Positions 1-64,000 of a DNA stretch of 64,000 nucleotides are shown in pieces (position 1 is the stretch's first letter; the number at the start of each line of letters is the position of its first letter). The DNA is from Pseudomonas iranensis. Lineage in GTDB: Bacteria; Pseudomonadota; Gammaproteobacteria; Pseudomonadales; Pseudomonadaceae. A program made the position numbers and the translations under genes. The stretch covers positions 2,232,001-2,296,000 of the forward strand of contig NZ_CP077092.1 of NCBI RefSeq assembly GCF_014268585.2, read 5' to 3'. The notes under the pieces were generated by a model that made no database searches, was not told where the DNA came from, and saw only the letters and a list, made by a program, of their open reading frames with translations.

Positions 1-1
1 T

Positions 2-193
2 ACCGGCCTGCCGGTGAAACGCATTGCAGCCAATTGCGGGTTTGGCAGTGAAGAGACGCTGCGGCGCAGTTTTCTCCGTGCCATTGGCGTGACACCGCAG
101 GCTTATCGGGAGCGGTTTTCGGTCAGCGTTGCAGCAGATCCAGTGCCTTCAGGTGTTTTGGGTTCTATTGATGAAGATCGACCAATGACCTAA
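2..193 (+). CDS. AraC-family transcriptional regulator, 3' end only
   Basis: This is the last 63 codons of a gene that begins before the window; the reading frame starts at base 2 and stops at TAA 191-193. The visible peptide contains the second helix-turn-helix of an AraC/XylS DNA-binding domain: a V-K-R-I-A stretch, G-F-G-S-E-E-T-L-R-R-S-F, and the closing G-V-T-P-Q-A-Y-R-E-R-F. The spacing resembles the GlxA (DJ-1/PfpI plus AraC) subgroup, but the N-terminal domain is not visible, so the ligand and targets cannot be stated. It converges with the next gene, with only two bases between the stops. Confidence 0.8.
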   Translation, partial: TGLPVKRIAANCGFGSEETLRRSFLRAIGVTPQAYRERFSVSVAADPVPSGVLGSIDEDRPMT

Positions 194-195
194 GG

Positions 196-828
196 CTAGC
201 CAAACAACACTTTTTGCCAATGGTCTTCACTGATGATTGCTATCGGTATGCCGCTGCCCCGAAGTTCGACGGCTTTTTTGATCTTGGTGCCGTAGGTACT
301 GTGAAGCCATTGATCATTACCGATGCTGCCTACCACCAGATAATGAATTTTTTTGCTGACGGCGCCACCAATCAGTCCTCCTCGCTCAGTCACGCGCAAT
401 TCGCATTCCTTGCGCGGCCCGTAAGCCATGACGCCGGTAAAAAGAAAGACGCGATCCGTCCAGCTCAAGGTTGGGAAAGGATTATCGAAGGGTAGGGCAT
501 TTGGCGCTGTAAAGGTTTGGATTGACCCTACGGGCAGCCCGGCAAACTGATGAAGCATTCCCAATAGCTCCACTGATTCATCCGAATCCAGCACGCCATC
601 GCTGAGCATCTCGGCAAGGCGCTTGTAAAGGATGTTAACCACCGGATCGCTTAGATGAACCAGATGAGTTTCAATCCATGTCTTGAGAAATTCTGCTTCT
701 TGCTGGTTGATCTTGCCGTCGGCGGCAAGTCCCGCTGCGACACCAACCAAGGCATCCGCAGAGCGACGATCGATACGCGCTTCGTGAAAGAAACCGCTGC
801 TTTGAAACTCCTGATGTAAATCGACCAT
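196..828 (-). CDS. BRCT domain-containing protein
   Basis: A 210-residue protein. Residues about 125-205 form a BRCT fold of the type at the C-terminus of bacterial NAD-dependent DNA ligase (F-L-F-T-G, then G-G-x-x-x-x-x-V-S-K-K-I-H-Y-L-V-V-G, then an ending with I-I-S-E-D-H-W). BRCT domains bind other proteins or DNA ends. The first 110 residues are helical and acidic, with no family I recognise with certainty. The start is supported by AAGGAGAGG just upstream. It lies 12 bp downstream of the small gene at 841-1230 on the same strand. A role in DNA metabolism is only an inference from the domain. Confidence 0.75.
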   Translation of the reverse strand: MVDLHQEFQSSGFFHEARIDRRSADALVGVAAGLAADGKINQQEAEFLKTWIETHLVHLSDPVVNILYKRLAEMLSDGVLDSDESVELLGMLHQFAGLPVGSIQTFTAPNALPFDNPFPTLSWTDRVFLFTGVMAYGPRKECELRVTERGGLIGGAVSKKIHYLVVGSIGNDQWLHSTYGTKIKKAVELRGSGIPIAIISEDHWQKVLFG

Positions 829-840
829 CTCTGCCTCTCC

Positions 841-1230
841 TTAAGCCTCAACTTCCGCGACCTGATTGAAATACTTCGTCCGATCCGGCGTAAACGTCAC
901 CTTCATCTTCGTCCGCGAGCACGTCAGCGAACGCTCCTGCGCCAGATCGATATCCAGATCTTCGCCACGCAGACCCTGCCACTGCGCCAGATATTTCAGT
1001 GAGCCGTATTTCTCGTTTTTCTTCAGGCTGCGACTGACGCCACCCTTCCAGCCAAGCACCGGCAATTCACCGGCCAGGCAGCGCTGGGCCAGTTCGGGAA
1101 AGCGTTCGGCGCGCTGGCGGCCGATTTCCCAGCATTTGATCAAGCCCTTGTCGGCGGCTTCCCAGAGCTGGGTGCGGCTCAGCCCGGTGCGAAGAGGGGA
1201 GGCGATGCTGCGCTGGACGTGGTGAGGCAT
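841..1230 (-). CDS. Conserved small protein of unknown function
   Basis: A 129-residue basic protein with no signal peptide, membrane segment or motif that I can assign. It is rich in Arg, Lys, Leu and Trp. The ATG at 1230 is preceded by AAGGA at good spacing, and the codon pattern matches its neighbours, which supports a real gene. It is probably cotranscribed with the BRCT gene that follows it on the same strand. I do not recognise a function. Confidence 0.6.
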   Translation of the reverse strand: MPHHVQRSIASPLRTGLSRTQLWEAADKGLIKCWEIGRQRAERFPELAQRCLAGELPVLGWKGGVSRSLKKNEKYGSLKYLAQWQGLRGEDLDIDLAQERSLTCSRTKMKVTFTPDRTKYFNQVAEVEA

Positions 1231-1540
1231 TCCGGTTCCTTGAATTCGGGGGTGGTTGGACAGCTCCGCTGTGCCCGTTGCGTTGGATGGTAGGTGTGGA
1301 TGTAACGGCTGGCAACAAGGTATTTCGGGGTGTAAGCGCAGGTTACGGGAAGCGTTCCAACGTGACGTGAGTGGTTTTTGTAGGCGCGTTTTTTACACAG
1401 ACTGTCGCCAGACGTAACCGCCGCACAGGTTTCAAGGTGGGTAGGGGCCTGATCCGGTTGTCTGGCGAGCAGGCCTGTGGTGGAAAAAAACCGTGCGCAC
1501 AGAGATCGGTCTTACAAGCGCTGACGAAAAGTAGTCAGCG
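1231..1540. other. Intergenic stretch with no gene
   Basis: About 310 bases between the unknown small gene and the end of the glycosidase gene. I see no convincing coding sequence, strong hairpin or known repeat. It presumably holds the promoter of the minus-strand pair at 196-1230. Confidence 0.4.
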
Positions 1541-3367
1541 CTATGGCTGCCAGGAACTCTTCTCGCCACTCAATTTTCGATCAAGAAAACTCGCCGCACT
1601 GATCAACGCCAGATGCGTCAGCGCCTGCGGCGTGTTGCCCAGATGCCGGCCGTGGCTGTCGAACTCTTCGGCGTATAGCCCAAGCGGGTTGGCATATCGC
1701 AGCAATTGCTCGAACTCCAGATGGGCTTTTTCCACCTGGCCGGCGCGGGCCAGGCATTCGACATACCAGAACGAGCACGCGGCGAATGCGCCTTCGGTGC
1801 CGCTGAGGCCATCGATGTTGGCGTCCTCGTTGCGATAGCGATAGACCATGCCGTCGCGCACCAGGGTTTTTTCGATCGCTTCCAGAGTCGACAGCCAGCG
1901 CGGATCCTTGGCGCTGACGAAACGCACCAGCGGCATCAGCAGCATCGAGCCGTCCAGCGCGGTGCCGCCCTTGTACTGAACGAAATGCCCGCGTTCCTCA
2001 TCCCAGAAGTTGTCCCAGATGTCGGTGTAGATCGCTTGCCGGGTCTGGTCCCAACGGGCGAACGGCGCCGGCAGCGAACGTTTGGAAGCCAGCCTGATCG
2101 CCCGGTCCAGCGCCACCCAGCACATCAGCCGCGAGTGCAGGAAGTGATGAGTTTCACCGCGCATTTCCCAGATGCCGACATCTTCGCTCTGCCAGTTCTC
2201 ACAGACCTGATCGACCACTTCGCCGACGTGCCGCCAGCCTTCGTGGGAAATCGCGTCGCCGTATTTGTTGACCAGATACACCGCATCCATCAGCTCGCCG
2301 AAGATATCCAGCTGGATCTGCTCGTAAGCGCCGTTGCCAATGCGCACCGGTTGCGCGCCGCCGTGGCCGGACAGGTGCGTGAGTTCGGTTTCCGGCAGTT
2401 CCTGCTGGCCGTCGATGGCATAGAGGATGTTGAGTTTCATCGGTTTGCCGCAGCAATCGCTGACCCGACCACGCAGCCATTGCATGTAGTGGTTGGCCTC
2501 ATCGACAAAGCCCAGGCGCATGAACGCATACACGGTGAACGAGGCATCGCGGATCCACGTGTAGCGGTAATCCCAATTGCGCTCGCCTCCAGGCGTTTCA
2601 GGCAGGCCGAAAGTGGCGGCGGCGAGGATTGCACCGTGGCGGCGTGAGGTCAGCAGTTTCAGGGCGAGGGCGGAGCGGTTGACCATTTCCCGCCAGCGCC
2701 CGCGATAGTTGGATTGGCCGATCCAGCCACGCCAGTATTTAAGGGTGCGCTGCATGCACAATTCGGCGGCGCCTTCGGCAAAGCGTGGGTCGTCGCTGCC
2801 GCCGAGCATGAATGCGGCGCTTTCATTGTGCTTGAGGGTGAATTGCGCGACGGCCGCTTGCGCGTCGATCTGCAGTGCCTGATCTGAAGCCAGGCGTATC
2901 GACGGCTGTCCAGCGGCGTGGAACGTCACGTCCTTTGCGTCCATCTCTGCCCGGGTGTCGGCGCGGCCGTAGTCGTGGCGCACCGCGCAACGCAGGTTGA
3001 ACGTCGCCAAGCCGCTGACCACGCGCACCCGGCGCATCAGCAGGGGCAGGGCGTCGACATCGTCACCGATGGGCAGCAGATCGGTGATTTCCACCACCGC
3101 GTGTTCGCTCAGCCAACGGGTCTGCAAGACGTTGGTGTCGGGTAGATAAATCTGTTCCCGGCGCGCATCCGGCAAGTCCGGCGCGAGCTGGAAAATCCCT
3201 GCTTCAGGGGTATCGAGCAGCGAGCAGAAGATCGTCGGGCTGTCGAACTCCGGCCAGCAGAAAAAATCCACGCTGCCCTTGTCGTTAACCAGTGCGGCGC
3301 TGCGCATGTCGCCGATGATGCCGTGGGCACCGATGGGACTTTGTTGTTCCACTTCAGGCTCAGCCAT
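1541..3367 (-). CDS. Glycoside hydrolase family 15 protein (glucoamylase/trehalase-like)
   Basis: A 608-residue cytoplasmic protein with no signal peptide. It has the N-terminal beta domain typical of bacterial GH15 enzymes (near residues 13-40, G-I-I-G-D-M-R-S-A-A-L-V, then D-F-F-C-W-P-E-F-D-S-P). The catalytic (alpha/alpha)6 barrel carries N-W-D-Y-R-Y-T-W-I-R-D-A and, near the C-terminus, G-L-S-G-T-E-G-A-F-A-A-C-S-F-W. The family cleaves terminal glucose from alpha-glucans or trehalose by inversion; the substrate cannot be read from the sequence. Its ATG lies inside the end of the SDR gene (8-base overlap), so the two are translationally coupled. Confidence 0.88.
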   Translation of the reverse strand: MAEPEVEQQSPIGAHGIIGDMRSAALVNDKGSVDFFCWPEFDSPTIFCSLLDTPEAGIFQLAPDLPDARREQIYLPDTNVLQTRWLSEHAVVEITDLLPIGDDVDALPLLMRRVRVVSGLATFNLRCAVRHDYGRADTRAEMDAKDVTFHAAGQPSIRLASDQALQIDAQAAVAQFTLKHNESAAFMLGGSDDPRFAEGAAELCMQRTLKYWRGWIGQSNYRGRWREMVNRSALALKLLTSRRHGAILAAATFGLPETPGGERNWDYRYTWIRDASFTVYAFMRLGFVDEANHYMQWLRGRVSDCCGKPMKLNILYAIDGQQELPETELTHLSGHGGAQPVRIGNGAYEQIQLDIFGELMDAVYLVNKYGDAISHEGWRHVGEVVDQVCENWQSEDVGIWEMRGETHHFLHSRLMCWVALDRAIRLASKRSLPAPFARWDQTRQAIYTDIWDNFWDEERGHFVQYKGGTALDGSMLLMPLVRFVSAKDPRWLSTLEAIEKTLVRDGMVYRYRNEDANIDGLSGTEGAFAACSFWYVECLARAGQVEKAHLEFEQLLRYANPLGLYAEEFDSHGRHLGNTPQALTHLALISAASFLDRKLSGEKSSWQP

Positions 3368-4160
3368 TGCCGCGAAACTCCGGATAGAGGCTCATCCCGC
3401 CATCGATGAACAGGGTGGTGCCGACGATGTAGTCGGACAGGTCGCAAGCGAGGAAAACCACTGCGTTGGCAACATCCTCGACATCGCCAATGCGTCCGTA
3501 GGGAATCAGCTCAAGAAGTTTTTCGCCGGCCGCGCCTTCAGTGGCTTCTGTGTTGATGGCCGTACTGATTGCACCGGGCGCGATGCTGTTGATACGGATG
3601 CGCTGGTGGCTGACTTCCTGAGCGAGGCTCTGCATCAGCTGATCGACGCCGCCCTTGGACGCCGCGTAATTGACATGCCCGGCCCATGGAATGCGCTGGT
3701 GCACCGAACTCATGTGAATGATCTTGCCCGCCGCGCGCGACACGCCTTCGCGCACGCCCTGACGCTGGAAAATCCGCAATGCCGCGCGGGCGCAAAGGAA
3801 CTGCCCGGTGAGGTTGACGCCGATTACCGTGTTCCAGTCGTCGAGGGTCATGTCCACGGCAGCAGCGTCTTTTTGCAGGCCGGAATTGGCCACCAGAATG
3901 TCCAGCGAGCCGAAGGCTTCGACGGTCTCGGCGAACAGCCGCTCGACATCTTCTTCTTTCGAAACATCGGCGCCGATGGCGAGGGCCTTGCCGCCTTCGG
4001 CGTTGATCTGTGCAGCCAGTTCTTCGGCGGGTTCGGCGCTGCTGTTGTAGTTGATCACGACCGCAGCGCCGGCTGCAGCGAGTGCTTTGGCGACGGCATG
4101 GCCGATGCCGGAGCTGGCACCCGTGACCAGCGCCACCTGATTAGCGAGGGAAATCTGCAT
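3360..4160 (-). CDS. SDR-family oxidoreductase (glucose 1-dehydrogenase-like)
   Basis: A 266-residue classical short-chain dehydrogenase. The Rossmann motif T-G-A-S-S-G-I-G is at residues 14-21 and the catalytic Y-x-x-x-K appears as Y-A-A-S-K with an upstream M-S-S serine. N-S-G replaces the usual N-A-G, and the C-terminal G-x-x-x-F-I-D-G-G-M-S-L is typical of glucose 1-dehydrogenase-like members. It would oxidise a sugar or other alcohol with NAD(P). It overlaps the GH15 gene, which suggests a shared carbohydrate pathway. It is 89 bp downstream of the terpene cyclase on the same strand, so cotranscription with it is possible but unproven. Confidence 0.85.
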   Translation of the reverse strand: MQISLANQVALVTGASSGIGHAVAKALAAAGAAVVINYNSSAEPAEELAAQINAEGGKALAIGADVSKEEDVERLFAETVEAFGSLDILVANSGLQKDAAAVDMTLDDWNTVIGVNLTGQFLCARAALRIFQRQGVREGVSRAAGKIIHMSSVHQRIPWAGHVNYAASKGGVDQLMQSLAQEVSHQRIRINSIAPGAISTAINTEATEGAAGEKLLELIPYGRIGDVEDVANAVVFLACDLSDYIVGTTLFIDGGMSLYPEFRGNG

Positions 4161-4249
4161 GACGATTCGCGCCTTGGTTCCAGAGACTTAAGTAGCTGAC
4201 TGATGGCCCGTGGCGAGAGTTCATCTGCAACCATGAAAAGTTGGCAGCT

Positions 4250-5254
4250 TCAGACCTGATAGCGGCCACTGCTGCGATGCCATTCGACGTTGCCAGCCAG
4301 CCAGCTCTTGAGTCCGCGCAGGTAGCGTTGGAGTAGCTGCGAGGCGTGCGGCAATACCGCCCGTTCTGCCGCCTCATACAGATGCATGATGTCATCGTGA
4401 ACGGCAGCACTTTGCGCCATGGCCTGCGCGGGGGAGCAGCCCTGTTCTTGGATCAGCAGCAAAGGCAGGTTGAAATCGCCGATACCGGCCTGCTGTTCCT
4501 TCAGCGCGGAAAACAGATCATTGGCAATGATCGTGGCGCTGGCGGCCAGCGCCGTGACGCGCCTCACCTCAGGTGCGCTGTATTCATTGGCCGGCAATTC
4601 ATACCCGCCGATGATGTCGATCAGCGACAGGCACGGCAGAAAACTGTTGACCTGACGTTGAGCCAGATATTCCCAGAGCGCGGGCGTGAACCCTTCGATA
4701 CGCCAGGCCGCTTCGGCGGTCATGGTGACGAACATGGCAATGATTTCATGGCGAACGCGGGCAACCTGCGCCGCGGTCGCGAAAGTCTCGACCCGCCTCA
4801 GATAGGCACGCAGCGCGACCAGCACCGGATCGCCGCTCAAGGCCTGCTCGAGCTCAGGGCGGAACCGTGCGCTCAGGTAAACCGGTTCCAGCGCCGCCAG
4901 CGCCAGGGAAAGGCGCGGCCCGACCATTCTGGGTTCGGACCCGGTTCGCTCATCGTCGCAGTAGTAGTCGTCCACGGCGAACAATGCGGCGAAACATTGC
5001 GCCGCGAGCAACAGCCGATCGGGCTCATCGGTGTCGGTATGACACAGCATGGCGAAGCGCCCGAAACCCATGGCGCGGACCTTGTCGTGCCGACCCGGGA
5101 AAATCCCCACCTGCTCGATCCACGGCATCAGCCGATCATCCACCTCGTCTGCCAGCGCGGCGTTGTTGCGAAAGGGCGCCAGGCCATACAGAGCGGGGAC
5201 GGCCCAGGGCACTTTTTCCGCTTCGGGTGAGACGAACATTGACGATTTGTCCAT
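4250..5254 (-). CDS. Class I terpene cyclase, 2-methylisoborneol/2-methylenebornane synthase-like
   Basis: A 334-residue enzyme. The start is set at ATG 5254 because AGGAG lies 7 bases upstream; an upstream in-frame ATG at 5287 has no ribosome site. The first metal-binding motif is D-D-Y-Y-C-D-D-E at residues 95-102, close to the D-D-Y-Y-C-E-D motif I know from bacterial 2-MIB synthases. The NSE triad is N-D-L-F-S-A-L-K-E at 245-253, and the C-terminal R-Y pair is present. Enzymes of this type ionise (2-methyl)geranyl diphosphate with Mg2+. The SAM-dependent GPP methyltransferase usually paired with 2-MIB synthases is not in this window, so the substrate may be unmethylated or the partner may be elsewhere. 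A lux-box-like palindrome lies 86 bp upstream. Confidence 0.85.
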   Translation of the reverse strand: MDKSSMFVSPEAEKVPWAVPALYGLAPFRNNAALADEVDDRLMPWIEQVGIFPGRHDKVRAMGFGRFAMLCHTDTDEPDRLLLAAQCFAALFAVDDYYCDDERTGSEPRMVGPRLSLALAALEPVYLSARFRPELEQALSGDPVLVALRAYLRRVETFATAAQVARVRHEIIAMFVTMTAEAAWRIEGFTPALWEYLAQRQVNSFLPCLSLIDIIGGYELPANEYSAPEVRRVTALAASATIIANDLFSALKEQQAGIGDFNLPLLLIQEQGCSPAQAMAQSAAVHDDIMHLYEAAERAVLPHASQLLQRYLRGLKSWLAGNVEWHRSSGRYQV

Positions 5255-5340
5255 GGCGAGACTCCTGAGTGCGTTTGCAGGGTTCACGGTGACACATGAA
5301 GATCCAAGGCCTCATCAAAGCGCAAAAGGCAAGGGACCAC

Positions 5341-5360
5341 ACCTGTCAGGTCTGACAGGT
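5341..5360. promoter_or_regulatory. lux-box-like 20-bp perfect palindrome
   Basis: On the minus strand it reads ACCTGTCAGACCTGACAGGT: 9-bp perfect arms around a 2-base centre, fitting the CT-N12-AG form of LuxR-type operators. It lies 86 bp upstream of the terpene cyclase start, with a TTTGAT -10-like hexamer (minus strand, 5314-5319) placed as expected if the box overlaps -35. It is also upstream of the divergent MFS gene. A 19/20 identical copy is at 57153-57172. The binding protein is not known from this window. Confidence 0.65.
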
Positions 5361-5498
5361 CAGCGTGGGTTTTCGACCAATGGTCATCGTCGTTCAGCGC
5401 TGGAAAGATCAGTGGCCTTCACAGACCGCTAACAATTGCGCGCTTCCACGGCATTCAAGGCTATGGCAACTTGGCCGCCCCTGATGAGGCTGCAATCG

Positions 5499-6671
5499 AT
5501 GGCAAATCCCTACCGCGAATTGTTCTCCGCCCCCGGTGCCCGTGCGTTTGTACTGGCCGGGATGCTGGCGCGCATGCCGATTTCCATGACCGGCATCGGC
5601 CTGATCACCATGCTTGCGCAGTTGAACGGCGGATATGCGCTGGCGGGTGCGGTGGCGGCAACGTTTGCTTTGGCCACGGCGTTTTGCGCGCCGCAGGTAT
5701 CGCGGCTGGTGGACCGTTATGGGCAGGGGCGGGTGCTGCCAATCGCAGCGCTGACCGGTGGCGGCGGGTTATTGATGTTGCTGCTGTGCACGCGTTTGCA
5801 GGCGCCGGACTGGACGTTGTTCGTCTTCGCCGCGCTGGCCGGGTGCATGCCGAGCATGTCGGCGATGGTGCGGGCGCGCTGGACCGAGATCTATCGTGGC
5901 CAGCCGCAATTGCAGACGGCGTATGCGCTGGAGTCGGTGCTCGACGAAGTGTGTTTTATCGTCGGGCCGCCGCTGTCGGTGGGCCTGTCGGTCGCGGTGT
6001 TTCCCGAGGCCGGGCCGCTGGCGGCGCTGTTGGCCCTGGCCATCGGCGTGACGGCGTTTGTCGCCCAGCGCAGCACCGAACCACCGGTGCACGCGCAGGA
6101 GTCGCAGCATCAGGGTTCGATCATTCGCTCGACCGACGTGCAATGGCTGCTGGCGTTGATGCTGGCGATGGGCGTGATCGTCGGGGTCATCGATGTGGTC
6201 AGCGTCGCTTTCGCTCAACATCAGGGCCAGCCGGCAGCGGCGAGTATTGTTTTGTCGGTGTACGCAATCGGCTCGTGCCTGGCCGGGATTGCCTTCGGTG
6301 CGATGCGTTCGAAACTGCCGTTGCCGCGCCTGTTTCTCTACGGCGGCGTGGCGACGGCGGTGACCACGCTGCCGCTGCTTTTGGCGAGCAACATCCTTGG
6401 CTTGTCGGTGGCGGTATTCATCGCCGGCCTGTTCTTTTCACCGACGCTGATTGTCGCGATGGCGCTGATCGAACGCATCGTGCCGCCGGCCAAACTGACC
6501 GAAGGCCTGACCTGGCTGGTGACCGGGCTGAGCATCGGCGTGGCGATCGGCGCTGCTGGCTCCGGCGCGCTGGTGGATGCGTTTGGCGCGCGTAGCGGCT
6601 TCTGGCTGGCGATTGCGGCGGGAGCGGTGGTGCTGATTTCAGCGTTCCAAAGTTTCCGTCACTTGAAATAA
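5499..6671 (+). CDS. MFS transporter
   Basis: A 390-residue major facilitator with about twelve hydrophobic segments and the short loop V-D-R-Y-G-Q-G-R between TM2 and TM3 typical of the fold. The start at 5499 is chosen because GAGG lies 9 bases upstream; an in-frame ATG at 5436 lacks a ribosome site. Substrate is unknown; relatives are annotated as drug or sugar exporters. It is divergent from the terpene cyclase across a 244-bp region holding the lux-box-like site, so export of a cyclase product is possible but only an inference. Confidence 0.82.
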   Translation: MANPYRELFSAPGARAFVLAGMLARMPISMTGIGLITMLAQLNGGYALAGAVAATFALATAFCAPQVSRLVDRYGQGRVLPIAALTGGGGLLMLLLCTRLQAPDWTLFVFAALAGCMPSMSAMVRARWTEIYRGQPQLQTAYALESVLDEVCFIVGPPLSVGLSVAVFPEAGPLAALLALAIGVTAFVAQRSTEPPVHAQESQHQGSIIRSTDVQWLLALMLAMGVIVGVIDVVSVAFAQHQGQPAAASIVLSVYAIGSCLAGIAFGAMRSKLPLPRLFLYGGVATAVTTLPLLLASNILGLSVAVFIAGLFFSPTLIVAMALIERIVPPAKLTEGLTWLVTGLSIGVAIGAAGSGALVDAFGARSGFWLAIAAGAVVLISAFQSFRHLK

Positions 6672-6681
6672 AAATCCTGTT

Positions 6682-6786
6682 GTAGGAGCTGACGAGTGCA
6701 ACGAGGCTGCGATCTTTTGACTTTGACTTTGGATTTTGAAGATCAAGATCAAAGATCGCAGCCTCGTTGCACTCGTCAGCTCCTAC
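6682..6786. repeat. Long perfect inverted repeat (36-bp arms), REP-type, between convergent genes
   Basis: Arms 6682-6717 and 6751-6786 are exact reverse complements, starting GTAGGAGCTGACGAG, separated by a 33-base loop. This is the GTAGGAGC family of Pseudomonas repeats. It sits between the stops of the MFS gene and the SCP2-cupin gene, where an RNA hairpin of this size would end transcription from both sides. A half-copy of the same family is at 62331-62359. Confidence 0.85.
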
Positions 6787-6805
6787 GCTCCTACAGGAAA
6801 TGGGG

Positions 6806-7939
6806 TTACCAACCTCGTCCTGAGTTGATCCAGAAGTTGACGGACAGCGACGTCGACACCGACTCCACCTGATGGAACCAGCCCTCTGGCAAAAACAGCA
6901 GATCCCCAGCCTCCAGCGTCACTCGCAAAAACGTCACCTCCCGCGCTGCCGGGAAGCGCTCATAGTCCGGCGCATCCGGGTTGAAGTCGCAGCCATCCAG
7001 GCCACCCTTGGGCGCGGTCGACCAAGTGCCCAGTGCCTCGCGGTGATGCGGCGCGGCAAGGGTGAATTTCTTCTGGCCCCAGACCTGGGCGAAGAGGTTG
7101 TCTGTGTCATCGCGGTGCAACGGCGTCAGCGTGCCCTTGGGGCCGATCCAGATGCGCGGCGGGATGAACAGCGACGTGTCGAAGTAGGGCGGGTACTGGA
7201 TCTGCTGCAACAACTGCGCCGGCAGGATGTTGTTGCCCATGTACGCCGGCGGCTCGCCATCGGCGCCTTTGATTGCCGGGCTGTCCAGCGAGGCGATGAA
7301 CTCGGCCATCGAGGTCGAGCGGAAATCACGCTCGGTGGAAAACGTCTTCTTCACGTAATCGCCATGGCGGGTGATGCCCTGCAGTTCAGCGAAATGCACC
7401 AGTGATTCCTCGCGGCTCAGGCTGAACAATGGCCAGTCGTGCAGGGCATCGCTGATCACCAACGGAGTGCCGTTGGGCAGATAACGGGTTTCGAATTCGT
7501 GCCGGCTCAACTCGGCGCGCGCACGACGTTCGACGCTGGTCTGGCGAGGCAGCGCGGCAGTGAGCTTTTCGCTGAAGCGTGGCGGCGTCGGGTAGCGCTT
7601 GTTCATGTCGACCTTTTCCACCGTGCCGCCACCTTGGCGGGCGTGGTCGATGATCTGCGGCAACATCGTCGCCAGGCCCATGTTGCCGCCGATCTTCAGC
7701 CGCCCGCTGGCGAACAGTTCCTCGACGTTGACCACGCCGGCCATGATCCCGAGGAAGTCCTTTTGCGCCACTTCAATGGTCACGTCCGGGCTTGGGTGGC
7801 GCCCGACTTCCGTGCGCTGGCTGGTCTTGATGTCGTACCAGTACGCCTGCTGCGCGCTGAAAATGAACTGGAAAACCCCCTCGATGCCGACCGCGCCGGC
7901 GTTGGCGAACAACTTGCCCAGAATGCTCTGCAGGTCCAC
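6806..7939 (-). CDS. SCP2-like plus cupin/JmjC Fe(II)/2-oxoglutarate oxygenase, PvdS-controlled
   Basis: A 377-residue protein starting at GTG 7939, preceded by GAGGG; the reading frame stays open far upstream but that part is antisense to the thioesterase. Residues about 1-105 resemble an SCP2 sterol-carrier domain. Residues about 130-375 form a cupin_8/JmjC domain with the iron ligands H-R-D (in T-P-L-H-R-D-D-T-D-N) and a distal His in G-W-F-H-Q-V-E-S. Such enzymes hydroxylate amino acids, proteins or lipids. An exact PvdS promoter lies 42 bases upstream, so the gene is expressed with the siderophore genes. Its substrate is unknown; the locus already has a SyrP-like hydroxylase. Confidence 0.78.
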   Translation of the reverse strand: MDLQSILGKLFANAGAVGIEGVFQFIFSAQQAYWYDIKTSQRTEVGRHPSPDVTIEVAQKDFLGIMAGVVNVEELFASGRLKIGGNMGLATMLPQIIDHARQGGGTVEKVDMNKRYPTPPRFSEKLTAALPRQTSVERRARAELSRHEFETRYLPNGTPLVISDALHDWPLFSLSREESLVHFAELQGITRHGDYVKKTFSTERDFRSTSMAEFIASLDSPAIKGADGEPPAYMGNNILPAQLLQQIQYPPYFDTSLFIPPRIWIGPKGTLTPLHRDDTDNLFAQVWGQKKFTLAAPHHREALGTWSTAPKGGLDGCDFNPDAPDYERFPAAREVTFLRVTLEAGDLLFLPEGWFHQVESVSTSLSVNFWINSGRGW

Positions 7940-7980
7940 GGTGATTCCCTCGCGATTGTTGTTTTTTTCCTGAACAGGCA

Positions 7981-8004
7981 ACGAGCGGCTGGCGGGGGAA
8001 TTTA
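7981..8004 (-). promoter_or_regulatory. PvdS (iron-starvation sigma) promoter of the SCP2-cupin gene
   Basis: On the minus strand TAAAT is at 8004-8000, then 16 bases, then CGT at 7983-7981: the exact PvdS -35/-10 arrangement. The -10 ends 41 bases before the GTG start. Confidence 0.8.
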
Positions 8005-8016
8005 GCGGCCGGCGAC

Positions 8017-8040
8017 TAATTTGTCCGGCCAGTGATCCGT
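8017..8040 (+). promoter_or_regulatory. Probable PvdS promoter of the thioesterase-hydroxylase operon (one mismatch)
   Basis: TAATT (8017-8021), 16 bases, CGT (8038-8040). One base differs from the TAAAT element. The position, 34 bases before the GTG start of the thioesterase, and the divergent exact box next to it support the call. Confidence 0.6.
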
Positions 8041-8074
8041 CTTTCTTGCAGACACATTTTTCAAGGAAAGCGCG

Positions 8075-8815
8075 GTGACCAAGCTGACATTGCTGTGCCT
8101 GCCCTATTCGGGCGCCAGCGCCATGGTTTACAGCCGCTGGCGGCGCCAACTGCCGACGTGGCTGCAATTGCAACCGGTTGAACTGCCGGGACGTGGCGCG
8201 CGGTTCGATGAACCGCTGCAAACCGACATGCGCGCACTGGCGCGGCAACTGGCGCGCGAGCACAAAGCGGGGCTGCAAGGCCCGTACGCGTTGTTCGGGC
8301 ATAGCCTCGGTGCATTGCTCGCCTGCGAAATGGCCCATGCCTTTCGCGAGTTGGGTGTGCCGGAGCCGCTGGCGCTGTTCGCCTCCGGCACCGCCGCACC
8401 GTCCATGCGCAGCGATTACGACCGCGGCTTTGCCGAACCGCGCAGCGATGCAGAGCTCATCGAACAGTTGCGCACCTTTCAGGGCACCAGCGAAGAAATC
8501 CTCGCCAATGAGGAATTGATGAGCCTGACCCTGCCGGTGCTGCGCGCCGATTTCATGATGTGCGGGCGCTTTACGCCTGCCGAGCGGCCCTTGCTCAATT
8601 GCCCGGTGCACGTGCTCGGTGGCAAGGAAGACCGCGCCACCACCGAACAGCTGATCGGCTGGAGCAAGGAGACCCTGGGCAGTTTCTCGGTGGACATGAT
8701 GACCGGCGGGCACTTCTTCATTCATGAGCACGAAGCGCGGGTCATTCGCACGATCAAGACGCATCTGGAAGTGCATCACCGGCGCCATGCGCAGGCCGCG
8801 CAACCGGCGTTTTGA
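8075..8815 (+). CDS. pvdG: Type II thioesterase of siderophore NRPS
   Basis: A 246-residue alpha/beta hydrolase that clears misprimed or stalled carrier proteins in NRPS systems. The nucleophile elbow is G-H-S-L-G-A with Ser77, and the C-terminal catalytic His is in G-G-H-F-F-I. Length and motifs fit the GrsT/PvdG family. The start is GTG, with AAGGA 7 bases upstream. The SyrP-like hydroxylase follows after 34 bases and the NRPS genes follow on the same strand. It is not expected to release the final peptide. Confidence 0.9.
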   Translation: MTKLTLLCLPYSGASAMVYSRWRRQLPTWLQLQPVELPGRGARFDEPLQTDMRALARQLAREHKAGLQGPYALFGHSLGALLACEMAHAFRELGVPEPLALFASGTAAPSMRSDYDRGFAEPRSDAELIEQLRTFQGTSEEILANEELMSLTLPVLRADFMMCGRFTPAERPLLNCPVHVLGGKEDRATTEQLIGWSKETLGSFSVDMMTGGHFFIHEHEARVIRTIKTHLEVHHRRHAQAAQPAF

Positions 8816-8849
8816 GACCGCCTCATCTATCATTTTCAGGAGGCCAGTC

Positions 8850-9833
8850 ATGGCTGTTGCTCTGGGGTTTTCCGTGCGGCCGTTGCTGCCGCAGCGCGGA
8901 CGTTTGCCGCTGTTGGTCGAGGCGGGCGATGCCGACACCGATCTGTTGGCGGTATTCGATGAATTGAAGGCCTTGGTCGACGAGCACCTGCTGCGCGACG
9001 GTGGTGTGCTGTTTCGCGGTTTTCGCCTCGATGGCGCCGAGCAGTTCCGCCAGTTTGCCGCGAGTTTCGGCCATCCATTGCTCAACTACGAGTTCGGCTC
9101 GACGCCGCGCACCAACGTCACTCAAGGCGTGTACACCTCCACCGAATACCCGGCGCACCAGAGCATTCCGTTGCACAACGAGCAAGCCTATTCCCGCGAC
9201 TGGCCGATGAAGATCTGGTTCTACAGCATGATCGCCGCCAGGTCCGGCGGCGAGACGCCGATTGCCGACAGCCGCGAAGTCTACCGGCGCATCCCCGTGG
9301 CGATCCGCGAGCGTTTTGTCAGCAAAGGCCTGATGTACGTGCGCAACTTCGGCAATGGCCTAGATGTCGCTTGGGAAGACGTGTTCAGCACCGAAGACCG
9401 TGAAGTCGTCGAGGCCTACTGCAAGGCCCACGGCATTGTCTGCGAATGGAAGGACGACGGTGAGCTGCGCACGCGGCAGACCTGTCAGGCGGTGGCGGTG
9501 CACCCGGTGACCGGCGACCACGTCTGGTTCAATCAGGCGCACCTGTTTCACATCTCCAACCTGCCAGCGGACGTGCGCGAAAGCCTGCTCGACATCGTTG
9601 ACGAAGAAGACCTGCCGCGTAACGTCTATTACGGCGACGGCTCGCCGATCGAAGACGAAGTGCTGGCGCAGATTCGTGCGGTGCTCGACGACTGTGCGAT
9701 CAGTTTCCCCTGGCAGGAGGGCGATGTGCTGATGCTCGACAACATGCTTTCGGCTCACGCGCGCTCACCGTTCGAAGGGCCGCGCAAAGTCATCGTGGCG
9801 ATGGCCGAGGGGCATTCGCAGGACGTGCGCTGA
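8850..9833 (+). CDS. SyrP-like TauD-family aspartate beta-hydroxylase
   Basis: A 327-residue Fe(II)/2-oxoglutarate dioxygenase. The start at ATG 8850 is set by CAGGAGG 6 bases upstream. The iron-binding motif is H109-x-E111 (P-L-H-N-E-Q-A-Y), the H-x-E form found in SyrP-type enzymes, with a distal His in L-S-A-H-A-R and an Arg in G-P-R-K-V that would bind 2-oxoglutarate. SyrP-like enzymes hydroxylate aspartate bound to a carrier protein. The first module of the second NRPS here is predicted to load Asp, so this gene explains a beta-hydroxyaspartate, one of the iron ligands of the siderophore. Confidence 0.87.
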   Translation: MAVALGFSVRPLLPQRGRLPLLVEAGDADTDLLAVFDELKALVDEHLLRDGGVLFRGFRLDGAEQFRQFAASFGHPLLNYEFGSTPRTNVTQGVYTSTEYPAHQSIPLHNEQAYSRDWPMKIWFYSMIAARSGGETPIADSREVYRRIPVAIRERFVSKGLMYVRNFGNGLDVAWEDVFSTEDREVVEAYCKAHGIVCEWKDDGELRTRQTCQAVAVHPVTGDHVWFNQAHLFHISNLPADVRESLLDIVDEEDLPRNVYYGDGSPIEDEVLAQIRAVLDDCAISFPWQEGDVLMLDNMLSAHARSPFEGPRKVIVAMAEGHSQDVR

Positions 9834-9854
9834 CCTGTTCGCAACCCTTCAACT

Positions 9855-9893
9855 CAAATGCCGAATCCGGGCCTGTACCGGCTTCGGCATTTG
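9855..9893 (+). terminator. Hairpin after the hydroxylase gene
   Basis: CAAATGCCGAA (9855-9865) pairs exactly with TTCGGCATTTG (9883-9893), with a further CCGG/CCGG pair inside the loop. It begins 21 bases after the hydroxylase stop and precedes the promoter of the NRPS operon. No long T run follows, so termination may be partial. Confidence 0.6.
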
Positions 9894-9939
9894 TCTGTCT
9901 GGCCTTTGTACCGTCGGGCCGTGATTGCCGCTGGCGCGC

Positions 9940-9963
9940 TAAATCGTTGCGCGGGCCATTCGT
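9940..9963 (+). promoter_or_regulatory. PvdS promoter of the NRPS operon
   Basis: TAAAT (9940-9944), 16 bases, CGT (9961-9963), an exact match, ending 57 bases before the start of the first NRPS gene. Confidence 0.82.
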
Positions 9964-10020
9964 TCTTGTTGATACGACCGGGTCTCCAGGTCACGCCGCC
10001 GATCAGCAAGGACTCCACGC

Positions 10021-13000
10021 ATGAATGCCGCAGACGCACAGAAACTAGCCCGCCGCTTTATCGAATTGCCTCAGGACAAACGCCGTCTGTTCCTCGCCGG
10101 CATGGCCCGCGAAGGCATCGATTTTGCGCAGCTGCCCATGACCGCCTGCGACGGCATCGCCGAGCGTGACGGCCTGTCTTACGCGCAGCAGCGCATGTGG
10201 TTTCTCTGGCAACTGGAGCCGACCAGCGCCGCCTACAACCTGCCGATGGCGGTGCGTCTGGAGGGCGATCTGAACGTCGAGGCACTGGAACAGGCCTTCA
10301 GCCGTCTGGCGGCGCGCCACGAATGTTTGCGCACCACCTTCGGCCAGGACGGCGAGCGTGCCTTCCAGCGTGTGGCCGAACCAAAGCCACTGAAGTTGCC
10401 GGTAACTGACTTGAGCGAATTGCCCCAAGCCCAGCGCTGGCCGCTGGCGCAGCAGCACATGATGGCCGAGGCGACCCAGGCCTTCGACCTGCAGAACGGC
10501 CCGCTGCTGAGCCTGCGGCTGTTGCGCCTGGCCGCGCAGGAACACGTGCTGCTGCTGACCCTGCATCACATCATCGCCGACGGCTGGTCGATGAACATTC
10601 TGATCGACGAATTCATGCGCACTTACGACGCGCTGGTCGCCGGGCGTGAACCGACGCTGGCGCCCTTGACCGTGCATTACCGCGACTATGCGCTGTGGCA
10701 GCGCAGCTGGCTGGAGGCCGGTGAGCGCGAGCGGCAACTGGACTACTGGCGCACGCAACTGGGCGACGAACATCCCGTGCTGGAATTGCCCACCGACCGC
10801 GCTTATCCGGCGCAAGCCAGCCATCAAGGCGCACGCCTGGAAACGGTGATCGACGCAGCCCTGCGCGAAGAACTGAAAAATCTTGCCCAGCGTCAGGGGG
10901 TGACCTTGTTCGTGGTGTTGCTGGCAGCGTTCAAGACCCTGTTGCATCGCTACAGCGGCCAGACCGATATTCGTGTCGGCGGGCTGATTGCCAACCGCAC
11001 CCGCAGTGAAACCGAAGGGTTGATCGGCTTCTTCGTCAACACCCAGATTCTGCGCAGCGTGGTCACCGCACAAACGCCATTCGCCGAGCTGCTGCAGAAC
11101 CTGCGCCAGGCCGCCCTCGGCGCCCAGGCCCATCAGGATCTGCCGTTCGACGCCCTGATCGAAGCCCTGCAACCGGCGCGCAGCCAGAGCCACAATCCGC
11201 TGTTTCAAGTGATGTTCAACCACCAGCCGCTGGTCACCGATTTGCACCAGGCGCAACTCGCTTCGGGCTTGCGCGTGGGCTATCTGAGCGAGGAACAACT
11301 GGCCGGCAGCGCTCGGCAACATGCGGCCACCAGCGACCTGATGCTCGACACTCGCGAGGAGGGCGAGCAACTGTTTGCCGCCTTCACGTACGCCACGGAT
11401 ATTTTCGACGCCGCGACCATCGCCGCGCTGGCCGGGCATTGGCGCAACATTCTCCAGTCGGTGTGCCGCGATCCGCAGCAGTTGATCGGCGAAGTGGCGA
11501 TGCTCGCCGACAGCGAACGCCACGGGTTGATCCAGGCCACAGCGCCAGCGCCTCGCTTTATCAGCGTGCAAAGCTTGTTCGAAGCGCAGGTCGCGCGCGC
11601 TGCGCAAATGCCGGCGGTGCTGTTGGCCACCGCGCCTTCACGGGCATTCAGCTACGACGAACTAAACGTTCGAAGCAATCGCTTGGCCCATCAGTTGCGC
11701 GCACAGGGTGTCGGCCCGGACGTGCTGGTCGGCGTCGCACTGGGGCGTTCGCTGGAATTGGCGGTGGCGCTGCTGGCGGTGCTCAAGGCCGGCGGTGCCT
11801 ATGTGCCGCTGGATCCGCAAACCCCGGCCGAACGCTTGCGCCATGTGCTCGCTGACAGTGGTTTGCAACTGTTGCTCAGTGATCAGCAAAGCCTCGCCAA
11901 GCTGCCGCCACTGGATGGCATCGAGTGCCTGTCTCTGGAGCAATTGCCCGACAGCGAGCAGAGCGACAACCTGCCGGTCACGGTCGAGGCTGACAACCTC
12001 GCTTACGTGATCTACACCTCTGGCTCCACCGGGCGGCCGAAAGGCGTGGCGGTCAGTCATGGCGCGCTGAGCGAGTTCATCGCCCGCGCCATCGACTACA
12101 GCGATCTGCGCGAAGGCGACCGGGTTCTGCAATTCGCCACCAGCAGTTTCGATGGCTTTGTCGAGCAGTTTTTCCCACCGCTGTGCCATGGCGCCAGCGT
12201 GGTCATGCGCGATGCGCCGTTGTGGGACAGCGCGACGCTGCATCAGGTGATAATCGATCAGGGCATCACTCTGGCCGACCTGCCGGCGGCTTATTGGTAT
12301 TGGCTGGTGCAGGAATACGCGGCGAAACCGCCGGCCAGTTTCGGCGCGCTGCGGCAGATTCACGTTGGCGGCGAAGCCATGGCGGTGGACGGTTTGCGCT
12401 TGTGGCAACAGGCCGGGCTCGGCCATGTGCGCCTGCTCAACACCTACGGCCCGACCGAGGCCACGGTGGTCTCGACGATTCATGACTGCACCGCGCTGAC
12501 CGCACAGGACGTGTCGTGGCGTGGCATGCCGATCGGCCACGCACTGGCAGCGCGGCGTCTGTACGTGCTCGACGATGATATGAACCTGCTGCCGCAAGGC
12601 GCGGTGGGCGAGTTGTACATCGGTGGGCCGGGGCTGGCGCGCGGTTATCACCGTCAGCCGAGCCTCAGCGCTGAGCGGTTCATCGCCGACCCTTTCGCCG
12701 ACGGCCAGCGCCTGTACCGCACCGGCGACCGTGCGCGGCTGCGCGGCGATGGCGCGCTGGAATATGTCGGCCGGGTCGATCATCAAGTGAAGATTCGCGG
12801 CTTCCGCATCGAACTGGGCGAGATCGAATCGCGCCTGCAGCAATGTCCGGGCGTTCGCGAAGCAGTGGTGCTGGCGGTGCCGTTCGCCGGCGGTGCGCAA
12901 CTGGTCGCCTACGTGGTGACGGAGTTGGCAGTGCTCGCGAGCACGGCAACGCAAACTGCGTTCCGCCAGCAGACCCGGGCCGTGCTGCAAGCCAGCCTGC

Positions 13001-13418
13001 CGGATTACATGGTGCCGGGGCATCTGCTGTTGCTGGCGAACCTGCCGCTGACGCCGAGTGGCAAGCTCGACCGCAAGGCCTTGCCAGCGCCGGATCCGGC
13101 GCAGTTGCAGGGCGATTACCGCGCCCCGCAATCGCCGGCCGAACAATGTCTGGCGCAGGTCTGGGCCGAGGTGCTGCACGTGCCGCGTGTGGGCCTGGAC
13201 GATCATTTTTTTGAACTGGGCGGCCACTCGTTGCTGGCCGCGCAGGTGATTGCCCGGGTCAAGGAGCAGATGGGCGTGGTGCTGCCGCTGCGCAGCCTGT
13301 TCGAAAAACCGCTGCTCGCGGATCTCGCCGAGGTGCTTGAGCAACTGGCCGAGGCGAGCGGCGACGACGACTGGTCCGACATGGATCAGTTCATGAATGC
13401 TTTGCAAGGAGAAGAAGT

Positions 13419-13422
<4 letters not shown>
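10021..13422 (+). CDS. Siderophore NRPS 1: C-A-PCP, predicted L-Lys
   Basis: 1133 residues, one module. An N-terminal docking-like segment (about 1-45) is shared with the next synthetase. The C domain (about 50-480) has H-H-I-I-A-D-G and an LCL-type start. The A domain (about 530-1020) has Y-T-S-G-S-T-G-R-P-K-G near 665. The PCP carries L-G-G-H-S-L near 1066. Reading the ten specificity positions from A4-A5 gives D-G-E-D-H-G-T-V-V-K, which I know as the lysine code of pyoverdine synthetases. There is no E domain, so L-Lys is expected. It would accept the acylated Glu-Tyr-Dab chromophore precursor made by PvdL, which is outside the window. AAGGA lies 8 bases upstream; the stop overlaps the next start (ATGA). 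Confidence 0.92.
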
Positions 13423-21242
<7,820 letters not shown>

Positions 21243-21255
21243 GAGGGAAAAACGC

Positions 21256-24200
21256 GTGCAAGAGTTAATCGAGTCGGTAGGACAACTTTCGGCTAAGCAA
21301 AGAAAGGCTCTGGCGGTTCTGCTCAAGCAGAAAGGCGTCAACCTCTTTGACATTGCCCCGGTTTTCAAGCGCACGGCTGAAGAGCCGTTGCTGCTGTCCT
21401 ACGCTCAGCAGCGCCAGTGGTTCCTCTGGCAGTGGGCACCGCACAGCGCGGCCTACAACATTCCGACGGCCCTGCGCTTGCAGGGGCCGCTGGATGTGCC
21501 GGCACTGGAACGCAGCATCGCGGCGCTGATCGAGCGCCACGAAACCTTGCGCACGGTGTTCTCTCAAGACAGCGCGCAACCCTTGCAAGTGGTCCTGCCC
21601 GCAGGACCTTTTACCCTCGATATTCACAACCTGAGCGCTGATCTGGCGAATGACCCGGAGCACTCGATCGAGGCTTTCGTCCAGACCCAGAGCCAGAAGA
21701 CTTTCGATCTGCAGCACGGCCCGTTGCTGCGTGCCGCGCTGCTGCAGGTCAGCCCTGATGACCATGTGCTGGTGCTGACCCTGCACCACATCGTTTCCGA
21801 TGGCTGGTCGCTGCAAGTGATGATCGAGGAACTGGTGCAACTCTATGCCGGTTTCAACCTCGGTCACGACGCCGGTCTGCCGGCCCTGCCGATTCAATAC
21901 GCCGATTACGCCTTGTGGCAGCGCCAGTGGATGGAGGCCGGTGAGCAGGAGCGACAACTGGCCTACTGGCAGGAAAAGCTCGGCGGCGAACAACCGGTGC
22001 TGGAACTGCCGCTTGATCGCCCGCGCGCGGTCGATCAAAGCTTCGCCGGCGCCAGCCATAACCTGATTCTTGATCCGGCGCTGAGCAATGCCCTCAAGGC
22101 CTTTGCCCGGCAGGAAAACGTTACCCTGTTCGTGTTGCTGCTGGCCTCGTTTCAGGCCTTGCTGCATCGCTACAGCGGGCAAAGCGACATCCGTGTCGGC
22201 GTGCCGGTGGCCAACCGTGGCCGGGTGGAAATCGAGCGCCTGATCGGCTTCTTCGTCAACACCCAGGTGCTCAAGGCGGATGTCGACGCAGAGCTGCCGT
22301 TTATCGAACTGCTGCGTCAGGTCAAACAGACGGCGCAGGAGGCGCAGGCGCATCAGGATTTGCCCTTCGAGCAACTGGTCGAAGCGCTGGAACCGGGCCG
22401 CAGCCTCAGCCACAGTCCGCTGTTCCAAGTGATGTTCAACCACCAGGCCGAGCGCCGCGCAAGCGTCGCCACACGCCTCAACGGCCTGAACATCGAGCCG
22501 CTGGAATGGCAGCGCCAGACCGCGCAATTCGACCTGACCCTCAACACCACCGAACAGGCCCACGGCATCGAAGCGGTGCTCAAGTACGCCACTGACCTGT
22601 TCGACGCAGCGACCATCGAGCGCCTGGCGCAACACTGGACCGCGCTGTTGCAAGCGATCATCGCCGAGCCGAGCCAGCGCATCGGCCAATTGTCGATGCT
22701 CGACGCCGGCCAGCAGCAACAGCTGTTGGCGCAATGGAATCCGTCGCTGATTGAACAACCGCTGACCCAGTGCATCCAGCAAGCCATCGAGGCCCAGGCC
22801 GAGCGGCATGCCGATGCGGTGGCGGTGAGCTGTGCCGGGCAACGCCTGACCTACGCCGAACTCAATCACCGCGCCAACCTGTGGGCGCATACGCTGATCG
22901 AGCAGGGCGTCGGCCCGGACGTGCGCGTCGGCCTGGCGGTGGAGCGTTCGCTGGACATGATCGTCGCTATTCTCGCGGTGCTGAAGGCCGGCGGCGCCTA
23001 TGTGCCGCTGGACCCGAGCTACCCGGATGACCGCTTGAGCTACATGATCGACGACAGCGGTATTCAATTGCTGTTGACCCAGGGCCATTTGCTCGGGCAG
23101 CTGCCGCTGCCGCCGGGGCTGATCTGCCTCGATCTGGATCAAACGCCGGAGCACGGCATCGCAAGCAACCCGCCATGCCTGACCACGCCGGACAATCTGG
23201 CCTACGTCATCTACACCTCCGGTTCCACCGGCAAACCCAAGGGCGCGCTACTGCCGCACGGCAACGTGATGCGCCTGTTCAGCGCCACCGAGCAGTGGTT
23301 TGATTTCGGCGCGCAGGACAGCTGGACGCTGTTCCATTCCTACGCGTTCGACTTTTCGGTGTGGGAGATTTTCGGCGCGCTGCTGTACGGCGGCAAACTG
23401 GTGGTGGTGCCCCACGACGTCAGCCGTTCGCCGGAGGATTTCTACACGCTGCTGTGCGATGAAAATGTCACGGTGTTGAACCAGACGCCGTCGGCGTTCA
23501 AGCCGCTGATGCAGGTCGCCTGCGAGTCGAGCCGCAGCAACGCCCTGCGTTATGTGGTGTTCGGCGGCGAGGCGCTGGAAGTACAAAATCTGCGTCCGTG
23601 GTTCGAGCGTTTTGGCGACCGCACGCCGACGCTGATCAACATGTACGGCATCACCGAAACCACCGTGCACGTGACTTACCGGCCGTTGTCGCTGGCGGAT
23701 CTGCAGAGCAATCACAGCAGCCCGATCGGCGCACCGATTGTCGACCTGTCGTGGTACTTGCTCGACAGTTCGCTCAACCTGGTGCCGCAAGGCTGCATCG
23801 GTGAGTTGTACATCGCTGGCGCCGGTCTGGCCCGTGGTTATCTGAATCAGGCCGGCATGAGCGCCACGCGCTTCGTGCCCGATCCGTTCAACCGCAGGGC
23901 CGGCCAGCGTCTGTACCGTACCGGCGACCTCGCACGGCTGCGCGGCGATGGGGTGATCGAGTACATCGGCCGTATCGACCACCAAGTGAAGATCCGTGGT
24001 TTCCGCATCGAGCTCGGTGAAATCGAAGCGCAACTGCTCAAGCATCCGCAGGTGCGCGAAGCGGTGGTGCTGGCGGTGGACGGCGTCAGCGGCCAGCAAC
24101 TGGCGACCTGGGTCGTGCCGGTTGAGACATTGAACGCGGACGAGCAGGGCGCGTTGCGCGATTCGATCAAGGCGCACCTGCGCGAAACCCTGCCGGATTA

Positions 24201-27200
24201 TATGGTCCCGGTCAGTTGGGCGTTCCTCGACCGACTGCCGCTGACCGCCAACGGCAAGCTCGATCGCAAACAACTGCCGCAGCCGGATGTTGCGCAGGTG
24301 CAAGAGGCCTACGCGGCGCCGCGCAGTGAACTGGAACAGCGTCTGGCGGAGATCTGGCAGGACGTGCTCAAGGTTGAACGGGTCGGCCTTCACGACAACT
24401 TTTTCGAGCTGGGCGGCGATTCGATCATATCGATTCAAGTGGTCAGTCGCGCGCGGCAGGCCGGCATTCGCTTTACGCCCAAGGACATTTTTCAGCACCA
24501 GACCGTGCAGCGTCTGGCCACCGTCGCGCAGCAGAGCGATGCGGTGCAGACGGAGCAGGGCGAGGTGCTTGGCGAAGCGCCGCTGACGCCGATCCAGCAG
24601 TATTTCTTCCACAGCGACATCCCGGCGCGGCATCACTGGAACCAGTCGATCCTGCTGACCCCGGCGAAAGCCCTGCAAGCCACGGCGCTGCAACAGGCGC
24701 TGGCGCAGGTGCAAAAGCAGCATGACGCCTTGCGTCTGCGTTATCGCCAAACCGAGCAGGGCTGGCAGCAAAGCCACGGCACGGCGGATCAGCCACAAGC
24801 GTTGTTGCGCACTTTCACGCTGGACGACAGCGCGGCATTGCCAGCGCTGTGCCTGGACCTGCAACGCAGCCTCGATCTGCAAAACGGCCCGCTGATCCGC
24901 GCGGCGCTGATCGATTTGCCGGACGCCAGTCAGCGTCTGTTGCTGGTGATTCATCACCTGGTGGTCGATGGCGTGTCGTGGCGGATCCTGCTCGAAGATC
25001 TGCAAAGCGCCTATCAGCAGATCAGCAGCGGACAGAGCGTGCACCTGCCGGCCAAGACCAGCGCGTTCAAGGGCTGGGGTTTGCGCCTGCAAGAACATGC
25101 GCGCAGCGCTGCGCTGAACAGTGAGCTGAGTTACTGGCGCGAGCAGTTGCGCGACGCGCCGCTCGGTTTGCCATTGGACAATCCGCAGGGCCAATTGAAC
25201 AACCGCTTCGAACGCAGCGTCGACACGCGGCTGGACGCCGAACGCACTCGCCAGCTGCTGCAACAGGCCCCGGCGGCCTACCGCACTCAGGTCAACGACC
25301 TGCTGCTGACCGCACTGGCGCGGGTGCTTTGCGAGTGGACCGCTAGCGACAGCGCGTTGGTGCAGCTCGAAGGCCATGGCCGCGAAGACCTCTTCGATGA
25401 CATCGACTTGAGCCGCACCGTGGGTTGGTTCACCAGCATGTTCCCGGTACGCCTGACACCAAACGCCAGCCTGGAAAGCTCGATCAAAAGCATCAAGGAG
25501 CAACTGCGCGCGATCCCGAACAAGGGCATCGGCTATGGCTTGCTGCGTTATCTCGGCACCGCCGACGCACAAGCGGCGTTGCATGAGCTGGCGCAACCGC
25601 AGGTGACGTTCAACTACCTCGGCCAGTTCGATAACAACTTCGATGAAGACGCCTTGTGGCGGCCTGCCACCGAAGACAAGGGCGCCGGTCAGGACGCAAA
25701 CGCGCCGATGGCCAACTGGCTGACCATCGATGGACGGGTTTATCAGGGCCAGTTGAGCCTGACCTGGACCTACAGCAGCGACGTCTTCGAAGAAGCGACC
25801 ATTGACGCTCTGGCCCGCGCCTACGAAGTGGCGCTGAGCGAATTGATCGACCACTGCCTCAGCCATGCGGGCGGCCTCACGCCGTCCGACGTGCCGCTGG
25901 CCGGTTTGTCCCAGGCGCATCTGGACAGCCTGCCGATTGCCGCCCAGCGCATCGAGGACATCTATCCGCTGGCGCCGATGCAGCAGGGCATTCTGTTCCA
26001 CAGCCTGTACGACGCCGACGCCAGCGCCTACGTTTATCAGATGCTGCTGGACATCGACGGCCTCGACGTTGCGCGGTTCCAGCAAGCCTGGCAACGGGTG
26101 GTCGATCGCCATGAAGTGCTGCGCGCAGGTTTCATCTGGGGCCGCGATGGCCTGGACGCGCCGTTGCAGGTGATCAATCGCCAACTGACCCTGGAAATGC
26201 CGGAAATCGACGTGCGCGATGCCGCTGATCTGCCGGCGGTGCTTGAAGCACGGGCGCAGGCCGACCGTGAACGCGGGTTCGATCTGCAGAATCCGCCGCT
26301 GTTGCGCCTGTGCCTGTTGCGCACTGCCGACGATCGCCATCGACTGATTTTCACTTGTCACCACATCCTCATGGATGGCTGGAGCAACTCGCGGATGTTC
26401 GGCGAAGTGCTGCAGGATTACGCCGGCCAGCCGGTGTCGAGCGCGCAGGGCCGCTATCGCGATTTTCTGGTCTGGCTGCAGGACCAGGACAAGGCGGCCG
26501 CGCAGGAATTCTGGCGCGGGCAACTGGCCGAACTCGACGAGCCGACCCGACTGGCCTCGGCCTGCCACGGACGCACCGTGCCGGGGCCGGGCAAACAGAT
26601 GCATCGTCTGCATTTCGATGAAGCGTTGACCCAGCGTCTGAACAGCTTCTCCCGTCAGCAACAGGTGACCCTCAACAGCCTGGTGCAGGCGGCATGGCTG
26701 CTTGTGTTGCAGCGCTACACCGGCCAGGCCACGGTGGCGTTTGGCGCCACGGTATCCGGGCGTCCGGTGGATTTGCCGGGCATCGAGGAGCAACTGGGGC
26801 TGTTCATCAACACCTTGCCGGTGATCGCCAGCCCGCAGGCCAGCCTCAGCGTCGGCGATTGGGTGCGCAGCGTGCAGGACAAGAACCTGCTGTTGCGCGA
26901 CTACGAACAGACGCCGTTGCAGGACATTCAGCGTCTGGCGGCGTTGAGTGGCGAAGCGTTGTTCGACACCTTGCTGGTGTTCGAGAACTACCCGGTATCC
27001 GACGCGTTGGAGGCCAATCCGGGCGGGCTGCGTTTTTCCGGTCTGGAGCATCGCGAGCAGACCAACTACGGTCTGACCCTGATTGCCGGCGCCAGCGAAG
27101 TGCTCAACCTCGATTTCAACTACCTCACCGAACACTTCGCCGAGCGCAGCGTGCTTGCTCTGGCGGCGCATTTGCGTGAAGTGCTGGAGCAATTTATCGC

Positions 27201-30200
27201 AGCGCCGCAACGGGCACTCGGCGAGATCGGTCTGCTGCCGCTGGCCGAACGGCAGACGCTGGCGCAGTGGAGCGACAATCACGCGGCTTATCCGGCTGAG
27301 CGGTTGATCTCGCAGAGCTTTGAAGCACGGGTGGCGGCGCATCCTCAGGCACTGGCGTTGAGTCATGCCGGCGTGGCCCTGAGCTACGGCGAACTGAACC
27401 GGCGGGCAAACCAGTTGGCCCGGCATCTGGTGACGCTGGGTGTCACCGCCGAAGTGCGCGTCGGCGTGGCGCTGCCGCGTTCGGCGGAACTGGTGATCGC
27501 CCTGATGGCGGTGCTCAAGGCCGGCGGCACCTACGTGCCGCTGGACCCGGACTACCCGGCCGACCGCGTGGCCTACATGCTCGACGACAGCCAGGCGAAA
27601 GTCCTGCTGACCCAGCAAGCCTTGCTGGCGCAACTGCCGTCCAGCGAAGCCCACGTGGTGCTGGTCGAGGCCGGCGGCGAGGCGTTCGCCGCGCAAGCGC
27701 CGGACAACCTGCCGGCGCGCGCCGACTCGGCCAATCTTGCCTACGTGATCTACACCTCCGGTTCCACCGGCAAACCGAAAGGTGTGGCCATCGCCCATCG
27801 CAACGTGCAGGCGCTGATTCATTGGTCCGCCGAGGTCTACAGCGAGGACGATCTGCAAGGCGTGCTGGCCTCGACGTCGGTGTGCTTCGACCTGTCGGTG
27901 TGGGAGATTTTCGTCACCCTGGCGCGTGGCGGGTCCATGGTCATGGCGCGCAATGCCCTTGAGCTGCCGGACTTGCCCGAGCGTGATCAGGTGCGCCTGA
28001 TCAACACCGTGCCGTCGGCGATTGCCGCGTTGCAACGCATCGGCCAGATCCCGTCGTGTGTGCGCATCATCAATCTGGCCGGCGAGCCGCTCAAGCAGGC
28101 GCTGGTCGACACCTTGTACCGCGAAACTTCGGTCGCCCACGTTTACGATCTGTACGGGCCTTCCGAAGACACCACGTATTCGACCTGGACTCGTCGTGAA
28201 CTCGGCGGTCAGGCCAATATCGGCCGGCCATTGCGCAATACCACTGCGTACCTGCTCGATGAGCAATTGCAGGAAGCGCCGCTCGGCATTGCAGCGGAGC
28301 TGTATCTGGCCGGTGAGGGCATCACCCGTGGCTATCTGTTGCGCCCGGGCCTGACTGCCGAGCGTTTCGTGCCGAATCCGTTGGCGAGCAACGGCGAGCG
28401 CATGTACCGCACCGGCGACCTGACGCGTTTCATGGACGACGGCCGTATCGAATACGTCGGTCGCATCGACCATCAGGTCAAAGTGCGCGGCTTCCGTATC
28501 GAACTCGGCGAAATCGACGCGCGTCTGCTGGCCCAGGCCAGCGTGCGCGAAGGCGTGGTGCTGGCGGTGGAAGGCGTCGGCGGCCAGCAACTGGTGGCTT
28601 ATGTGGTGCCGGCCGAGGCCGATCAAAGCCTGGCGCAACTGGACTCGCTGAGTGCTGAGTTGCAAGCCGCGCTCAAGGCGCATCTGCCGGACTACATGGT
28701 TCCGACGCAGTGGCTGTTCCTCGAACAGTTGCCGCTGACACCCAACGGCAAACTTGATCGCAAGGCCTTGCCGGCACCGGATGCCAGCCAGGCACAACGC
28801 GATTACGTCGCGCCGTCGACGCCGCTGGAGCAGCAACTGGCCGAGGTCTGGCAGGACATTCTGAAGATCGAGCAGGTCGGCGTGACCGACAATTTCTTCG
28901 CCCTCGGCGGCGATTCGATCATCTCGATTCAACTGGTCAGCCGCGCGCGGCAGCAGGGCATTTGCTTCACGCCCAAGGACCTGTTCCAGCAGCAGACGGT
29001 GCAGAAACTGGCCGTAGTGGTTTCGCATGCAGACGTGCAATCCGCCAGCGCTGCCGACTACCCGTTGGCGCAACTGGATCAGGCGCAGCTCGATGCCTTG
29101 CCGGTGCCGGCAGAGCTGATCGAAGACGTCTATCCGCTGTCGCCGATGCAGGAAGGCATGCTCTTCCACACCCTGTCGGATAACGGCAGCAGCCTCTATG
29201 TGCAACAGGTCAGCCTGCCGATCAAGGGCCTCGACGTTGAGCGTTTCCGCCGGGCCTGGGAATTCATCATCGTCCGTCAGGCGATCCTGCGCACCAGTTT
29301 CCATTGGCAGGATGGGCTGGCCAAGCCGTTGCAGGTCGTCCATCGCCAGGCGCCGCTGCAGATGCAGGTGCTCGATTGGCGTGGGCAGGACTGCAGCGAG
29401 GCGGCGATTGCCGAGTTCGCCAGCGCTGATCGTGCGCTGGGCTTCGACTTGGCTGAAGCGCGATTGCAGCGGGTGACCCTGCTGCAGCTGGGCGACGAGC
29501 AGTACCAGATGATCTGGACCAGCCACCACATCCTGATGGACGGCTGGAGCAGTTCGCGGCTGTTCGGCGAGGTCTTGCAGTACTACTCCACGGGCGAGGT
29601 GACTGGCGAAAATGGCCGCTATCGCGACTTCATTGCCTGGTTGCAGGCGCAGGATCAGGATGCCCAGGAGCTGTTCTGGAAGGCGCGTCTGGCGGTGGTC
29701 AACGAACCGACCGCGCTGAGTCAGGCGATGCACCCGCGTCACAGTGCCGACGTTACCGGTCACGATGCGCTCTATTCGAATTGGGACAAGGCGCAAACCG
29801 CGCGCCTGCTGGAGTTCTGCCGCGATTTGCGCATCACCCCCAACACGCTGATTCAGGGCGCGTGGCTGCTGCTGTTGCAACGCTACACCGGCCAGCAGAC
29901 GGTGACCTTCGGCGCCACCGTATCAGGGCGTCCGGAAAGTCTGCCGAACGTCGGCAACATGCTCGGCCTGTTCATCAACACCTTGCCGATCATTCAGACC
30001 CCGCAGGCCGATCAGCGTCTGGCCGACTGGCTGGGTGAAGTGCAGGCCTACAACCTCGACATCCGCGATTACTCCCAGGCACCGCTGGCCGATGTGCAGC
30101 GCTGGTCGAACCTCGGTGGTCAGGCGCTGTTCGACAGCATCGTGGTGTTCGAGAACTTCCCGATCGACGAGCGCTTGCAGGAAGAAACCAACACCGAGCT

Positions 30201-33200
30201 GACCTTCGGCAAATCCATCGGCCACGGCGTGACCAACGTGCCGATGGACCTTGCGGTGATGCTCGGCGACGAGTTGTCGATCGAGTACCTGTACCTGCGC
30301 AGCCACTTCAGCGCCGAGGCGGTAGAAGGCATTCGCCTGACCCTGGAAAACACCCTCGCGGCGATGATGGCCGCGCCGTATGAGCGGCTGGGCAACTTGC
30401 AGCGTCTGTCCGCTGAACAATGGCAAGCGGCGCAGGCCTGGAGCGCCGAGCCGGCGCACCGCCATGAGCCTCGCCTGTTGCCGGAGTTGATCAGTCGTCA
30501 TGCGCAACAGCAGCCCGACGCGATCGCGGTGCAATGCGCCGGCGAAAGCCTGAGCTACGCCGAACTGGAGCGGCAGGCCAATCGACTTGCGCAGTGCCTG
30601 ATTGCCCACGGCGCCGGGCCGGAAGTGGTGATCGGCGTGGCATTGCCGCGCTCGCTGGAAATGCTGGTGAGTTTCCTCGCCGTGCTCAAGAGCGGTGCGG
30701 CGTACGTGCCGCTGGACATCGATTATCCGCCCGAGCGCTTGACGTACATGATCGAAGATTCGCGCATGGCCCTGCTGCTGACGCAAACCAGCCTGCGCGC
30801 GACATTGCCTGCACCACAAGGCGTGCGGCGTCTGGAAATCGATCAACTCTATCGCAGTCTTTACAGCGATGCTGCCCCGGTCTGCGATGTTCACGAGCAG
30901 AGCCTGGCCTATCTGGTTTACACCTCCGGTTCCACCGGACGGCCGAAAGGCGTGGCCGTGACCCAGGGACCGCTGAGCATGCATTGCCAGGCCATCGCCG
31001 AGCTGTACGAAATGGACGCGAGCAGTTGCGAGCTGCACTTCATGTCGTTCGCTTTCGACGGTGCCCATGAACGCTGGCTGAGTACCTTGTACAGCGGCGG
31101 TCGTCTGGTGATCCGCGACGGTTGCCTGTGGACGCCGGAGCAGACCTATCAGGCCCTGCATGATTACGGCGTGACCATCGCTTGTTTCCCGCCGGCCTAT
31201 CTCAAACAACTCGCCGAGTACGCCGCCGCCAGTGGCATCGCACCACCGCCAGTGCGCATCTACTGCTTCGGTGGCGATGCGGTGCCGGAGCAGACCTTCG
31301 AACAGGTCAAAGCCGCGTTGCGTCCGCAATACTTCACCAACGGCTACGGCCCGACCGAAACCGTGGTCACGCCGATGCTCTGGAAAGTCGCCATCAGCCA
31401 GCACTGCGAAGCGGCGTATGCGCCGATCGGTCGCGCCGTCGGTGCGCGTTCGCTGTACGTGCTCGACGACGATCTGAATCCGCTGCCGCCGGGTTTTGCC
31501 GGTGAGTTGTACATCGGCGGTTACGGCGTCGCTCGAGGTTATTACGGGCGCCCCGACCTGACCGGCGAACGCTTCGTGCCCAACCCGTTTGTGCCCGGCG
31601 AGCGCCTGTACCGCAGCGGCGATCTGGTGCGCCGCCGCGCGGACGGCGTGGTCGATTACGTCGGGCGCATCGACCATCAGGTCAAGGTGCGTGGCTTCCG
31701 CATCGAGCTGGGCGAAGTCGAGGCCAGCCTGCGTCAGTTGCCGGCGGTGAGCGATGCGCTGGTGATTGCCCGCGACAATGCCTCCGGCAAGCAACTGATC
31801 GGTTATGTGGTCACCGCCACGGGTGATGATATCGGCGATGAACTCAAGGCCGGGCTGCGTGCTTCGCTGCCGGAATACATGGTGCCGGCGCAGATCGTCT
31901 GCCTCAGCGCATTCCCGGTCACGCCCAACGGCAAACTCGATCGCAAGGCCCTGCCGGAGCCGGAGTTCAAAAGTGACGAATATGTAGCGCCGCGCACCGA
32001 GCAGGAACGCCTGCTGGCGGAAATCTGGGCGCAAGTGTTGCAGGTCGAGCAGGTCGGTATCAGCGATAACTTCTTTGAACTGGGCGGCGATTCGATCCTC
32101 AGCCTGCAAGTGATCTCGCGGGTGCGAAACCACCCGACGCTGCAGATGGAGCTGAAGCTGCGCGATCTGATGCGCTATCAAACCATCGCCGGCATTCTCG
32201 AGCAGCAAGTGGCGAAGGAGGGCGCCGGGCAAGCGCTGCCGGACCTGACTCAGGTTGCCGCAGAGGGCGCGTTCAATCTGCTGCCGATCCAGCAATGGTT
32301 CTTCGCCGAAGGCATGGCCGAGGCGCATCACTACAACCAGTCGTTGCTGCTCAGCGCACGTCAGCCGCTGGATCTCGATGCACTGGAACAGGCGCTGGGC
32401 TTGATCGAACAGCATCACGATTCGCTGCGCCTGCGTTTTTCCAACGACGGCGGACGCTGGTTGCAGCGCTACAGCACCAGCGCCTCCGACGAGGCTGTGC
32501 TGTGGCGCCGTGAAGCGCAAAGCAGCGAAGAGGTCGAAGCCTTGGCCAACCTCGCGCAGCGTAGCCTCAAACTCAATGACGGGCCGGTCTGGCGGGTCAT
32601 GCATGTGGCGTTGCCGGATGGTCAGGCGCGGTTGCTGGTGGTAATTCATCACCTGGTGGTCGACACCGTGTCGTGGCGGATTCTGCTCGACGATCTGAAA
32701 GTCGCTTATGAGGCGTGCGTGCAGGGGCTGGTGCCGCAGCTGCCGATTCGCACCAGCAGTTACCGTTCGTTTGCCGAAGCGTTGCAGGCGCAGGCACCAG
32801 TCATAGCCGAGCAGGAATTGAGCTATTGGCTGGAGCAACTGGATCAGCCCGGCATTGATCTGCCGTGCGATAACCCGCGTGGCAAGAACCTTGTGCGGCA
32901 ACAGGCGCAGGCACGGCTCAAGCTGTCCCGCGAGCACACCGAACAACTGCTCAAACAGGCCCCGGCGGTGTACGGCACGCAGATCAACGACTTGCTGCTG
33001 TCAGCGCTCAGCCGCGCGCTGTGCCGCTGGAGCCAGCAACCGTCGGCGCTGATTCTGCTTGAAGGGCACGGTCGCGAAGACCTCTTCGAATCGATCGACC
33101 TGAGCCGCAGCCTCGGCTGGTTCACCAGCATGTTCCCGGTGCGTTTGCGCCCGGACAGCGACGACATCGGCCAGTCGATCATCGATGTGCAGGCGCAACT

Positions 33201-33570
33201 GGCGGGCGTACCGCAGAAGGGCATCGGCTACGGCGTGTTGCGTCATCTGGCCGGGCCGGAAATCTCGGCGCAACTGGCTGCATTGCCGCAGGCACGGGTG
33301 ACGTTCAATTACCTCGGGCAGTTCGACCAGAGCTTCGATGAACAGGCGTTGCTGGTGCCGGCACTGGAAGAGACCGGCGACAACTACAGCCTCAAGGCGA
33401 ACCTGGGCAACTGGCTGGAAATCGTCGGCCAGGTCTATGACGGGCAACTGGCCTTGCGCTGCATTTACAGCAGCCAGCGTTACCGCGCCGGCACCATGAA
33501 TGCGCTGATGAGCGATTACCAGCGCGAGCTTGAAGCGTTGATCGAACATTGCGTGGCACGGGTGGGTTGA
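21256..33570 (+). CDS. Siderophore NRPS 3: C-A-PCP-E-C-A-PCP-C-A-PCP-E, predicted D-Thr, L-Ala, D-OHOrn, no thioesterase
   Basis: 4104 residues, GTG start after GAGAGGGA; it occupies the pvdD position next to fpvA. Module 1: LCL-type C, A code D-F-W-N-V-G-M-V-H-K (threonine), PCP near 1053, E about 1108-1535. Module 2: C (Y-P-L-A-P-M-Q-Q-G near 1570), A code D-L-W-N-N-A-L-T-Y-K (alanine-like), PCP near 2552, no E domain. Module 3: C (Y-P-L-S-P-M-Q-E-G near 2624), A code D-G-E-C-C-G-G-V-T-K, close to hydroxyornithine codes, PCP near 3610, terminal E about 3673-4100. In the last E domain H-H-x-x-x-D-G reads H-H-L-V-V-D-T. The protein ends there without a TE domain, so chain release must come from another enzyme. 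Confidence 0.92.
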   Translation: MQELIESVGQLSAKQRKALAVLLKQKGVNLFDIAPVFKRTAEEPLLLSYAQQRQWFLWQWAPHSAAYNIPTALRLQGPLDVPALERSIAALIERHETLRTVFSQDSAQPLQVVLPAGPFTLDIHNLSADLANDPEHSIEAFVQTQSQKTFDLQHGPLLRAALLQVSPDDHVLVLTLHHIVSDGWSLQVMIEELVQLYAGFNLGHDAGLPALPIQYADYALWQRQWMEAGEQERQLAYWQEKLGGEQPVLELPLDRPRAVDQSFAGASHNLILDPALSNALKAFARQENVTLFVLLLASFQALLHRYSGQSDIRVGVPVANRGRVEIERLIGFFVNTQVLKADVDAELPFIELLRQVKQTAQEAQAHQDLPFEQLVEALEPGRSLSHSPLFQVMFNHQAERRASVATRLNGLNIEPLEWQRQTAQFDLTLNTTEQAHGIEAVLKYATDLFDAATIERLAQHWTALLQAIIAEPSQRIGQLSMLDAGQQQQLLAQWNPSLIEQPLTQCIQQAIEAQAERHADAVAVSCAGQRLTYAELNHRANLWAHTLIEQGVGPDVRVGLAVERSLDMIVAILAVLKAGGAYVPLDPSYPDDRLSYMIDDSGIQLLLTQGHLLGQLPLPPGLICLDLDQTPEHGIASNPPCLTTPDNLAYVIYTSGSTGKPKGALLPHGNVMRLFSATEQWFDFGAQDSWTLFHSYAFDFSVWEIFGALLYGGKLVVVPHDVSRSPEDFYTLLCDENVTVLNQTPSAFKPLMQVACESSRSNALRYVVFGGEALEVQNLRPWFERFGDRTPTLINMYGITETTVHVTYRPLSLADLQSNHSSPIGAPIVDLSWYLLDSSLNLVPQGCIGELYIAGAGLARGYLNQAGMSATRFVPDPFNRRAGQRLYRTGDLARLRGDGVIEYIGRIDHQVKIRGFRIELGEIEAQLLKHPQVREAVVLAVDGVSGQQLATWVVPVETLNADEQGALRDSIKAHLRETLPDYMVPVSWAFLDRLPLTANGKLDRKQLPQPDVAQVQEAYAAPRSELEQRLAEIWQDVLKVERVGLHDNFFELGGDSIISIQVVSRARQAGIRFTPKDIFQHQTVQRLATVAQQSDAVQTEQGEVLGEAPLTPIQQYFFHSDIPARHHWNQSILLTPAKALQATALQQALAQVQKQHDALRLRYRQTEQGWQQSHGTADQPQALLRTFTLDDSAALPALCLDLQRSLDLQNGPLIRAALIDLPDASQRLLLVIHHLVVDGVSWRILLEDLQSAYQQISSGQSVHLPAKTSAFKGWGLRLQEHARSAALNSELSYWREQLRDAPLGLPLDNPQGQLNNRFERSVDTRLDAERTRQLLQQAPAAYRTQVNDLLLTALARVLCEWTASDSALVQLEGHGREDLFDDIDLSRTVGWFTSMFPVRLTPNASLESSIKSIKEQLRAIPNKGIGYGLLRYLGTADAQAALHELAQPQVTFNYLGQFDNNFDEDALWRPATEDKGAGQDANAPMANWLTIDGRVYQGQLSLTWTYSSDVFEEATIDALARAYEVALSELIDHCLSHAGGLTPSDVPLAGLSQAHLDSLPIAAQRIEDIYPLAPMQQGILFHSLYDADASAYVYQMLLDIDGLDVARFQQAWQRVVDRHEVLRAGFIWGRDGLDAPLQVINRQLTLEMPEIDVRDAADLPAVLEARAQADRERGFDLQNPPLLRLCLLRTADDRHRLIFTCHHILMDGWSNSRMFGEVLQDYAGQPVSSAQGRYRDFLVWLQDQDKAAAQEFWRGQLAELDEPTRLASACHGRTVPGPGKQMHRLHFDEALTQRLNSFSRQQQVTLNSLVQAAWLLVLQRYTGQATVAFGATVSGRPVDLPGIEEQLGLFINTLPVIASPQASLSVGDWVRSVQDKNLLLRDYEQTPLQDIQRLAALSGEALFDTLLVFENYPVSDALEANPGGLRFSGLEHREQTNYGLTLIAGASEVLNLDFNYLTEHFAERSVLALAAHLREVLEQFIAAPQRALGEIGLLPLAERQTLAQWSDNHAAYPAERLISQSFEARVAAHPQALALSHAGVALSYGELNRRANQLARHLVTLGVTAEVRVGVALPRSAELVIALMAVLKAGGTYVPLDPDYPADRVAYMLDDSQAKVLLTQQALLAQLPSSEAHVVLVEAGGEAFAAQAPDNLPARADSANLAYVIYTSGSTGKPKGVAIAHRNVQALIHWSAEVYSEDDLQGVLASTSVCFDLSVWEIFVTLARGGSMVMARNALELPDLPERDQVRLINTVPSAIAALQRIGQIPSCVRIINLAGEPLKQALVDTLYRETSVAHVYDLYGPSEDTTYSTWTRRELGGQANIGRPLRNTTAYLLDEQLQEAPLGIAAELYLAGEGITRGYLLRPGLTAERFVPNPLASNGERMYRTGDLTRFMDDGRIEYVGRIDHQVKVRGFRIELGEIDARLLAQASVREGVVLAVEGVGGQQLVAYVVPAEADQSLAQLDSLSAELQAALKAHLPDYMVPTQWLFLEQLPLTPNGKLDRKALPAPDASQAQRDYVAPSTPLEQQLAEVWQDILKIEQVGVTDNFFALGGDSIISIQLVSRARQQGICFTPKDLFQQQTVQKLAVVVSHADVQSASAADYPLAQLDQAQLDALPVPAELIEDVYPLSPMQEGMLFHTLSDNGSSLYVQQVSLPIKGLDVERFRRAWEFIIVRQAILRTSFHWQDGLAKPLQVVHRQAPLQMQVLDWRGQDCSEAAIAEFASADRALGFDLAEARLQRVTLLQLGDEQYQMIWTSHHILMDGWSSSRLFGEVLQYYSTGEVTGENGRYRDFIAWLQAQDQDAQELFWKARLAVVNEPTALSQAMHPRHSADVTGHDALYSNWDKAQTARLLEFCRDLRITPNTLIQGAWLLLLQRYTGQQTVTFGATVSGRPESLPNVGNMLGLFINTLPIIQTPQADQRLADWLGEVQAYNLDIRDYSQAPLADVQRWSNLGGQALFDSIVVFENFPIDERLQEETNTELTFGKSIGHGVTNVPMDLAVMLGDELSIEYLYLRSHFSAEAVEGIRLTLENTLAAMMAAPYERLGNLQRLSAEQWQAAQAWSAEPAHRHEPRLLPELISRHAQQQPDAIAVQCAGESLSYAELERQANRLAQCLIAHGAGPEVVIGVALPRSLEMLVSFLAVLKSGAAYVPLDIDYPPERLTYMIEDSRMALLLTQTSLRATLPAPQGVRRLEIDQLYRSLYSDAAPVCDVHEQSLAYLVYTSGSTGRPKGVAVTQGPLSMHCQAIAELYEMDASSCELHFMSFAFDGAHERWLSTLYSGGRLVIRDGCLWTPEQTYQALHDYGVTIACFPPAYLKQLAEYAAASGIAPPPVRIYCFGGDAVPEQTFEQVKAALRPQYFTNGYGPTETVVTPMLWKVAISQHCEAAYAPIGRAVGARSLYVLDDDLNPLPPGFAGELYIGGYGVARGYYGRPDLTGERFVPNPFVPGERLYRSGDLVRRRADGVVDYVGRIDHQVKVRGFRIELGEVEASLRQLPAVSDALVIARDNASGKQLIGYVVTATGDDIGDELKAGLRASLPEYMVPAQIVCLSAFPVTPNGKLDRKALPEPEFKSDEYVAPRTEQERLLAEIWAQVLQVEQVGISDNFFELGGDSILSLQVISRVRNHPTLQMELKLRDLMRYQTIAGILEQQVAKEGAGQALPDLTQVAAEGAFNLLPIQQWFFAEGMAEAHHYNQSLLLSARQPLDLDALEQALGLIEQHHDSLRLRFSNDGGRWLQRYSTSASDEAVLWRREAQSSEEVEALANLAQRSLKLNDGPVWRVMHVALPDGQARLLVVIHHLVVDTVSWRILLDDLKVAYEACVQGLVPQLPIRTSSYRSFAEALQAQAPVIAEQELSYWLEQLDQPGIDLPCDNPRGKNLVRQQAQARLKLSREHTEQLLKQAPAVYGTQINDLLLSALSRALCRWSQQPSALILLEGHGREDLFESIDLSRSLGWFTSMFPVRLRPDSDDIGQSIIDVQAQLAGVPQKGIGYGVLRHLAGPEISAQLAALPQARVTFNYLGQFDQSFDEQALLVPALEETGDNYSLKANLGNWLEIVGQVYDGQLALRCIYSSQRYRAGTMNALMSDYQRELEALIEHCVARVG

Positions 33571-33639
33571 TCACCCGGTCTTTTGCGCGGGCGCTGCCCA
33601 GGCGCGCCCGTCCTATCGCGGATACAAGGATTTTTATCG

Positions 33640-34602
33640 ATGTCGTTACACCCTGATCTGGAAGCTTTCCTCGACCTCGCTCAAGACAGCCAGGACGCCG
33701 GCCTGCCGGCCATGCACCAACTGACCCCGAGCGAGGCCCGCGCCACCTTCGAACAGACCACCGCGCAACTGCGCTGGCCGGCGCCGCAGGATGTTGAACT
33801 CACCGAGATTGAGACACTGGCCCGCGATGGTGCGGCGCTGGCGTTGCGTTTGTATCGACCCAACGGTGTTGGATCGCCGCTGCCGGTGCTGGTGTATTTC
33901 CACGGTGGCGGATTTGTCGTTGGCAGTCTGGATTCCCATGACGGCGTCTGCCGCGAGTTTTGCCAGCGCACGCCGTGTGCGGTGCTTTCGGTCGGTTATC
34001 GACTGGCGCCGGAGCATCGCTTTCCGACGGCGCTGGAGGATGGCGAGGACGCTTTGGCCTGGCTGGCCGAACAGGCTGCGAACCTCGGACTGGATGGTTC
34101 GCGCGTTGCGTTTGGCGGTGATAGCGCGGGTGCCACATTGGCGACGGTATTGGCGATTCAGGCGGTGCGGCAGCCGCACACGGTGGCTATCGCGCCGAAG
34201 GCGCAGTTGTTGTGTTATCCGGTGACCGATGCTTCACGGGTGCATGATTCGCGGCTGTTGTTTGGCGAGGGGTATTTGCTCGAGAACGACACGCTGGAGT
34301 GGTTTTATCAGCACTATGCGCGTGGGCCGGAGGATTATCTGGATTGGCGCTTTTCGCCGTTGCTGGCGGAGGATTTGCGTGGGGTGGCGCCGGCTATTGT
34401 GGTATTGGCCGGGTTTGATCCGCTGCTGGATGAGGGGCAGGCTTATGTCGACAGGCTGCGTGGGCAGGGGTTTGAGGTCGACGTCGAGGTTTGTGCCGGG
34501 TTGACTCATGATTTGTTGCGGTTGGGGGCGGTGGTGCCTGGGGTTCTGGAGGTGTATTTGCGGGTGGGTGGGGCGCTTGCGCGGGCTCTTGAGATTGGGT
34601 GA
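33640..34602 (+). CDS. HSL-family alpha/beta hydrolase, candidate in-trans release enzyme
   Basis: A 320-residue alpha/beta hydrolase fold-3 enzyme of the hormone-sensitive-lipase type. The oxyanion motif H-G-G-G is at 88-91, nucleophile G-D-S-A-G has Ser162, the acid is in A-G-F-D-P-L, and the base in G-L-T-H-D. The start at ATG 33640 has AAGGA 9 bases upstream. No signal peptide is present, so it acts in the cytoplasm. It is 69 bases after NRPS 3 with no promoter that I see between them, so it is probably in the NRPS operon. Because NRPS 3 lacks a TE domain, hydrolysis or cyclisation of the terminal hydroxyornithine by this enzyme is a reasonable inference, but ordinary esterase activity is equally possible. 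Confidence 0.82.
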   Translation: MSLHPDLEAFLDLAQDSQDAGLPAMHQLTPSEARATFEQTTAQLRWPAPQDVELTEIETLARDGAALALRLYRPNGVGSPLPVLVYFHGGGFVVGSLDSHDGVCREFCQRTPCAVLSVGYRLAPEHRFPTALEDGEDALAWLAEQAANLGLDGSRVAFGGDSAGATLATVLAIQAVRQPHTVAIAPKAQLLCYPVTDASRVHDSRLLFGEGYLLENDTLEWFYQHYARGPEDYLDWRFSPLLAEDLRGVAPAIVVLAGFDPLLDEGQAYVDRLRGQGFEVDVEVCAGLTHDLLRLGAVVPGVLEVYLRVGGALARALEIG

Positions 34603-34946
34603 ATATCCGTTGCTTTGGTAGCGGCTGCTGGCGGTTTCGCCTGACGGCGACTTACTTTTTTACAAGCGCCAAAAAAAGTAAGCAAAAAACGCTAGCTCCT
34701 GCGTTCGGCCCTCGCAGGCTCGGGTTCCTTCGCTGCGTGATCGATCCGGGCGCAGCGGCTACGGTTTGCTTCGCTGCACCTCCTTCCGCTGTGTCTGGCT
34801 GCGCCAGACGGTCGCTGCGCTCCCACGCCCGGATCAATCCCTCCACTCAGCCTTCCGATGTCGCCGGTGGATCAAAAGCACTCGAGCTAACGCTCATTGT
34901 TGAGTGATTAGAAGCGTCGCATGGCTTGAGATTTTCGGTGGATTCG

Positions 34947-35216
34947 CCCCTCACCCCAGCCCTCTCCCGAGGGAGAGGGAGCCGATTTGTGTGGTGTTCA
35001 AAACCTGCATTCGACTCGATATCTCATGTTGCCGTACCTCGTCCAAACACCTCGGTCAGTTCCCTCTCCTTGCGGGAAAGGGCTAGGGAGAGGGAGCCGG
35101 AGCCGATTTGCGGGCTTTGCAGAATCTGCATTCGACTCGGTATCGCAAGTCGGCGTACTTCGTCCAAACACCTCGGTCAGTCCCCTCTCCCTCTGGGAGA
35201 GGGCTAGGGTGAGGGG
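34947..35216. repeat. Composite element with terminal inverted repeats and two internal direct repeats
   Basis: Ends 34947-34968 and 35195-35216 are imperfect inverted repeats (20 of 22 bases; the left end starts CCCCTCACCCCAGCCCTCTC). Between them a unit of about 121 bases starting GAGCCGATTTG is repeated twice (from 34979 and from 35100), sharing CATTCGACTCG and CGTCCAAACACCTCGGTCAG. No coding potential. This looks like a nonautonomous dispersed repeat. Confidence 0.65.
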
Positions 35217-35440
35217 ATCTTGATCTGGCTTTTTGATTTTTTGCCTCTTCGGCAGACTTCGTTACGGGATCGATCCAGGTGTGGGAGCGCAGCGAGCGGG
35301 CCGTACGCCGGGGCAAAGCCTTTTGGTTCCTTTTTGCTGGGCCGGCACTCCGGCGTTTGAAAAAGGGACTCGCTGTAATTGCGAAACCATAAGAAGCCTT
35401 CACCGCAACAACGGATATGCCCCCAATCCCAAAAATCAAA

Positions 35441-35462
35441 AAGCCCCGCCAAGGCGGGGCTT
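35441..35462 (-). terminator. Rho-independent terminator of fpvA
   Basis: AAGCCCCGCC / GGCGGGGCTT form a 10-bp stem followed on the minus strand by TTTGATTTTT, 20 bases after the fpvA stop. Confidence 0.85.
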
Positions 35463-35481
35463 CTAAACAACATCAGACCAA

Positions 35482-37965
35482 TCAGAAATCAGCCTTCACC
35501 GACATCACAAAATTGCGCGGATCCCCATAGAAGTTACCGAACCCCTCGGTACCAATGGTCGCGTAATAACGCTTGTCGAACAGGTTATTGCCGTTCAACG
35601 CCACCGACCAGGTGTCATCGATCCGATAACCAATGCGACCGTTCCAGACGGCATAACCCGCGCCGTCGACATTGTCCCCGCCCAGAGGCGAAACGCGGTA
35701 GGTGCCCGTCTGTGCATTGACACCCGCACCAATGGTCACACGGTCCAGCGGTCCGCTCAGGGCGTAATCACCCCAGACGCGCAACAGGTGACGCGGCACG
35801 TAGGAGTTGTAGACCGCGCCATCCTGAGTAGCATCGGCGTCTTCCAGCACTTTGGTCTGGGTGTAGGTATAACCGGCCAGCAATTGCAGGCGGTCGATCA
35901 CTTCACCGCTGACTTCAGCTTCAAAGCCCTGGGCGCGGACCTTGCCGGAGTTGATCTGGCAGGAGCTGTCTTCGCACCGCAGGTCATCCTGGGCCGCGTC
36001 TTTCTGGATGGTGCGGAACAGGTTGAATGTGGTGTTCAAGCGACCGTCGTACCACTCACCCTTGATCCCCAGCTCGTAGCTCTGGCCAATCAGCGGCTTG
36101 AGCGTGCTGCCGTCGATGGTTTTGTACGAGCCTTGCGGGGTGAAGATGTCGGTGTAGCTGGCGTAGGCGGTCAGGTTGTCGTTGAGGTCGTAGAGCAGGC
36201 CGGCGAACGGCGTGACCTGGCCGGTTTCGGTGGATTGGGTGTTGACCTCGGTGCCTTCGCCACGGAAGTACTGCACCGAGTCGGTGTCGGATTTGTACCA
36301 GCTGACCCGGCTGCCGAGTACCACGGTCATCGGGTCGGCGAGTTTCAGGCGGGCGATCGAGTAAGCGCCATATTGCTTGATGTGCATGTCCACCGGGCCG
36401 CCACGGGAGGCGTTGGCCAGGTAGTAGCTTTCATCCGGCTGCGGGATGTTGTGGTTCGGGTTGAACACGTTCTGACGCTGTGGCAATGCCGCCACCGCGT
36501 AGAAGTCGTCCTTGTGCGAACGGCTGGCGTTGGCGCCGACGATCAGTTCGTGCTGCTGGCCGAAGGCGTCGAATTTGCCGTCGACGTAAGCATCGAAACC
36601 GTAGTCGCGCTGATCGTAATCATAGGTACTGCCGAGCATCAGCGTGTTGGTGGCGGTCGCGCCCAAGGGAACTGTGCCGCTCGGGAAGGAATATTCCATG
36701 TCCTGAGTATTGCGCGAGTACACGCCGGCAACTTTCAGCGACCAGTCATCGTTGAACTGGTGCTTGACGTCGGCGAAGTAGGTGGCGCGTTTGCTGCGCT
36801 GGTTGTTCCACGAGGTGTTCAGGCAGGTGGAGCGTTTCAGGTGCAGGTCGGAACCGTCGGCGTAGCGCGGCAGGCCGCCCCAGCACGGGGTGGCGTCGAC
36901 GTCTTCATAGGCCATGCCCAGACCGAGGGTGGTGTCGGGGCTGAGGTCGAAGTCCAGGGCGCCGTAGTAGATCTGGTCGCGGCGTTCAGCCACATCGTAG
37001 AAATACTGACGGGTCTGCTGGGTCACCACGGCGCGGCCACGGACAGTGCCGGCGTCGTTCAGCGGGCCGCCGGTGTCGACCTGGCCGCGATAGTTGTCCC
37101 AGGTCCCGGCCGACAGCGACAGCTGCGTGTGCGGGGTGTCTTGGCCGCGCTTGCGCACGAAGTTGACGCCGCCGGCGGTGCCGCCCGCGCCCTTCATCAT
37201 GCCGGCCGCGCCGCGGAGGATTTCCACGCGGTCATAGATGGCCATGTCGCTGTTGAAGCTGTCCGCCTGCACGTAGCTGCTGCCGATGTCCAGCGGCACG
37301 CCGTCGTACTGGTACTGGCCGGTCATGCGGAAACCGCGCGAGTAGAAATACTTGCCGCCCATTGGCGAGTCGTAGACGGTGATGCCCGGGGTCTTCTCCA
37401 TCACCTGTTCGATGGTGTTGAGGTTCTGGTCATCGAGCATCTTGCGGGTCATCACCGTGACCGACTGCGGCGTTTCCTTCAGCGAGTGCACGCCCTTGCC
37501 GATGGTCACGCCGCCGGTGGTGTAGGAGTTGCTGCCTTCGGTGGTGGCGCCGAGGCGGTTGGCGTTGACGTTGGTCGGCGCCAGCTCCATCGCGCTGCCG
37601 CCAGTGGCCGGGCCGAGCACGGTGACGGTGTTGCCGTCACGCTGATAGCGAATGCCGGTGCCGCTGAGCATGGCCTTGAGCGACTCGTCATCCTGATAGC
37701 GGCCGTTGAGGGCGCTGGAGCGCAGGCCTTGCAGGCTTTCCGGGCTGTAGACGATTTGCAGGCTGGTCTGCTGACCGAGGGTTTGCAGGGCCTGGGCCAG
37801 CGGTTGGGCCGGGATGTTCAGGGTCCATTCCTGGGCCTGGACATACGGCGCTGCCGCGAGGGTCAGTGCCAGACCCAGGCCGCTACCGGCCAGGCGTGTG
37901 CGGGTCGCGCCGTGCATCAGCAGGGCTCGAGTCAGAGGGCGAAGCATGAAACGGGATGCGGACAT
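35482..37965 (-). CDS. fpvA: TonB-dependent ferripyoverdine receptor with signalling domain
   Basis: An 827-residue outer-membrane receptor. The signal peptide probably ends after V-Q-A near residue 44. Residues about 46-125 form the STN signalling domain (N-I-P-A-Q-P-L-A-Q-A-L-Q-T-L), which contacts an FpvR-type anti-sigma factor. The plug follows (T-P-Q-S-V-T-V-M-T-R near 165, S-R-G-F near 213), then the beta-barrel, ending in aromatic Phe (V-K-A-D-F). It imports the ferric siderophore made by this locus and signals its presence. Position next to pvdE and the last NRPS matches P. aeruginosa fpvA. Specificity for a given pyoverdine cannot be read directly, but linkage suggests the cognate product. 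Confidence 0.93.
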   Translation of the reverse strand: MSASRFMLRPLTRALLMHGATRTRLAGSGLGLALTLAAAPYVQAQEWTLNIPAQPLAQALQTLGQQTSLQIVYSPESLQGLRSSALNGRYQDDESLKAMLSGTGIRYQRDGNTVTVLGPATGGSAMELAPTNVNANRLGATTEGSNSYTTGGVTIGKGVHSLKETPQSVTVMTRKMLDDQNLNTIEQVMEKTPGITVYDSPMGGKYFYSRGFRMTGQYQYDGVPLDIGSSYVQADSFNSDMAIYDRVEILRGAAGMMKGAGGTAGGVNFVRKRGQDTPHTQLSLSAGTWDNYRGQVDTGGPLNDAGTVRGRAVVTQQTRQYFYDVAERRDQIYYGALDFDLSPDTTLGLGMAYEDVDATPCWGGLPRYADGSDLHLKRSTCLNTSWNNQRSKRATYFADVKHQFNDDWSLKVAGVYSRNTQDMEYSFPSGTVPLGATATNTLMLGSTYDYDQRDYGFDAYVDGKFDAFGQQHELIVGANASRSHKDDFYAVAALPQRQNVFNPNHNIPQPDESYYLANASRGGPVDMHIKQYGAYSIARLKLADPMTVVLGSRVSWYKSDTDSVQYFRGEGTEVNTQSTETGQVTPFAGLLYDLNDNLTAYASYTDIFTPQGSYKTIDGSTLKPLIGQSYELGIKGEWYDGRLNTTFNLFRTIQKDAAQDDLRCEDSSCQINSGKVRAQGFEAEVSGEVIDRLQLLAGYTYTQTKVLEDADATQDGAVYNSYVPRHLLRVWGDYALSGPLDRVTIGAGVNAQTGTYRVSPLGGDNVDGAGYAVWNGRIGYRIDDTWSVALNGNNLFDKRYYATIGTEGFGNFYGDPRNFVMSVKADF

Positions 37966-38080
37966 GAGGTTAAGACCTTGGCAGGTATAGTTGTTAATGG
38001 TTCTTATTCATCTCATTAAGACGAGGAAGCCGCGGCAAACCGGAAAAGTTTTTTCTCCGGCCCGGTCGCGGCTGCCTCGA
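37966..38080 (-). promoter_or_regulatory. fpvA upstream region, AT-rich, possible weak Fur site
   Basis: This 115-bp gap between pvdE and fpvA has no TAAAT-N16-CGT element. An AT-rich tract near 37991-38020 (TTAATGG, TTATTCA, CTCATTAA) has partial similarity to a Fur box (about 11 of 19 positions at best). fpvA is expected to use an FpvI promoter, whose consensus I cannot place here. Confidence 0.3.
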
Positions 38081-39730
38081 TCAAGCGGTTTGCAGTTCGC
38101 TTCTGACCTTGCCGGCCTCCATGCGCACCAGTTGATCGGCGACGTCGAAGTAACGGTCGTCGTGGGAAATCACGATGATGGTTTTGCCCAGACGCTTGAG
38201 GTCGGGGAGCAACTCGGTATAGAAAATCCGCCGGAAGGTCGGGTCCTGATCCGCCGCCCATTCATCGAACACCAGCACCGGGCGCTCTTCGAGCCAGGCG
38301 TTGACCAGTGCCAGGCGTTTGCGCTGACCGGTGGACAGGTCGGTGGTGCTGAAGGCGCCGTCGCGCACGCTGACCTTGTGCGCGATCTCCAGACGTTCGA
38401 GGTAGCGGGTGGCATCCTGCGGCACTTCACGATCGCCCTGGATCAAGTCATCGAACAGGTAGTAGTCGGCGAAGATCGTCGTGAAGTTCTGCCGGTAATC
38501 GTCGCGGTTGACCGCAGTGATCGGCTTGTCGTTAACGCGAATTTCGCCCTCGGTCGGCGCGTACAGGCCCAGGAGCAATTTGATCAGCGTGGTTTTGCCG
38601 CAGCCGTTCTCACCGACGATAAACACAATGTCGCCCTGTTCGATGCGCAGGTTCACCGGGCCGAGGCGGAACGGTTCGCTGCCTTCGACGGGCGGGAAGG
38701 CGTAGCGCACGTTGCGCAGTTCCAGGCTGTTGACGGCGGCTGGCTTGCTGCCCTGATCCTGCAGCAACAGGTGTGGTTCCGGTGAGGAGAACTGTTCGCT
38801 GAGTTCGGCGATGCGGCGGAAGGCAATCTGTGCGCGGCTGATGATCGGCAGGGTGCTGATCAGGTGTTCCAGCGGCCCCTTCATGTACAGCAGCACCAGA
38901 ACGAAACCGCTCATCACCGCTTTGTCGGCACTCGGCCACAGCGATTGCAGGGCCAGGGCCATGCCGATGACCACGAAGAACAGCATCGAGCCAAACGACT
39001 TGGCGATGACGAAGGTGTTGATCGATCTGATCTGGGTGTCGCAGATTTTCTCGGCGGTTTTCTGAATGCCGGCGACGAACATGCGCTGGCGACGCGGCCG
39101 GTGGATACGCAGTTCCTTGGCGCCTTCGGCAATTGCGTTGTAGTGCTTCTGCAGTTCGTCTTCGCAATCGCGGGCGGCGTAGAAACCGCGCATGCCTTTG
39201 GCCCGGGCGATGGCCTGGATGGTGCTGCCGATGGCGATGGCCACCAGCATCATCAGGAACATCGGCCACGACAGCATGGCCAGATAGCCGAGACAACCAA
39301 GGGTCACGGTCATGGAGATCGCCAGGGGCGCGAAGGCGAAGGCGAAGTCGCTGATGGTATCGACGTCGTGGGTCAGCACCGGAATCAGGCGATGGCTGCG
39401 ATAGCGTTCGATCTGGTCGATCGGCGCCGACAGGACTTTCTCCCCCAGTTCTTTGCGCAGTTTGGCGATGATGTGCTGGCCGACGTAGTTGGTGCCGATG
39501 TCCGACAGGATCGTGGTCAGCAGGGCCAGGGCGCAGAGGCCGGCGAAGATCATCACCACGGTGCGGGTCAGGCCGTCATCGGAATGCAGGGCGTTGTTGA
39601 TGGTCGCCAGCAGCACAGTGACGCTCAGGCCGCCGAGCATGCCGAGCACGATGGACGCCGAGACGATCAGGCGGAAGGGCTTGAGCAGGGCGAACAATTC
39701 GTTGATCGCCCCACGCGTAGGCTTGGTCAT
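38081..39730 (-). CDS. pvdE: Pyoverdine precursor ABC exporter (inner membrane)
   Basis: A 549-residue half transporter of the cyclic-peptide exporter type: a membrane domain of about six hydrophobic segments in residues 1-310 fused to an ATPase. Walker A is G-E-N-G-C-G-K-T-T near 370, the signature L-S-T-G-Q-R-K-R near 464, Walker B L-V-F-D-E-W near 485. PvdE moves the acylated ferribactin peptide from cytoplasm to periplasm, where the maturation enzymes act. It is upstream of fpvA on the same strand and preceded by a near-consensus PvdS promoter. Confidence 0.93.
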   Translation of the reverse strand: MTKPTRGAINELFALLKPFRLIVSASIVLGMLGGLSVTVLLATINNALHSDDGLTRTVVMIFAGLCALALLTTILSDIGTNYVGQHIIAKLRKELGEKVLSAPIDQIERYRSHRLIPVLTHDVDTISDFAFAFAPLAISMTVTLGCLGYLAMLSWPMFLMMLVAIAIGSTIQAIARAKGMRGFYAARDCEDELQKHYNAIAEGAKELRIHRPRRQRMFVAGIQKTAEKICDTQIRSINTFVIAKSFGSMLFFVVIGMALALQSLWPSADKAVMSGFVLVLLYMKGPLEHLISTLPIISRAQIAFRRIAELSEQFSSPEPHLLLQDQGSKPAAVNSLELRNVRYAFPPVEGSEPFRLGPVNLRIEQGDIVFIVGENGCGKTTLIKLLLGLYAPTEGEIRVNDKPITAVNRDDYRQNFTTIFADYYLFDDLIQGDREVPQDATRYLERLEIAHKVSVRDGAFSTTDLSTGQRKRLALVNAWLEERPVLVFDEWAADQDPTFRRIFYTELLPDLKRLGKTIIVISHDDRYFDVADQLVRMEAGKVRSELQTA

Positions 39731-39777
39731 GGAGGATTCCTGCTTCGATGCGGAGGGAGTGCCGGTACTTAAGGAAA

Positions 39778-39801
39778 ACGAATGGTCGCGGAGTTTCTTT
39801 A
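39778..39801 (-). promoter_or_regulatory. Probable PvdS promoter of pvdE (one mismatch)
   Basis: On the minus strand TAAAG (39801-39797), 16 bases, CGT (39780-39778), ending 47 bases before the pvdE start. The last base of the -35 element differs from TAAAT. Confidence 0.5.
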
Positions 39802-39839
39802 ACCGAGCGCAGGCGTGGCTGCGCTCGTCGAGGGCGGGA

Positions 39840-40727
39840 TCAGAGGTCGCGCACTACGCGAAAGCCCAGCCAGTCGCCCTTGCTGGTCGGCCAGCTGCTG
39901 TTGCGGTTGCCCGAGCGGGAAAAGATCGGCGCCTCGCCCCAGTCATTGCCGCGCATGACCTGGCGTTCGCAGTTTTCCTGGGTCCATGGGCGACCGTCGG
40001 CGGGCACGCCGGAGTAGTCCGGGTGGTAGCAATCGGCTGTCCATTCGTAGACGTTGCCGTGGGCGTCGAACACGCCAAACGCATTGGCCGGGAAGGTGCC
40101 GGCCGGCGAGGTGAAGTTGTAACCGTCGGCCGCGCCGTAGGTGTTGGCGTGCTTGGAAATTTGGTAATCCTTGCCCTCATCGAACGGGAACGGGAAAGGC
40201 CCGGTGCTGCCGCCACGCGCGGCGTATTCGCGGATCGATTCGCTTTGCAGGCGATAGGCGTGGCCGGTCTTTTTCGACAGCCAGTCGATGTAGCCCTGGG
40301 CTTCGGCGACGTTCATGCACACCGCCGGATCGCGGGGCGTCTGTTTGAATTCCGGTTTGCCGGCGGTGCAGCGGCGGCCGGGGCGGTCATCGAAGTCGTA
40401 AGGTATGTTGCCGGTCTCGCGCACATAGGCGTCCCATTCGCCCACCAGCACCTGCGAGCGGCTGATAGCGAACGGTTTGCTGAACGTCACGGTGTGCAGC
40501 GGGCCTTCGTCGGGTTGGCGGCCGACTTCATCGTCCGGTGTGCCCATGGTGTAGCTGCCGGTCGGCAGCACGACCATTTCCGGGCAGTCCTTGCAGTCCT
40601 TGAACACTTTGCCCGCAGCGGGCGCGGTCGCCGCCAGCGCGCTGCCGGGCAACAGCGCAGCGCAGAGGGCGCTTAGCGCCAGTGCGGGCAGGGCTTTGGA
40701 GAGGAGTGACGCGTGAGGCTTTTTCAT
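39840..40727 (-). CDS. pvdO: Periplasmic pyoverdine chromophore maturation protein
   Basis: A 295-residue protein with a Sec signal peptide (hydrophobic A-L-P-A-L-A-L-S-A-L, cleavage near A-L-A-A). The rest is a formylglycine-generating-enzyme (FGE-sulfatase) fold: M-V-x-L-P-T-G-S-Y-T-M-G-T near 52, N-V-Y-E-W near the C-terminal third, and a closing G-F-R-V-V-R. In pyoverdine producers PvdO completes chromophore oxidation (dihydropyoverdine to pyoverdine) in the periplasm. It is the last gene of the pvdMNO operon, 36 bases after pvdN. pvdF, which lies between pvdO and pvdE in P. aeruginosa, is missing here. Confidence 0.92.
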   Translation of the reverse strand: MKKPHASLLSKALPALALSALCAALLPGSALAATAPAAGKVFKDCKDCPEMVVLPTGSYTMGTPDDEVGRQPDEGPLHTVTFSKPFAISRSQVLVGEWDAYVRETGNIPYDFDDRPGRRCTAGKPEFKQTPRDPAVCMNVAEAQGYIDWLSKKTGHAYRLQSESIREYAARGGSTGPFPFPFDEGKDYQISKHANTYGAADGYNFTSPAGTFPANAFGVFDAHGNVYEWTADCYHPDYSGVPADGRPWTQENCERQVMRGNDWGEAPIFSRSGNRNSSWPTSKGDWLGFRVVRDL

Positions 40728-40763
40728 GGGTCGTCTCTTTGAAAGGAAAACGGCAGTCGAGGG

Positions 40764-42050
40764 TCAGGCACGCAGCTTTTTGCCGAGGATGTCCATGAAG
40801 CGATCCACTTCGGCTTCGTTGTTGAGCAAGCCCGGCGCGGTGCGAATCACCGGCCCGACGTCGCGGCTGACCGCGTCGCAGATCACCCGGTTCTGCATCA
40901 GCCAAGTAGCTACTTCATCGCTGTCCTGACCCTTGATCCGGAAGAAGGTGAAACCGGCGGAGAACTGCGAGGCGAGCGGGGTCACCAACTCGATGTTGCG
41001 GTGCTCCTGCAAGCGTTGCTTGAGGTAACTGTTGAGCTGATGAATGCGCGTCTGCACCTCGGCCTTGCCCAGTTGCAGGTGCAACTTGAAGGCTTCGTCC
41101 AGCGCCCAGCGATGCTCGAAAGCGTGGTAGCCGCCCGGGGTCATGATGGTCGAGAAAGCCGTGGCCTCGGAGAAGGTCGGCACGCTGGGGCTGACGTATT
41201 TCAGTTCTTCGGTGCGGCTGCAGACGATGCCGGTGCCGCGCGGGCCGAACATCCACTTGTGCGTGCCGGCGATGAAAAAGTCGCAGTTCATCTGCGGGAA
41301 ACTCAAGTCGTCGACGCCAAAACCGTGCACGCCATCGACCACGTAGATCAGTCGATCCTGGTCGTCGCGCTGGCGGTTGTGCTCGTCGACCAGCCGCGAG
41401 ATCTCGCTGATCGGCAGCTTCACGCCGCTGCCCGAATGCACCCAGGTCATGCCCAGCACGCGGGTCTCGGGGAGGATATTGCGATTGATCGTGTTGAGCA
41501 CCTGATCCAGCGAAATGCTCTGCGGGGTTTCGAACAGCTTGAGTTTGCGCACTCGCGTGCCGTCGCGACGGCTGCGGAAATCGAGAATGTTGCGCGTCGA
41601 ATAATGCTCATGAACCGTGGTGAGAATTTCCTGATCCGCGCGCACTTGCACGCTGCCGTAGATCATCGCCAGGCCTTCGGTGGTGCTGCCGGTCAGGGCG
41701 ATCTGCGCCGGTTTGGCTTGCAGGTACTGGCCGGCCCAGTGACGCACGTTTTCTTCACGCTTCTCGGTGACGCCCAGATCCCAATCCATCGCCAGACCCG
41801 GATTCAGATCCAGCGCCGCGCGATGGCGTTCGATGGCTTCGCGCACCGGTTGGGGATGCGAGGTGACGAGGAAATTGGCGAAGTGAATCGCCTGAGGATC
41901 CTGCTCGAACAACTGACGCAACTGCGCCCATTTGTCCCGCGAGGCATTCGGCACAGCAGCGATGGCCGCCGGTGCAGTCAGGCTGGCACCCAGGGGCAGG
42001 GCGGCGGCGAGCAGGCCCGCCTGCTTCAGGAAAGTGCGACGATCAGTCAT
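40764..42050 (-). CDS. pvdN: Periplasmic PLP-dependent enzyme of pyoverdine side-chain modification
   Basis: A 428-residue fold-type I PLP enzyme of the aminotransferase class V group. It has a Tat signal (D-R-R-T-F-L-K-Q near residue 3, then a hydrophobic stretch and A-I-A-A). The PLP lysine is in G-T-H-K-W near 262, preceded by the D-G-V-H-G aspartate. PvdN converts the glutamyl side chain attached to the chromophore, giving the succinamide form. The ATG overlaps the pvdM stop (ATGA), so translation is coupled. Confidence 0.93.
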   Translation of the reverse strand: MTDRRTFLKQAGLLAAALPLGASLTAPAAIAAVPNASRDKWAQLRQLFEQDPQAIHFANFLVTSHPQPVREAIERHRAALDLNPGLAMDWDLGVTEKREENVRHWAGQYLQAKPAQIALTGSTTEGLAMIYGSVQVRADQEILTTVHEHYSTRNILDFRSRRDGTRVRKLKLFETPQSISLDQVLNTINRNILPETRVLGMTWVHSGSGVKLPISEISRLVDEHNRQRDDQDRLIYVVDGVHGFGVDDLSFPQMNCDFFIAGTHKWMFGPRGTGIVCSRTEELKYVSPSVPTFSEATAFSTIMTPGGYHAFEHRWALDEAFKLHLQLGKAEVQTRIHQLNSYLKQRLQEHRNIELVTPLASQFSAGFTFFRIKGQDSDEVATWLMQNRVICDAVSRDVGPVIRTAPGLLNNEAEVDRFMDILGKKLRA

Positions 42051-43417
42051 GGTCGAGCCACCTCCTGGCGTGACGCCAGCGCCGGTTTCGCGGCTTTTTG
42101 TACCTGATCCCAGACGCGCATGAAGTTGCCGCCCCAGAGCTTGGCGATGTCCGCTTCGGAGTAGCCGCGCTGCAGTAGCTCGGCGGTGACGTTGCGGATC
42201 TCGCCGACGTTTTCCCAGCCCTTGATGCCGCCGCCGTCGTTGAAGTCCGAGGCGATGCCGACGTGGTCGATACCGATCTTGCGCACTGTGTAATCGATGG
42301 CGTCGCCGAAGTCCTTGAGGGTGGCTTTCGGTTCTTCTTCAAGGATCGCGTAGAGGCCGCTGGCGTACTGGCCGAGCTTCTGTTCCGACCAGGCGGTGAT
42401 GATCGGATCGCCGGGCATCAGCGCCATCGCCAGGTTGGGCAGCGGCGGCAGATCGAAGCGTGCACGCAGCGCATTGAGTTTGTCCTGCGTGCCTTGGGTC
42501 AGCGGTTTCAGGTATTGCGAGAAAGCGACCACTTGCACCACGCCGCCACTGTTCTTGATCAGTTGCAGCTCTTTGTCGCTGAGGTTGCGCGGGATATCCA
42601 CCGCCGCCCGGGGCGCCGAGTGCGAGGCCACCAGCGGTGTACGGCTCAGTTCGGCGACTTGCTCGAGGGCTTTGGTCGACATCTGCGAAACATCGATGAT
42701 CACGCCCAGATCGTTCAAGCGCTGCACCGCTTGTTTGCCGATGTCCGACAGACCGTCGAGGGCATCGGGCGAATCATTGAAAAACGGCAGCGGTCGCGAT
42801 GAGTCGGCCCAGCTGTTGTTGCCGATGTAACTGAAACCGAACATGCGCATGCCGCGCCCGGCCCACAGGTCGAGCTTGCTCAGGTCATTGCCCAGCGGGT
42901 AGGCGTTGAGCATGCTGATGAAGATCGCAAACTTGCCTTCGCCGTGCAGACGGCGGAAATCATCTGGCGTGTAGGCGATGCCGGCCTGATTGGGGAAGTC
43001 GCGGACAATCCCGGAAATGATCTTGTAGCGCACCTCCTGCTGATTGCGCGCTTCTTCGACAAAACCCTCGGTGGGACGGTGCGGGGCGTTCGGGCCGTTC
43101 CACATTTCCGGCCAGCCGAATACCGTCAGCGCCGCGCCGGACAGGCGTCCGCGATTGGCCTTGATGAGGTCGAACTGGCCCGAGCCATCCTTGTCGGCTT
43201 CGTGGTCGTGGCTGCCGAAACTCAGCGGCACGGTGATGTGGCTGTCGAACGACAGCAGGCGATCCTGCAACTCCGTCGCCTGTTTCATTACCTTCACCGG
43301 GTAGCCGGGGTTGTTCCAGTAATCCCAGGCCAGAAATCCTGCGCCGGCACTGATCGCCAGGGCCAGCGGCAGGCCGATGAATAGAGCCTTTTTCCAACGC
43401 GGTTTTGTCATTGCCAT
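42047..43417 (-). CDS. pvdM: Periplasmic renal-dipeptidase-like pyoverdine maturation protein
   Basis: A 456-residue M19-type protein with an N-terminal membrane anchor or signal (about 10-32). The start could be the first ATG (43417) or the third codon (43411), which has GAG at better spacing. Family landmarks are present (D-S-H-I-T-V-P, L-G-N-D-L, N-S-W-A-D-S, V-A-S-H-S-A-P-R-A, I-A-S-D-F). Several usual zinc ligands differ: the H-x-D Asp is Thr, the bridging Glu region reads M-L-N-A-Y, and I-D-V-S-H reads I-D-V-S-Q. Peptidase activity is therefore doubtful. PvdM is known to be needed for ferribactin oxidation by PvdP. First gene of pvdMNO, behind an exact PvdS box. Confidence 0.92.
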   Translation of the reverse strand: MAMTKPRWKKALFIGLPLALAISAGAGFLAWDYWNNPGYPVKVMKQATELQDRLLSFDSHITVPLSFGSHDHEADKDGSGQFDLIKANRGRLSGAALTVFGWPEMWNGPNAPHRPTEGFVEEARNQQEVRYKIISGIVRDFPNQAGIAYTPDDFRRLHGEGKFAIFISMLNAYPLGNDLSKLDLWAGRGMRMFGFSYIGNNSWADSSRPLPFFNDSPDALDGLSDIGKQAVQRLNDLGVIIDVSQMSTKALEQVAELSRTPLVASHSAPRAAVDIPRNLSDKELQLIKNSGGVVQVVAFSQYLKPLTQGTQDKLNALRARFDLPPLPNLAMALMPGDPIITAWSEQKLGQYASGLYAILEEEPKATLKDFGDAIDYTVRKIGIDHVGIASDFNDGGGIKGWENVGEIRNVTAELLQRGYSEADIAKLWGGNFMRVWDQVQKAAKPALASRQEVARP

Positions 43418-43473
43418 CTCATTCAGGTTCGCCGTCGAGGTACAGGCGCAGGGGCCTTTGCTATCTGGGAAGA

Positions 43474-43497
43474 ACGAGTGGCTGCACGGCTAATTTA
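43474..43497 (-). promoter_or_regulatory. PvdS promoter of pvdMNO
   Basis: On the minus strand TAAAT (43497-43493), 16 bases, CGT (43476-43474), exact, ending 56 bases before the pvdM start. It is back to back with the pvdP box. Confidence 0.82.
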
Positions 43498-43549
43498 GGT
43501 GTGCGTTACAAATGCCCGGCAGCGGCGCGGGTGATGATTGCCGGCGGCG

Positions 43550-43573
43550 TAAATTTCCGCGCCGAGCAAACGT
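43550..43573 (+). promoter_or_regulatory. PvdS promoter of pvdP
   Basis: CGTAAAT context: TAAAT (43550-43554), 16 bases, CGT (43571-43573), exact, ending 45 bases before the chosen pvdP start. This also argues against the upstream ATG at 43580 as the main start. Confidence 0.82.
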
Positions 43574-43618
43574 CCTAGCTTGGATAAAGCCTGCTTCATG
43601 GCTGACACAGGTAGGGCA

Positions 43619-45244
43619 ATGACGATCTCTCGACGCTGGTTCATGGCGGGCATGGCACTCACGGGCGCCGCGCTGCCTGCCGCTTTTTATGCACATCGTG
43701 AACTGACTCGCGAGGAGTTTCCGATCACCCCTGGCGAGGCCACGGTCGATCTGGCGGACACTGCCGGGCAACAGCTGGCGGACAATCTGCGCGGGGTCTG
43801 GGACATTCGCTTTACCGGTGCGGCGGCCGGGCTTGATGGTCTGCCGGCGCAAGGCCTGGAGCTGTTTCTCGACATTGCCCATCGTGGGCGCGGTTTGCGT
43901 GGTTATCTCGACACCGGAGCGAATCTGCGTGCCGACGGGCCTGTGCGTTATCAAGTGATTGGCGATCTGGCACCGGGCAACGGCGCCGAGATGTATTGGC
44001 GCCTGCTGCGCACCGATGCGCCGCTTGCGCCGCCGGTGTATGAATTCAAAGTCAAACTGGATGAAGTCTGGGCGGCGTTCGGCAATGCCGGCAGCGCCAC
44101 GTTCACCGGGCAGGTACTGCGTCTGGATCGGCCGTTGGCCTTGCCCGAGCTGGACAATCAGTTCATCGCTATCAAGCGGCGTTTTCCCGAGGCCCGTGAA
44201 CGCACCGGGCTTAATCCGCAACTGTTGGCCTGGCTGGTGGCGCCCGAGCATCGTTTGTTCCATCAGCTCTGGCACGCTACCCGCGACAAGTGGCACAAGC
44301 TCTCGGAGAAAAAACGCGAAGCGCTGCGCGGCATCGGCTGGCAGCCCGGGCCGCGTGACAAGGAGCGCGACGCCCGTGGGCCAAGCAAGGATCGCAATGG
44401 CTCGGGCGTGGATTTTTTCTTTATGCACCGGCACATGCTCGGCATCGCCCGCTCGATGCAGGACTTGCCTTCCTGGCCGGCGTTCCCGCCGCCGCAGCCT
44501 GAGCTGGAACGGGACCGCCAAGGCTTCGCGCGTTATTTCGACAACCACGACGGCAACTCACTGCCGCCGACCTGGCTGGCCGAGGGTGATGACGAGTACA
44601 CCAAATGGGTCAGCGACATCAAAGCGGCGGAGACTTTCCAGAGCAATTTTCTGGTCTGGGAATCGCAGTATCGCGACCCGCGTTATTTGTCGAAATTGAC
44701 CCTTGGCCAGTTCGGTTCGGAAGTCGAACTGGGCCTGCACGACTGGCTGCACATGCGCTGGGCCTCGGTGGCGCGGGATCCGTCCAACGACATTCCGGTG
44801 CCGATGGCGCGTGATCAGGCGGACTTCGCTGCGCGCTGGTATGCGCCGGAAAACGACTTTCTCGGTGATCCGTTTTCCTCCCATGTGAACCCGGTGTTCT
44901 GGCGCTTTCATGGTTGGATCGATGATCGCCTGGAAGACTGGTTCCGCGCCCATGAACGTTTTCATCCGGGCGAAGTGAGCCGTTTGGAAGTCAACGGCGT
45001 GCCGTGGTTTGCACCGGGACGCTGGGTGGAAGTCGCCGACCCCTGGCTCGGCCCCGACACCCACGGCTGCAGCACCGTGCCCGGCCTGCAAGTCGGACGT
45101 TCAGTGGAGATGGACCCGGAAACCATGAAACTGGCGCTGCGCATCACTTTTGGCGACGAAGACAACATGACCGAACTGTTCCGCAAAGTGCCACAGCGCC
45201 CCTGGTATGCGCGGCACCTGAAGGTCAAGGGCCGACAGCTCTAG
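43619..45244 (+). CDS. pvdP: Periplasmic ferribactin-oxidising tyrosinase
   Basis: 541 residues from the start at ATG 43619, chosen because AGGTAGGG lies upstream and because it places the Tat motif S-R-R-W-F-M at residues 4-9; two upstream ATGs in frame (43580, 43598) would bury it. PvdP is a copper tyrosinase that oxidises ferribactin to dihydropyoverdine in the periplasm. Copper-binding His clusters are visible in F-H-Q-L-W-H, F-M-H-R-H-M and L-H-D-W-L-H-M, and W-R-F-H-G-W-I-D in the C-terminal half. It is transcribed divergently from pvdM and converges on opmQ across the repeat array. Confidence 0.92.
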   Translation: MTISRRWFMAGMALTGAALPAAFYAHRELTREEFPITPGEATVDLADTAGQQLADNLRGVWDIRFTGAAAGLDGLPAQGLELFLDIAHRGRGLRGYLDTGANLRADGPVRYQVIGDLAPGNGAEMYWRLLRTDAPLAPPVYEFKVKLDEVWAAFGNAGSATFTGQVLRLDRPLALPELDNQFIAIKRRFPEARERTGLNPQLLAWLVAPEHRLFHQLWHATRDKWHKLSEKKREALRGIGWQPGPRDKERDARGPSKDRNGSGVDFFFMHRHMLGIARSMQDLPSWPAFPPPQPELERDRQGFARYFDNHDGNSLPPTWLAEGDDEYTKWVSDIKAAETFQSNFLVWESQYRDPRYLSKLTLGQFGSEVELGLHDWLHMRWASVARDPSNDIPVPMARDQADFAARWYAPENDFLGDPFSSHVNPVFWRFHGWIDDRLEDWFRAHERFHPGEVSRLEVNGVPWFAPGRWVEVADPWLGPDTHGCSTVPGLQVGRSVEMDPETMKLALRITFGDEDNMTELFRKVPQRPWYARHLKVKGRQL

Positions 45245-45253
45245 ATTGGTTCA

Positions 45254-45277
45254 ACACACACACACACACACACACAC
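45254..45277. repeat. (AC)12 dinucleotide microsatellite
   Basis: Twelve uninterrupted AC units, ten bases after the pvdP stop codon. Dinucleotide runs of this length are uncommon in GC-rich Pseudomonas DNA. No gene overlaps it, so length changes would affect only the 3' region of pvdP. Confidence 0.9.
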
Positions 45278-45300
45278 TCAGAATAGTTCGCAATCCCCTT

Positions 45301-46415
45301 GTGGAAGCGAGCCTGCTCGCGAATGCGGTGTGTCATTCAGGTGCATCAGTGCCTGACAGGACCTCTTCGCGAGCAAGCTCGCTCCCACATGGGCCTTGGT
45401 CGTGCCGAAAATTTCTGTCCAAACCGAATTCCATTTGTGGGAGCGAGCCTGCTCGCGAATGCGGAGTGTCATCCAGATGCATCAGTGCCTGACAGGACCT
45501 CTTCGCGAGCAAGCTCGCTCCCACATGGGCCTTGGTCGTGCCGGAGATTTCGGTCCAAACCGAATTCCATTTGTGGGAGCGAGCCTGCTCGCGAATGCGG
45601 AGTGTCATCCAGATGCATCAGTGCCTGACAGGACCTCTTCGCGAGCAGGCTCGCTCCCACATCGGGCCTTGGTCGTGGCGGAGATTTCTGTCCAGACCGA
45701 ATTCCATTTGTGGGAGCGAGCCTGCTCGCGAATACGGTGTGTCATTCAGATGCATCAGTGCCTGACAGGACCTCTTCGCGAGCAAGCTCGCTCCCACATG
45801 GGCATTGGTTGTGCGGAAAATTTCGGTCCAATCCGAATTCCATTTGTGGGAGCGAGCCTGCTCGCGAATGCGGTGTGTCATTCAGATGCATCAGTGCCTG
45901 ACAGGACCTCTTCGCGAGCAGGCTCGCTCCCACAGGGGGCCTTGATCGTGCCGGAGATTTCGGTCCAAACCGAATTCCATTTGTGGGAGTGAGCCTGCTC
46001 GCGAATGCGGGGTGTCATTCAGATGCATCAGTGCCTGACAGGACCTCTTCGCGAGCAAGCTCGCTCCCACATCGGGCCTTGGTCGTGGCGGAGATTTCCG
46101 TCCAAACCGAATTCCATTTGTGGGAGCGAGCTTGCTTGCGAATGCGGGGTGTCATCCAGATGCATCAGTGCCTGACAGGACCCCTTCGCGAGCAAGCTCG
46201 CTCCCACATGGGTCTTGTTCGTGGCGGAGATTTCGGTCCAAACCGAATGCCATTTGTGGGAGCGAGCTTGCTCGCGAATGCGGTGTGTCATTCAGATGCA
46301 TCAGTGCCTGACAAGGCCTCTTCGCGAGCAGGCTCACTCCCACATGAGGCCTTGGTCGTGGCGGAGATTTCGGTCCAAACCGAATTCCATTTGTGGGAGC
46401 GAGCTTGCTCGCGAA
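45301..46415. repeat. Tandem array of eight REP-pair (REPIN-like) units plus a terminal half unit
   Basis: Forward REPs (GTGGGAGCGAGCCTGCTCGC or close variants) start at 45301, 45437, 45573, 45710, 45846, 45983, 46120, 46256 and 46393, so the period is 136 or 137 bases. Each unit also has an inverted REP (TTCGCGAGCAAGCTCGCTCC) about 65 bases later, a conserved inner spacer (ATGCATCAGTGCCTGACAGG) and a conserved outer spacer (GGTCCAAACCGAATTCCATT). The units are about 95% alike. Open frames through the array are artefacts of repeat periodicity. It fills the space between the convergent pvdP and opmQ genes and could end transcription from both. Confidence 0.93.
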
Positions 46416-46442
46416 GGCGTCGGTTCAGTCGACGCATCTCTG

Positions 46443-47837
46443 TCAGATCACCTCCCAGCCACCCCCCAGCGCTTTGTACAAGGCAATGCTCGCCTGCAAC
46501 CGCGACAGGCGCAGTAGCACGTTGAGGTCTTGCGCCGCATACAGCGTGCGCTGGGTTTGCAGGACGGTGAGCAGGTCTTCGGCGCCGGCCTGGTAGCGGC
46601 TCTGGGCGATGTCGAAGGCGGTTTGTGCCTGGTTCAGTTCTTCGCTTTGCCATTGCCGTTGTTCATCGAGGCCACGAATGCTGCTGAGGGCTTTTTCGAC
46701 GTCGGCGAAGCCGTTGATGATTGCCCCGCGATAGGTCTCCAGCAATTCGTCCTGCCGCGCCTTGGCCTTGTCGCGTTCGGCGCTGAGGCGGCCGTTGTTG
46801 AAGATCGGCGCGGTCAGCCCCGAGGACAGGTTGTAGAACGTCGTGCGCAGCAGGTCGGCGGCAAGGTCGGCGCCGCTGCCGAGGCTGGCGGTCAGGGTGA
46901 TTTTCGGCAGCATCGCGGCGCGGGCGACGGTGACATCAGCCTGGGCTGCGGCGAGCTTGGCCTCGGCGCTGGCAATGTCCGGACGCCGGCTGAGCAAGTC
47001 GCTCGGCACGCCGCTGGCGATGTCCGGCCAGTGCAATTGGGCGAAGGATTGCGTGGGCAACGGTAACGCTTGCACCGGTCGGCCGAGCAGGGTGGCGAGG
47101 CTGATCAGTGCTTCGCGGGCCTGTTGTTGCACCAGCGGCAGACGACGCTGTTGTTCGGCCACCAGGCTTTTCTGCTGGGCCAGCTCCAGCGCGGTGGCGC
47201 TGCCGGCGTCGAAGCGGGTCTGCACCAGATGCAGCACGTTTTGCGCATTGGCCAGATTGAGTTCGGCAATGCGCGCCTGCTCACGCAAGGCCAGGGCCTG
47301 GGTGTAACTGTTGGCGACGCCGCTGAGCAAGGTCAGCTCGACGGTGGCGCGGTCGAACTTGCTGGCCTGTACGCCGAGCACGGCACTGTCGCGGGCGGCT
47401 CGCTTACCGCCCCAGAAATCGATCTCGTAACTGGCGCTGAGCTCGGCATCGTAATAGTCAAGCGAGCGATTCTCCGGGCTGACATCCAATTGGCTGTAGC
47501 CCTTGCCGTGGATCAGTTTCTGCCGGTTGGCATTCAAACCGGCCTTGAGCTCGGGCAGCAGCGGGGCGCCGGCGATGGTTGCGCTGGCCTCGGCCTGTCT
47601 GACCCGCGCCACGGCGGCGGCGAGGTCGTAGCTGCCCAGCCGCGCCTGTTCCACCAGCCGCTCCAGCTCGGGGCTGCCGAATTGCGTCCACCATTGCCGA
47701 TTGCTCTGCAGCGCGCCGTGGCTGTCGCCGGACTGCCACGCGCTCGGTGGCTGCACGCCGCTGTCCAGGCGCGGCGCCGGGCTGCTGCAGGCTGCCAGCA
47801 ACAGGCTGGCGGCGAGGAAGGTCAGTCGCACTTTCAT
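46443..47837 (-). CDS. opmQ: Outer-membrane lipoprotein channel of the PvdRT-OpmQ pump
   Basis: 464 residues starting at ATG 47837, which places a lipobox (L-L-A-A-C, Cys17) after a short signal; the open frame upstream overlaps pvdT and is not used. It is a TolC/NodT-type outer-membrane factor with the duplicated coiled-coil pattern (A-R-V-R-Q-A-E-A near 100, then L-L-S-R-R-P-D-I-A-S-A-E near 300). Together with PvdR and PvdT it exports pyoverdine, including recycled pyoverdine, from the periplasm. It starts 7 bases after the pvdT stop, at the end of the operon. Confidence 0.92.
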   Translation of the reverse strand: MKVRLTFLAASLLLAACSSPAPRLDSGVQPPSAWQSGDSHGALQSNRQWWTQFGSPELERLVEQARLGSYDLAAAVARVRQAEASATIAGAPLLPELKAGLNANRQKLIHGKGYSQLDVSPENRSLDYYDAELSASYEIDFWGGKRAARDSAVLGVQASKFDRATVELTLLSGVANSYTQALALREQARIAELNLANAQNVLHLVQTRFDAGSATALELAQQKSLVAEQQRRLPLVQQQAREALISLATLLGRPVQALPLPTQSFAQLHWPDIASGVPSDLLSRRPDIASAEAKLAAAQADVTVARAAMLPKITLTASLGSGADLAADLLRTTFYNLSSGLTAPIFNNGRLSAERDKAKARQDELLETYRGAIINGFADVEKALSSIRGLDEQRQWQSEELNQAQTAFDIAQSRYQAGAEDLLTVLQTQRTLYAAQDLNVLLRLSRLQASIALYKALGGGWEVI

Positions 47838-47844
47838 AGGTCGA

Positions 47845-49815
47845 TCATTCACTGGTAAGGGCCGTGACCGGGTCAAGCCGGGCAGCTTTGCGGGCCGGCA
47901 TAAAGCCGAAGATGACGCCGGTGACCAGCGCACAGGCAAACGCACCGATCACCGCCAGCCCTTGAAAGGCGATCGCCACGCCGCTGAGCAACAACACGCC
48001 GCCGACCAGCAGCGCCAGGCCGATTCCGGCGATTCCGCCGACCACCGAGAGCATCAGCGCTTCGGTGAGAAACTGACGGAGGATGTCGCGCTGACGGGCA
48101 CCGGTGGCCATGCGAATACCGATCTCGCGGGTGCGTTCGCGTACGGTCATCAACATGATGTTCATCACGCCGATACCGCCGACCAGCAGGGAAATCGCCG
48201 CAATTGCCCCCAGCATCAGCGACAGCGTGCCTTGCGTGCGCGCTTCGGCCTGGATCATCGCGGCATTGTTGGTCAGCTCGAAATCCTTCTTGCCGTGGTG
48301 CCGACGCAACATCGCTTGTTCGATGGCCTGTTCGGCGTCCTTGACCTTGCGCGCATCCTTGGCGGCAATCACCACGTATTGCGGATTGCGGCTGCCGAAC
48401 AGGCGCGTGCTCGCCGCCGAATAGGGCACGGCGATGCGATTGTCGCTATCGGAGTCGCCGGAGCTGGCGCCTTTTTCCGCAAGCACGCCAAGGATCTGGA
48501 ACGGCACGTTTTCGATGAGAATGTATTGACCGATCGGGTCGGCGACATCCTTGAGCAATTTGTCGCGGACCTTGGTGCCGATCACCGCGACGGCGGCGGC
48601 GCTGTCCTCGTCGGCCTGGGTGAAGTAACTGCCCTGGATCACCGGCCAGTTGAAAATCTGCGGAAAGTTGGTGTCATTGCCGCCGACGTAACTGCTGTGG
48701 TCGGCATTGCCAAAGCGCACCCCGGCGGTCGAGCCGTTGACCGGCATGATCCGTTCCACCTGGGGCAGGGCGGACAGTTCGGCAACGTCGTCGAGGGTGA
48801 TGATGCCCTCCGGCGTGCGCGGGTTCGGCGCCGAGCCGCTGAGATAAATGATGTTCGAGCCGAACGCACCCATTTGCGCCATGACCTGACGCTTGCTGCC
48901 TTCGCCGACGGCGAGCATGACCACCACCGAGGCCACGCCAATGACGATGCCCAGCAGGGTCAGCGCCGTGCGAAAGCGGTTGATCCACATCACTCGCCAC
49001 GCCGCTTGTACAGCGTCAACCAGTTCACCTTTCCAGGCGCCGGTCTGGCTGCTGCCGTTGCTCAGGCGCTGGCGCAGGTCGACCGCTTGCAACGCCCCGG
49101 GATTGGCCACAGGCGGCGCGCACGCGTGCTCGGCGCTGTCGCTGATGATCAGACCGTCGCGGATTTCGATGATGCGCTTGGCCCGTTGCGCCACTTCGCG
49201 GTCGTGGGTGATGAGGATCACCACATGACCCTGATCGGCGAGTTCGTCGAGCAGGGTCATGACCTCGGCGCCGCTGTGGCTGTCGAGGGCGCCAGTCGGC
49301 TCGTCGGCGAGGATGATATGGCCGCCGTTCATCAGCGCACGGGCAATCGACACCCGCTGTTGCTGGCCGCCGGAAAGCTGATGCGGACGATTGCCAGTGC
49401 GAGTGCCGAGGCCGAGACGTTCCAGCAGTGCGTGAGCTCGGGCATGCCGCTCGGCGGCCGGGGTGCCGGCATAGATCGCTGGCATCTCGACGTTTTCCTG
49501 GGCCGAGCCGGAGGGAATCAGGTGGTAGCCCTGAAAGACAAAACCGAAGGCTTCGCGGCGCAGCCAGGCCAGTTCATCGCTGTCCAGCTGCGCGACATTT
49601 TCCCCGGCGAAGCGGTATTCGCCGCTGGTCGGGCGGTCGAGGCAACCGAGAATGTTCATCAGCGTCGATTTGCCCGAACCGGAGGCGCCGACGATGGCGA
49701 CGAACTCGCCGGCATGGATCGACAGATCGATCCCGCGCAGCACTTCCACCAGCGGGCTGTCATCACCGCCATAGGCTTTGCGGATCTGCCGCAGGTCGAT
49801 CAGGGGCGTGTGCAT
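47845..49815 (-). CDS. pvdT: MacB-type ABC transporter of the PvdRT-OpmQ pump
   Basis: 656 residues. An N-terminal ATPase (Walker [10 protein letters not shown] near 42-50, signature L-S-G-G-Q-Q-Q-R, Walker [12 protein letters not shown]) is followed by a first membrane helix near 280, a large periplasmic domain, and three helices at the C-terminus (about 535-640). This is the MacB layout. It powers secretion of mature pyoverdine via PvdR and OpmQ. Its ATG directly follows the pvdR stop codon, with GGAGG just upstream. Confidence 0.93.
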
Positions 49816-50979
49816 TCAGCCTCCATGACCAGCGGCCGGCGCGCTGAGAACATGCTCGCCCTCGGCCAGACCTTCCAGCACCTGGGTGCGCAGGCGATCG
49901 CTGATGCCGGTGCGTACTTCGCGCGCCTGAATATCACCGTTGGCAGCGACGATCTGCGCTCGCTGCCACTGCGGACGCGAGCCCGGTTGCAGGGCGGCAG
50001 TCGGCACGGTCAGGGTGTCTTGCGCCTGTTGCGCGACAAAGAACACCTGGGCGGTCATGTCGGTCATCAGGCTGTTGTCGGCGTTGTCGACGTCGAGCAG
50101 CACGGTATAAAGAACCACCCGTTCGCTGCCGCTGCGGCCGCTGGTGGGGCTGCCGCCCTGGTTCTGTTCGAGCGGACGCGGCGGCACCGGCAGAATCTGC
50201 CGCACCGTGCTGCTCCAGCGCCGAGTGCCGCCGCTGAGGGTGGTGAAGTAGGCGCTCATGCCGGGTTTGACATGGCCGATGTCGGCCTCCGAAACTTCGG
50301 CCCACACCGTCATCGGCGACAGTCGGGCGATGCGCAGGATCAGCGGGGTCTGTTGTTGCGCGTTGAGGGTCTGGCCTTCGCGCGCCCCGACGGCGACCAC
50401 GGTGCCGCTCATCGGCGCATAGATGCGCGTGTAACCGAGTTCCGCCTCGTCACTGCGCAGGCTGGCCTGGGCCTGACGGATCTGCGCCTGGAACATGTCG
50501 ATGCGCGCCTGGGTTGCGCGGACCTCGGCGCGCGCGGTCTGCACGTCTTCTTCGCGGGTGGCGCCTCCGGCGGCGAGTTTCTGCTGGCGCTGGTATTTCT
50601 GCTGCGCCAGATCGTGCTGGGCACGTTGCTCCTGCAACTGCGCCTTGAGGTTTTCGATGGAAAAGCGCCCGGCATCGAGCTTGGCTTTCTGTGTCGACGG
50701 GTCGATTTCCACCAGCAACTGGCCTTCCTTGACCGTATCGCCGGCCTCGACGTGAATCTTCTGAATCTGCCCCGAAGCCTGCGCGCCGACATCCACATAG
50801 CGGCGTGGCTGCAAGGTGCCGAGCGCTGTCACGCTGTTTTCGATATCGCCGCGGCTGACCTGCACAGTGGCAACGGCGTCGCGACCGGGTGGCAAGACTT
50901 GCCAGGCAGCGACGGCGATCACGGGAATCAGACAGAGAGCGGCAAACAGCGCGCGACGGGCGGGGCGGGGACGATTCAT
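49816..50979 (-). CDS. pvdR: Periplasmic adaptor of the PvdRT-OpmQ pump
   Basis: 387 residues from ATG 50979. This start lies downstream of the PvdS -10 element at 51045 and gives a normal N-terminal anchor (about 12-28, A-L-F-A-A-L-C-L-I-P-V-I); the longer open frame would begin upstream of the promoter. It is a membrane-fusion (HlyD/MacA) protein with a lipoyl-like half (G-T-L-Q-P-R-R-Y-V-D-V-G-A-Q near 62), a coiled coil about 105-175 and the second lipoyl half (Y-A-P-M-S-G-T-V near 190). It joins PvdT to OpmQ. First gene of pvdRT-opmQ. Confidence 0.92.
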   Translation of the reverse strand: MNRPRPARRALFAALCLIPVIAVAAWQVLPPGRDAVATVQVSRGDIENSVTALGTLQPRRYVDVGAQASGQIQKIHVEAGDTVKEGQLLVEIDPSTQKAKLDAGRFSIENLKAQLQEQRAQHDLAQQKYQRQQKLAAGGATREEDVQTARAEVRATQARIDMFQAQIRQAQASLRSDEAELGYTRIYAPMSGTVVAVGAREGQTLNAQQQTPLILRIARLSPMTVWAEVSEADIGHVKPGMSAYFTTLSGGTRRWSSTVRQILPVPPRPLEQNQGGSPTSGRSGSERVVLYTVLLDVDNADNSLMTDMTAQVFFVAQQAQDTLTVPTAALQPGSRPQWQRAQIVAANGDIQAREVRTGISDRLRTQVLEGLAEGEHVLSAPAAGHGG

Positions 50980-51044
50980 GCAGGGTTCCGGCCAGTGGTT
51001 GCGGCCCGTCGCAAGGCACGACAGACACAGGGGCTGTCCTGTAA

Positions 51045-51068
51045 ACGAGGCATGGGCGACGGAATTTA
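51045..51068 (-). promoter_or_regulatory. PvdS promoter of pvdRT-opmQ
   Basis: On the minus strand TAAAT (51068-51064), 16 bases, CGT (51047-51045), exact, ending 65 bases before the pvdR start. Confidence 0.82.
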
Positions 51069-51141
51069 GCCGCAGACACATCGAGTTACCGCACGCCGGG
51101 CCACCACTATTTGTCCGGGATATGGAATCAACTCTTTAAAT

Positions 51142-51160
51142 CTATATGAGAATTACTATA
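51142..51160 (+). promoter_or_regulatory. Probable Fur box upstream of fpvI
   Basis: The 19 bases CTATATGAGAATTACTATA match the Fur consensus at about 12 positions, within an unusually AT-rich stretch that also contains a -10-like TATAAA. There is no PvdS element here. Direct Fur repression of an iron sigma gene agrees with what is known for fpvI in P. aeruginosa. Confidence 0.5.
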
Positions 51161-51259
51161 AATTACGCACTTCAAGTTGCCACTATCTTGCTACTGCGTG
51201 ATTTGCAGGTCTGATCAGTGCGCTCAAGGACAGAAACGGCATCGATGCGGTCGGGAGTC

Positions 51260-51742
51260 ATGTTGGAAAACTACTATCGTGAGCTGGTGTGTTTCCTCAA
51301 CGCCAGACTGGGCAACCGTCAGGTCGCCGAGGATGTGGTGCATGACGCCTATGTACGCGTGCTGGAGCGCTCCAGCGAGGTGCCGATCGAACAACCACGG
51401 GCCTTCCTTTATCGCACCGCGCTGAACCTGGTTATCGATGATCACCGCCGCAACGCGCTGCGCCAAGTCGAATCGCTGGACGTGCTCGATAACGAAGAGC
51501 GCTATTTCACCCCGTCCCCCCACGGCACCCTCGATCACGGCCAGCGTCTGGAAATGCTCCAGCGCGCACTGGCCGAATTGCCGCCGCTGTGCCGCGACAG
51601 TTTTCTGCTGCGCAAGATCGAAGGGATGTCCCATCCGGAAATCGCCCAGACCCTCGGCATCTCCCGGGCGCTGGTGGAAAAACACATCGTCAACGCCATG
51701 AAGCATTGCCGCTTGCGCATCCAGCAATGGGATGGCCAGTGA
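51260..51742 (+). CDS. fpvI: ECF sigma factor for ferripyoverdine receptor signalling
   Basis: 160 residues if started at ATG 51260, similar to the P. aeruginosa FpvI length; GTG 51218 or ATG 51245 are alternatives and the ribosome-site evidence does not settle it. Sigma region 2 is in the first 75 residues (V-A-E-D-V-V-H-D-A-Y-V-R-V) and region 4 near 100-155 (L-P-P-L-C-R-D-S-F-L-L-R, then a helix-turn-helix with L-G-I-S-R-A-L-V-E-K-H). FpvI directs transcription of fpvA when FpvA binds its ligand. In P. aeruginosa the anti-sigma gene fpvR lies between fpvI and pvdR; here the 280-bp gap has no such gene. Confidence 0.85.
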   Translation: MLENYYRELVCFLNARLGNRQVAEDVVHDAYVRVLERSSEVPIEQPRAFLYRTALNLVIDDHRRNALRQVESLDVLDNEERYFTPSPHGTLDHGQRLEMLQRALAELPPLCRDSFLLRKIEGMSHPEIAQTLGISRALVEKHIVNAMKHCRLRIQQWDGQ

Positions 51743-51753
51743 TCCGCACCGGT

Positions 51754-51777
51754 TAAATTTCCTTTCATCGTCCTCGT
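51754..51777 (+). promoter_or_regulatory. PvdS promoter of pvdA
   Basis: TAAAT (51754-51758), 16 bases, CGT (51775-51777), exact, beginning 12 bases after the fpvI stop and ending 98 bases before the pvdA start. Confidence 0.82.
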
Positions 51778-51875
51778 TCCTACTCAACAGACGACCTGCT
51801 GACCTGATTCAGGCCGGTCAGGCCACCCAGGCTTTATTTCCCCGCGTTGAGGGGTTCATCCAGAGGACACTGGAA

Positions 51876-53213
51876 ATGACACAGGCAATTGCATCGCCCA
51901 TCGTTCACGACCTGATCGGCGTCGGTTTCGGCCCTTCGAACCTGGCACTGGCCATCGCTCTGCAGGAGCGCGGCGTGACCCAGGGCGAACTGGATGTGCT
52001 GTTCCTCGACAAGCAGGCCACTTACAGCTGGCACGGCAACACCTTGTCGACGCAGAGCGAGTTGCAGATTTCCTTCCTCAAGGACCTGGTGACCCTGCGC
52101 AATCCGACCAGCCCTTACTCGTTCGTCAACTACCTCAAGCACCACGGGCGTCTGGTCGATTTCATCAACCTCGGCACCTTTTATCCATGCCGCATGGAGT
52201 ACAACGACTACCTGCGCTGGGTGGCCGGGCAGTTCACCGAGCAGAGCCGTTATGGCGAAGAAGTGCAGTTCATCGAGCCGGTTCTGCACAACCAGCAGGT
52301 CGAAGCCTTGCGGGTGATTTCCCGTGATGGTGAAGGCCAACAGTTCGTGCGCACCACGCGTTCGGTGGTGGTCAGCGCTGGCGGCACGCCGCGTATTCCG
52401 CAGGCGTTCAAAGCGCTGAAGGGCGACCATCGGGTGTTCCACCATTCGCAGTATCTGTCGCAAATGGCCAGGCAGCCGTGCGTGAACAATCAACCGATGA
52501 GCATCGCCATCATCGGAGGCGGGCAGAGCGCGGCGGAAGCCTTTATCGACCTGAATGATTCGTTCCCGTCGGTGCAGGTCGACATGATCCTGCGCGGTTC
52601 AGCGTTGAAGCCTGCGGACGACAGCCCGTTCGTCAACGAAGTGTTCTCGCCGGAATTCACTGATCTGGTGTTCCAGCAGAACAGCGTCGAGCGCGAGCGC
52701 CTGGTCAACGAGTACCACAACACCAACTATTCGGTGGTCGACATCGACCTGATCGAACGCATCTACGGCATCTTCTACCGGCAGAAGGTTTCCGGGATTG
52801 CCCGCCATGCGTTCCGCACCCTGACCACCGTCGAGAGCGCCACTGCCACGGCAAACGGCATCGAACTGGCCGTGCGCAACAACGCCACCGGCGAAGTCAC
52901 GGTGCGAATCTATGACGCCGTGGTACTGGCCACCGGTTACGAGCGGCAGATGCACCGCAAGTTGCTCGCGCCGCTGGAGGAATACCTCGGCGAATTCGAA
53001 GTCGATCGCAACTACAAACTGATCACCGACGAGCGCTGCAAGGCCGGCATATATATGCAGGGCTTCTGCCAGGCCAGCCATGGCCTGAGCGATACGCTGC
53101 TGTCGGTGCTGCCGATTCGCGCCGACGAAATCGCCGGCTCGCTGTATGAGCATGGCAAACAGCGCGGGCACAGTCGCTCGGTGGCGGAGCTGTTGCTGGC
53201 GACTGCCAGCTGA
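51876..53213 (+). CDS. pvdA: L-ornithine N5-monooxygenase
   Basis: 445 residues from ATG 51876, with GAGGA 8 bases upstream; the N-terminus M-T-Q-A-I-A-S-P matches known PvdA proteins, and the open frame further upstream overlaps fpvI and the promoter. PvdA is a flavin and NADPH-dependent enzyme that hydroxylates the side-chain nitrogen of L-ornithine, the first step to the hydroxamate ligand. The FAD motif is G-V-G-F-G-P-S-N at about 15-22, the NADPH motif I-I-G-G-G-Q-S-A near 212, and the A-T-G-Y motif near 353. It supplies the hydroxyornithine loaded by the last NRPS module. Confidence 0.95.
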   Translation: MTQAIASPIVHDLIGVGFGPSNLALAIALQERGVTQGELDVLFLDKQATYSWHGNTLSTQSELQISFLKDLVTLRNPTSPYSFVNYLKHHGRLVDFINLGTFYPCRMEYNDYLRWVAGQFTEQSRYGEEVQFIEPVLHNQQVEALRVISRDGEGQQFVRTTRSVVVSAGGTPRIPQAFKALKGDHRVFHHSQYLSQMARQPCVNNQPMSIAIIGGGQSAAEAFIDLNDSFPSVQVDMILRGSALKPADDSPFVNEVFSPEFTDLVFQQNSVERERLVNEYHNTNYSVVDIDLIERIYGIFYRQKVSGIARHAFRTLTTVESATATANGIELAVRNNATGEVTVRIYDAVVLATGYERQMHRKLLAPLEEYLGEFEVDRNYKLITDERCKAGIYMQGFCQASHGLSDTLLSVLPIRADEIAGSLYEHGKQRGHSRSVAELLLATAS

Positions 53214-53235
53214 ATCTGCATTGCCTGACATATCG

Positions 53236-53312
53236 CCTTCGCGAGCAGGCTCGCTCCCACAATGGTTCTGTGAACGCAGGCCAGAATGCGGGAGCGAGCC
53301 TGCTCGCGAAGG
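53236..53312. repeat. REP pair downstream of pvdA
   Basis: Inverted GCGAGCAGGCTCGCTCCC (53241-53258) and GGGAGCGAGCCTGCTCGC (53290-53307) form a long stem. Same family as the array at 45301. It begins 22 bases after the pvdA stop and may act as a terminator. Confidence 0.8.
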
Positions 53313-53316
53313 GGCC

Positions 53317-53772
53317 ATGGAAAGCCCCACAGATCCTGAATCTGAACCCTTCCTGAACACCCCCCACATTCCCCGAAAACACCCCTTCCAGCCGTTTCGC
53401 TGCGGGCGTAAGCTGCGCGCGTTTTCATCAATTGCGGAGACCCACAGTGGGTACTTGTTCGAGTGACAGTTGTCGGCCGGTCTCGATCACCGGCAGATTC
53501 TCGGCAAGATAACGCGCAGCCTTTCCCTGCCGTTGTCTCGCCGTAACAGCGAGCAGCGGCATCCCGTGCACGACCCGTTCTGGGTCGTGTCTCGACGTCC
53601 TTCTCATCGACGCTGAACCAGGCGTGATGGCGACCTCAATCGTCAGCGCCGCCTATCGACACGCCTGTCATTCCCGACGGGCGCGCCACGCCTTGCCGCG
53701 CCGGTTGTCCCGGTGCCAGGGCGCGGCGGTACCTGCTCGACGGTTTCCCGGCTGACCACAGGGGACACAGCC
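53317..53772 (+). promoter_or_regulatory. Long intergenic leader of mgtA with several hairpins
   Basis: About 450 bases without a gene that I can support. Short strong hairpins are visible: ACCCAC/GTGGGT at 53440-53452, GCCGGT/ACCGGC at 53476-53494, CTCGC/GCGAG at 53537-53553, and CACGACCC/GGGTCGTG at 53569-53589. The length and the string of hairpins suggest a structured 5' untranslated RNA for a Mg2+ transporter gene, but I do not recognise a known Mg2+ riboswitch class and cannot place the promoter. Confidence 0.35.
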
Positions 53773-56472
53773 ATGAAACTCACGCTCAAGGAATTTTTCG
53801 CAGGCTTTCTGCGCAGCCGCCACATCGCCCGGCACTTCCGTCGCCTCGCGTTGCTGGATTCGATCAACGACACCAAGGTCAACCGTGAAGTGCCGCCGAC
53901 GCTGGCCAGTACGCTGGTGGCTGCCGCCCATGCCGACAGCGCCGCGTTGCTGTCGTCGTTGGGCACGCACGGCGAGGGGCTCACCGAGGTCGAGGCCGAT
54001 GTACTGCGCGCGCAACACGGCCTTAACGAAGTCGAACACGAGCAGCCGCTGCCGTGGTGGACCCATCTGTGGCACTGCTACAAAAACCCGTTCAACCTGC
54101 TGCTGACCTTACTCGCGGTGATCTCCTGGCTGACCGAAGACCTCAAGGCGGCCGTGGTGATTTTCTCCATGGTGGTGCTGTCGACGCTGCTGCGCTTCTG
54201 GCAGGAGAGCAAATCCAATCAGGCCGCCGATGCGCTCAAAGCCATGGTCAGCAACACCGCCACGGTGCTGCGCCGCGATGGCCCACGCCGGGAGCTGCCG
54301 ATCAAGCAACTGGTGCCCGGCGATCTGATCGTACTCTCGGCCGGCGACATGATTCCCGCCGATTGCCGCGTGCTCAGCGCCAAGGATCTGTTCGTCAGCC
54401 AGGCAGCAATGACCGGTGAGTCGATGCCGGTGGAGAAATTCACCCGGCAGACCGATCGCGACACGCGTAACCCGCTGGAGCTGGACAACATTCTGTTCAT
54501 GGGCACCAACGTTGTCTCCGGCAGCGCGATTGCGCTGATTCTCACCACCGGCAACAGCACCTACTTCGGTGCGCTGGCGCAACGGGTCGGCGCGACGGAC
54601 CGGGCGGTGACCTCGTTTCAGCAGGGCGTCAACAAGGTCAGCTGGCTGCTGATCCGCTTCATGTTCGTCATGGCGCCACTGGTACTGTTCATCAACGGTT
54701 TCACCAAGGGCGACTGGAGCGAAGCGCTGCTCTTCGCGCTGTCAATTGCCGTCGGCCTGACTCCGGAAATGCTGCCGATGATCGTCACCTCGACCCTGGC
54801 CAAAGGCGCCGTGTTCCTGTCGCGCAAAAAAGTCATCGTCAAACGCCTCGACGCGATCCAGAACTTCGGCGCCATGGACGTGCTGTGCACCGACAAGACC
54901 GGCACTCTGACTCAGGACAAGATCTTTCTGGCGCGTAATGTCGATGTCTGGGGTGAGGATTCTGACCATGTGCTGGAACTGGCCTACCTCAACAGCTACT
55001 ACCAGACCGGCCTGAAAAACCTGCTGGATGTGGCGGTGCTGGAACACGTCGAAATCCATCGCGAGTTGAAAGTCGGCAGTGCGTTTCGCAAGGTCGATGA
55101 AATCCCGTTCGACTTCAATCGCCGGCGCATGTCGGTGGTCGTGGAGGGCCGCGGTCAGCCCCATCAATTGATCTGCAAAGGCGCGGTGGAAGAAGTGCTG
55201 GCGGTGTGCAGCCGGGTGCGTCACGGCGAAGTTGATGAGGCATTGCGCGATGAATTGCTGGCGCGGATTCGCCAGGTCACCGGCGCTTTCAACGCCGAAG
55301 GTCTGCGCGTGGTGGCGGTCGCGGCTCGCTCAATGGCAGAAGGGCGCGAGACTTACAGCCTGGCTGATGAACAGGAACTGACGCTGATCGGTTACGTGGC
55401 GTTCCTCGATCCACCGAAGGAAAGCACCGCGCCAGCGCTCAAGGCCTTGGCCGAGCATGGCGTAGCGGTCAAGGTGCTGACCGGTGACAACGAACTGGTG
55501 ACGGCGAAAATCTGCCGTGAGGTAGGCCTCGCCCAACAGGGTTTGCTGCTGGGCAATGACATTGAGCGCATGAGCGATGCTGAGCTGGCCATGGCGGTCG
55601 AGACGACCAACGTCTTCGCCAGACTGACGCCGTCGCACAAAGAGCGTATCGTCGGCATTCTCAAGGGCAACGGCCATGTGGTCGGGTTCATGGGCGACGG
55701 TATCAACGACGCGCCGGCGCTGCGCAGCGCCGACATCGGCATTTCCGTGGACAGCGCGGTGGACATCGCCAAGGAAGCGGCGGACATCATCCTGTTGGAA
55801 AAAAGCCTCATGGTGCTGGAGGAGGGCGTGCTCGAAGGGCGGCGCACCTTCGCCAACATGCTCAAGTACATCAAGATGACTGCCAGTTCCAACTTCGGCA
55901 ATGTGTTCTCGGTGCTGGTTGCCAGCGCGTTCATCCCGTTCCTGCCGATGCTGCCGATGCACCTGCTGGTGCAGAACCTGCTCTACGATATTTCGCAGAT
56001 CGCCATTCCGTTCGATAACGTCGACGACGAGATGCTGAAACAGCCGCAGCGCTGGCAGCCGGCTGACGTCGGGCGCTTCATGCTGTTTTTCGGCCCGATC
56101 AGTTCGATCTTCGATATCACGACGTTCGCCTTGATGTGGTACGTGTTCGACGCCAACACCCCGGATCACCAGACGCTGTTCCAGTCCGGCTGGTTCGTGG
56201 TCGGGTTGCTGACCCAGACGCTGATCGTGCACATGATCCGCACGCCGAAGATCCCGTTACTGCAAAGCCGCGCCGCCATGCCGCTGCTGGTCATGACCGG
56301 GGTCATCATGGCGGTCGGCATTTTCCTGCCGATGGGGCCGCTGGCGCATTACTTCAAATTGCAGGCGCTGCCGTCGCTGTATTTCGTGTTTCTGCCGGTG
56401 ATTCTGCTGGCGTACATGGCGCTGACCCAAGCCGTTAAAGGCTTCTACATCCGCCGGTTCGGCTGGCAATAA
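53773..56472 (+). CDS. mgtA: P-type Mg2+-transporting ATPase
   Basis: 899 residues from ATG 53773, preceded by AGGGGACA. A type IIIB P-type ATPase that imports Mg2+ across the inner membrane. The actuator motif T-G-E-S is near 214, the phosphorylated Asp in D-K-T-G-T near 373, the hinge motif G-D-G-I-N-D-A-P near 641, with membrane helices near 95-145, 290-345 and six in the last 200 residues. Length fits MgtA/MgtB. It is not functionally tied to the siderophore genes. REP pairs lie on both sides, so it is probably a single-gene unit. Confidence 0.92.
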   Translation: MKLTLKEFFAGFLRSRHIARHFRRLALLDSINDTKVNREVPPTLASTLVAAAHADSAALLSSLGTHGEGLTEVEADVLRAQHGLNEVEHEQPLPWWTHLWHCYKNPFNLLLTLLAVISWLTEDLKAAVVIFSMVVLSTLLRFWQESKSNQAADALKAMVSNTATVLRRDGPRRELPIKQLVPGDLIVLSAGDMIPADCRVLSAKDLFVSQAAMTGESMPVEKFTRQTDRDTRNPLELDNILFMGTNVVSGSAIALILTTGNSTYFGALAQRVGATDRAVTSFQQGVNKVSWLLIRFMFVMAPLVLFINGFTKGDWSEALLFALSIAVGLTPEMLPMIVTSTLAKGAVFLSRKKVIVKRLDAIQNFGAMDVLCTDKTGTLTQDKIFLARNVDVWGEDSDHVLELAYLNSYYQTGLKNLLDVAVLEHVEIHRELKVGSAFRKVDEIPFDFNRRRMSVVVEGRGQPHQLICKGAVEEVLAVCSRVRHGEVDEALRDELLARIRQVTGAFNAEGLRVVAVAARSMAEGRETYSLADEQELTLIGYVAFLDPPKESTAPALKALAEHGVAVKVLTGDNELVTAKICREVGLAQQGLLLGNDIERMSDAELAMAVETTNVFARLTPSHKERIVGILKGNGHVVGFMGDGINDAPALRSADIGISVDSAVDIAKEAADIILLEKSLMVLEEGVLEGRRTFANMLKYIKMTASSNFGNVFSVLVASAFIPFLPMLPMHLLVQNLLYDISQIAIPFDNVDDEMLKQPQRWQPADVGRFMLFFGPISSIFDITTFALMWYVFDANTPDHQTLFQSGWFVVGLLTQTLIVHMIRTPKIPLLQSRAAMPLLVMTGVIMAVGIFLPMGPLAHYFKLQALPSLYFVFLPVILLAYMALTQAVKGFYIRRFGWQ

Positions 56473-56489
56473 CCGCCATGGAATGCTTT

Positions 56490-56586
56490 CCCCTGTGGGA
56501 GCGAGCCTGCTCGCGAAGGCGTCGTGTCAGTCAGTACATCTCTGACTGGTATAGGCACTTCACGAGCAGGCTCGCTCCCGCAGGGG
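56490..56586. repeat. REP pair downstream of mgtA
   Basis: CCCCTGTGGGAGCGAGCCTG at the left pairs with CAGGCTCGCTCCCGCAGGGG at the right, 18 bases after the mgtA stop. Same REP family as the array; probable transcription end. Confidence 0.82.
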
Positions 56587-56702
56587 ATATTGGTGCGTCA
56601 GGGCCGCCGGATGAATGACCTGTTTTTTAGGAAAAGTCCTACAGAGCTATCGCCGACGCTTGCGTAGTCTTGCCCTCCCCAAACCTCACCGGGAGAATGA
56701 CC

Positions 56703-57137
56703 ATGAGCAACAAAGCGTTGCGCATCCTGATCGCCGACCCGCAACATTTTCATCGCATGAAAATCGAGCGCCTGTTCAATGCGCTCGGCTACTACCGCGT
56801 CGCCCCGGTGCAGACTCTCGGCGAATTGTTGACCTTGGTCGACTACGGCTGCGAGCCGTTCGATGTACTGGTGATCAATGCCGAACTGGCGGCGGGCTCA
56901 CTGAATCTGCTGGGCTTTCTGCTCGATAACCCACAGGTTCGCCATGCTCTGATCTACAACGAACAATCAGCACCGTTGCGAGCGTTTGCAGGGTTTGCTC
57001 AGGAAAACGCGCAGATCAGCCCGACGCCATTGCCCAATTCACAGCTCATCGGGCAGGTGATGGCGAGAGTCGAAGCTTGCGACGAACGCCAGGCAGCGCC
57101 TGACGCCCACGCATCGTTGCGCCATGCCAATGCATAA
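56703..57137 (+). CDS. Receiver-like protein lacking the phosphorylation Asp
   Basis: 144 residues from ATG 56703, with GGGAG 7 bases upstream; the ATG at 56697 is too close to that site. The first 115 residues follow the CheY-like pattern (R-I-L-I-A-D-P-Q-H near 7-15, F-D-V-L-V-I-N near 53-59). The phosphoacceptor Asp is replaced by Asn59 and the acidic pair near the N-terminus is reduced to one Asp, so it is probably a pseudo-receiver that works by binding. No output domain is present. It precedes the BvgA/RocA-like regulator and its sensor on the same strand, with a separate lux-box-like site between, so it may belong to that signalling pathway. Confidence 0.72.
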   Translation: MSNKALRILIADPQHFHRMKIERLFNALGYYRVAPVQTLGELLTLVDYGCEPFDVLVINAELAAGSLNLLGFLLDNPQVRHALIYNEQSAPLRAFAGFAQENAQISPTPLPNSQLIGQVMARVEACDERQAAPDAHASLRHANA

Positions 57138-57152
57138 AAAAACAATCTGCAC

Positions 57153-57172
57153 AACTGTCAGACCTGACAGGT
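57153..57172 (+). promoter_or_regulatory. lux-box-like 20-bp palindrome upstream of the response regulator
   Basis: AACTGTCAGACCTGACAGGT, 9-bp arms with one mismatch, fits CT-N12-AG. It ends 90 bases before the regulator start. TGTAAC at 57191-57196 lies where a -10 would be if the box overlaps -35. It matches the terpene-cyclase site at 19 of 20 positions in the same orientation relative to the gene. Confidence 0.65.
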
Positions 57173-57262
57173 GATTCTCTTGCTCATCCATGTAACAGTG
57201 CCGGCGCAGCTACCGACTCCGGGACAGACTGTTGCGGTGTCTTCGATTTTGCAGGAGTACCA

Positions 57263-57895
57263 ATGAAGTCAGCGCTGATCGTCGATGATCACCCAGTCGT
57301 GCGCGCGGCCATTCGAATCGTCCTGCAGGCTCAAGGCTTCACGCAGATTCATGAAGCGTCCAATGGCAATGAAGTCGTGCCGTTGATCTGCGCGCATGAT
57401 CCGAAACTGGTTGTGCTCGATCTGGGGCTGGGATCGATGGACGGGCTGGAAGTGCTGACGCGAATCCAGATCAAGGCGCCGACGGCGCGCTGCCGGGTTC
57501 TGGTATTCAGCATGCATGAGCCCACGCATTACCAGGAGCGCTGTCTGCGCGCCGGCGCACGGGGCTACGTGACCAAGAGCAATCAACTGACTCTGCTGCA
57601 CGAAGCCATCAAGGCATTGATGTCCGGCCACACTTATTTCTCCGCATTGCCCAATACCAGCGGTCTGTACAACGCCGTGCAACGCACGGAAAAGGAGCTG
57701 ATCGCGCAGCTGTCCGATCGAGAGTTATGCATTTTCGTGAATCTGGCGCTGGGCAAACCGAACAAGGCCATCGCTCTGGAAATGCACCTGAGTCACAAAA
57801 CCGTCAGCACCTACAAGACCCGCATGATGGCGAAACTTGGCCTGGGTTCGCTGGTGCTTCTGCGTGAGTTCGCCAAGCGCAATCACTTGATCTGA
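57263..57895 (+). CDS. Response regulator, NarL/LuxR family (BvgA/RocA1-like)
   Basis: 210 residues. Receiver domain at 1-120 with acidic pocket D8-D9, phosphoacceptor D53 (V-V-L-D-L-G) and the switch Lys in V-T-K-S. C-terminal LuxR-type helix-turn-helix about 145-205 (L-S-D-R-E-L, then [19 protein letters not shown]). The start has CAGGAG 7 bases upstream. The kinase follows after 10 bases. The architecture matches BvgA of Bordetella and RocA1 of P. aeruginosa, which control surface and virulence genes; targets here are unknown. Confidence 0.88.
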
Positions 57896-57905
57896 GTACC
57901 CCGAC

Positions 57906-60900
57906 ATGACGCAGGGACTGCGGGTTTTATTGCTGTGGCTGGGGCTTGTTGCCTCGGTTGGGGCGAATGACCAGCCGCAGACGCTGGAGGTGCTGGCGCG
58001 CCTCGAACCGGGAAGTATCCAGGTGCGCCTCGATGATCGGGAGCGCCAGTGGCTGCGTGAGCATCCAGTCTTGCGCATGGGCATCTCCGGCCCGGACTAC
58101 CCGCCTTTCGAAATCACCCGCCATCAGCATGAGCTGGAGGGACTGACGGCGGATTACGCCGACCTGTTGGCACAACTGCTTGGCATCAGGATCGAAGTGC
58201 GGCGTTTCGTCGATCGTCCCGCACTGATGGCGGCACTCAAGCGCGCTGACGTCGAACTCCTGGGCACCTCGAACAGTTTCGAAGCGGCGGATCCGGCCTT
58301 TGTTCTGTCGCGGCCGTATGCTGAAGATCAGCCGATGCTGGTGACGCGTCATGACGAGAAACTGCCTGCTGACCTTGCAGGCAAACGCATCGCCATGGTC
58401 GAGGATTACCTGCCACTGGCCCATGTTCAGGCGTTCTACCCCGGCGCCCACGTGCAGCTTTACGCTTCGGCCATGGATGCACTCGGCGCGGTCGCCTTCG
58501 GTGCCGACGACGTGTACCTGGGCGACTTCATCAGCGCCAACTACCTGATCAACACCAATTATCGCAACGACCTGCAACTGGCCGGGCCGTCGGGGCTTGA
58601 TGCCAATCCGTTCGCCTTTGCGTTGTTGCGCAGCGATGTGGTGCTCAAACGCATCGTCGACAAGGCCTTGCTGGCCGTGCCGATGGAGCGTCGCCATCTG
58701 ATCGAACAGCGCTGGAGCGTCGGCCTCGCCGAGATGGCCGAACAGTCGCGGGTACAGCTCAGCGCCGCCGAGCAGCAGTGGCTGGATCAGCACCCGGTGG
58801 TGCGGGTCGGCGCTGTCGAAGACTTCGCGCCGTTGGCGTTTTTCGATGCTGATGGGCGCTTCAACGGCCTGGCAGCGCAGTTGCTGAGCCTGATTGCGCA
58901 GCGCAGCGGGCTGAATTTCGAGATCGTGCGTGGCACCTCGCTGAACGACCAGTTCGAACAACTTCAGGCCGGCGCACTCGATATTTTGCCCGTGGTAACG
59001 CCGAGCACCGAGCGGGAAGCGCAGCTGCAATTCACCCGCGCCTATCTGAACAATCCGTTCGTGCTAGTCAGCGCAGCGAACGGACCACATCCATTGCCGC
59101 TCGACGAACTGGCGGGCAAACGCCTGGCGATCTATCGCGGCCACCCGTTGCGCGAATACCTCCTGCAACGCGTGCCCGGACTACGTCTGGTCGAAGTCAA
59201 AAGCCCCGCCGAAGGCATGGCGCTGATTGCCCGTGGACAGGTCGACGTGACGGTAAGCTCGTTGCTGGTGGCGCGTTTTCTGATCGCCCGCCAATACCGC
59301 GACCGCCTGCGTATTACCGGCACCGTAGGCGATCAGCCGGCGCGCATCGCTTTGGCCACGGCGCCGCAGTCGGCGCTGCTGCACTCGATCCTGAACAAGG
59401 CGTTGCTGAGCATCGCGCCGCAGCAAATGGATGAACTGGTCGAGCGCTGGAGCCACGATGTGGTGGTGGAGGACAGCTATTGGTCGCGCCATCGCCGCGA
59501 GATTCTGCTTGGTTTTGCCGGCGCCGCAGGCTTGCTGCTGCTGGCCCTGATCTGGATCGGCTGGCAGCGTCGGCAGATCCATCAGCGCCAGCAATGGTTG
59601 TTGCAACTGCAACAGGCCAAGGACGCAGCGGATGAGGCCAATCGGGCCAAAAGCACCTTCCTGGCGACCATGAGCCACGAGATCCGCACACCGATGAACG
59701 CCTTGATCGGCATGCTCGAACTGGCGCTCAAGCGCGCAGAGGAGGGCGTGACTGATCGACTGGCAATTCAGGTGGCGTCGAATGCCGGCCAGCAATTATT
59801 GGCGTTGATTGGCGACATTCTCGACATCGCCCGTATCGAGTCGGGGCATTTGTCCCTTTCGCCCGAGCGGGCCAACCTGCGCGAGACGGTGTTATCGGTG
59901 TGTCGGGTTTTCGAAGGGCTGGCGCGGCAGAAACGGCTCTTGTGGCGCATCGAACTTGATCCGCGCGCCGACGTGGATGTGCTGATTGATCCGACGCGCT
60001 TCAAACAGGTGCTGTCGAACCTGTTGAGCAATGCGATCAAATTCACCCAGTCAGGTGACGTCTGCCTGCGACTGCAGATCGTTGCGATATCGCACGAGCA
60101 AGTGAGTGTGCAAGTGCTGATCGAAGACAGCGGCATCGGTATAAGTGCTGAAGATCAAAAGCGCCTGTTCAGCCCGTTCGTTCAAGCGAGCAATAGCCTT
60201 CAAGCGGCGCGCAGCGGTTCCGGCCTGGGGCTGGTGATCAGCCGTAACCTCTGCGAAATGATGGGCGGCACGCTGGGTCTCGATAGTGATCTCGGGCAAG
60301 GCACGCGCGTGGAAATGAATCTGTCCTTGCCGCTGTTGACAGCTGTAACGACCACACTGGCAACGCCCGAGGCGGCGGCCGCTACCTGTGTATTAAGCGT
60401 GTTGGTGGTGGACGATCACCCGGTCAACCGCTTGCTGATGTGCTGGCAACTGAGCGAACTGGGGCATCGCACGGTAGATGTGGGCGATGGCGAACAAGGG
60501 CTGGACCGCTGGCGAACCCAGGCCTTCGATGTGGTGATTACCGACTGCAACATGCCGCGACGCAATGGCTATGAGCTGGCGCGCACCATTCGCGATGAAG
60601 AGGCCGCCAGCGGCCGCAGGCCTTGTCTTATCCTCGGTTTTACGGCCAATGCACAGGTCGAAGAGCGTTTGCGTTGTCTGGACGCTGGCATGGACGGCTG
60701 CCTGTTCAAACCGATTCGCTTGCATGATCTGGCTGAAGCCCTGGAAGGCGCTCATCGTTGCGAGCGCCACGAAGATGAACCGCCAAATGCCGAGCCCGTC
60801 GAGATTGATCTGAGTGCCCTGGAGCAGATGGCCGGTGCCGATCACTCGTTGATCGAGCGTTTGCGCAAGGAAGTCGGTAATAGCTTGCGCGACGATCTGC

Positions 60901-61112
60901 AGGCTTTGAATCAGACCCACGTCGGCGACCGCAACGGCCTGCGTGAGCTGGCCCATCGCATCAGGGGCGGTGCGCAAATGGTTGGGGCTGCGCGGGTTGT
61001 TGCGGCGTGCGCAGATCTGGACACGGCGTGCCGAGACGGTGAAAACGCGTTTATCGAGCGTGCCATCGGCAAGTTGCGCGAAGCCATGCACGGCCTCGCA
61101 CGGTGCCTCTGA
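57906..61112 (+). CDS. Unorthodox hybrid sensor kinase with two periplasmic solute-binding domains (BvgS/RocS1-like)
   Basis: 1068 residues. A signal peptide (about 1-20) is followed by two tandem SBP_bac_3 domains in the periplasm (about 50-270 and 290-510; each starts with a W-L-x-x-H-P motif). One membrane helix is at about 531-553. HisKA has [10 protein letters not shown] with His near 593, followed by a HATPase domain (N and G boxes near 700-780). A receiver domain starts with V-L-V-V-D-D-H-P near 832, with Asp near 879 (V-I-T-D-C-N-M-P). A C-terminal HPt domain has His near 1016 (L-A-H-R-I-R-G-G-A). Phosphate would pass His-Asp-His to the regulator just upstream. The ligand sensed is unknown; small amino acids or ions are usual. 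Confidence 0.92.
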
Positions 61113-61126
61113 ACCAATGCAGTCTG

Positions 61127-61151
61127 CTGTGGGAGCGAGCCTGCTCGCGAA
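61127..61151. repeat. Single REP after the sensor kinase gene
   Basis: CTGTGGGAGCGAGCCTGCTC followed by GCGAA, one orientation only, 15 bases after the kinase stop. Confidence 0.75.
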
Positions 61152-61269
61152 ATGCGCGCCGCTGCTCAATTGTTCTGCATATGGAACACTCAAGCCGATT
61201 TCCACCCTCTATTCGAATATTCGATATGCCTTTAGGCTTAATCCAATGCATTTACCCATTGGAGACCCC

Positions 61270-62136
61270 ATGAAAAACATCATCGGCATTTACACCAGCC
61301 CGCGCGGCCATTGGGTCGGCGATGGTTTCCCGGTGCGCACGCTGTTTTCCTACGACAACCTGGGCAAGCACATCAGCCCGTTTCTTCTGCTCGATCACGC
61401 CGGTCCCGCCGAATTCACCCCGACCACTGAACAGCGTGGCGTCGGCCAGCACCCGCACCGTGGTTTCGAGACCGTGACCATCGTTTACGACGGCGAAGTG
61501 CAACACCGCGATTCCACCGGCAGTGGCGGCACCATCGGCCCGGGTGATGTGCAGTGGATGACCGCAGCGTCCGGCATCCTTCATGAAGAATTCCACTCGG
61601 AAAACTTCGCCCGAACCGGCGGCAAGCTGGAAATGGTCCAGCTGTGGGTCAACCTGCCGGCCAAGGACAAAATGGCCGCGCCGGGTTACCAGACCATTCT
61701 CGACCGAGACATTCCGAGCATCGCGCTCAAGGACAACGCCGGCAGCCTGCGTCTGATCGCCGGTAAATTCGATGGGCACACCGGACCCTCGCGGACTTTC
61801 ACGCCAATCGACGTCTGGGATTTGCGCCTCAATGCCGGCAAGCTGCTGGCGCTTGAGCTGCACGAAGGACGCAACACCGCACTGGTGGTGTTGAAAGGTT
61901 CGGTGCAGGTCAACGGTGCGGAATCGGTTGGGGTAGGCCAGTTGGCGCTGTTCGAACGCGACGGTGATCGACTCACCCTCCAGGCCAGCGAAGACGCGGT
62001 GGTATTGCTGCTCAGTGGCGAGCCGATCGACGAACCGATCGTTGGCCACGGCCCGTTCGTGATGAACACCGAGCAGGAAATCCATCAGGCCTTCGCCGAC
62101 TTCCAGTCCGGGCGCTTTGGCCGGATGCACGCCTGA
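61270..62136 (+). CDS. Pirin-family protein
   Basis: 288 residues, two cupin barrels. The metal-binding motif H-P-H-R-G-F-E-T-V-T is at 61-70, with further ligands in G-I-L-H-E-E-F. Start ATG 61270 with GGAG upstream. Bacterial pirins bind iron; some have quercetin 2,3-dioxygenase activity and others modulate enzymes such as pyruvate dehydrogenase. No neighbour indicates which applies. It is flanked by REP elements and appears to be a single-gene unit. Confidence 0.88.
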   Translation: MKNIIGIYTSPRGHWVGDGFPVRTLFSYDNLGKHISPFLLLDHAGPAEFTPTTEQRGVGQHPHRGFETVTIVYDGEVQHRDSTGSGGTIGPGDVQWMTAASGILHEEFHSENFARTGGKLEMVQLWVNLPAKDKMAAPGYQTILDRDIPSIALKDNAGSLRLIAGKFDGHTGPSRTFTPIDVWDLRLNAGKLLALELHEGRNTALVVLKGSVQVNGAESVGVGQLALFERDGDRLTLQASEDAVVLLLSGEPIDEPIVGHGPFVMNTEQEIHQAFADFQSGRFGRMHA

Positions 62137-62166
62137 CCCCGAGCTTTACCGCCAACTGAAGCTTCA

Positions 62167-62257
62167 CTGTGGGAGCGAGCCTGCTCGCGAATGCTCTGAT
62201 TCGGTCGAAGAAGTAGTGACTGACATGACGCCTTCGCGAGCAGGCTCGCTCCCACAG
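62167..62257. repeat. REP pair downstream of the pirin gene
   Basis: CTGTGGGAGCGAGCCTGCTC at the left pairs exactly with GAGCAGGCTCGCTCCCACAG at the right. Same family as the tandem array. Confidence 0.85.
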
Positions 62258-62276
62258 GTTTTTCAGCGTCTGATCG

Positions 62277-62322
62277 TTCCCACGCTCTGCGTGGGAATGC
62301 AGCCGGGGACGCTCCGCGTCCC
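62277..62322. repeat. Double hairpin dispersed repeat
   Basis: TTCCCACGC/GCGTGGGAA at 62277-62297 and GGGACGC/GCGTCCC at about 62306-62322. This arrangement is a known style of dispersed intergenic repeat in pseudomonads. Confidence 0.65.
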
Positions 62323-62466
62323 ACAGCCTCAAGATCGCAGCCTTCGTCAGCTCCTACAGGGTTTCGCAGTGTTTTCAAGCGGCGGTTCATCCGCCGAAAT
62401 CAATTGCTCCTACACTGTGCCAATCTGTGCGATCTTCTCGCGATTGGCCTTTGTCGGAGTTGTTTG

Positions 62467-63909
62467 ATGCTGTCTCTGCTGACCGAACACCCTTTGTTTA
62501 GCGCGTTGATCCTGATCCTGCTCGATCTTGGCCTGTGGCGGCTGATCAGCTCTCGCGGCAGTGAATGGAAGCTGTTGGTGCGGGTGCTGATTTTTGCCCT
62601 GTTCAGCATTGTGCTGTTCAACGAAGGTCTCAACCCGATGGAACCGGCACCGTGGGCCGACAACGTGCCGCTGCATCTGGCGGCGACCGGGTTGCAGATC
62701 GGTTGGTGGCTGTTTGGTGCGCGGACCCTGACGGTGCTGATCGGCGCGGTGATGATGCAACGGGTCGGCCATACCGGCCGGCTGTTGCAGGACTTGCTCG
62801 GCGCGGTGATTTTCCTCATCGCGATCATTGCGGCGCTGGCGTACGTGCTCGATCTGCCAGTCAAAGGTGTGCTGGCGACGTCCGGCGCGTTGGCGATCAT
62901 CGTCGGCCTGGCCTTGCAGAGCACCTTGAGCGACGTGTTCTCCGGCATCGTCCTCAACACCACCAAGCCCTATCAACTCGATGACTGGATCTCCATCGAC
63001 GGCACCGAGGGCCGCGTCACCGACATCGACTGGCGCGCCACGCGTCTGCAAACCAGCCAGGGCAGCATGGCCGTGATTCCCAACTCGCTGGCGGCGAAAG
63101 CCAAAATCATCAACTTCAGCCGACCGAGCAATATGTTCGGCGTTTCCGTCAGCGTGCCCGTCAGCCCCCATGCCCGGCCCAGTTCGGTAATCGAGGCGCT
63201 GGAGCGAGCGATGCAGGGTTGTCGGCAATTGCTCGACACACCGGCGCCGAGCGTGTCGTTGAAGAGTTCTGCCAGCGGCGGCGCGGAATACGAGATCAGT
63301 GGATTTGTCGCTTCGATGGGCGAGAAGCGCGTGGTGCGCAATCAGTTGTTCGACCTCGCGTACCGGCATTTGCAGGCCTCCGGGGTCAACCTGCTGTCGA
63401 GCAACGAGACCAGCGCCGCACCACAGTTGTCGCGGCCACGGGCGCTGCTGGAAAGCTCACCGATCTTCTCGACTCTGCGTGAAGAAGAGAAAGACACCTT
63501 CAGCCAGAACATGACCCTGCAAACCTTCCGCGCCGGCGAAACGATTCTCGCGGGCGGGGAGGTCAGCGATCATTTGTTCATTATTGAGTCCGGCGTGGTA
63601 TCGGTGACGCTCAAGCGCCATGGTGCGCCACTGGAATCCGGGCGCATGGGGCCGGGCGAGGTGATCGGTGAGGCCGGGATTCTTTCCGACACCGCGCTGC
63701 CGGCGGATTTTTCCGCGAAGACTTTCTGCGCGCTGTATCGCATCGAGAAGTCCTACCTGAAACCGTGCCTGGATGCGCGCCATGACATCCACGATGCGAT
63801 GCAGGCATTGCTCGATTTCCGTCTGCACAAGGCGCAGTCGCTGACCGAGGAAACGCCCGTGGTCGCGCCGAAAAGAGGCTTTCTGCAATGGCTGCGTAAC
63901 CGAGTCTGA
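62467..63909 (+). CDS. MscS-family mechanosensitive channel with C-terminal cyclic-nucleotide-binding domain
   Basis: 480 residues from ATG 62467 with GGAG 8 bases upstream. Four to five membrane helices lie in residues 1-165; the pore-lining helix and MscS beta domain follow (A-I-I-V-G-L-A-L-Q-S-T-L-S-D-V-F-S-G-I near 140, D-W-I-S-I-D-G-T-E-G-R-V near 172). Residues about 345-460 are a CRP-like cyclic-nucleotide-binding domain (F-R-A-G-E-T-I, E-S-G-V-V-S-V, G-P-G-E-V-I-G-E-A-G-I-L). Such fusions are thought to be ligand-modulated small-conductance channels. The R-x-S/T-A signature of strong cAMP binders reads L-P-A-D-F, so cAMP binding is uncertain. Confidence 0.88.
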   Translation: MLSLLTEHPLFSALILILLDLGLWRLISSRGSEWKLLVRVLIFALFSIVLFNEGLNPMEPAPWADNVPLHLAATGLQIGWWLFGARTLTVLIGAVMMQRVGHTGRLLQDLLGAVIFLIAIIAALAYVLDLPVKGVLATSGALAIIVGLALQSTLSDVFSGIVLNTTKPYQLDDWISIDGTEGRVTDIDWRATRLQTSQGSMAVIPNSLAAKAKIINFSRPSNMFGVSVSVPVSPHARPSSVIEALERAMQGCRQLLDTPAPSVSLKSSASGGAEYEISGFVASMGEKRVVRNQLFDLAYRHLQASGVNLLSSNETSAAPQLSRPRALLESSPIFSTLREEEKDTFSQNMTLQTFRAGETILAGGEVSDHLFIIESGVVSVTLKRHGAPLESGRMGPGEVIGEAGILSDTALPADFSAKTFCALYRIEKSYLKPCLDARHDIHDAMQALLDFRLHKAQSLTEETPVVAPKRGFLQWLRNRV

Positions 63910-63992
63910 GCTGGCGCTTTGTGATTCGATGCAACCTGCGCGGCGTTCTCGGGGTCACAATTTGCAATCCCACCGGGCAGGAGTTGCAGACG

Positions 63993-64000
63993 ATGAAAAA
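63993..64000 (+). CDS. Possible start of a further gene, cut by the window end
   Basis: ATGAAAAA at the very end, with CAGGAG 10 bases upstream. Only two codons are visible, so nothing can be said about the product. Confidence 0.4.

Follow-up and report, generated by a model that had tools for sequence, protein, structure and literature searches.

A six-module NRPS locus of Pseudomonas iranensis with a probable pseudobactin product, and the HSL-family hydrolase gene that accompanies its terminal hydroxyornithine code

The window, the 64,000-nucleotide stretch of the Pseudomonas iranensis genome that was analysed (contig NZ_CP077092.1, positions 2,232,001 to 2,296,000), is best read as the peptide half of a pyoverdine pathway, with the chromophore precursor coming from PvdL, encoded elsewhere in the genome (6.07 Mb, a single contig). 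Judged from sequence, its three NRPS genes very probably make pseudobactin B10 or a stereoisomer of it, an ordinary, well-supported assignment to an already known compound, and the locus supplies the probable gene set for pseudobactin. The part worth experiment is the off-loading arrangement. The last NRPS lacks a thioesterase (TE) domain and is followed by a gene for a hydrolase of the hormone-sensitive-lipase (HSL) family, which accompanies one class of terminal hydroxyornithine code across Pseudomonas genomes. By its sequence associations the hydrolase probably takes part in the formation of cOHOrn, the terminal hydroxyornithine ring, and it makes the question of ring formation testable.

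NRPS genes, neighbouring genes and predicted product

The preliminary description had placed three NRPS genes with six modules at 10021-33570 and E domains after Asp, Thr and the last residue only. Open reading frames and domain profiles (Pfam and profiles built in this analysis) bear out both points, the E domains following modules 2, 4 and 6 alone. NRPS 1 and NRPS 2 overlap by four bases, and 13 bases separate NRPS 2 from NRPS 3. NRPS 3 does not end in a TE domain as PvdD does; its C-terminal domain is an E domain that stops 4 residues before the protein end. Neither this ending, nor the hydrolase gene behind it, nor the D-donor type of the C domain in module 6 figured in the preliminary description. 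Profile alignment of the A domains gives the codes of modules 1 to 6 as DGEDHGTVVK, DLTKIGHVGK, DLWNNALTYK, DFWNVGMVHK, DLWNNALTYK and DGECCGGVTK, identical to those read earlier; the nine code columns were set from known motifs with module 4 as anchor, and the final K is conventional. A profile search of the whole genome returned 13 Condensation-family matches, nine in NRPS 1-3 and four in pvdL, and by this profile the genome holds no other NRPS. NRPS 1 is 98% identical to its counterpart in P. siliginis SWRI31 (L009) and 69-72% identical to its P. syringae-group, P. gingeri and P. fuscovaginae homologues.

Features of the window, in order of position
Feature	Position	Strand	Remarks
Stand-alone type II thioesterase	8048..8815	+	PF00975, 143.8 bits
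TauD-type dioxygenase, probable Asp beta-hydroxylase	8724..9833	+	PF02668, 171.7 bits
PvdS-type promoter box	9940..9963	+	TAAAT-N16-CGT; 57 bases upstream of NRPS 1 start
NRPS 1	10021..13422	+	1133 aa; C-A(Lys)-T
NRPS 2	13419..21242	+	2607 aa; C-A(Asp)-T-E-C-A(Ala)-T
NRPS 3	21256..33570	+	4104 aa, GTG start; C-A(Thr)-T-E-C-A(Ala)-T-C-A(OHOrn)-T-E, without TE
HSL-family hydrolase, candidate cOHOrn deacetylase/cyclase	33640..34602	+	PF07859, 230.4 bits; listed ORF from 33583
TonB-dependent siderophore receptor (FpvA position)	35482..37965	-	TIGR01783, 364.3 bits, above cut-off
PvdE-type cyclic-peptide export ABC transporter	38081..39730	-	TIGR01194, 815 bits, above cut-off
pvdO	39840..40727	-	NF051459, 519 bits, above cut-off
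pvdN	40764..42050	-	NF051467, 796.4 bits, above cut-off
PvdM-like dipeptidase	42047..43417	-	PF01244; no NCBIfam match; named from position
pvdP, intact	43580..45244	+	NF051454, 1064.4 bits, above cut-off
OpmQ/PvdT/PvdR-like efflux genes	46443..51081	-	PF02321, PF12704 + PF00005, PF16576
PvdA-type L-ornithine N5-hydroxylase	51732..53213	+	PF13434, 364.3 bits from residue 58

The TauD-type reading frame overlaps the thioesterase gene from its listed start, and the true start is probably later; the listed start of the PvdA-type gene is likewise probably too early. The TauD-type protein is 72-74% identical to the product of the gene preceding the Lys module in P. cerasi (L027) and P. fuscovaginae (L047). 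A broken pvdP, read from two minus-strand frames at 43490-45091, was rejected, the intact gene lying on the plus strand. Seven PvdS-type boxes (TAAAT-N15..17-CGT) occur in the window against 1.11 expected, a number reached by none of 100 shuffles. They precede NRPS 1, pvdM and pvdP, and probably also pvdA and pvdR, where the listed gene starts run into the boxes; another two stand elsewhere, and at least two of the seven lie inside other genes. The pvdL gene is canonical (A-T-C-A-T-C-A-T-E-C-A-T; L088:1857-14855, minus strand) and lies about 2.1 Mb from NRPS 1-3, with a gene for a PvdY-type acetyltransferase (PF13523) about 1 kb from it. A PvdF gene may be among the four Formyl_trans_N genes of the genome, none of which is in the window.

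Codes, E positions and predicted hydroxylases together read out as L-Lys, D-Asp(OH), L-Ala, D-Thr, L-Ala, D-OHOrn. The reading as pseudobactin B10 is made because NRPS 1-3 stand with pvdL, with pvdA-, pvdE- and pvdM/N/O/P-type genes, and with a hydroxylase of TauD type, a receptor gene and boxes for PvdS. In the B10 compound, residues 2, 4 and 6 are D and residues 1, 3 and 5 are L, with L-Ala among the latter. In the 2019 work of Reitz et al., stand-alone Asp hydroxylases reportedly give the erythro-L isomer, which the E domain would convert to threo-D. Agreement with pseudobactin in order, hydroxylation and chirality had been proposed beforehand. The order Lys, OHAsp, Ala, Thr, Ala, OHOrn agrees by the codes, and the Asp-hydroxylase-type gene, the Orn-hydroxylase-type gene and the terminal OHOrn code all fit. 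The E domains also fit the D/L pattern, but at residue 5 a DCL-type C domain in module 6 and a GGDS carrier point to D. The structure eLys-OHAsp-Ala-aThr-Ala-cOHOrn, 989 Da, is given for W2Aug36 and B10 (PMC4219678), and -Lys-OHAsp-Ala-aThr-Ala-cOHOrn, m/z 990.41686, for S3a20 (PMC9925543, PMC8888394); pseudobactin was the first pyoverdine structure to be solved (PMC6206403).

By its code, A domain 6 belongs with hydroxyornithine modules, the placement on which the earlier reading had been made to depend: the same code ends lines matching cOHOrn pyoverdines reported by mass spectrometry. DGECCGGVTK terminates lines matching Ala-Lys-Thr-Ser-AcOHOrn-cOHOrn (L078, L079), ...Thr-Thr-Gln-Gly-Ser-cOHOrn (L075, L077) and ...Lys-Lys-cOHOrn (L140, both Lys codes of which equal P. 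fulva codes in PMC12195549), where cOHOrn is assigned by comparing code with published structure in strains other than those measured. A product Lys-OHAsp-Ala-Thr-Ala-X, with an open acyl-hydroxyornithine as its last residue, is very improbable. It draws on the statement that some Orn codes, such as DGEACGGVTK, cannot be separated by modification, in a paper that credits ring closure to the TE domain (PMC12283262). Against an open end stand the several cOHOrn-matching lines that DGECCGGVTK terminates, while the open-ended hydroxyornithine-like lines found here have other codes and no HSL.

The HSL-family hydrolase and terminal codes across Pseudomonas genomes

The first ATG of the HSL gene lies 69 bases downstream of NRPS 3. 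Its product has the Abhydrolase_3 domain, the HGGG and GDSAG motifs and the Ser-Asp-His triad of the HSL family. In an alignment of 60 HSLs (57 genomes, three of them represented twice), the catalytic Ser is present in 60, the Asp in 58 (two gaps) and the His in 57 (three gaps). The protein falls below the cut-off of the LipP1 subfamily (NF058653; 296 bits against 350), and its nearest solved structures are esterases and lipases, with one acetyl esterase among the best 60 of 186. No description of a link between HSL and pyoverdine was found in the literature searched, mostly outside subscription journals, and no hydrolase or esterase term for such an enzyme occurs in the main text of PMC4019867, PMC11366639, PMC8085936 or PMC12195549. 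PMC12971057 contains one mention of an esterase, and for the W15Oct28 NRPS cluster one thioesterase gene is mentioned in PMC4219678.

Among 119 Pseudomonas genomes searched, 57 match HSL at E <= 1e-60, our own cut for HSL-positive; 57 have weaker matches only, taken as other family members, and five have none. The terminal code, which could be read in all HSL-positive genomes except G076, is DGE[CA]CGG[VI]TK in 56 of 56, against none of the 27 HSL-negative pyoverdine genomes read, a zero that refers to the terminal line read in each; some of these genomes may have another terminal NRPS at a different site. A Fisher test gives 1.9e-21, a nominal value computed with 25 rather than 27 negatives and with related genomes treated as independent. 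Pyoverdine genomes were defined by a PvdO match at E <= 1e-140, again our own threshold, and G034, where the match comes in two parts, was counted as well. This gives 87 genomes, of which 80 exceed the NCBI cut-off. HSL is missing from 33 of the 87, and six of these, unread at the terminal module, were dropped (G009, G070, G080, G081, G089, G101). One of the six, G101, has an uncounted TE line with DAWVFGVVIK 45 kb from pvdO.

The terminal codes of the 27 are those for Ser, Gly, Thr, Ala and others, and include the hydroxyornithine-like DGECTGGITK (G045, G077) and DGEGSGGVTK (G071, G061, G092); the lines of G061 and G092 end in a further C domain. Among HSL-negative lines in genomes without PvdO, L236-L238 end in DGECTGGVTK-T-E-TE and L240-L241 in DGESCAGVTK-T-E-TE-TE, and L239 is unread. 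Since HSL-negative lines carry such codes, other terminal hydroxyornithine-like codes do not bring HSL with them. Three HSL-positive genomes have no PvdO match (G023, G086, G114), and the HSL link may therefore extend beyond pyoverdines. In 78 named loci, partly from the same genomes, five have a terminal cOHOrn module and HSL follows in all five; 11 have a TE line ending in Ser or Thr, and HSL is found in none of these within the stretch covered.

In 18 of the 57 HSL-positive genomes, the present one included (L120-L134, L145 and L248 are the others), the gene directly upstream of HSL is an E-terminated NRPS without TE. With 17 other genomes alike, the TE-less ending is treated as a variant within the pyoverdine system. 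The other 39 genomes have a terminal NRPS with TE. In 34 of them HSL lies no more than 0.8 kb downstream of that NRPS; in three (G003, G057, G072) it adjoins pvdN, with the NRPS elsewhere; G002 is split by a contig break, and G076 has an A-T-TE upstream whose code is unread. That HSL simply replaces the TE was rejected as the whole story, because HSL also occurs where the terminal NRPS has a TE. In P. putida GB-1, a cOHOrn producer, the receptor gene is numbered directly after the last NRPS (PMC4019867), which could mean that HSL is not adjacent to the NRPS there; in the three genomes named above HSL lies beside pvdN and none by the NRPS.

PvdY was matched in all 57 HSL-positive genomes (weakest 3e-78), the match being partial in four (G022, G026, G050, G115; about 193-207 of 337 residues), and also in 21 HSL-negative genomes. 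The present genome has PvdY though its peptide contains no other OHOrn; lying near pvdL, the gene may have been inherited with the pvdL locus.

The junction between modules 5 and 6

Module 5 has no E domain, its carrier reads LGGDSI (a GGDS motif), and the next C domain (C6) is of DCL type; about 30 other lines are alike. The mean score of C6 is 364 bits with D-donor C domains as reference and 94 bits with L-donor C domains, where protein-start C domains served as L-donor and post-E C domains as D-donor references and OHOrn modules were left out of both. Outside the references, C domains that follow a carrier are L-type in 26 of 26 cases when no OHOrn module comes next, whereas those ahead of an OHOrn module are D-type in 35 of 35 cases after E and in 32 of 35 after a carrier, the three L-type ones belonging to internal modules with other codes. 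Unexpectedly, L172 and L152, the latter truncated at the edge of its locus, have D-type C domains at the protein start. The C domains of terminal cOHOrn modules (n=55, 32 after a carrier and 23 after E, including two duplicates, L075 = L125 and L078 = L137) form one clade with support 0.999 and no intruder.

Carrier motifs, counted with the present genome excluded, are GGDS in 86 of 86 cases before E and GGHS in 27 of 27 before an ordinary C domain; before the E-less terminal cOHOrn C domains they are GGDS in 31 of 31. Protein ends carry GGHS (36 of 38). GGDS does not by itself indicate E, because it is also found in 36 of 37 carriers before TE. In two relatives, G113 and G029 (L122, L123), this Ala module still has its E domain. 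We infer a loss of E5 in which carrier 5 and C6 were retained. Should Ala5 be L, as it is in B10, C6 uses an L donor.

By the usual rule a DCL-type C domain predicts a D donor, here D-Ala5. A near relative of pseudobactin with the same order and D-Ala at position 5, its D donor supplied otherwise, for example by an epimerase acting in trans, is improbable. The C6 scores, the GGDS motif of carrier 5 and the E domains kept in L122 and L123 all speak for it. Module 5 here is without E, however, the 989-Da structure has L-Ala, and the clade of terminal cOHOrn C domains follows E-less modules in 32 of 55 cases, so that C-domain type need not report the donor. These junctions counsel caution in predicting chirality from C-domain type, and, as natural experiments, they can show whether C domains of DCL type enforce the chirality of the donor.

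Release, ring closure and comparison with known systems

In the proposed pathway, PvdL would make the chromophore precursor and NRPS 1-3 would add L-Lys, D-OHAsp, L-Ala, D-Thr, L-Ala and D-hydroxyornithine, Asp being hydroxylated by the TauD enzyme and Orn by PvdA. PvdY would acetylate hydroxyornithine and so block premature cyclisation off the carrier; module 6 would load acetyl-hydroxyornithine, and its E domain would convert it to the D form. HSL would then strip the acetyl group and/or close the six-membered ring, freeing the peptide without a TE, and the Pvd maturation, export and receptor proteins would complete the pathway. Internal and terminal modules can have DGEACGGVTK in common, as in L134, L167 and L168. 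On the simplest reading, acetyl-hydroxyornithine is the substrate of the terminal module and HSL deacetylates it, alone or with ring closure. Resting on gene association, this specific protect-then-deacetylate route is tentative, at slightly less than an even chance. A wider proposal is a little more tentative still: a dedicated cOHOrn cassette may exist, composed of a penultimate GGDS carrier with or without E, a monophyletic DCL-type C domain accepting L and D donors, an A domain loading PvdY-made acetyl-hydroxyornithine, and an HSL that deacetylates and/or cyclises, giving TE-less release. If such a cassette is real, protection, deprotection and cyclisation would describe off-loading for a whole siderophore class, and D-donor-type C domains using L donors would have a natural case.

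HSL might instead be the ring-closing release enzyme itself, accepting the peptide of carrier 6 to form an acyl-enzyme that the hydroxylamine nitrogen attacks; acetylation would be unneeded and PvdY a passenger of the pvdL locus. The association of HSL with the terminal code serves this alternative equally well, as do the conserved Ser-Asp-His and the missing TE in 18 of the 57 HSL-positive genomes. It is nevertheless unlikely, given PvdY in 57 of 57 such genomes, the TE in 39 of them, and the report that PvdYII is responsible for cOHOrn in P. aeruginosa type II (PMC6206403). Equally doubtful is that HSL plays no part in ring closure and travels with cOHOrn modules as a passenger of recombination, the peptide being released by a type II thioesterase or by spontaneous lactam formation. 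The cluster does contain a type II thioesterase, which could do the release, and the terminal module moves as one unit; a six-membered lactam forms readily when a thioester is attacked from within the molecule. A mere passenger fits poorly with HSL kept beside pvdN in three genomes, apart from the NRPS, with its absence from all 27 pyoverdine genomes read that end otherwise, and with a catalytic Ser retained in 60 of 60. Published accounts of cOHOrn ring formation differ: acetylation is believed to be needed before cyclisation in one (PMC6206403), and the TE is credited in another (PMC12283262), yet in 18 of the 57 genomes the terminal NRPS lacks a TE.

The pseudobactin of Pseudomonas sp. B10, W2Aug36 and S3a20 is like the product predicted here in residue order, hydroxylations and, as far as E domains tell, chirality. 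The coelichelin pathway, with the CchH NRPS lacking a TE and the CchJ esterase, resembles the present locus in pairing a TE-less hydroxamate-siderophore NRPS with a separate hydrolase gene, and differs in phylum and probably in hydrolase family. The P. syringae 1448a peptide differs from the one predicted here in its later residues and is not known to have a terminal OHOrn. P. syringae 1448a has an Asp-hydroxylase gene, a single-module Lys NRPS and an Asp module in the same order as here, and the first eight code residues of its Lys and Asp modules, DGEDHGTV and DLTKIGHV, are the same; its modules are congruent with MS/MS data, its Asp hydroxylase is predicted, and Thr is one of its differing later residues (PMC3207962). 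In the type II pyoverdine of P. aeruginosa, as here, cOHOrn is tied to a hydroxyornithine acetylase, PvdYII, whereas no HSL partner is mentioned in the available part of that source (PMC6206403). PvdD of P. aeruginosa PAO1, like NRPS 3, is the last pyoverdine NRPS and lies near the receptor and pvdE genes, but PvdD carries its own thioesterase motif (PMC6206403), whereas NRPS 3 ends in an E domain and is followed by HSL.

An ORF opposite the thioesterase and TauD genes

The ORF that carries SCP2 and Cupin_8 domains, taken with its start as listed, runs over the stand-alone type II thioesterase gene and the TauD gene on the opposite strand. Since a PvdS-type box faces this ORF, it may be iron-regulated and may have a true start later than the one listed.

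Other features of the window

The terpene cyclase scores 409 bits against the NCBIfam cut-off of 400 for family 2 encapsulin cargo protein. A tandem array of 8.2 copies, with a period of 136 and 93% matches, is located between pvdP and the opmQ-like efflux gene.

Coordinates of the features in the window
Feature	Position	Strand	Remark
Terpene cyclase gene	4250-5287	-	
MFS gene	5436-6671		adjoins terpene cyclase gene
SCP2/Cupin_8 ORF	6806-9085	-	
PvdS-type box	7981-8004	-	directed at SCP2/Cupin_8 ORF
Tandem array	45299-46419		intergenic

Loci in other Pseudomonas genomes

Two pyoverdine-type lines (L250 and L252, genomes G061 and G092) possess a terminal C domain, or C-T, after the E domain, and neither a TE nor a hormone-sensitive-lipase-family hydrolase (HSL) was seen at these line ends. 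A lone TE-terminated module on the strand opposite to the adjoining NRPS genes is found in five genomes (loci L216, L223, L228, L230 and L234). In G034, a close relative of the P. iranensis genome, the pvdO match (G034:C1:3041543-3042378) is split into two pieces, as if frameshifted.
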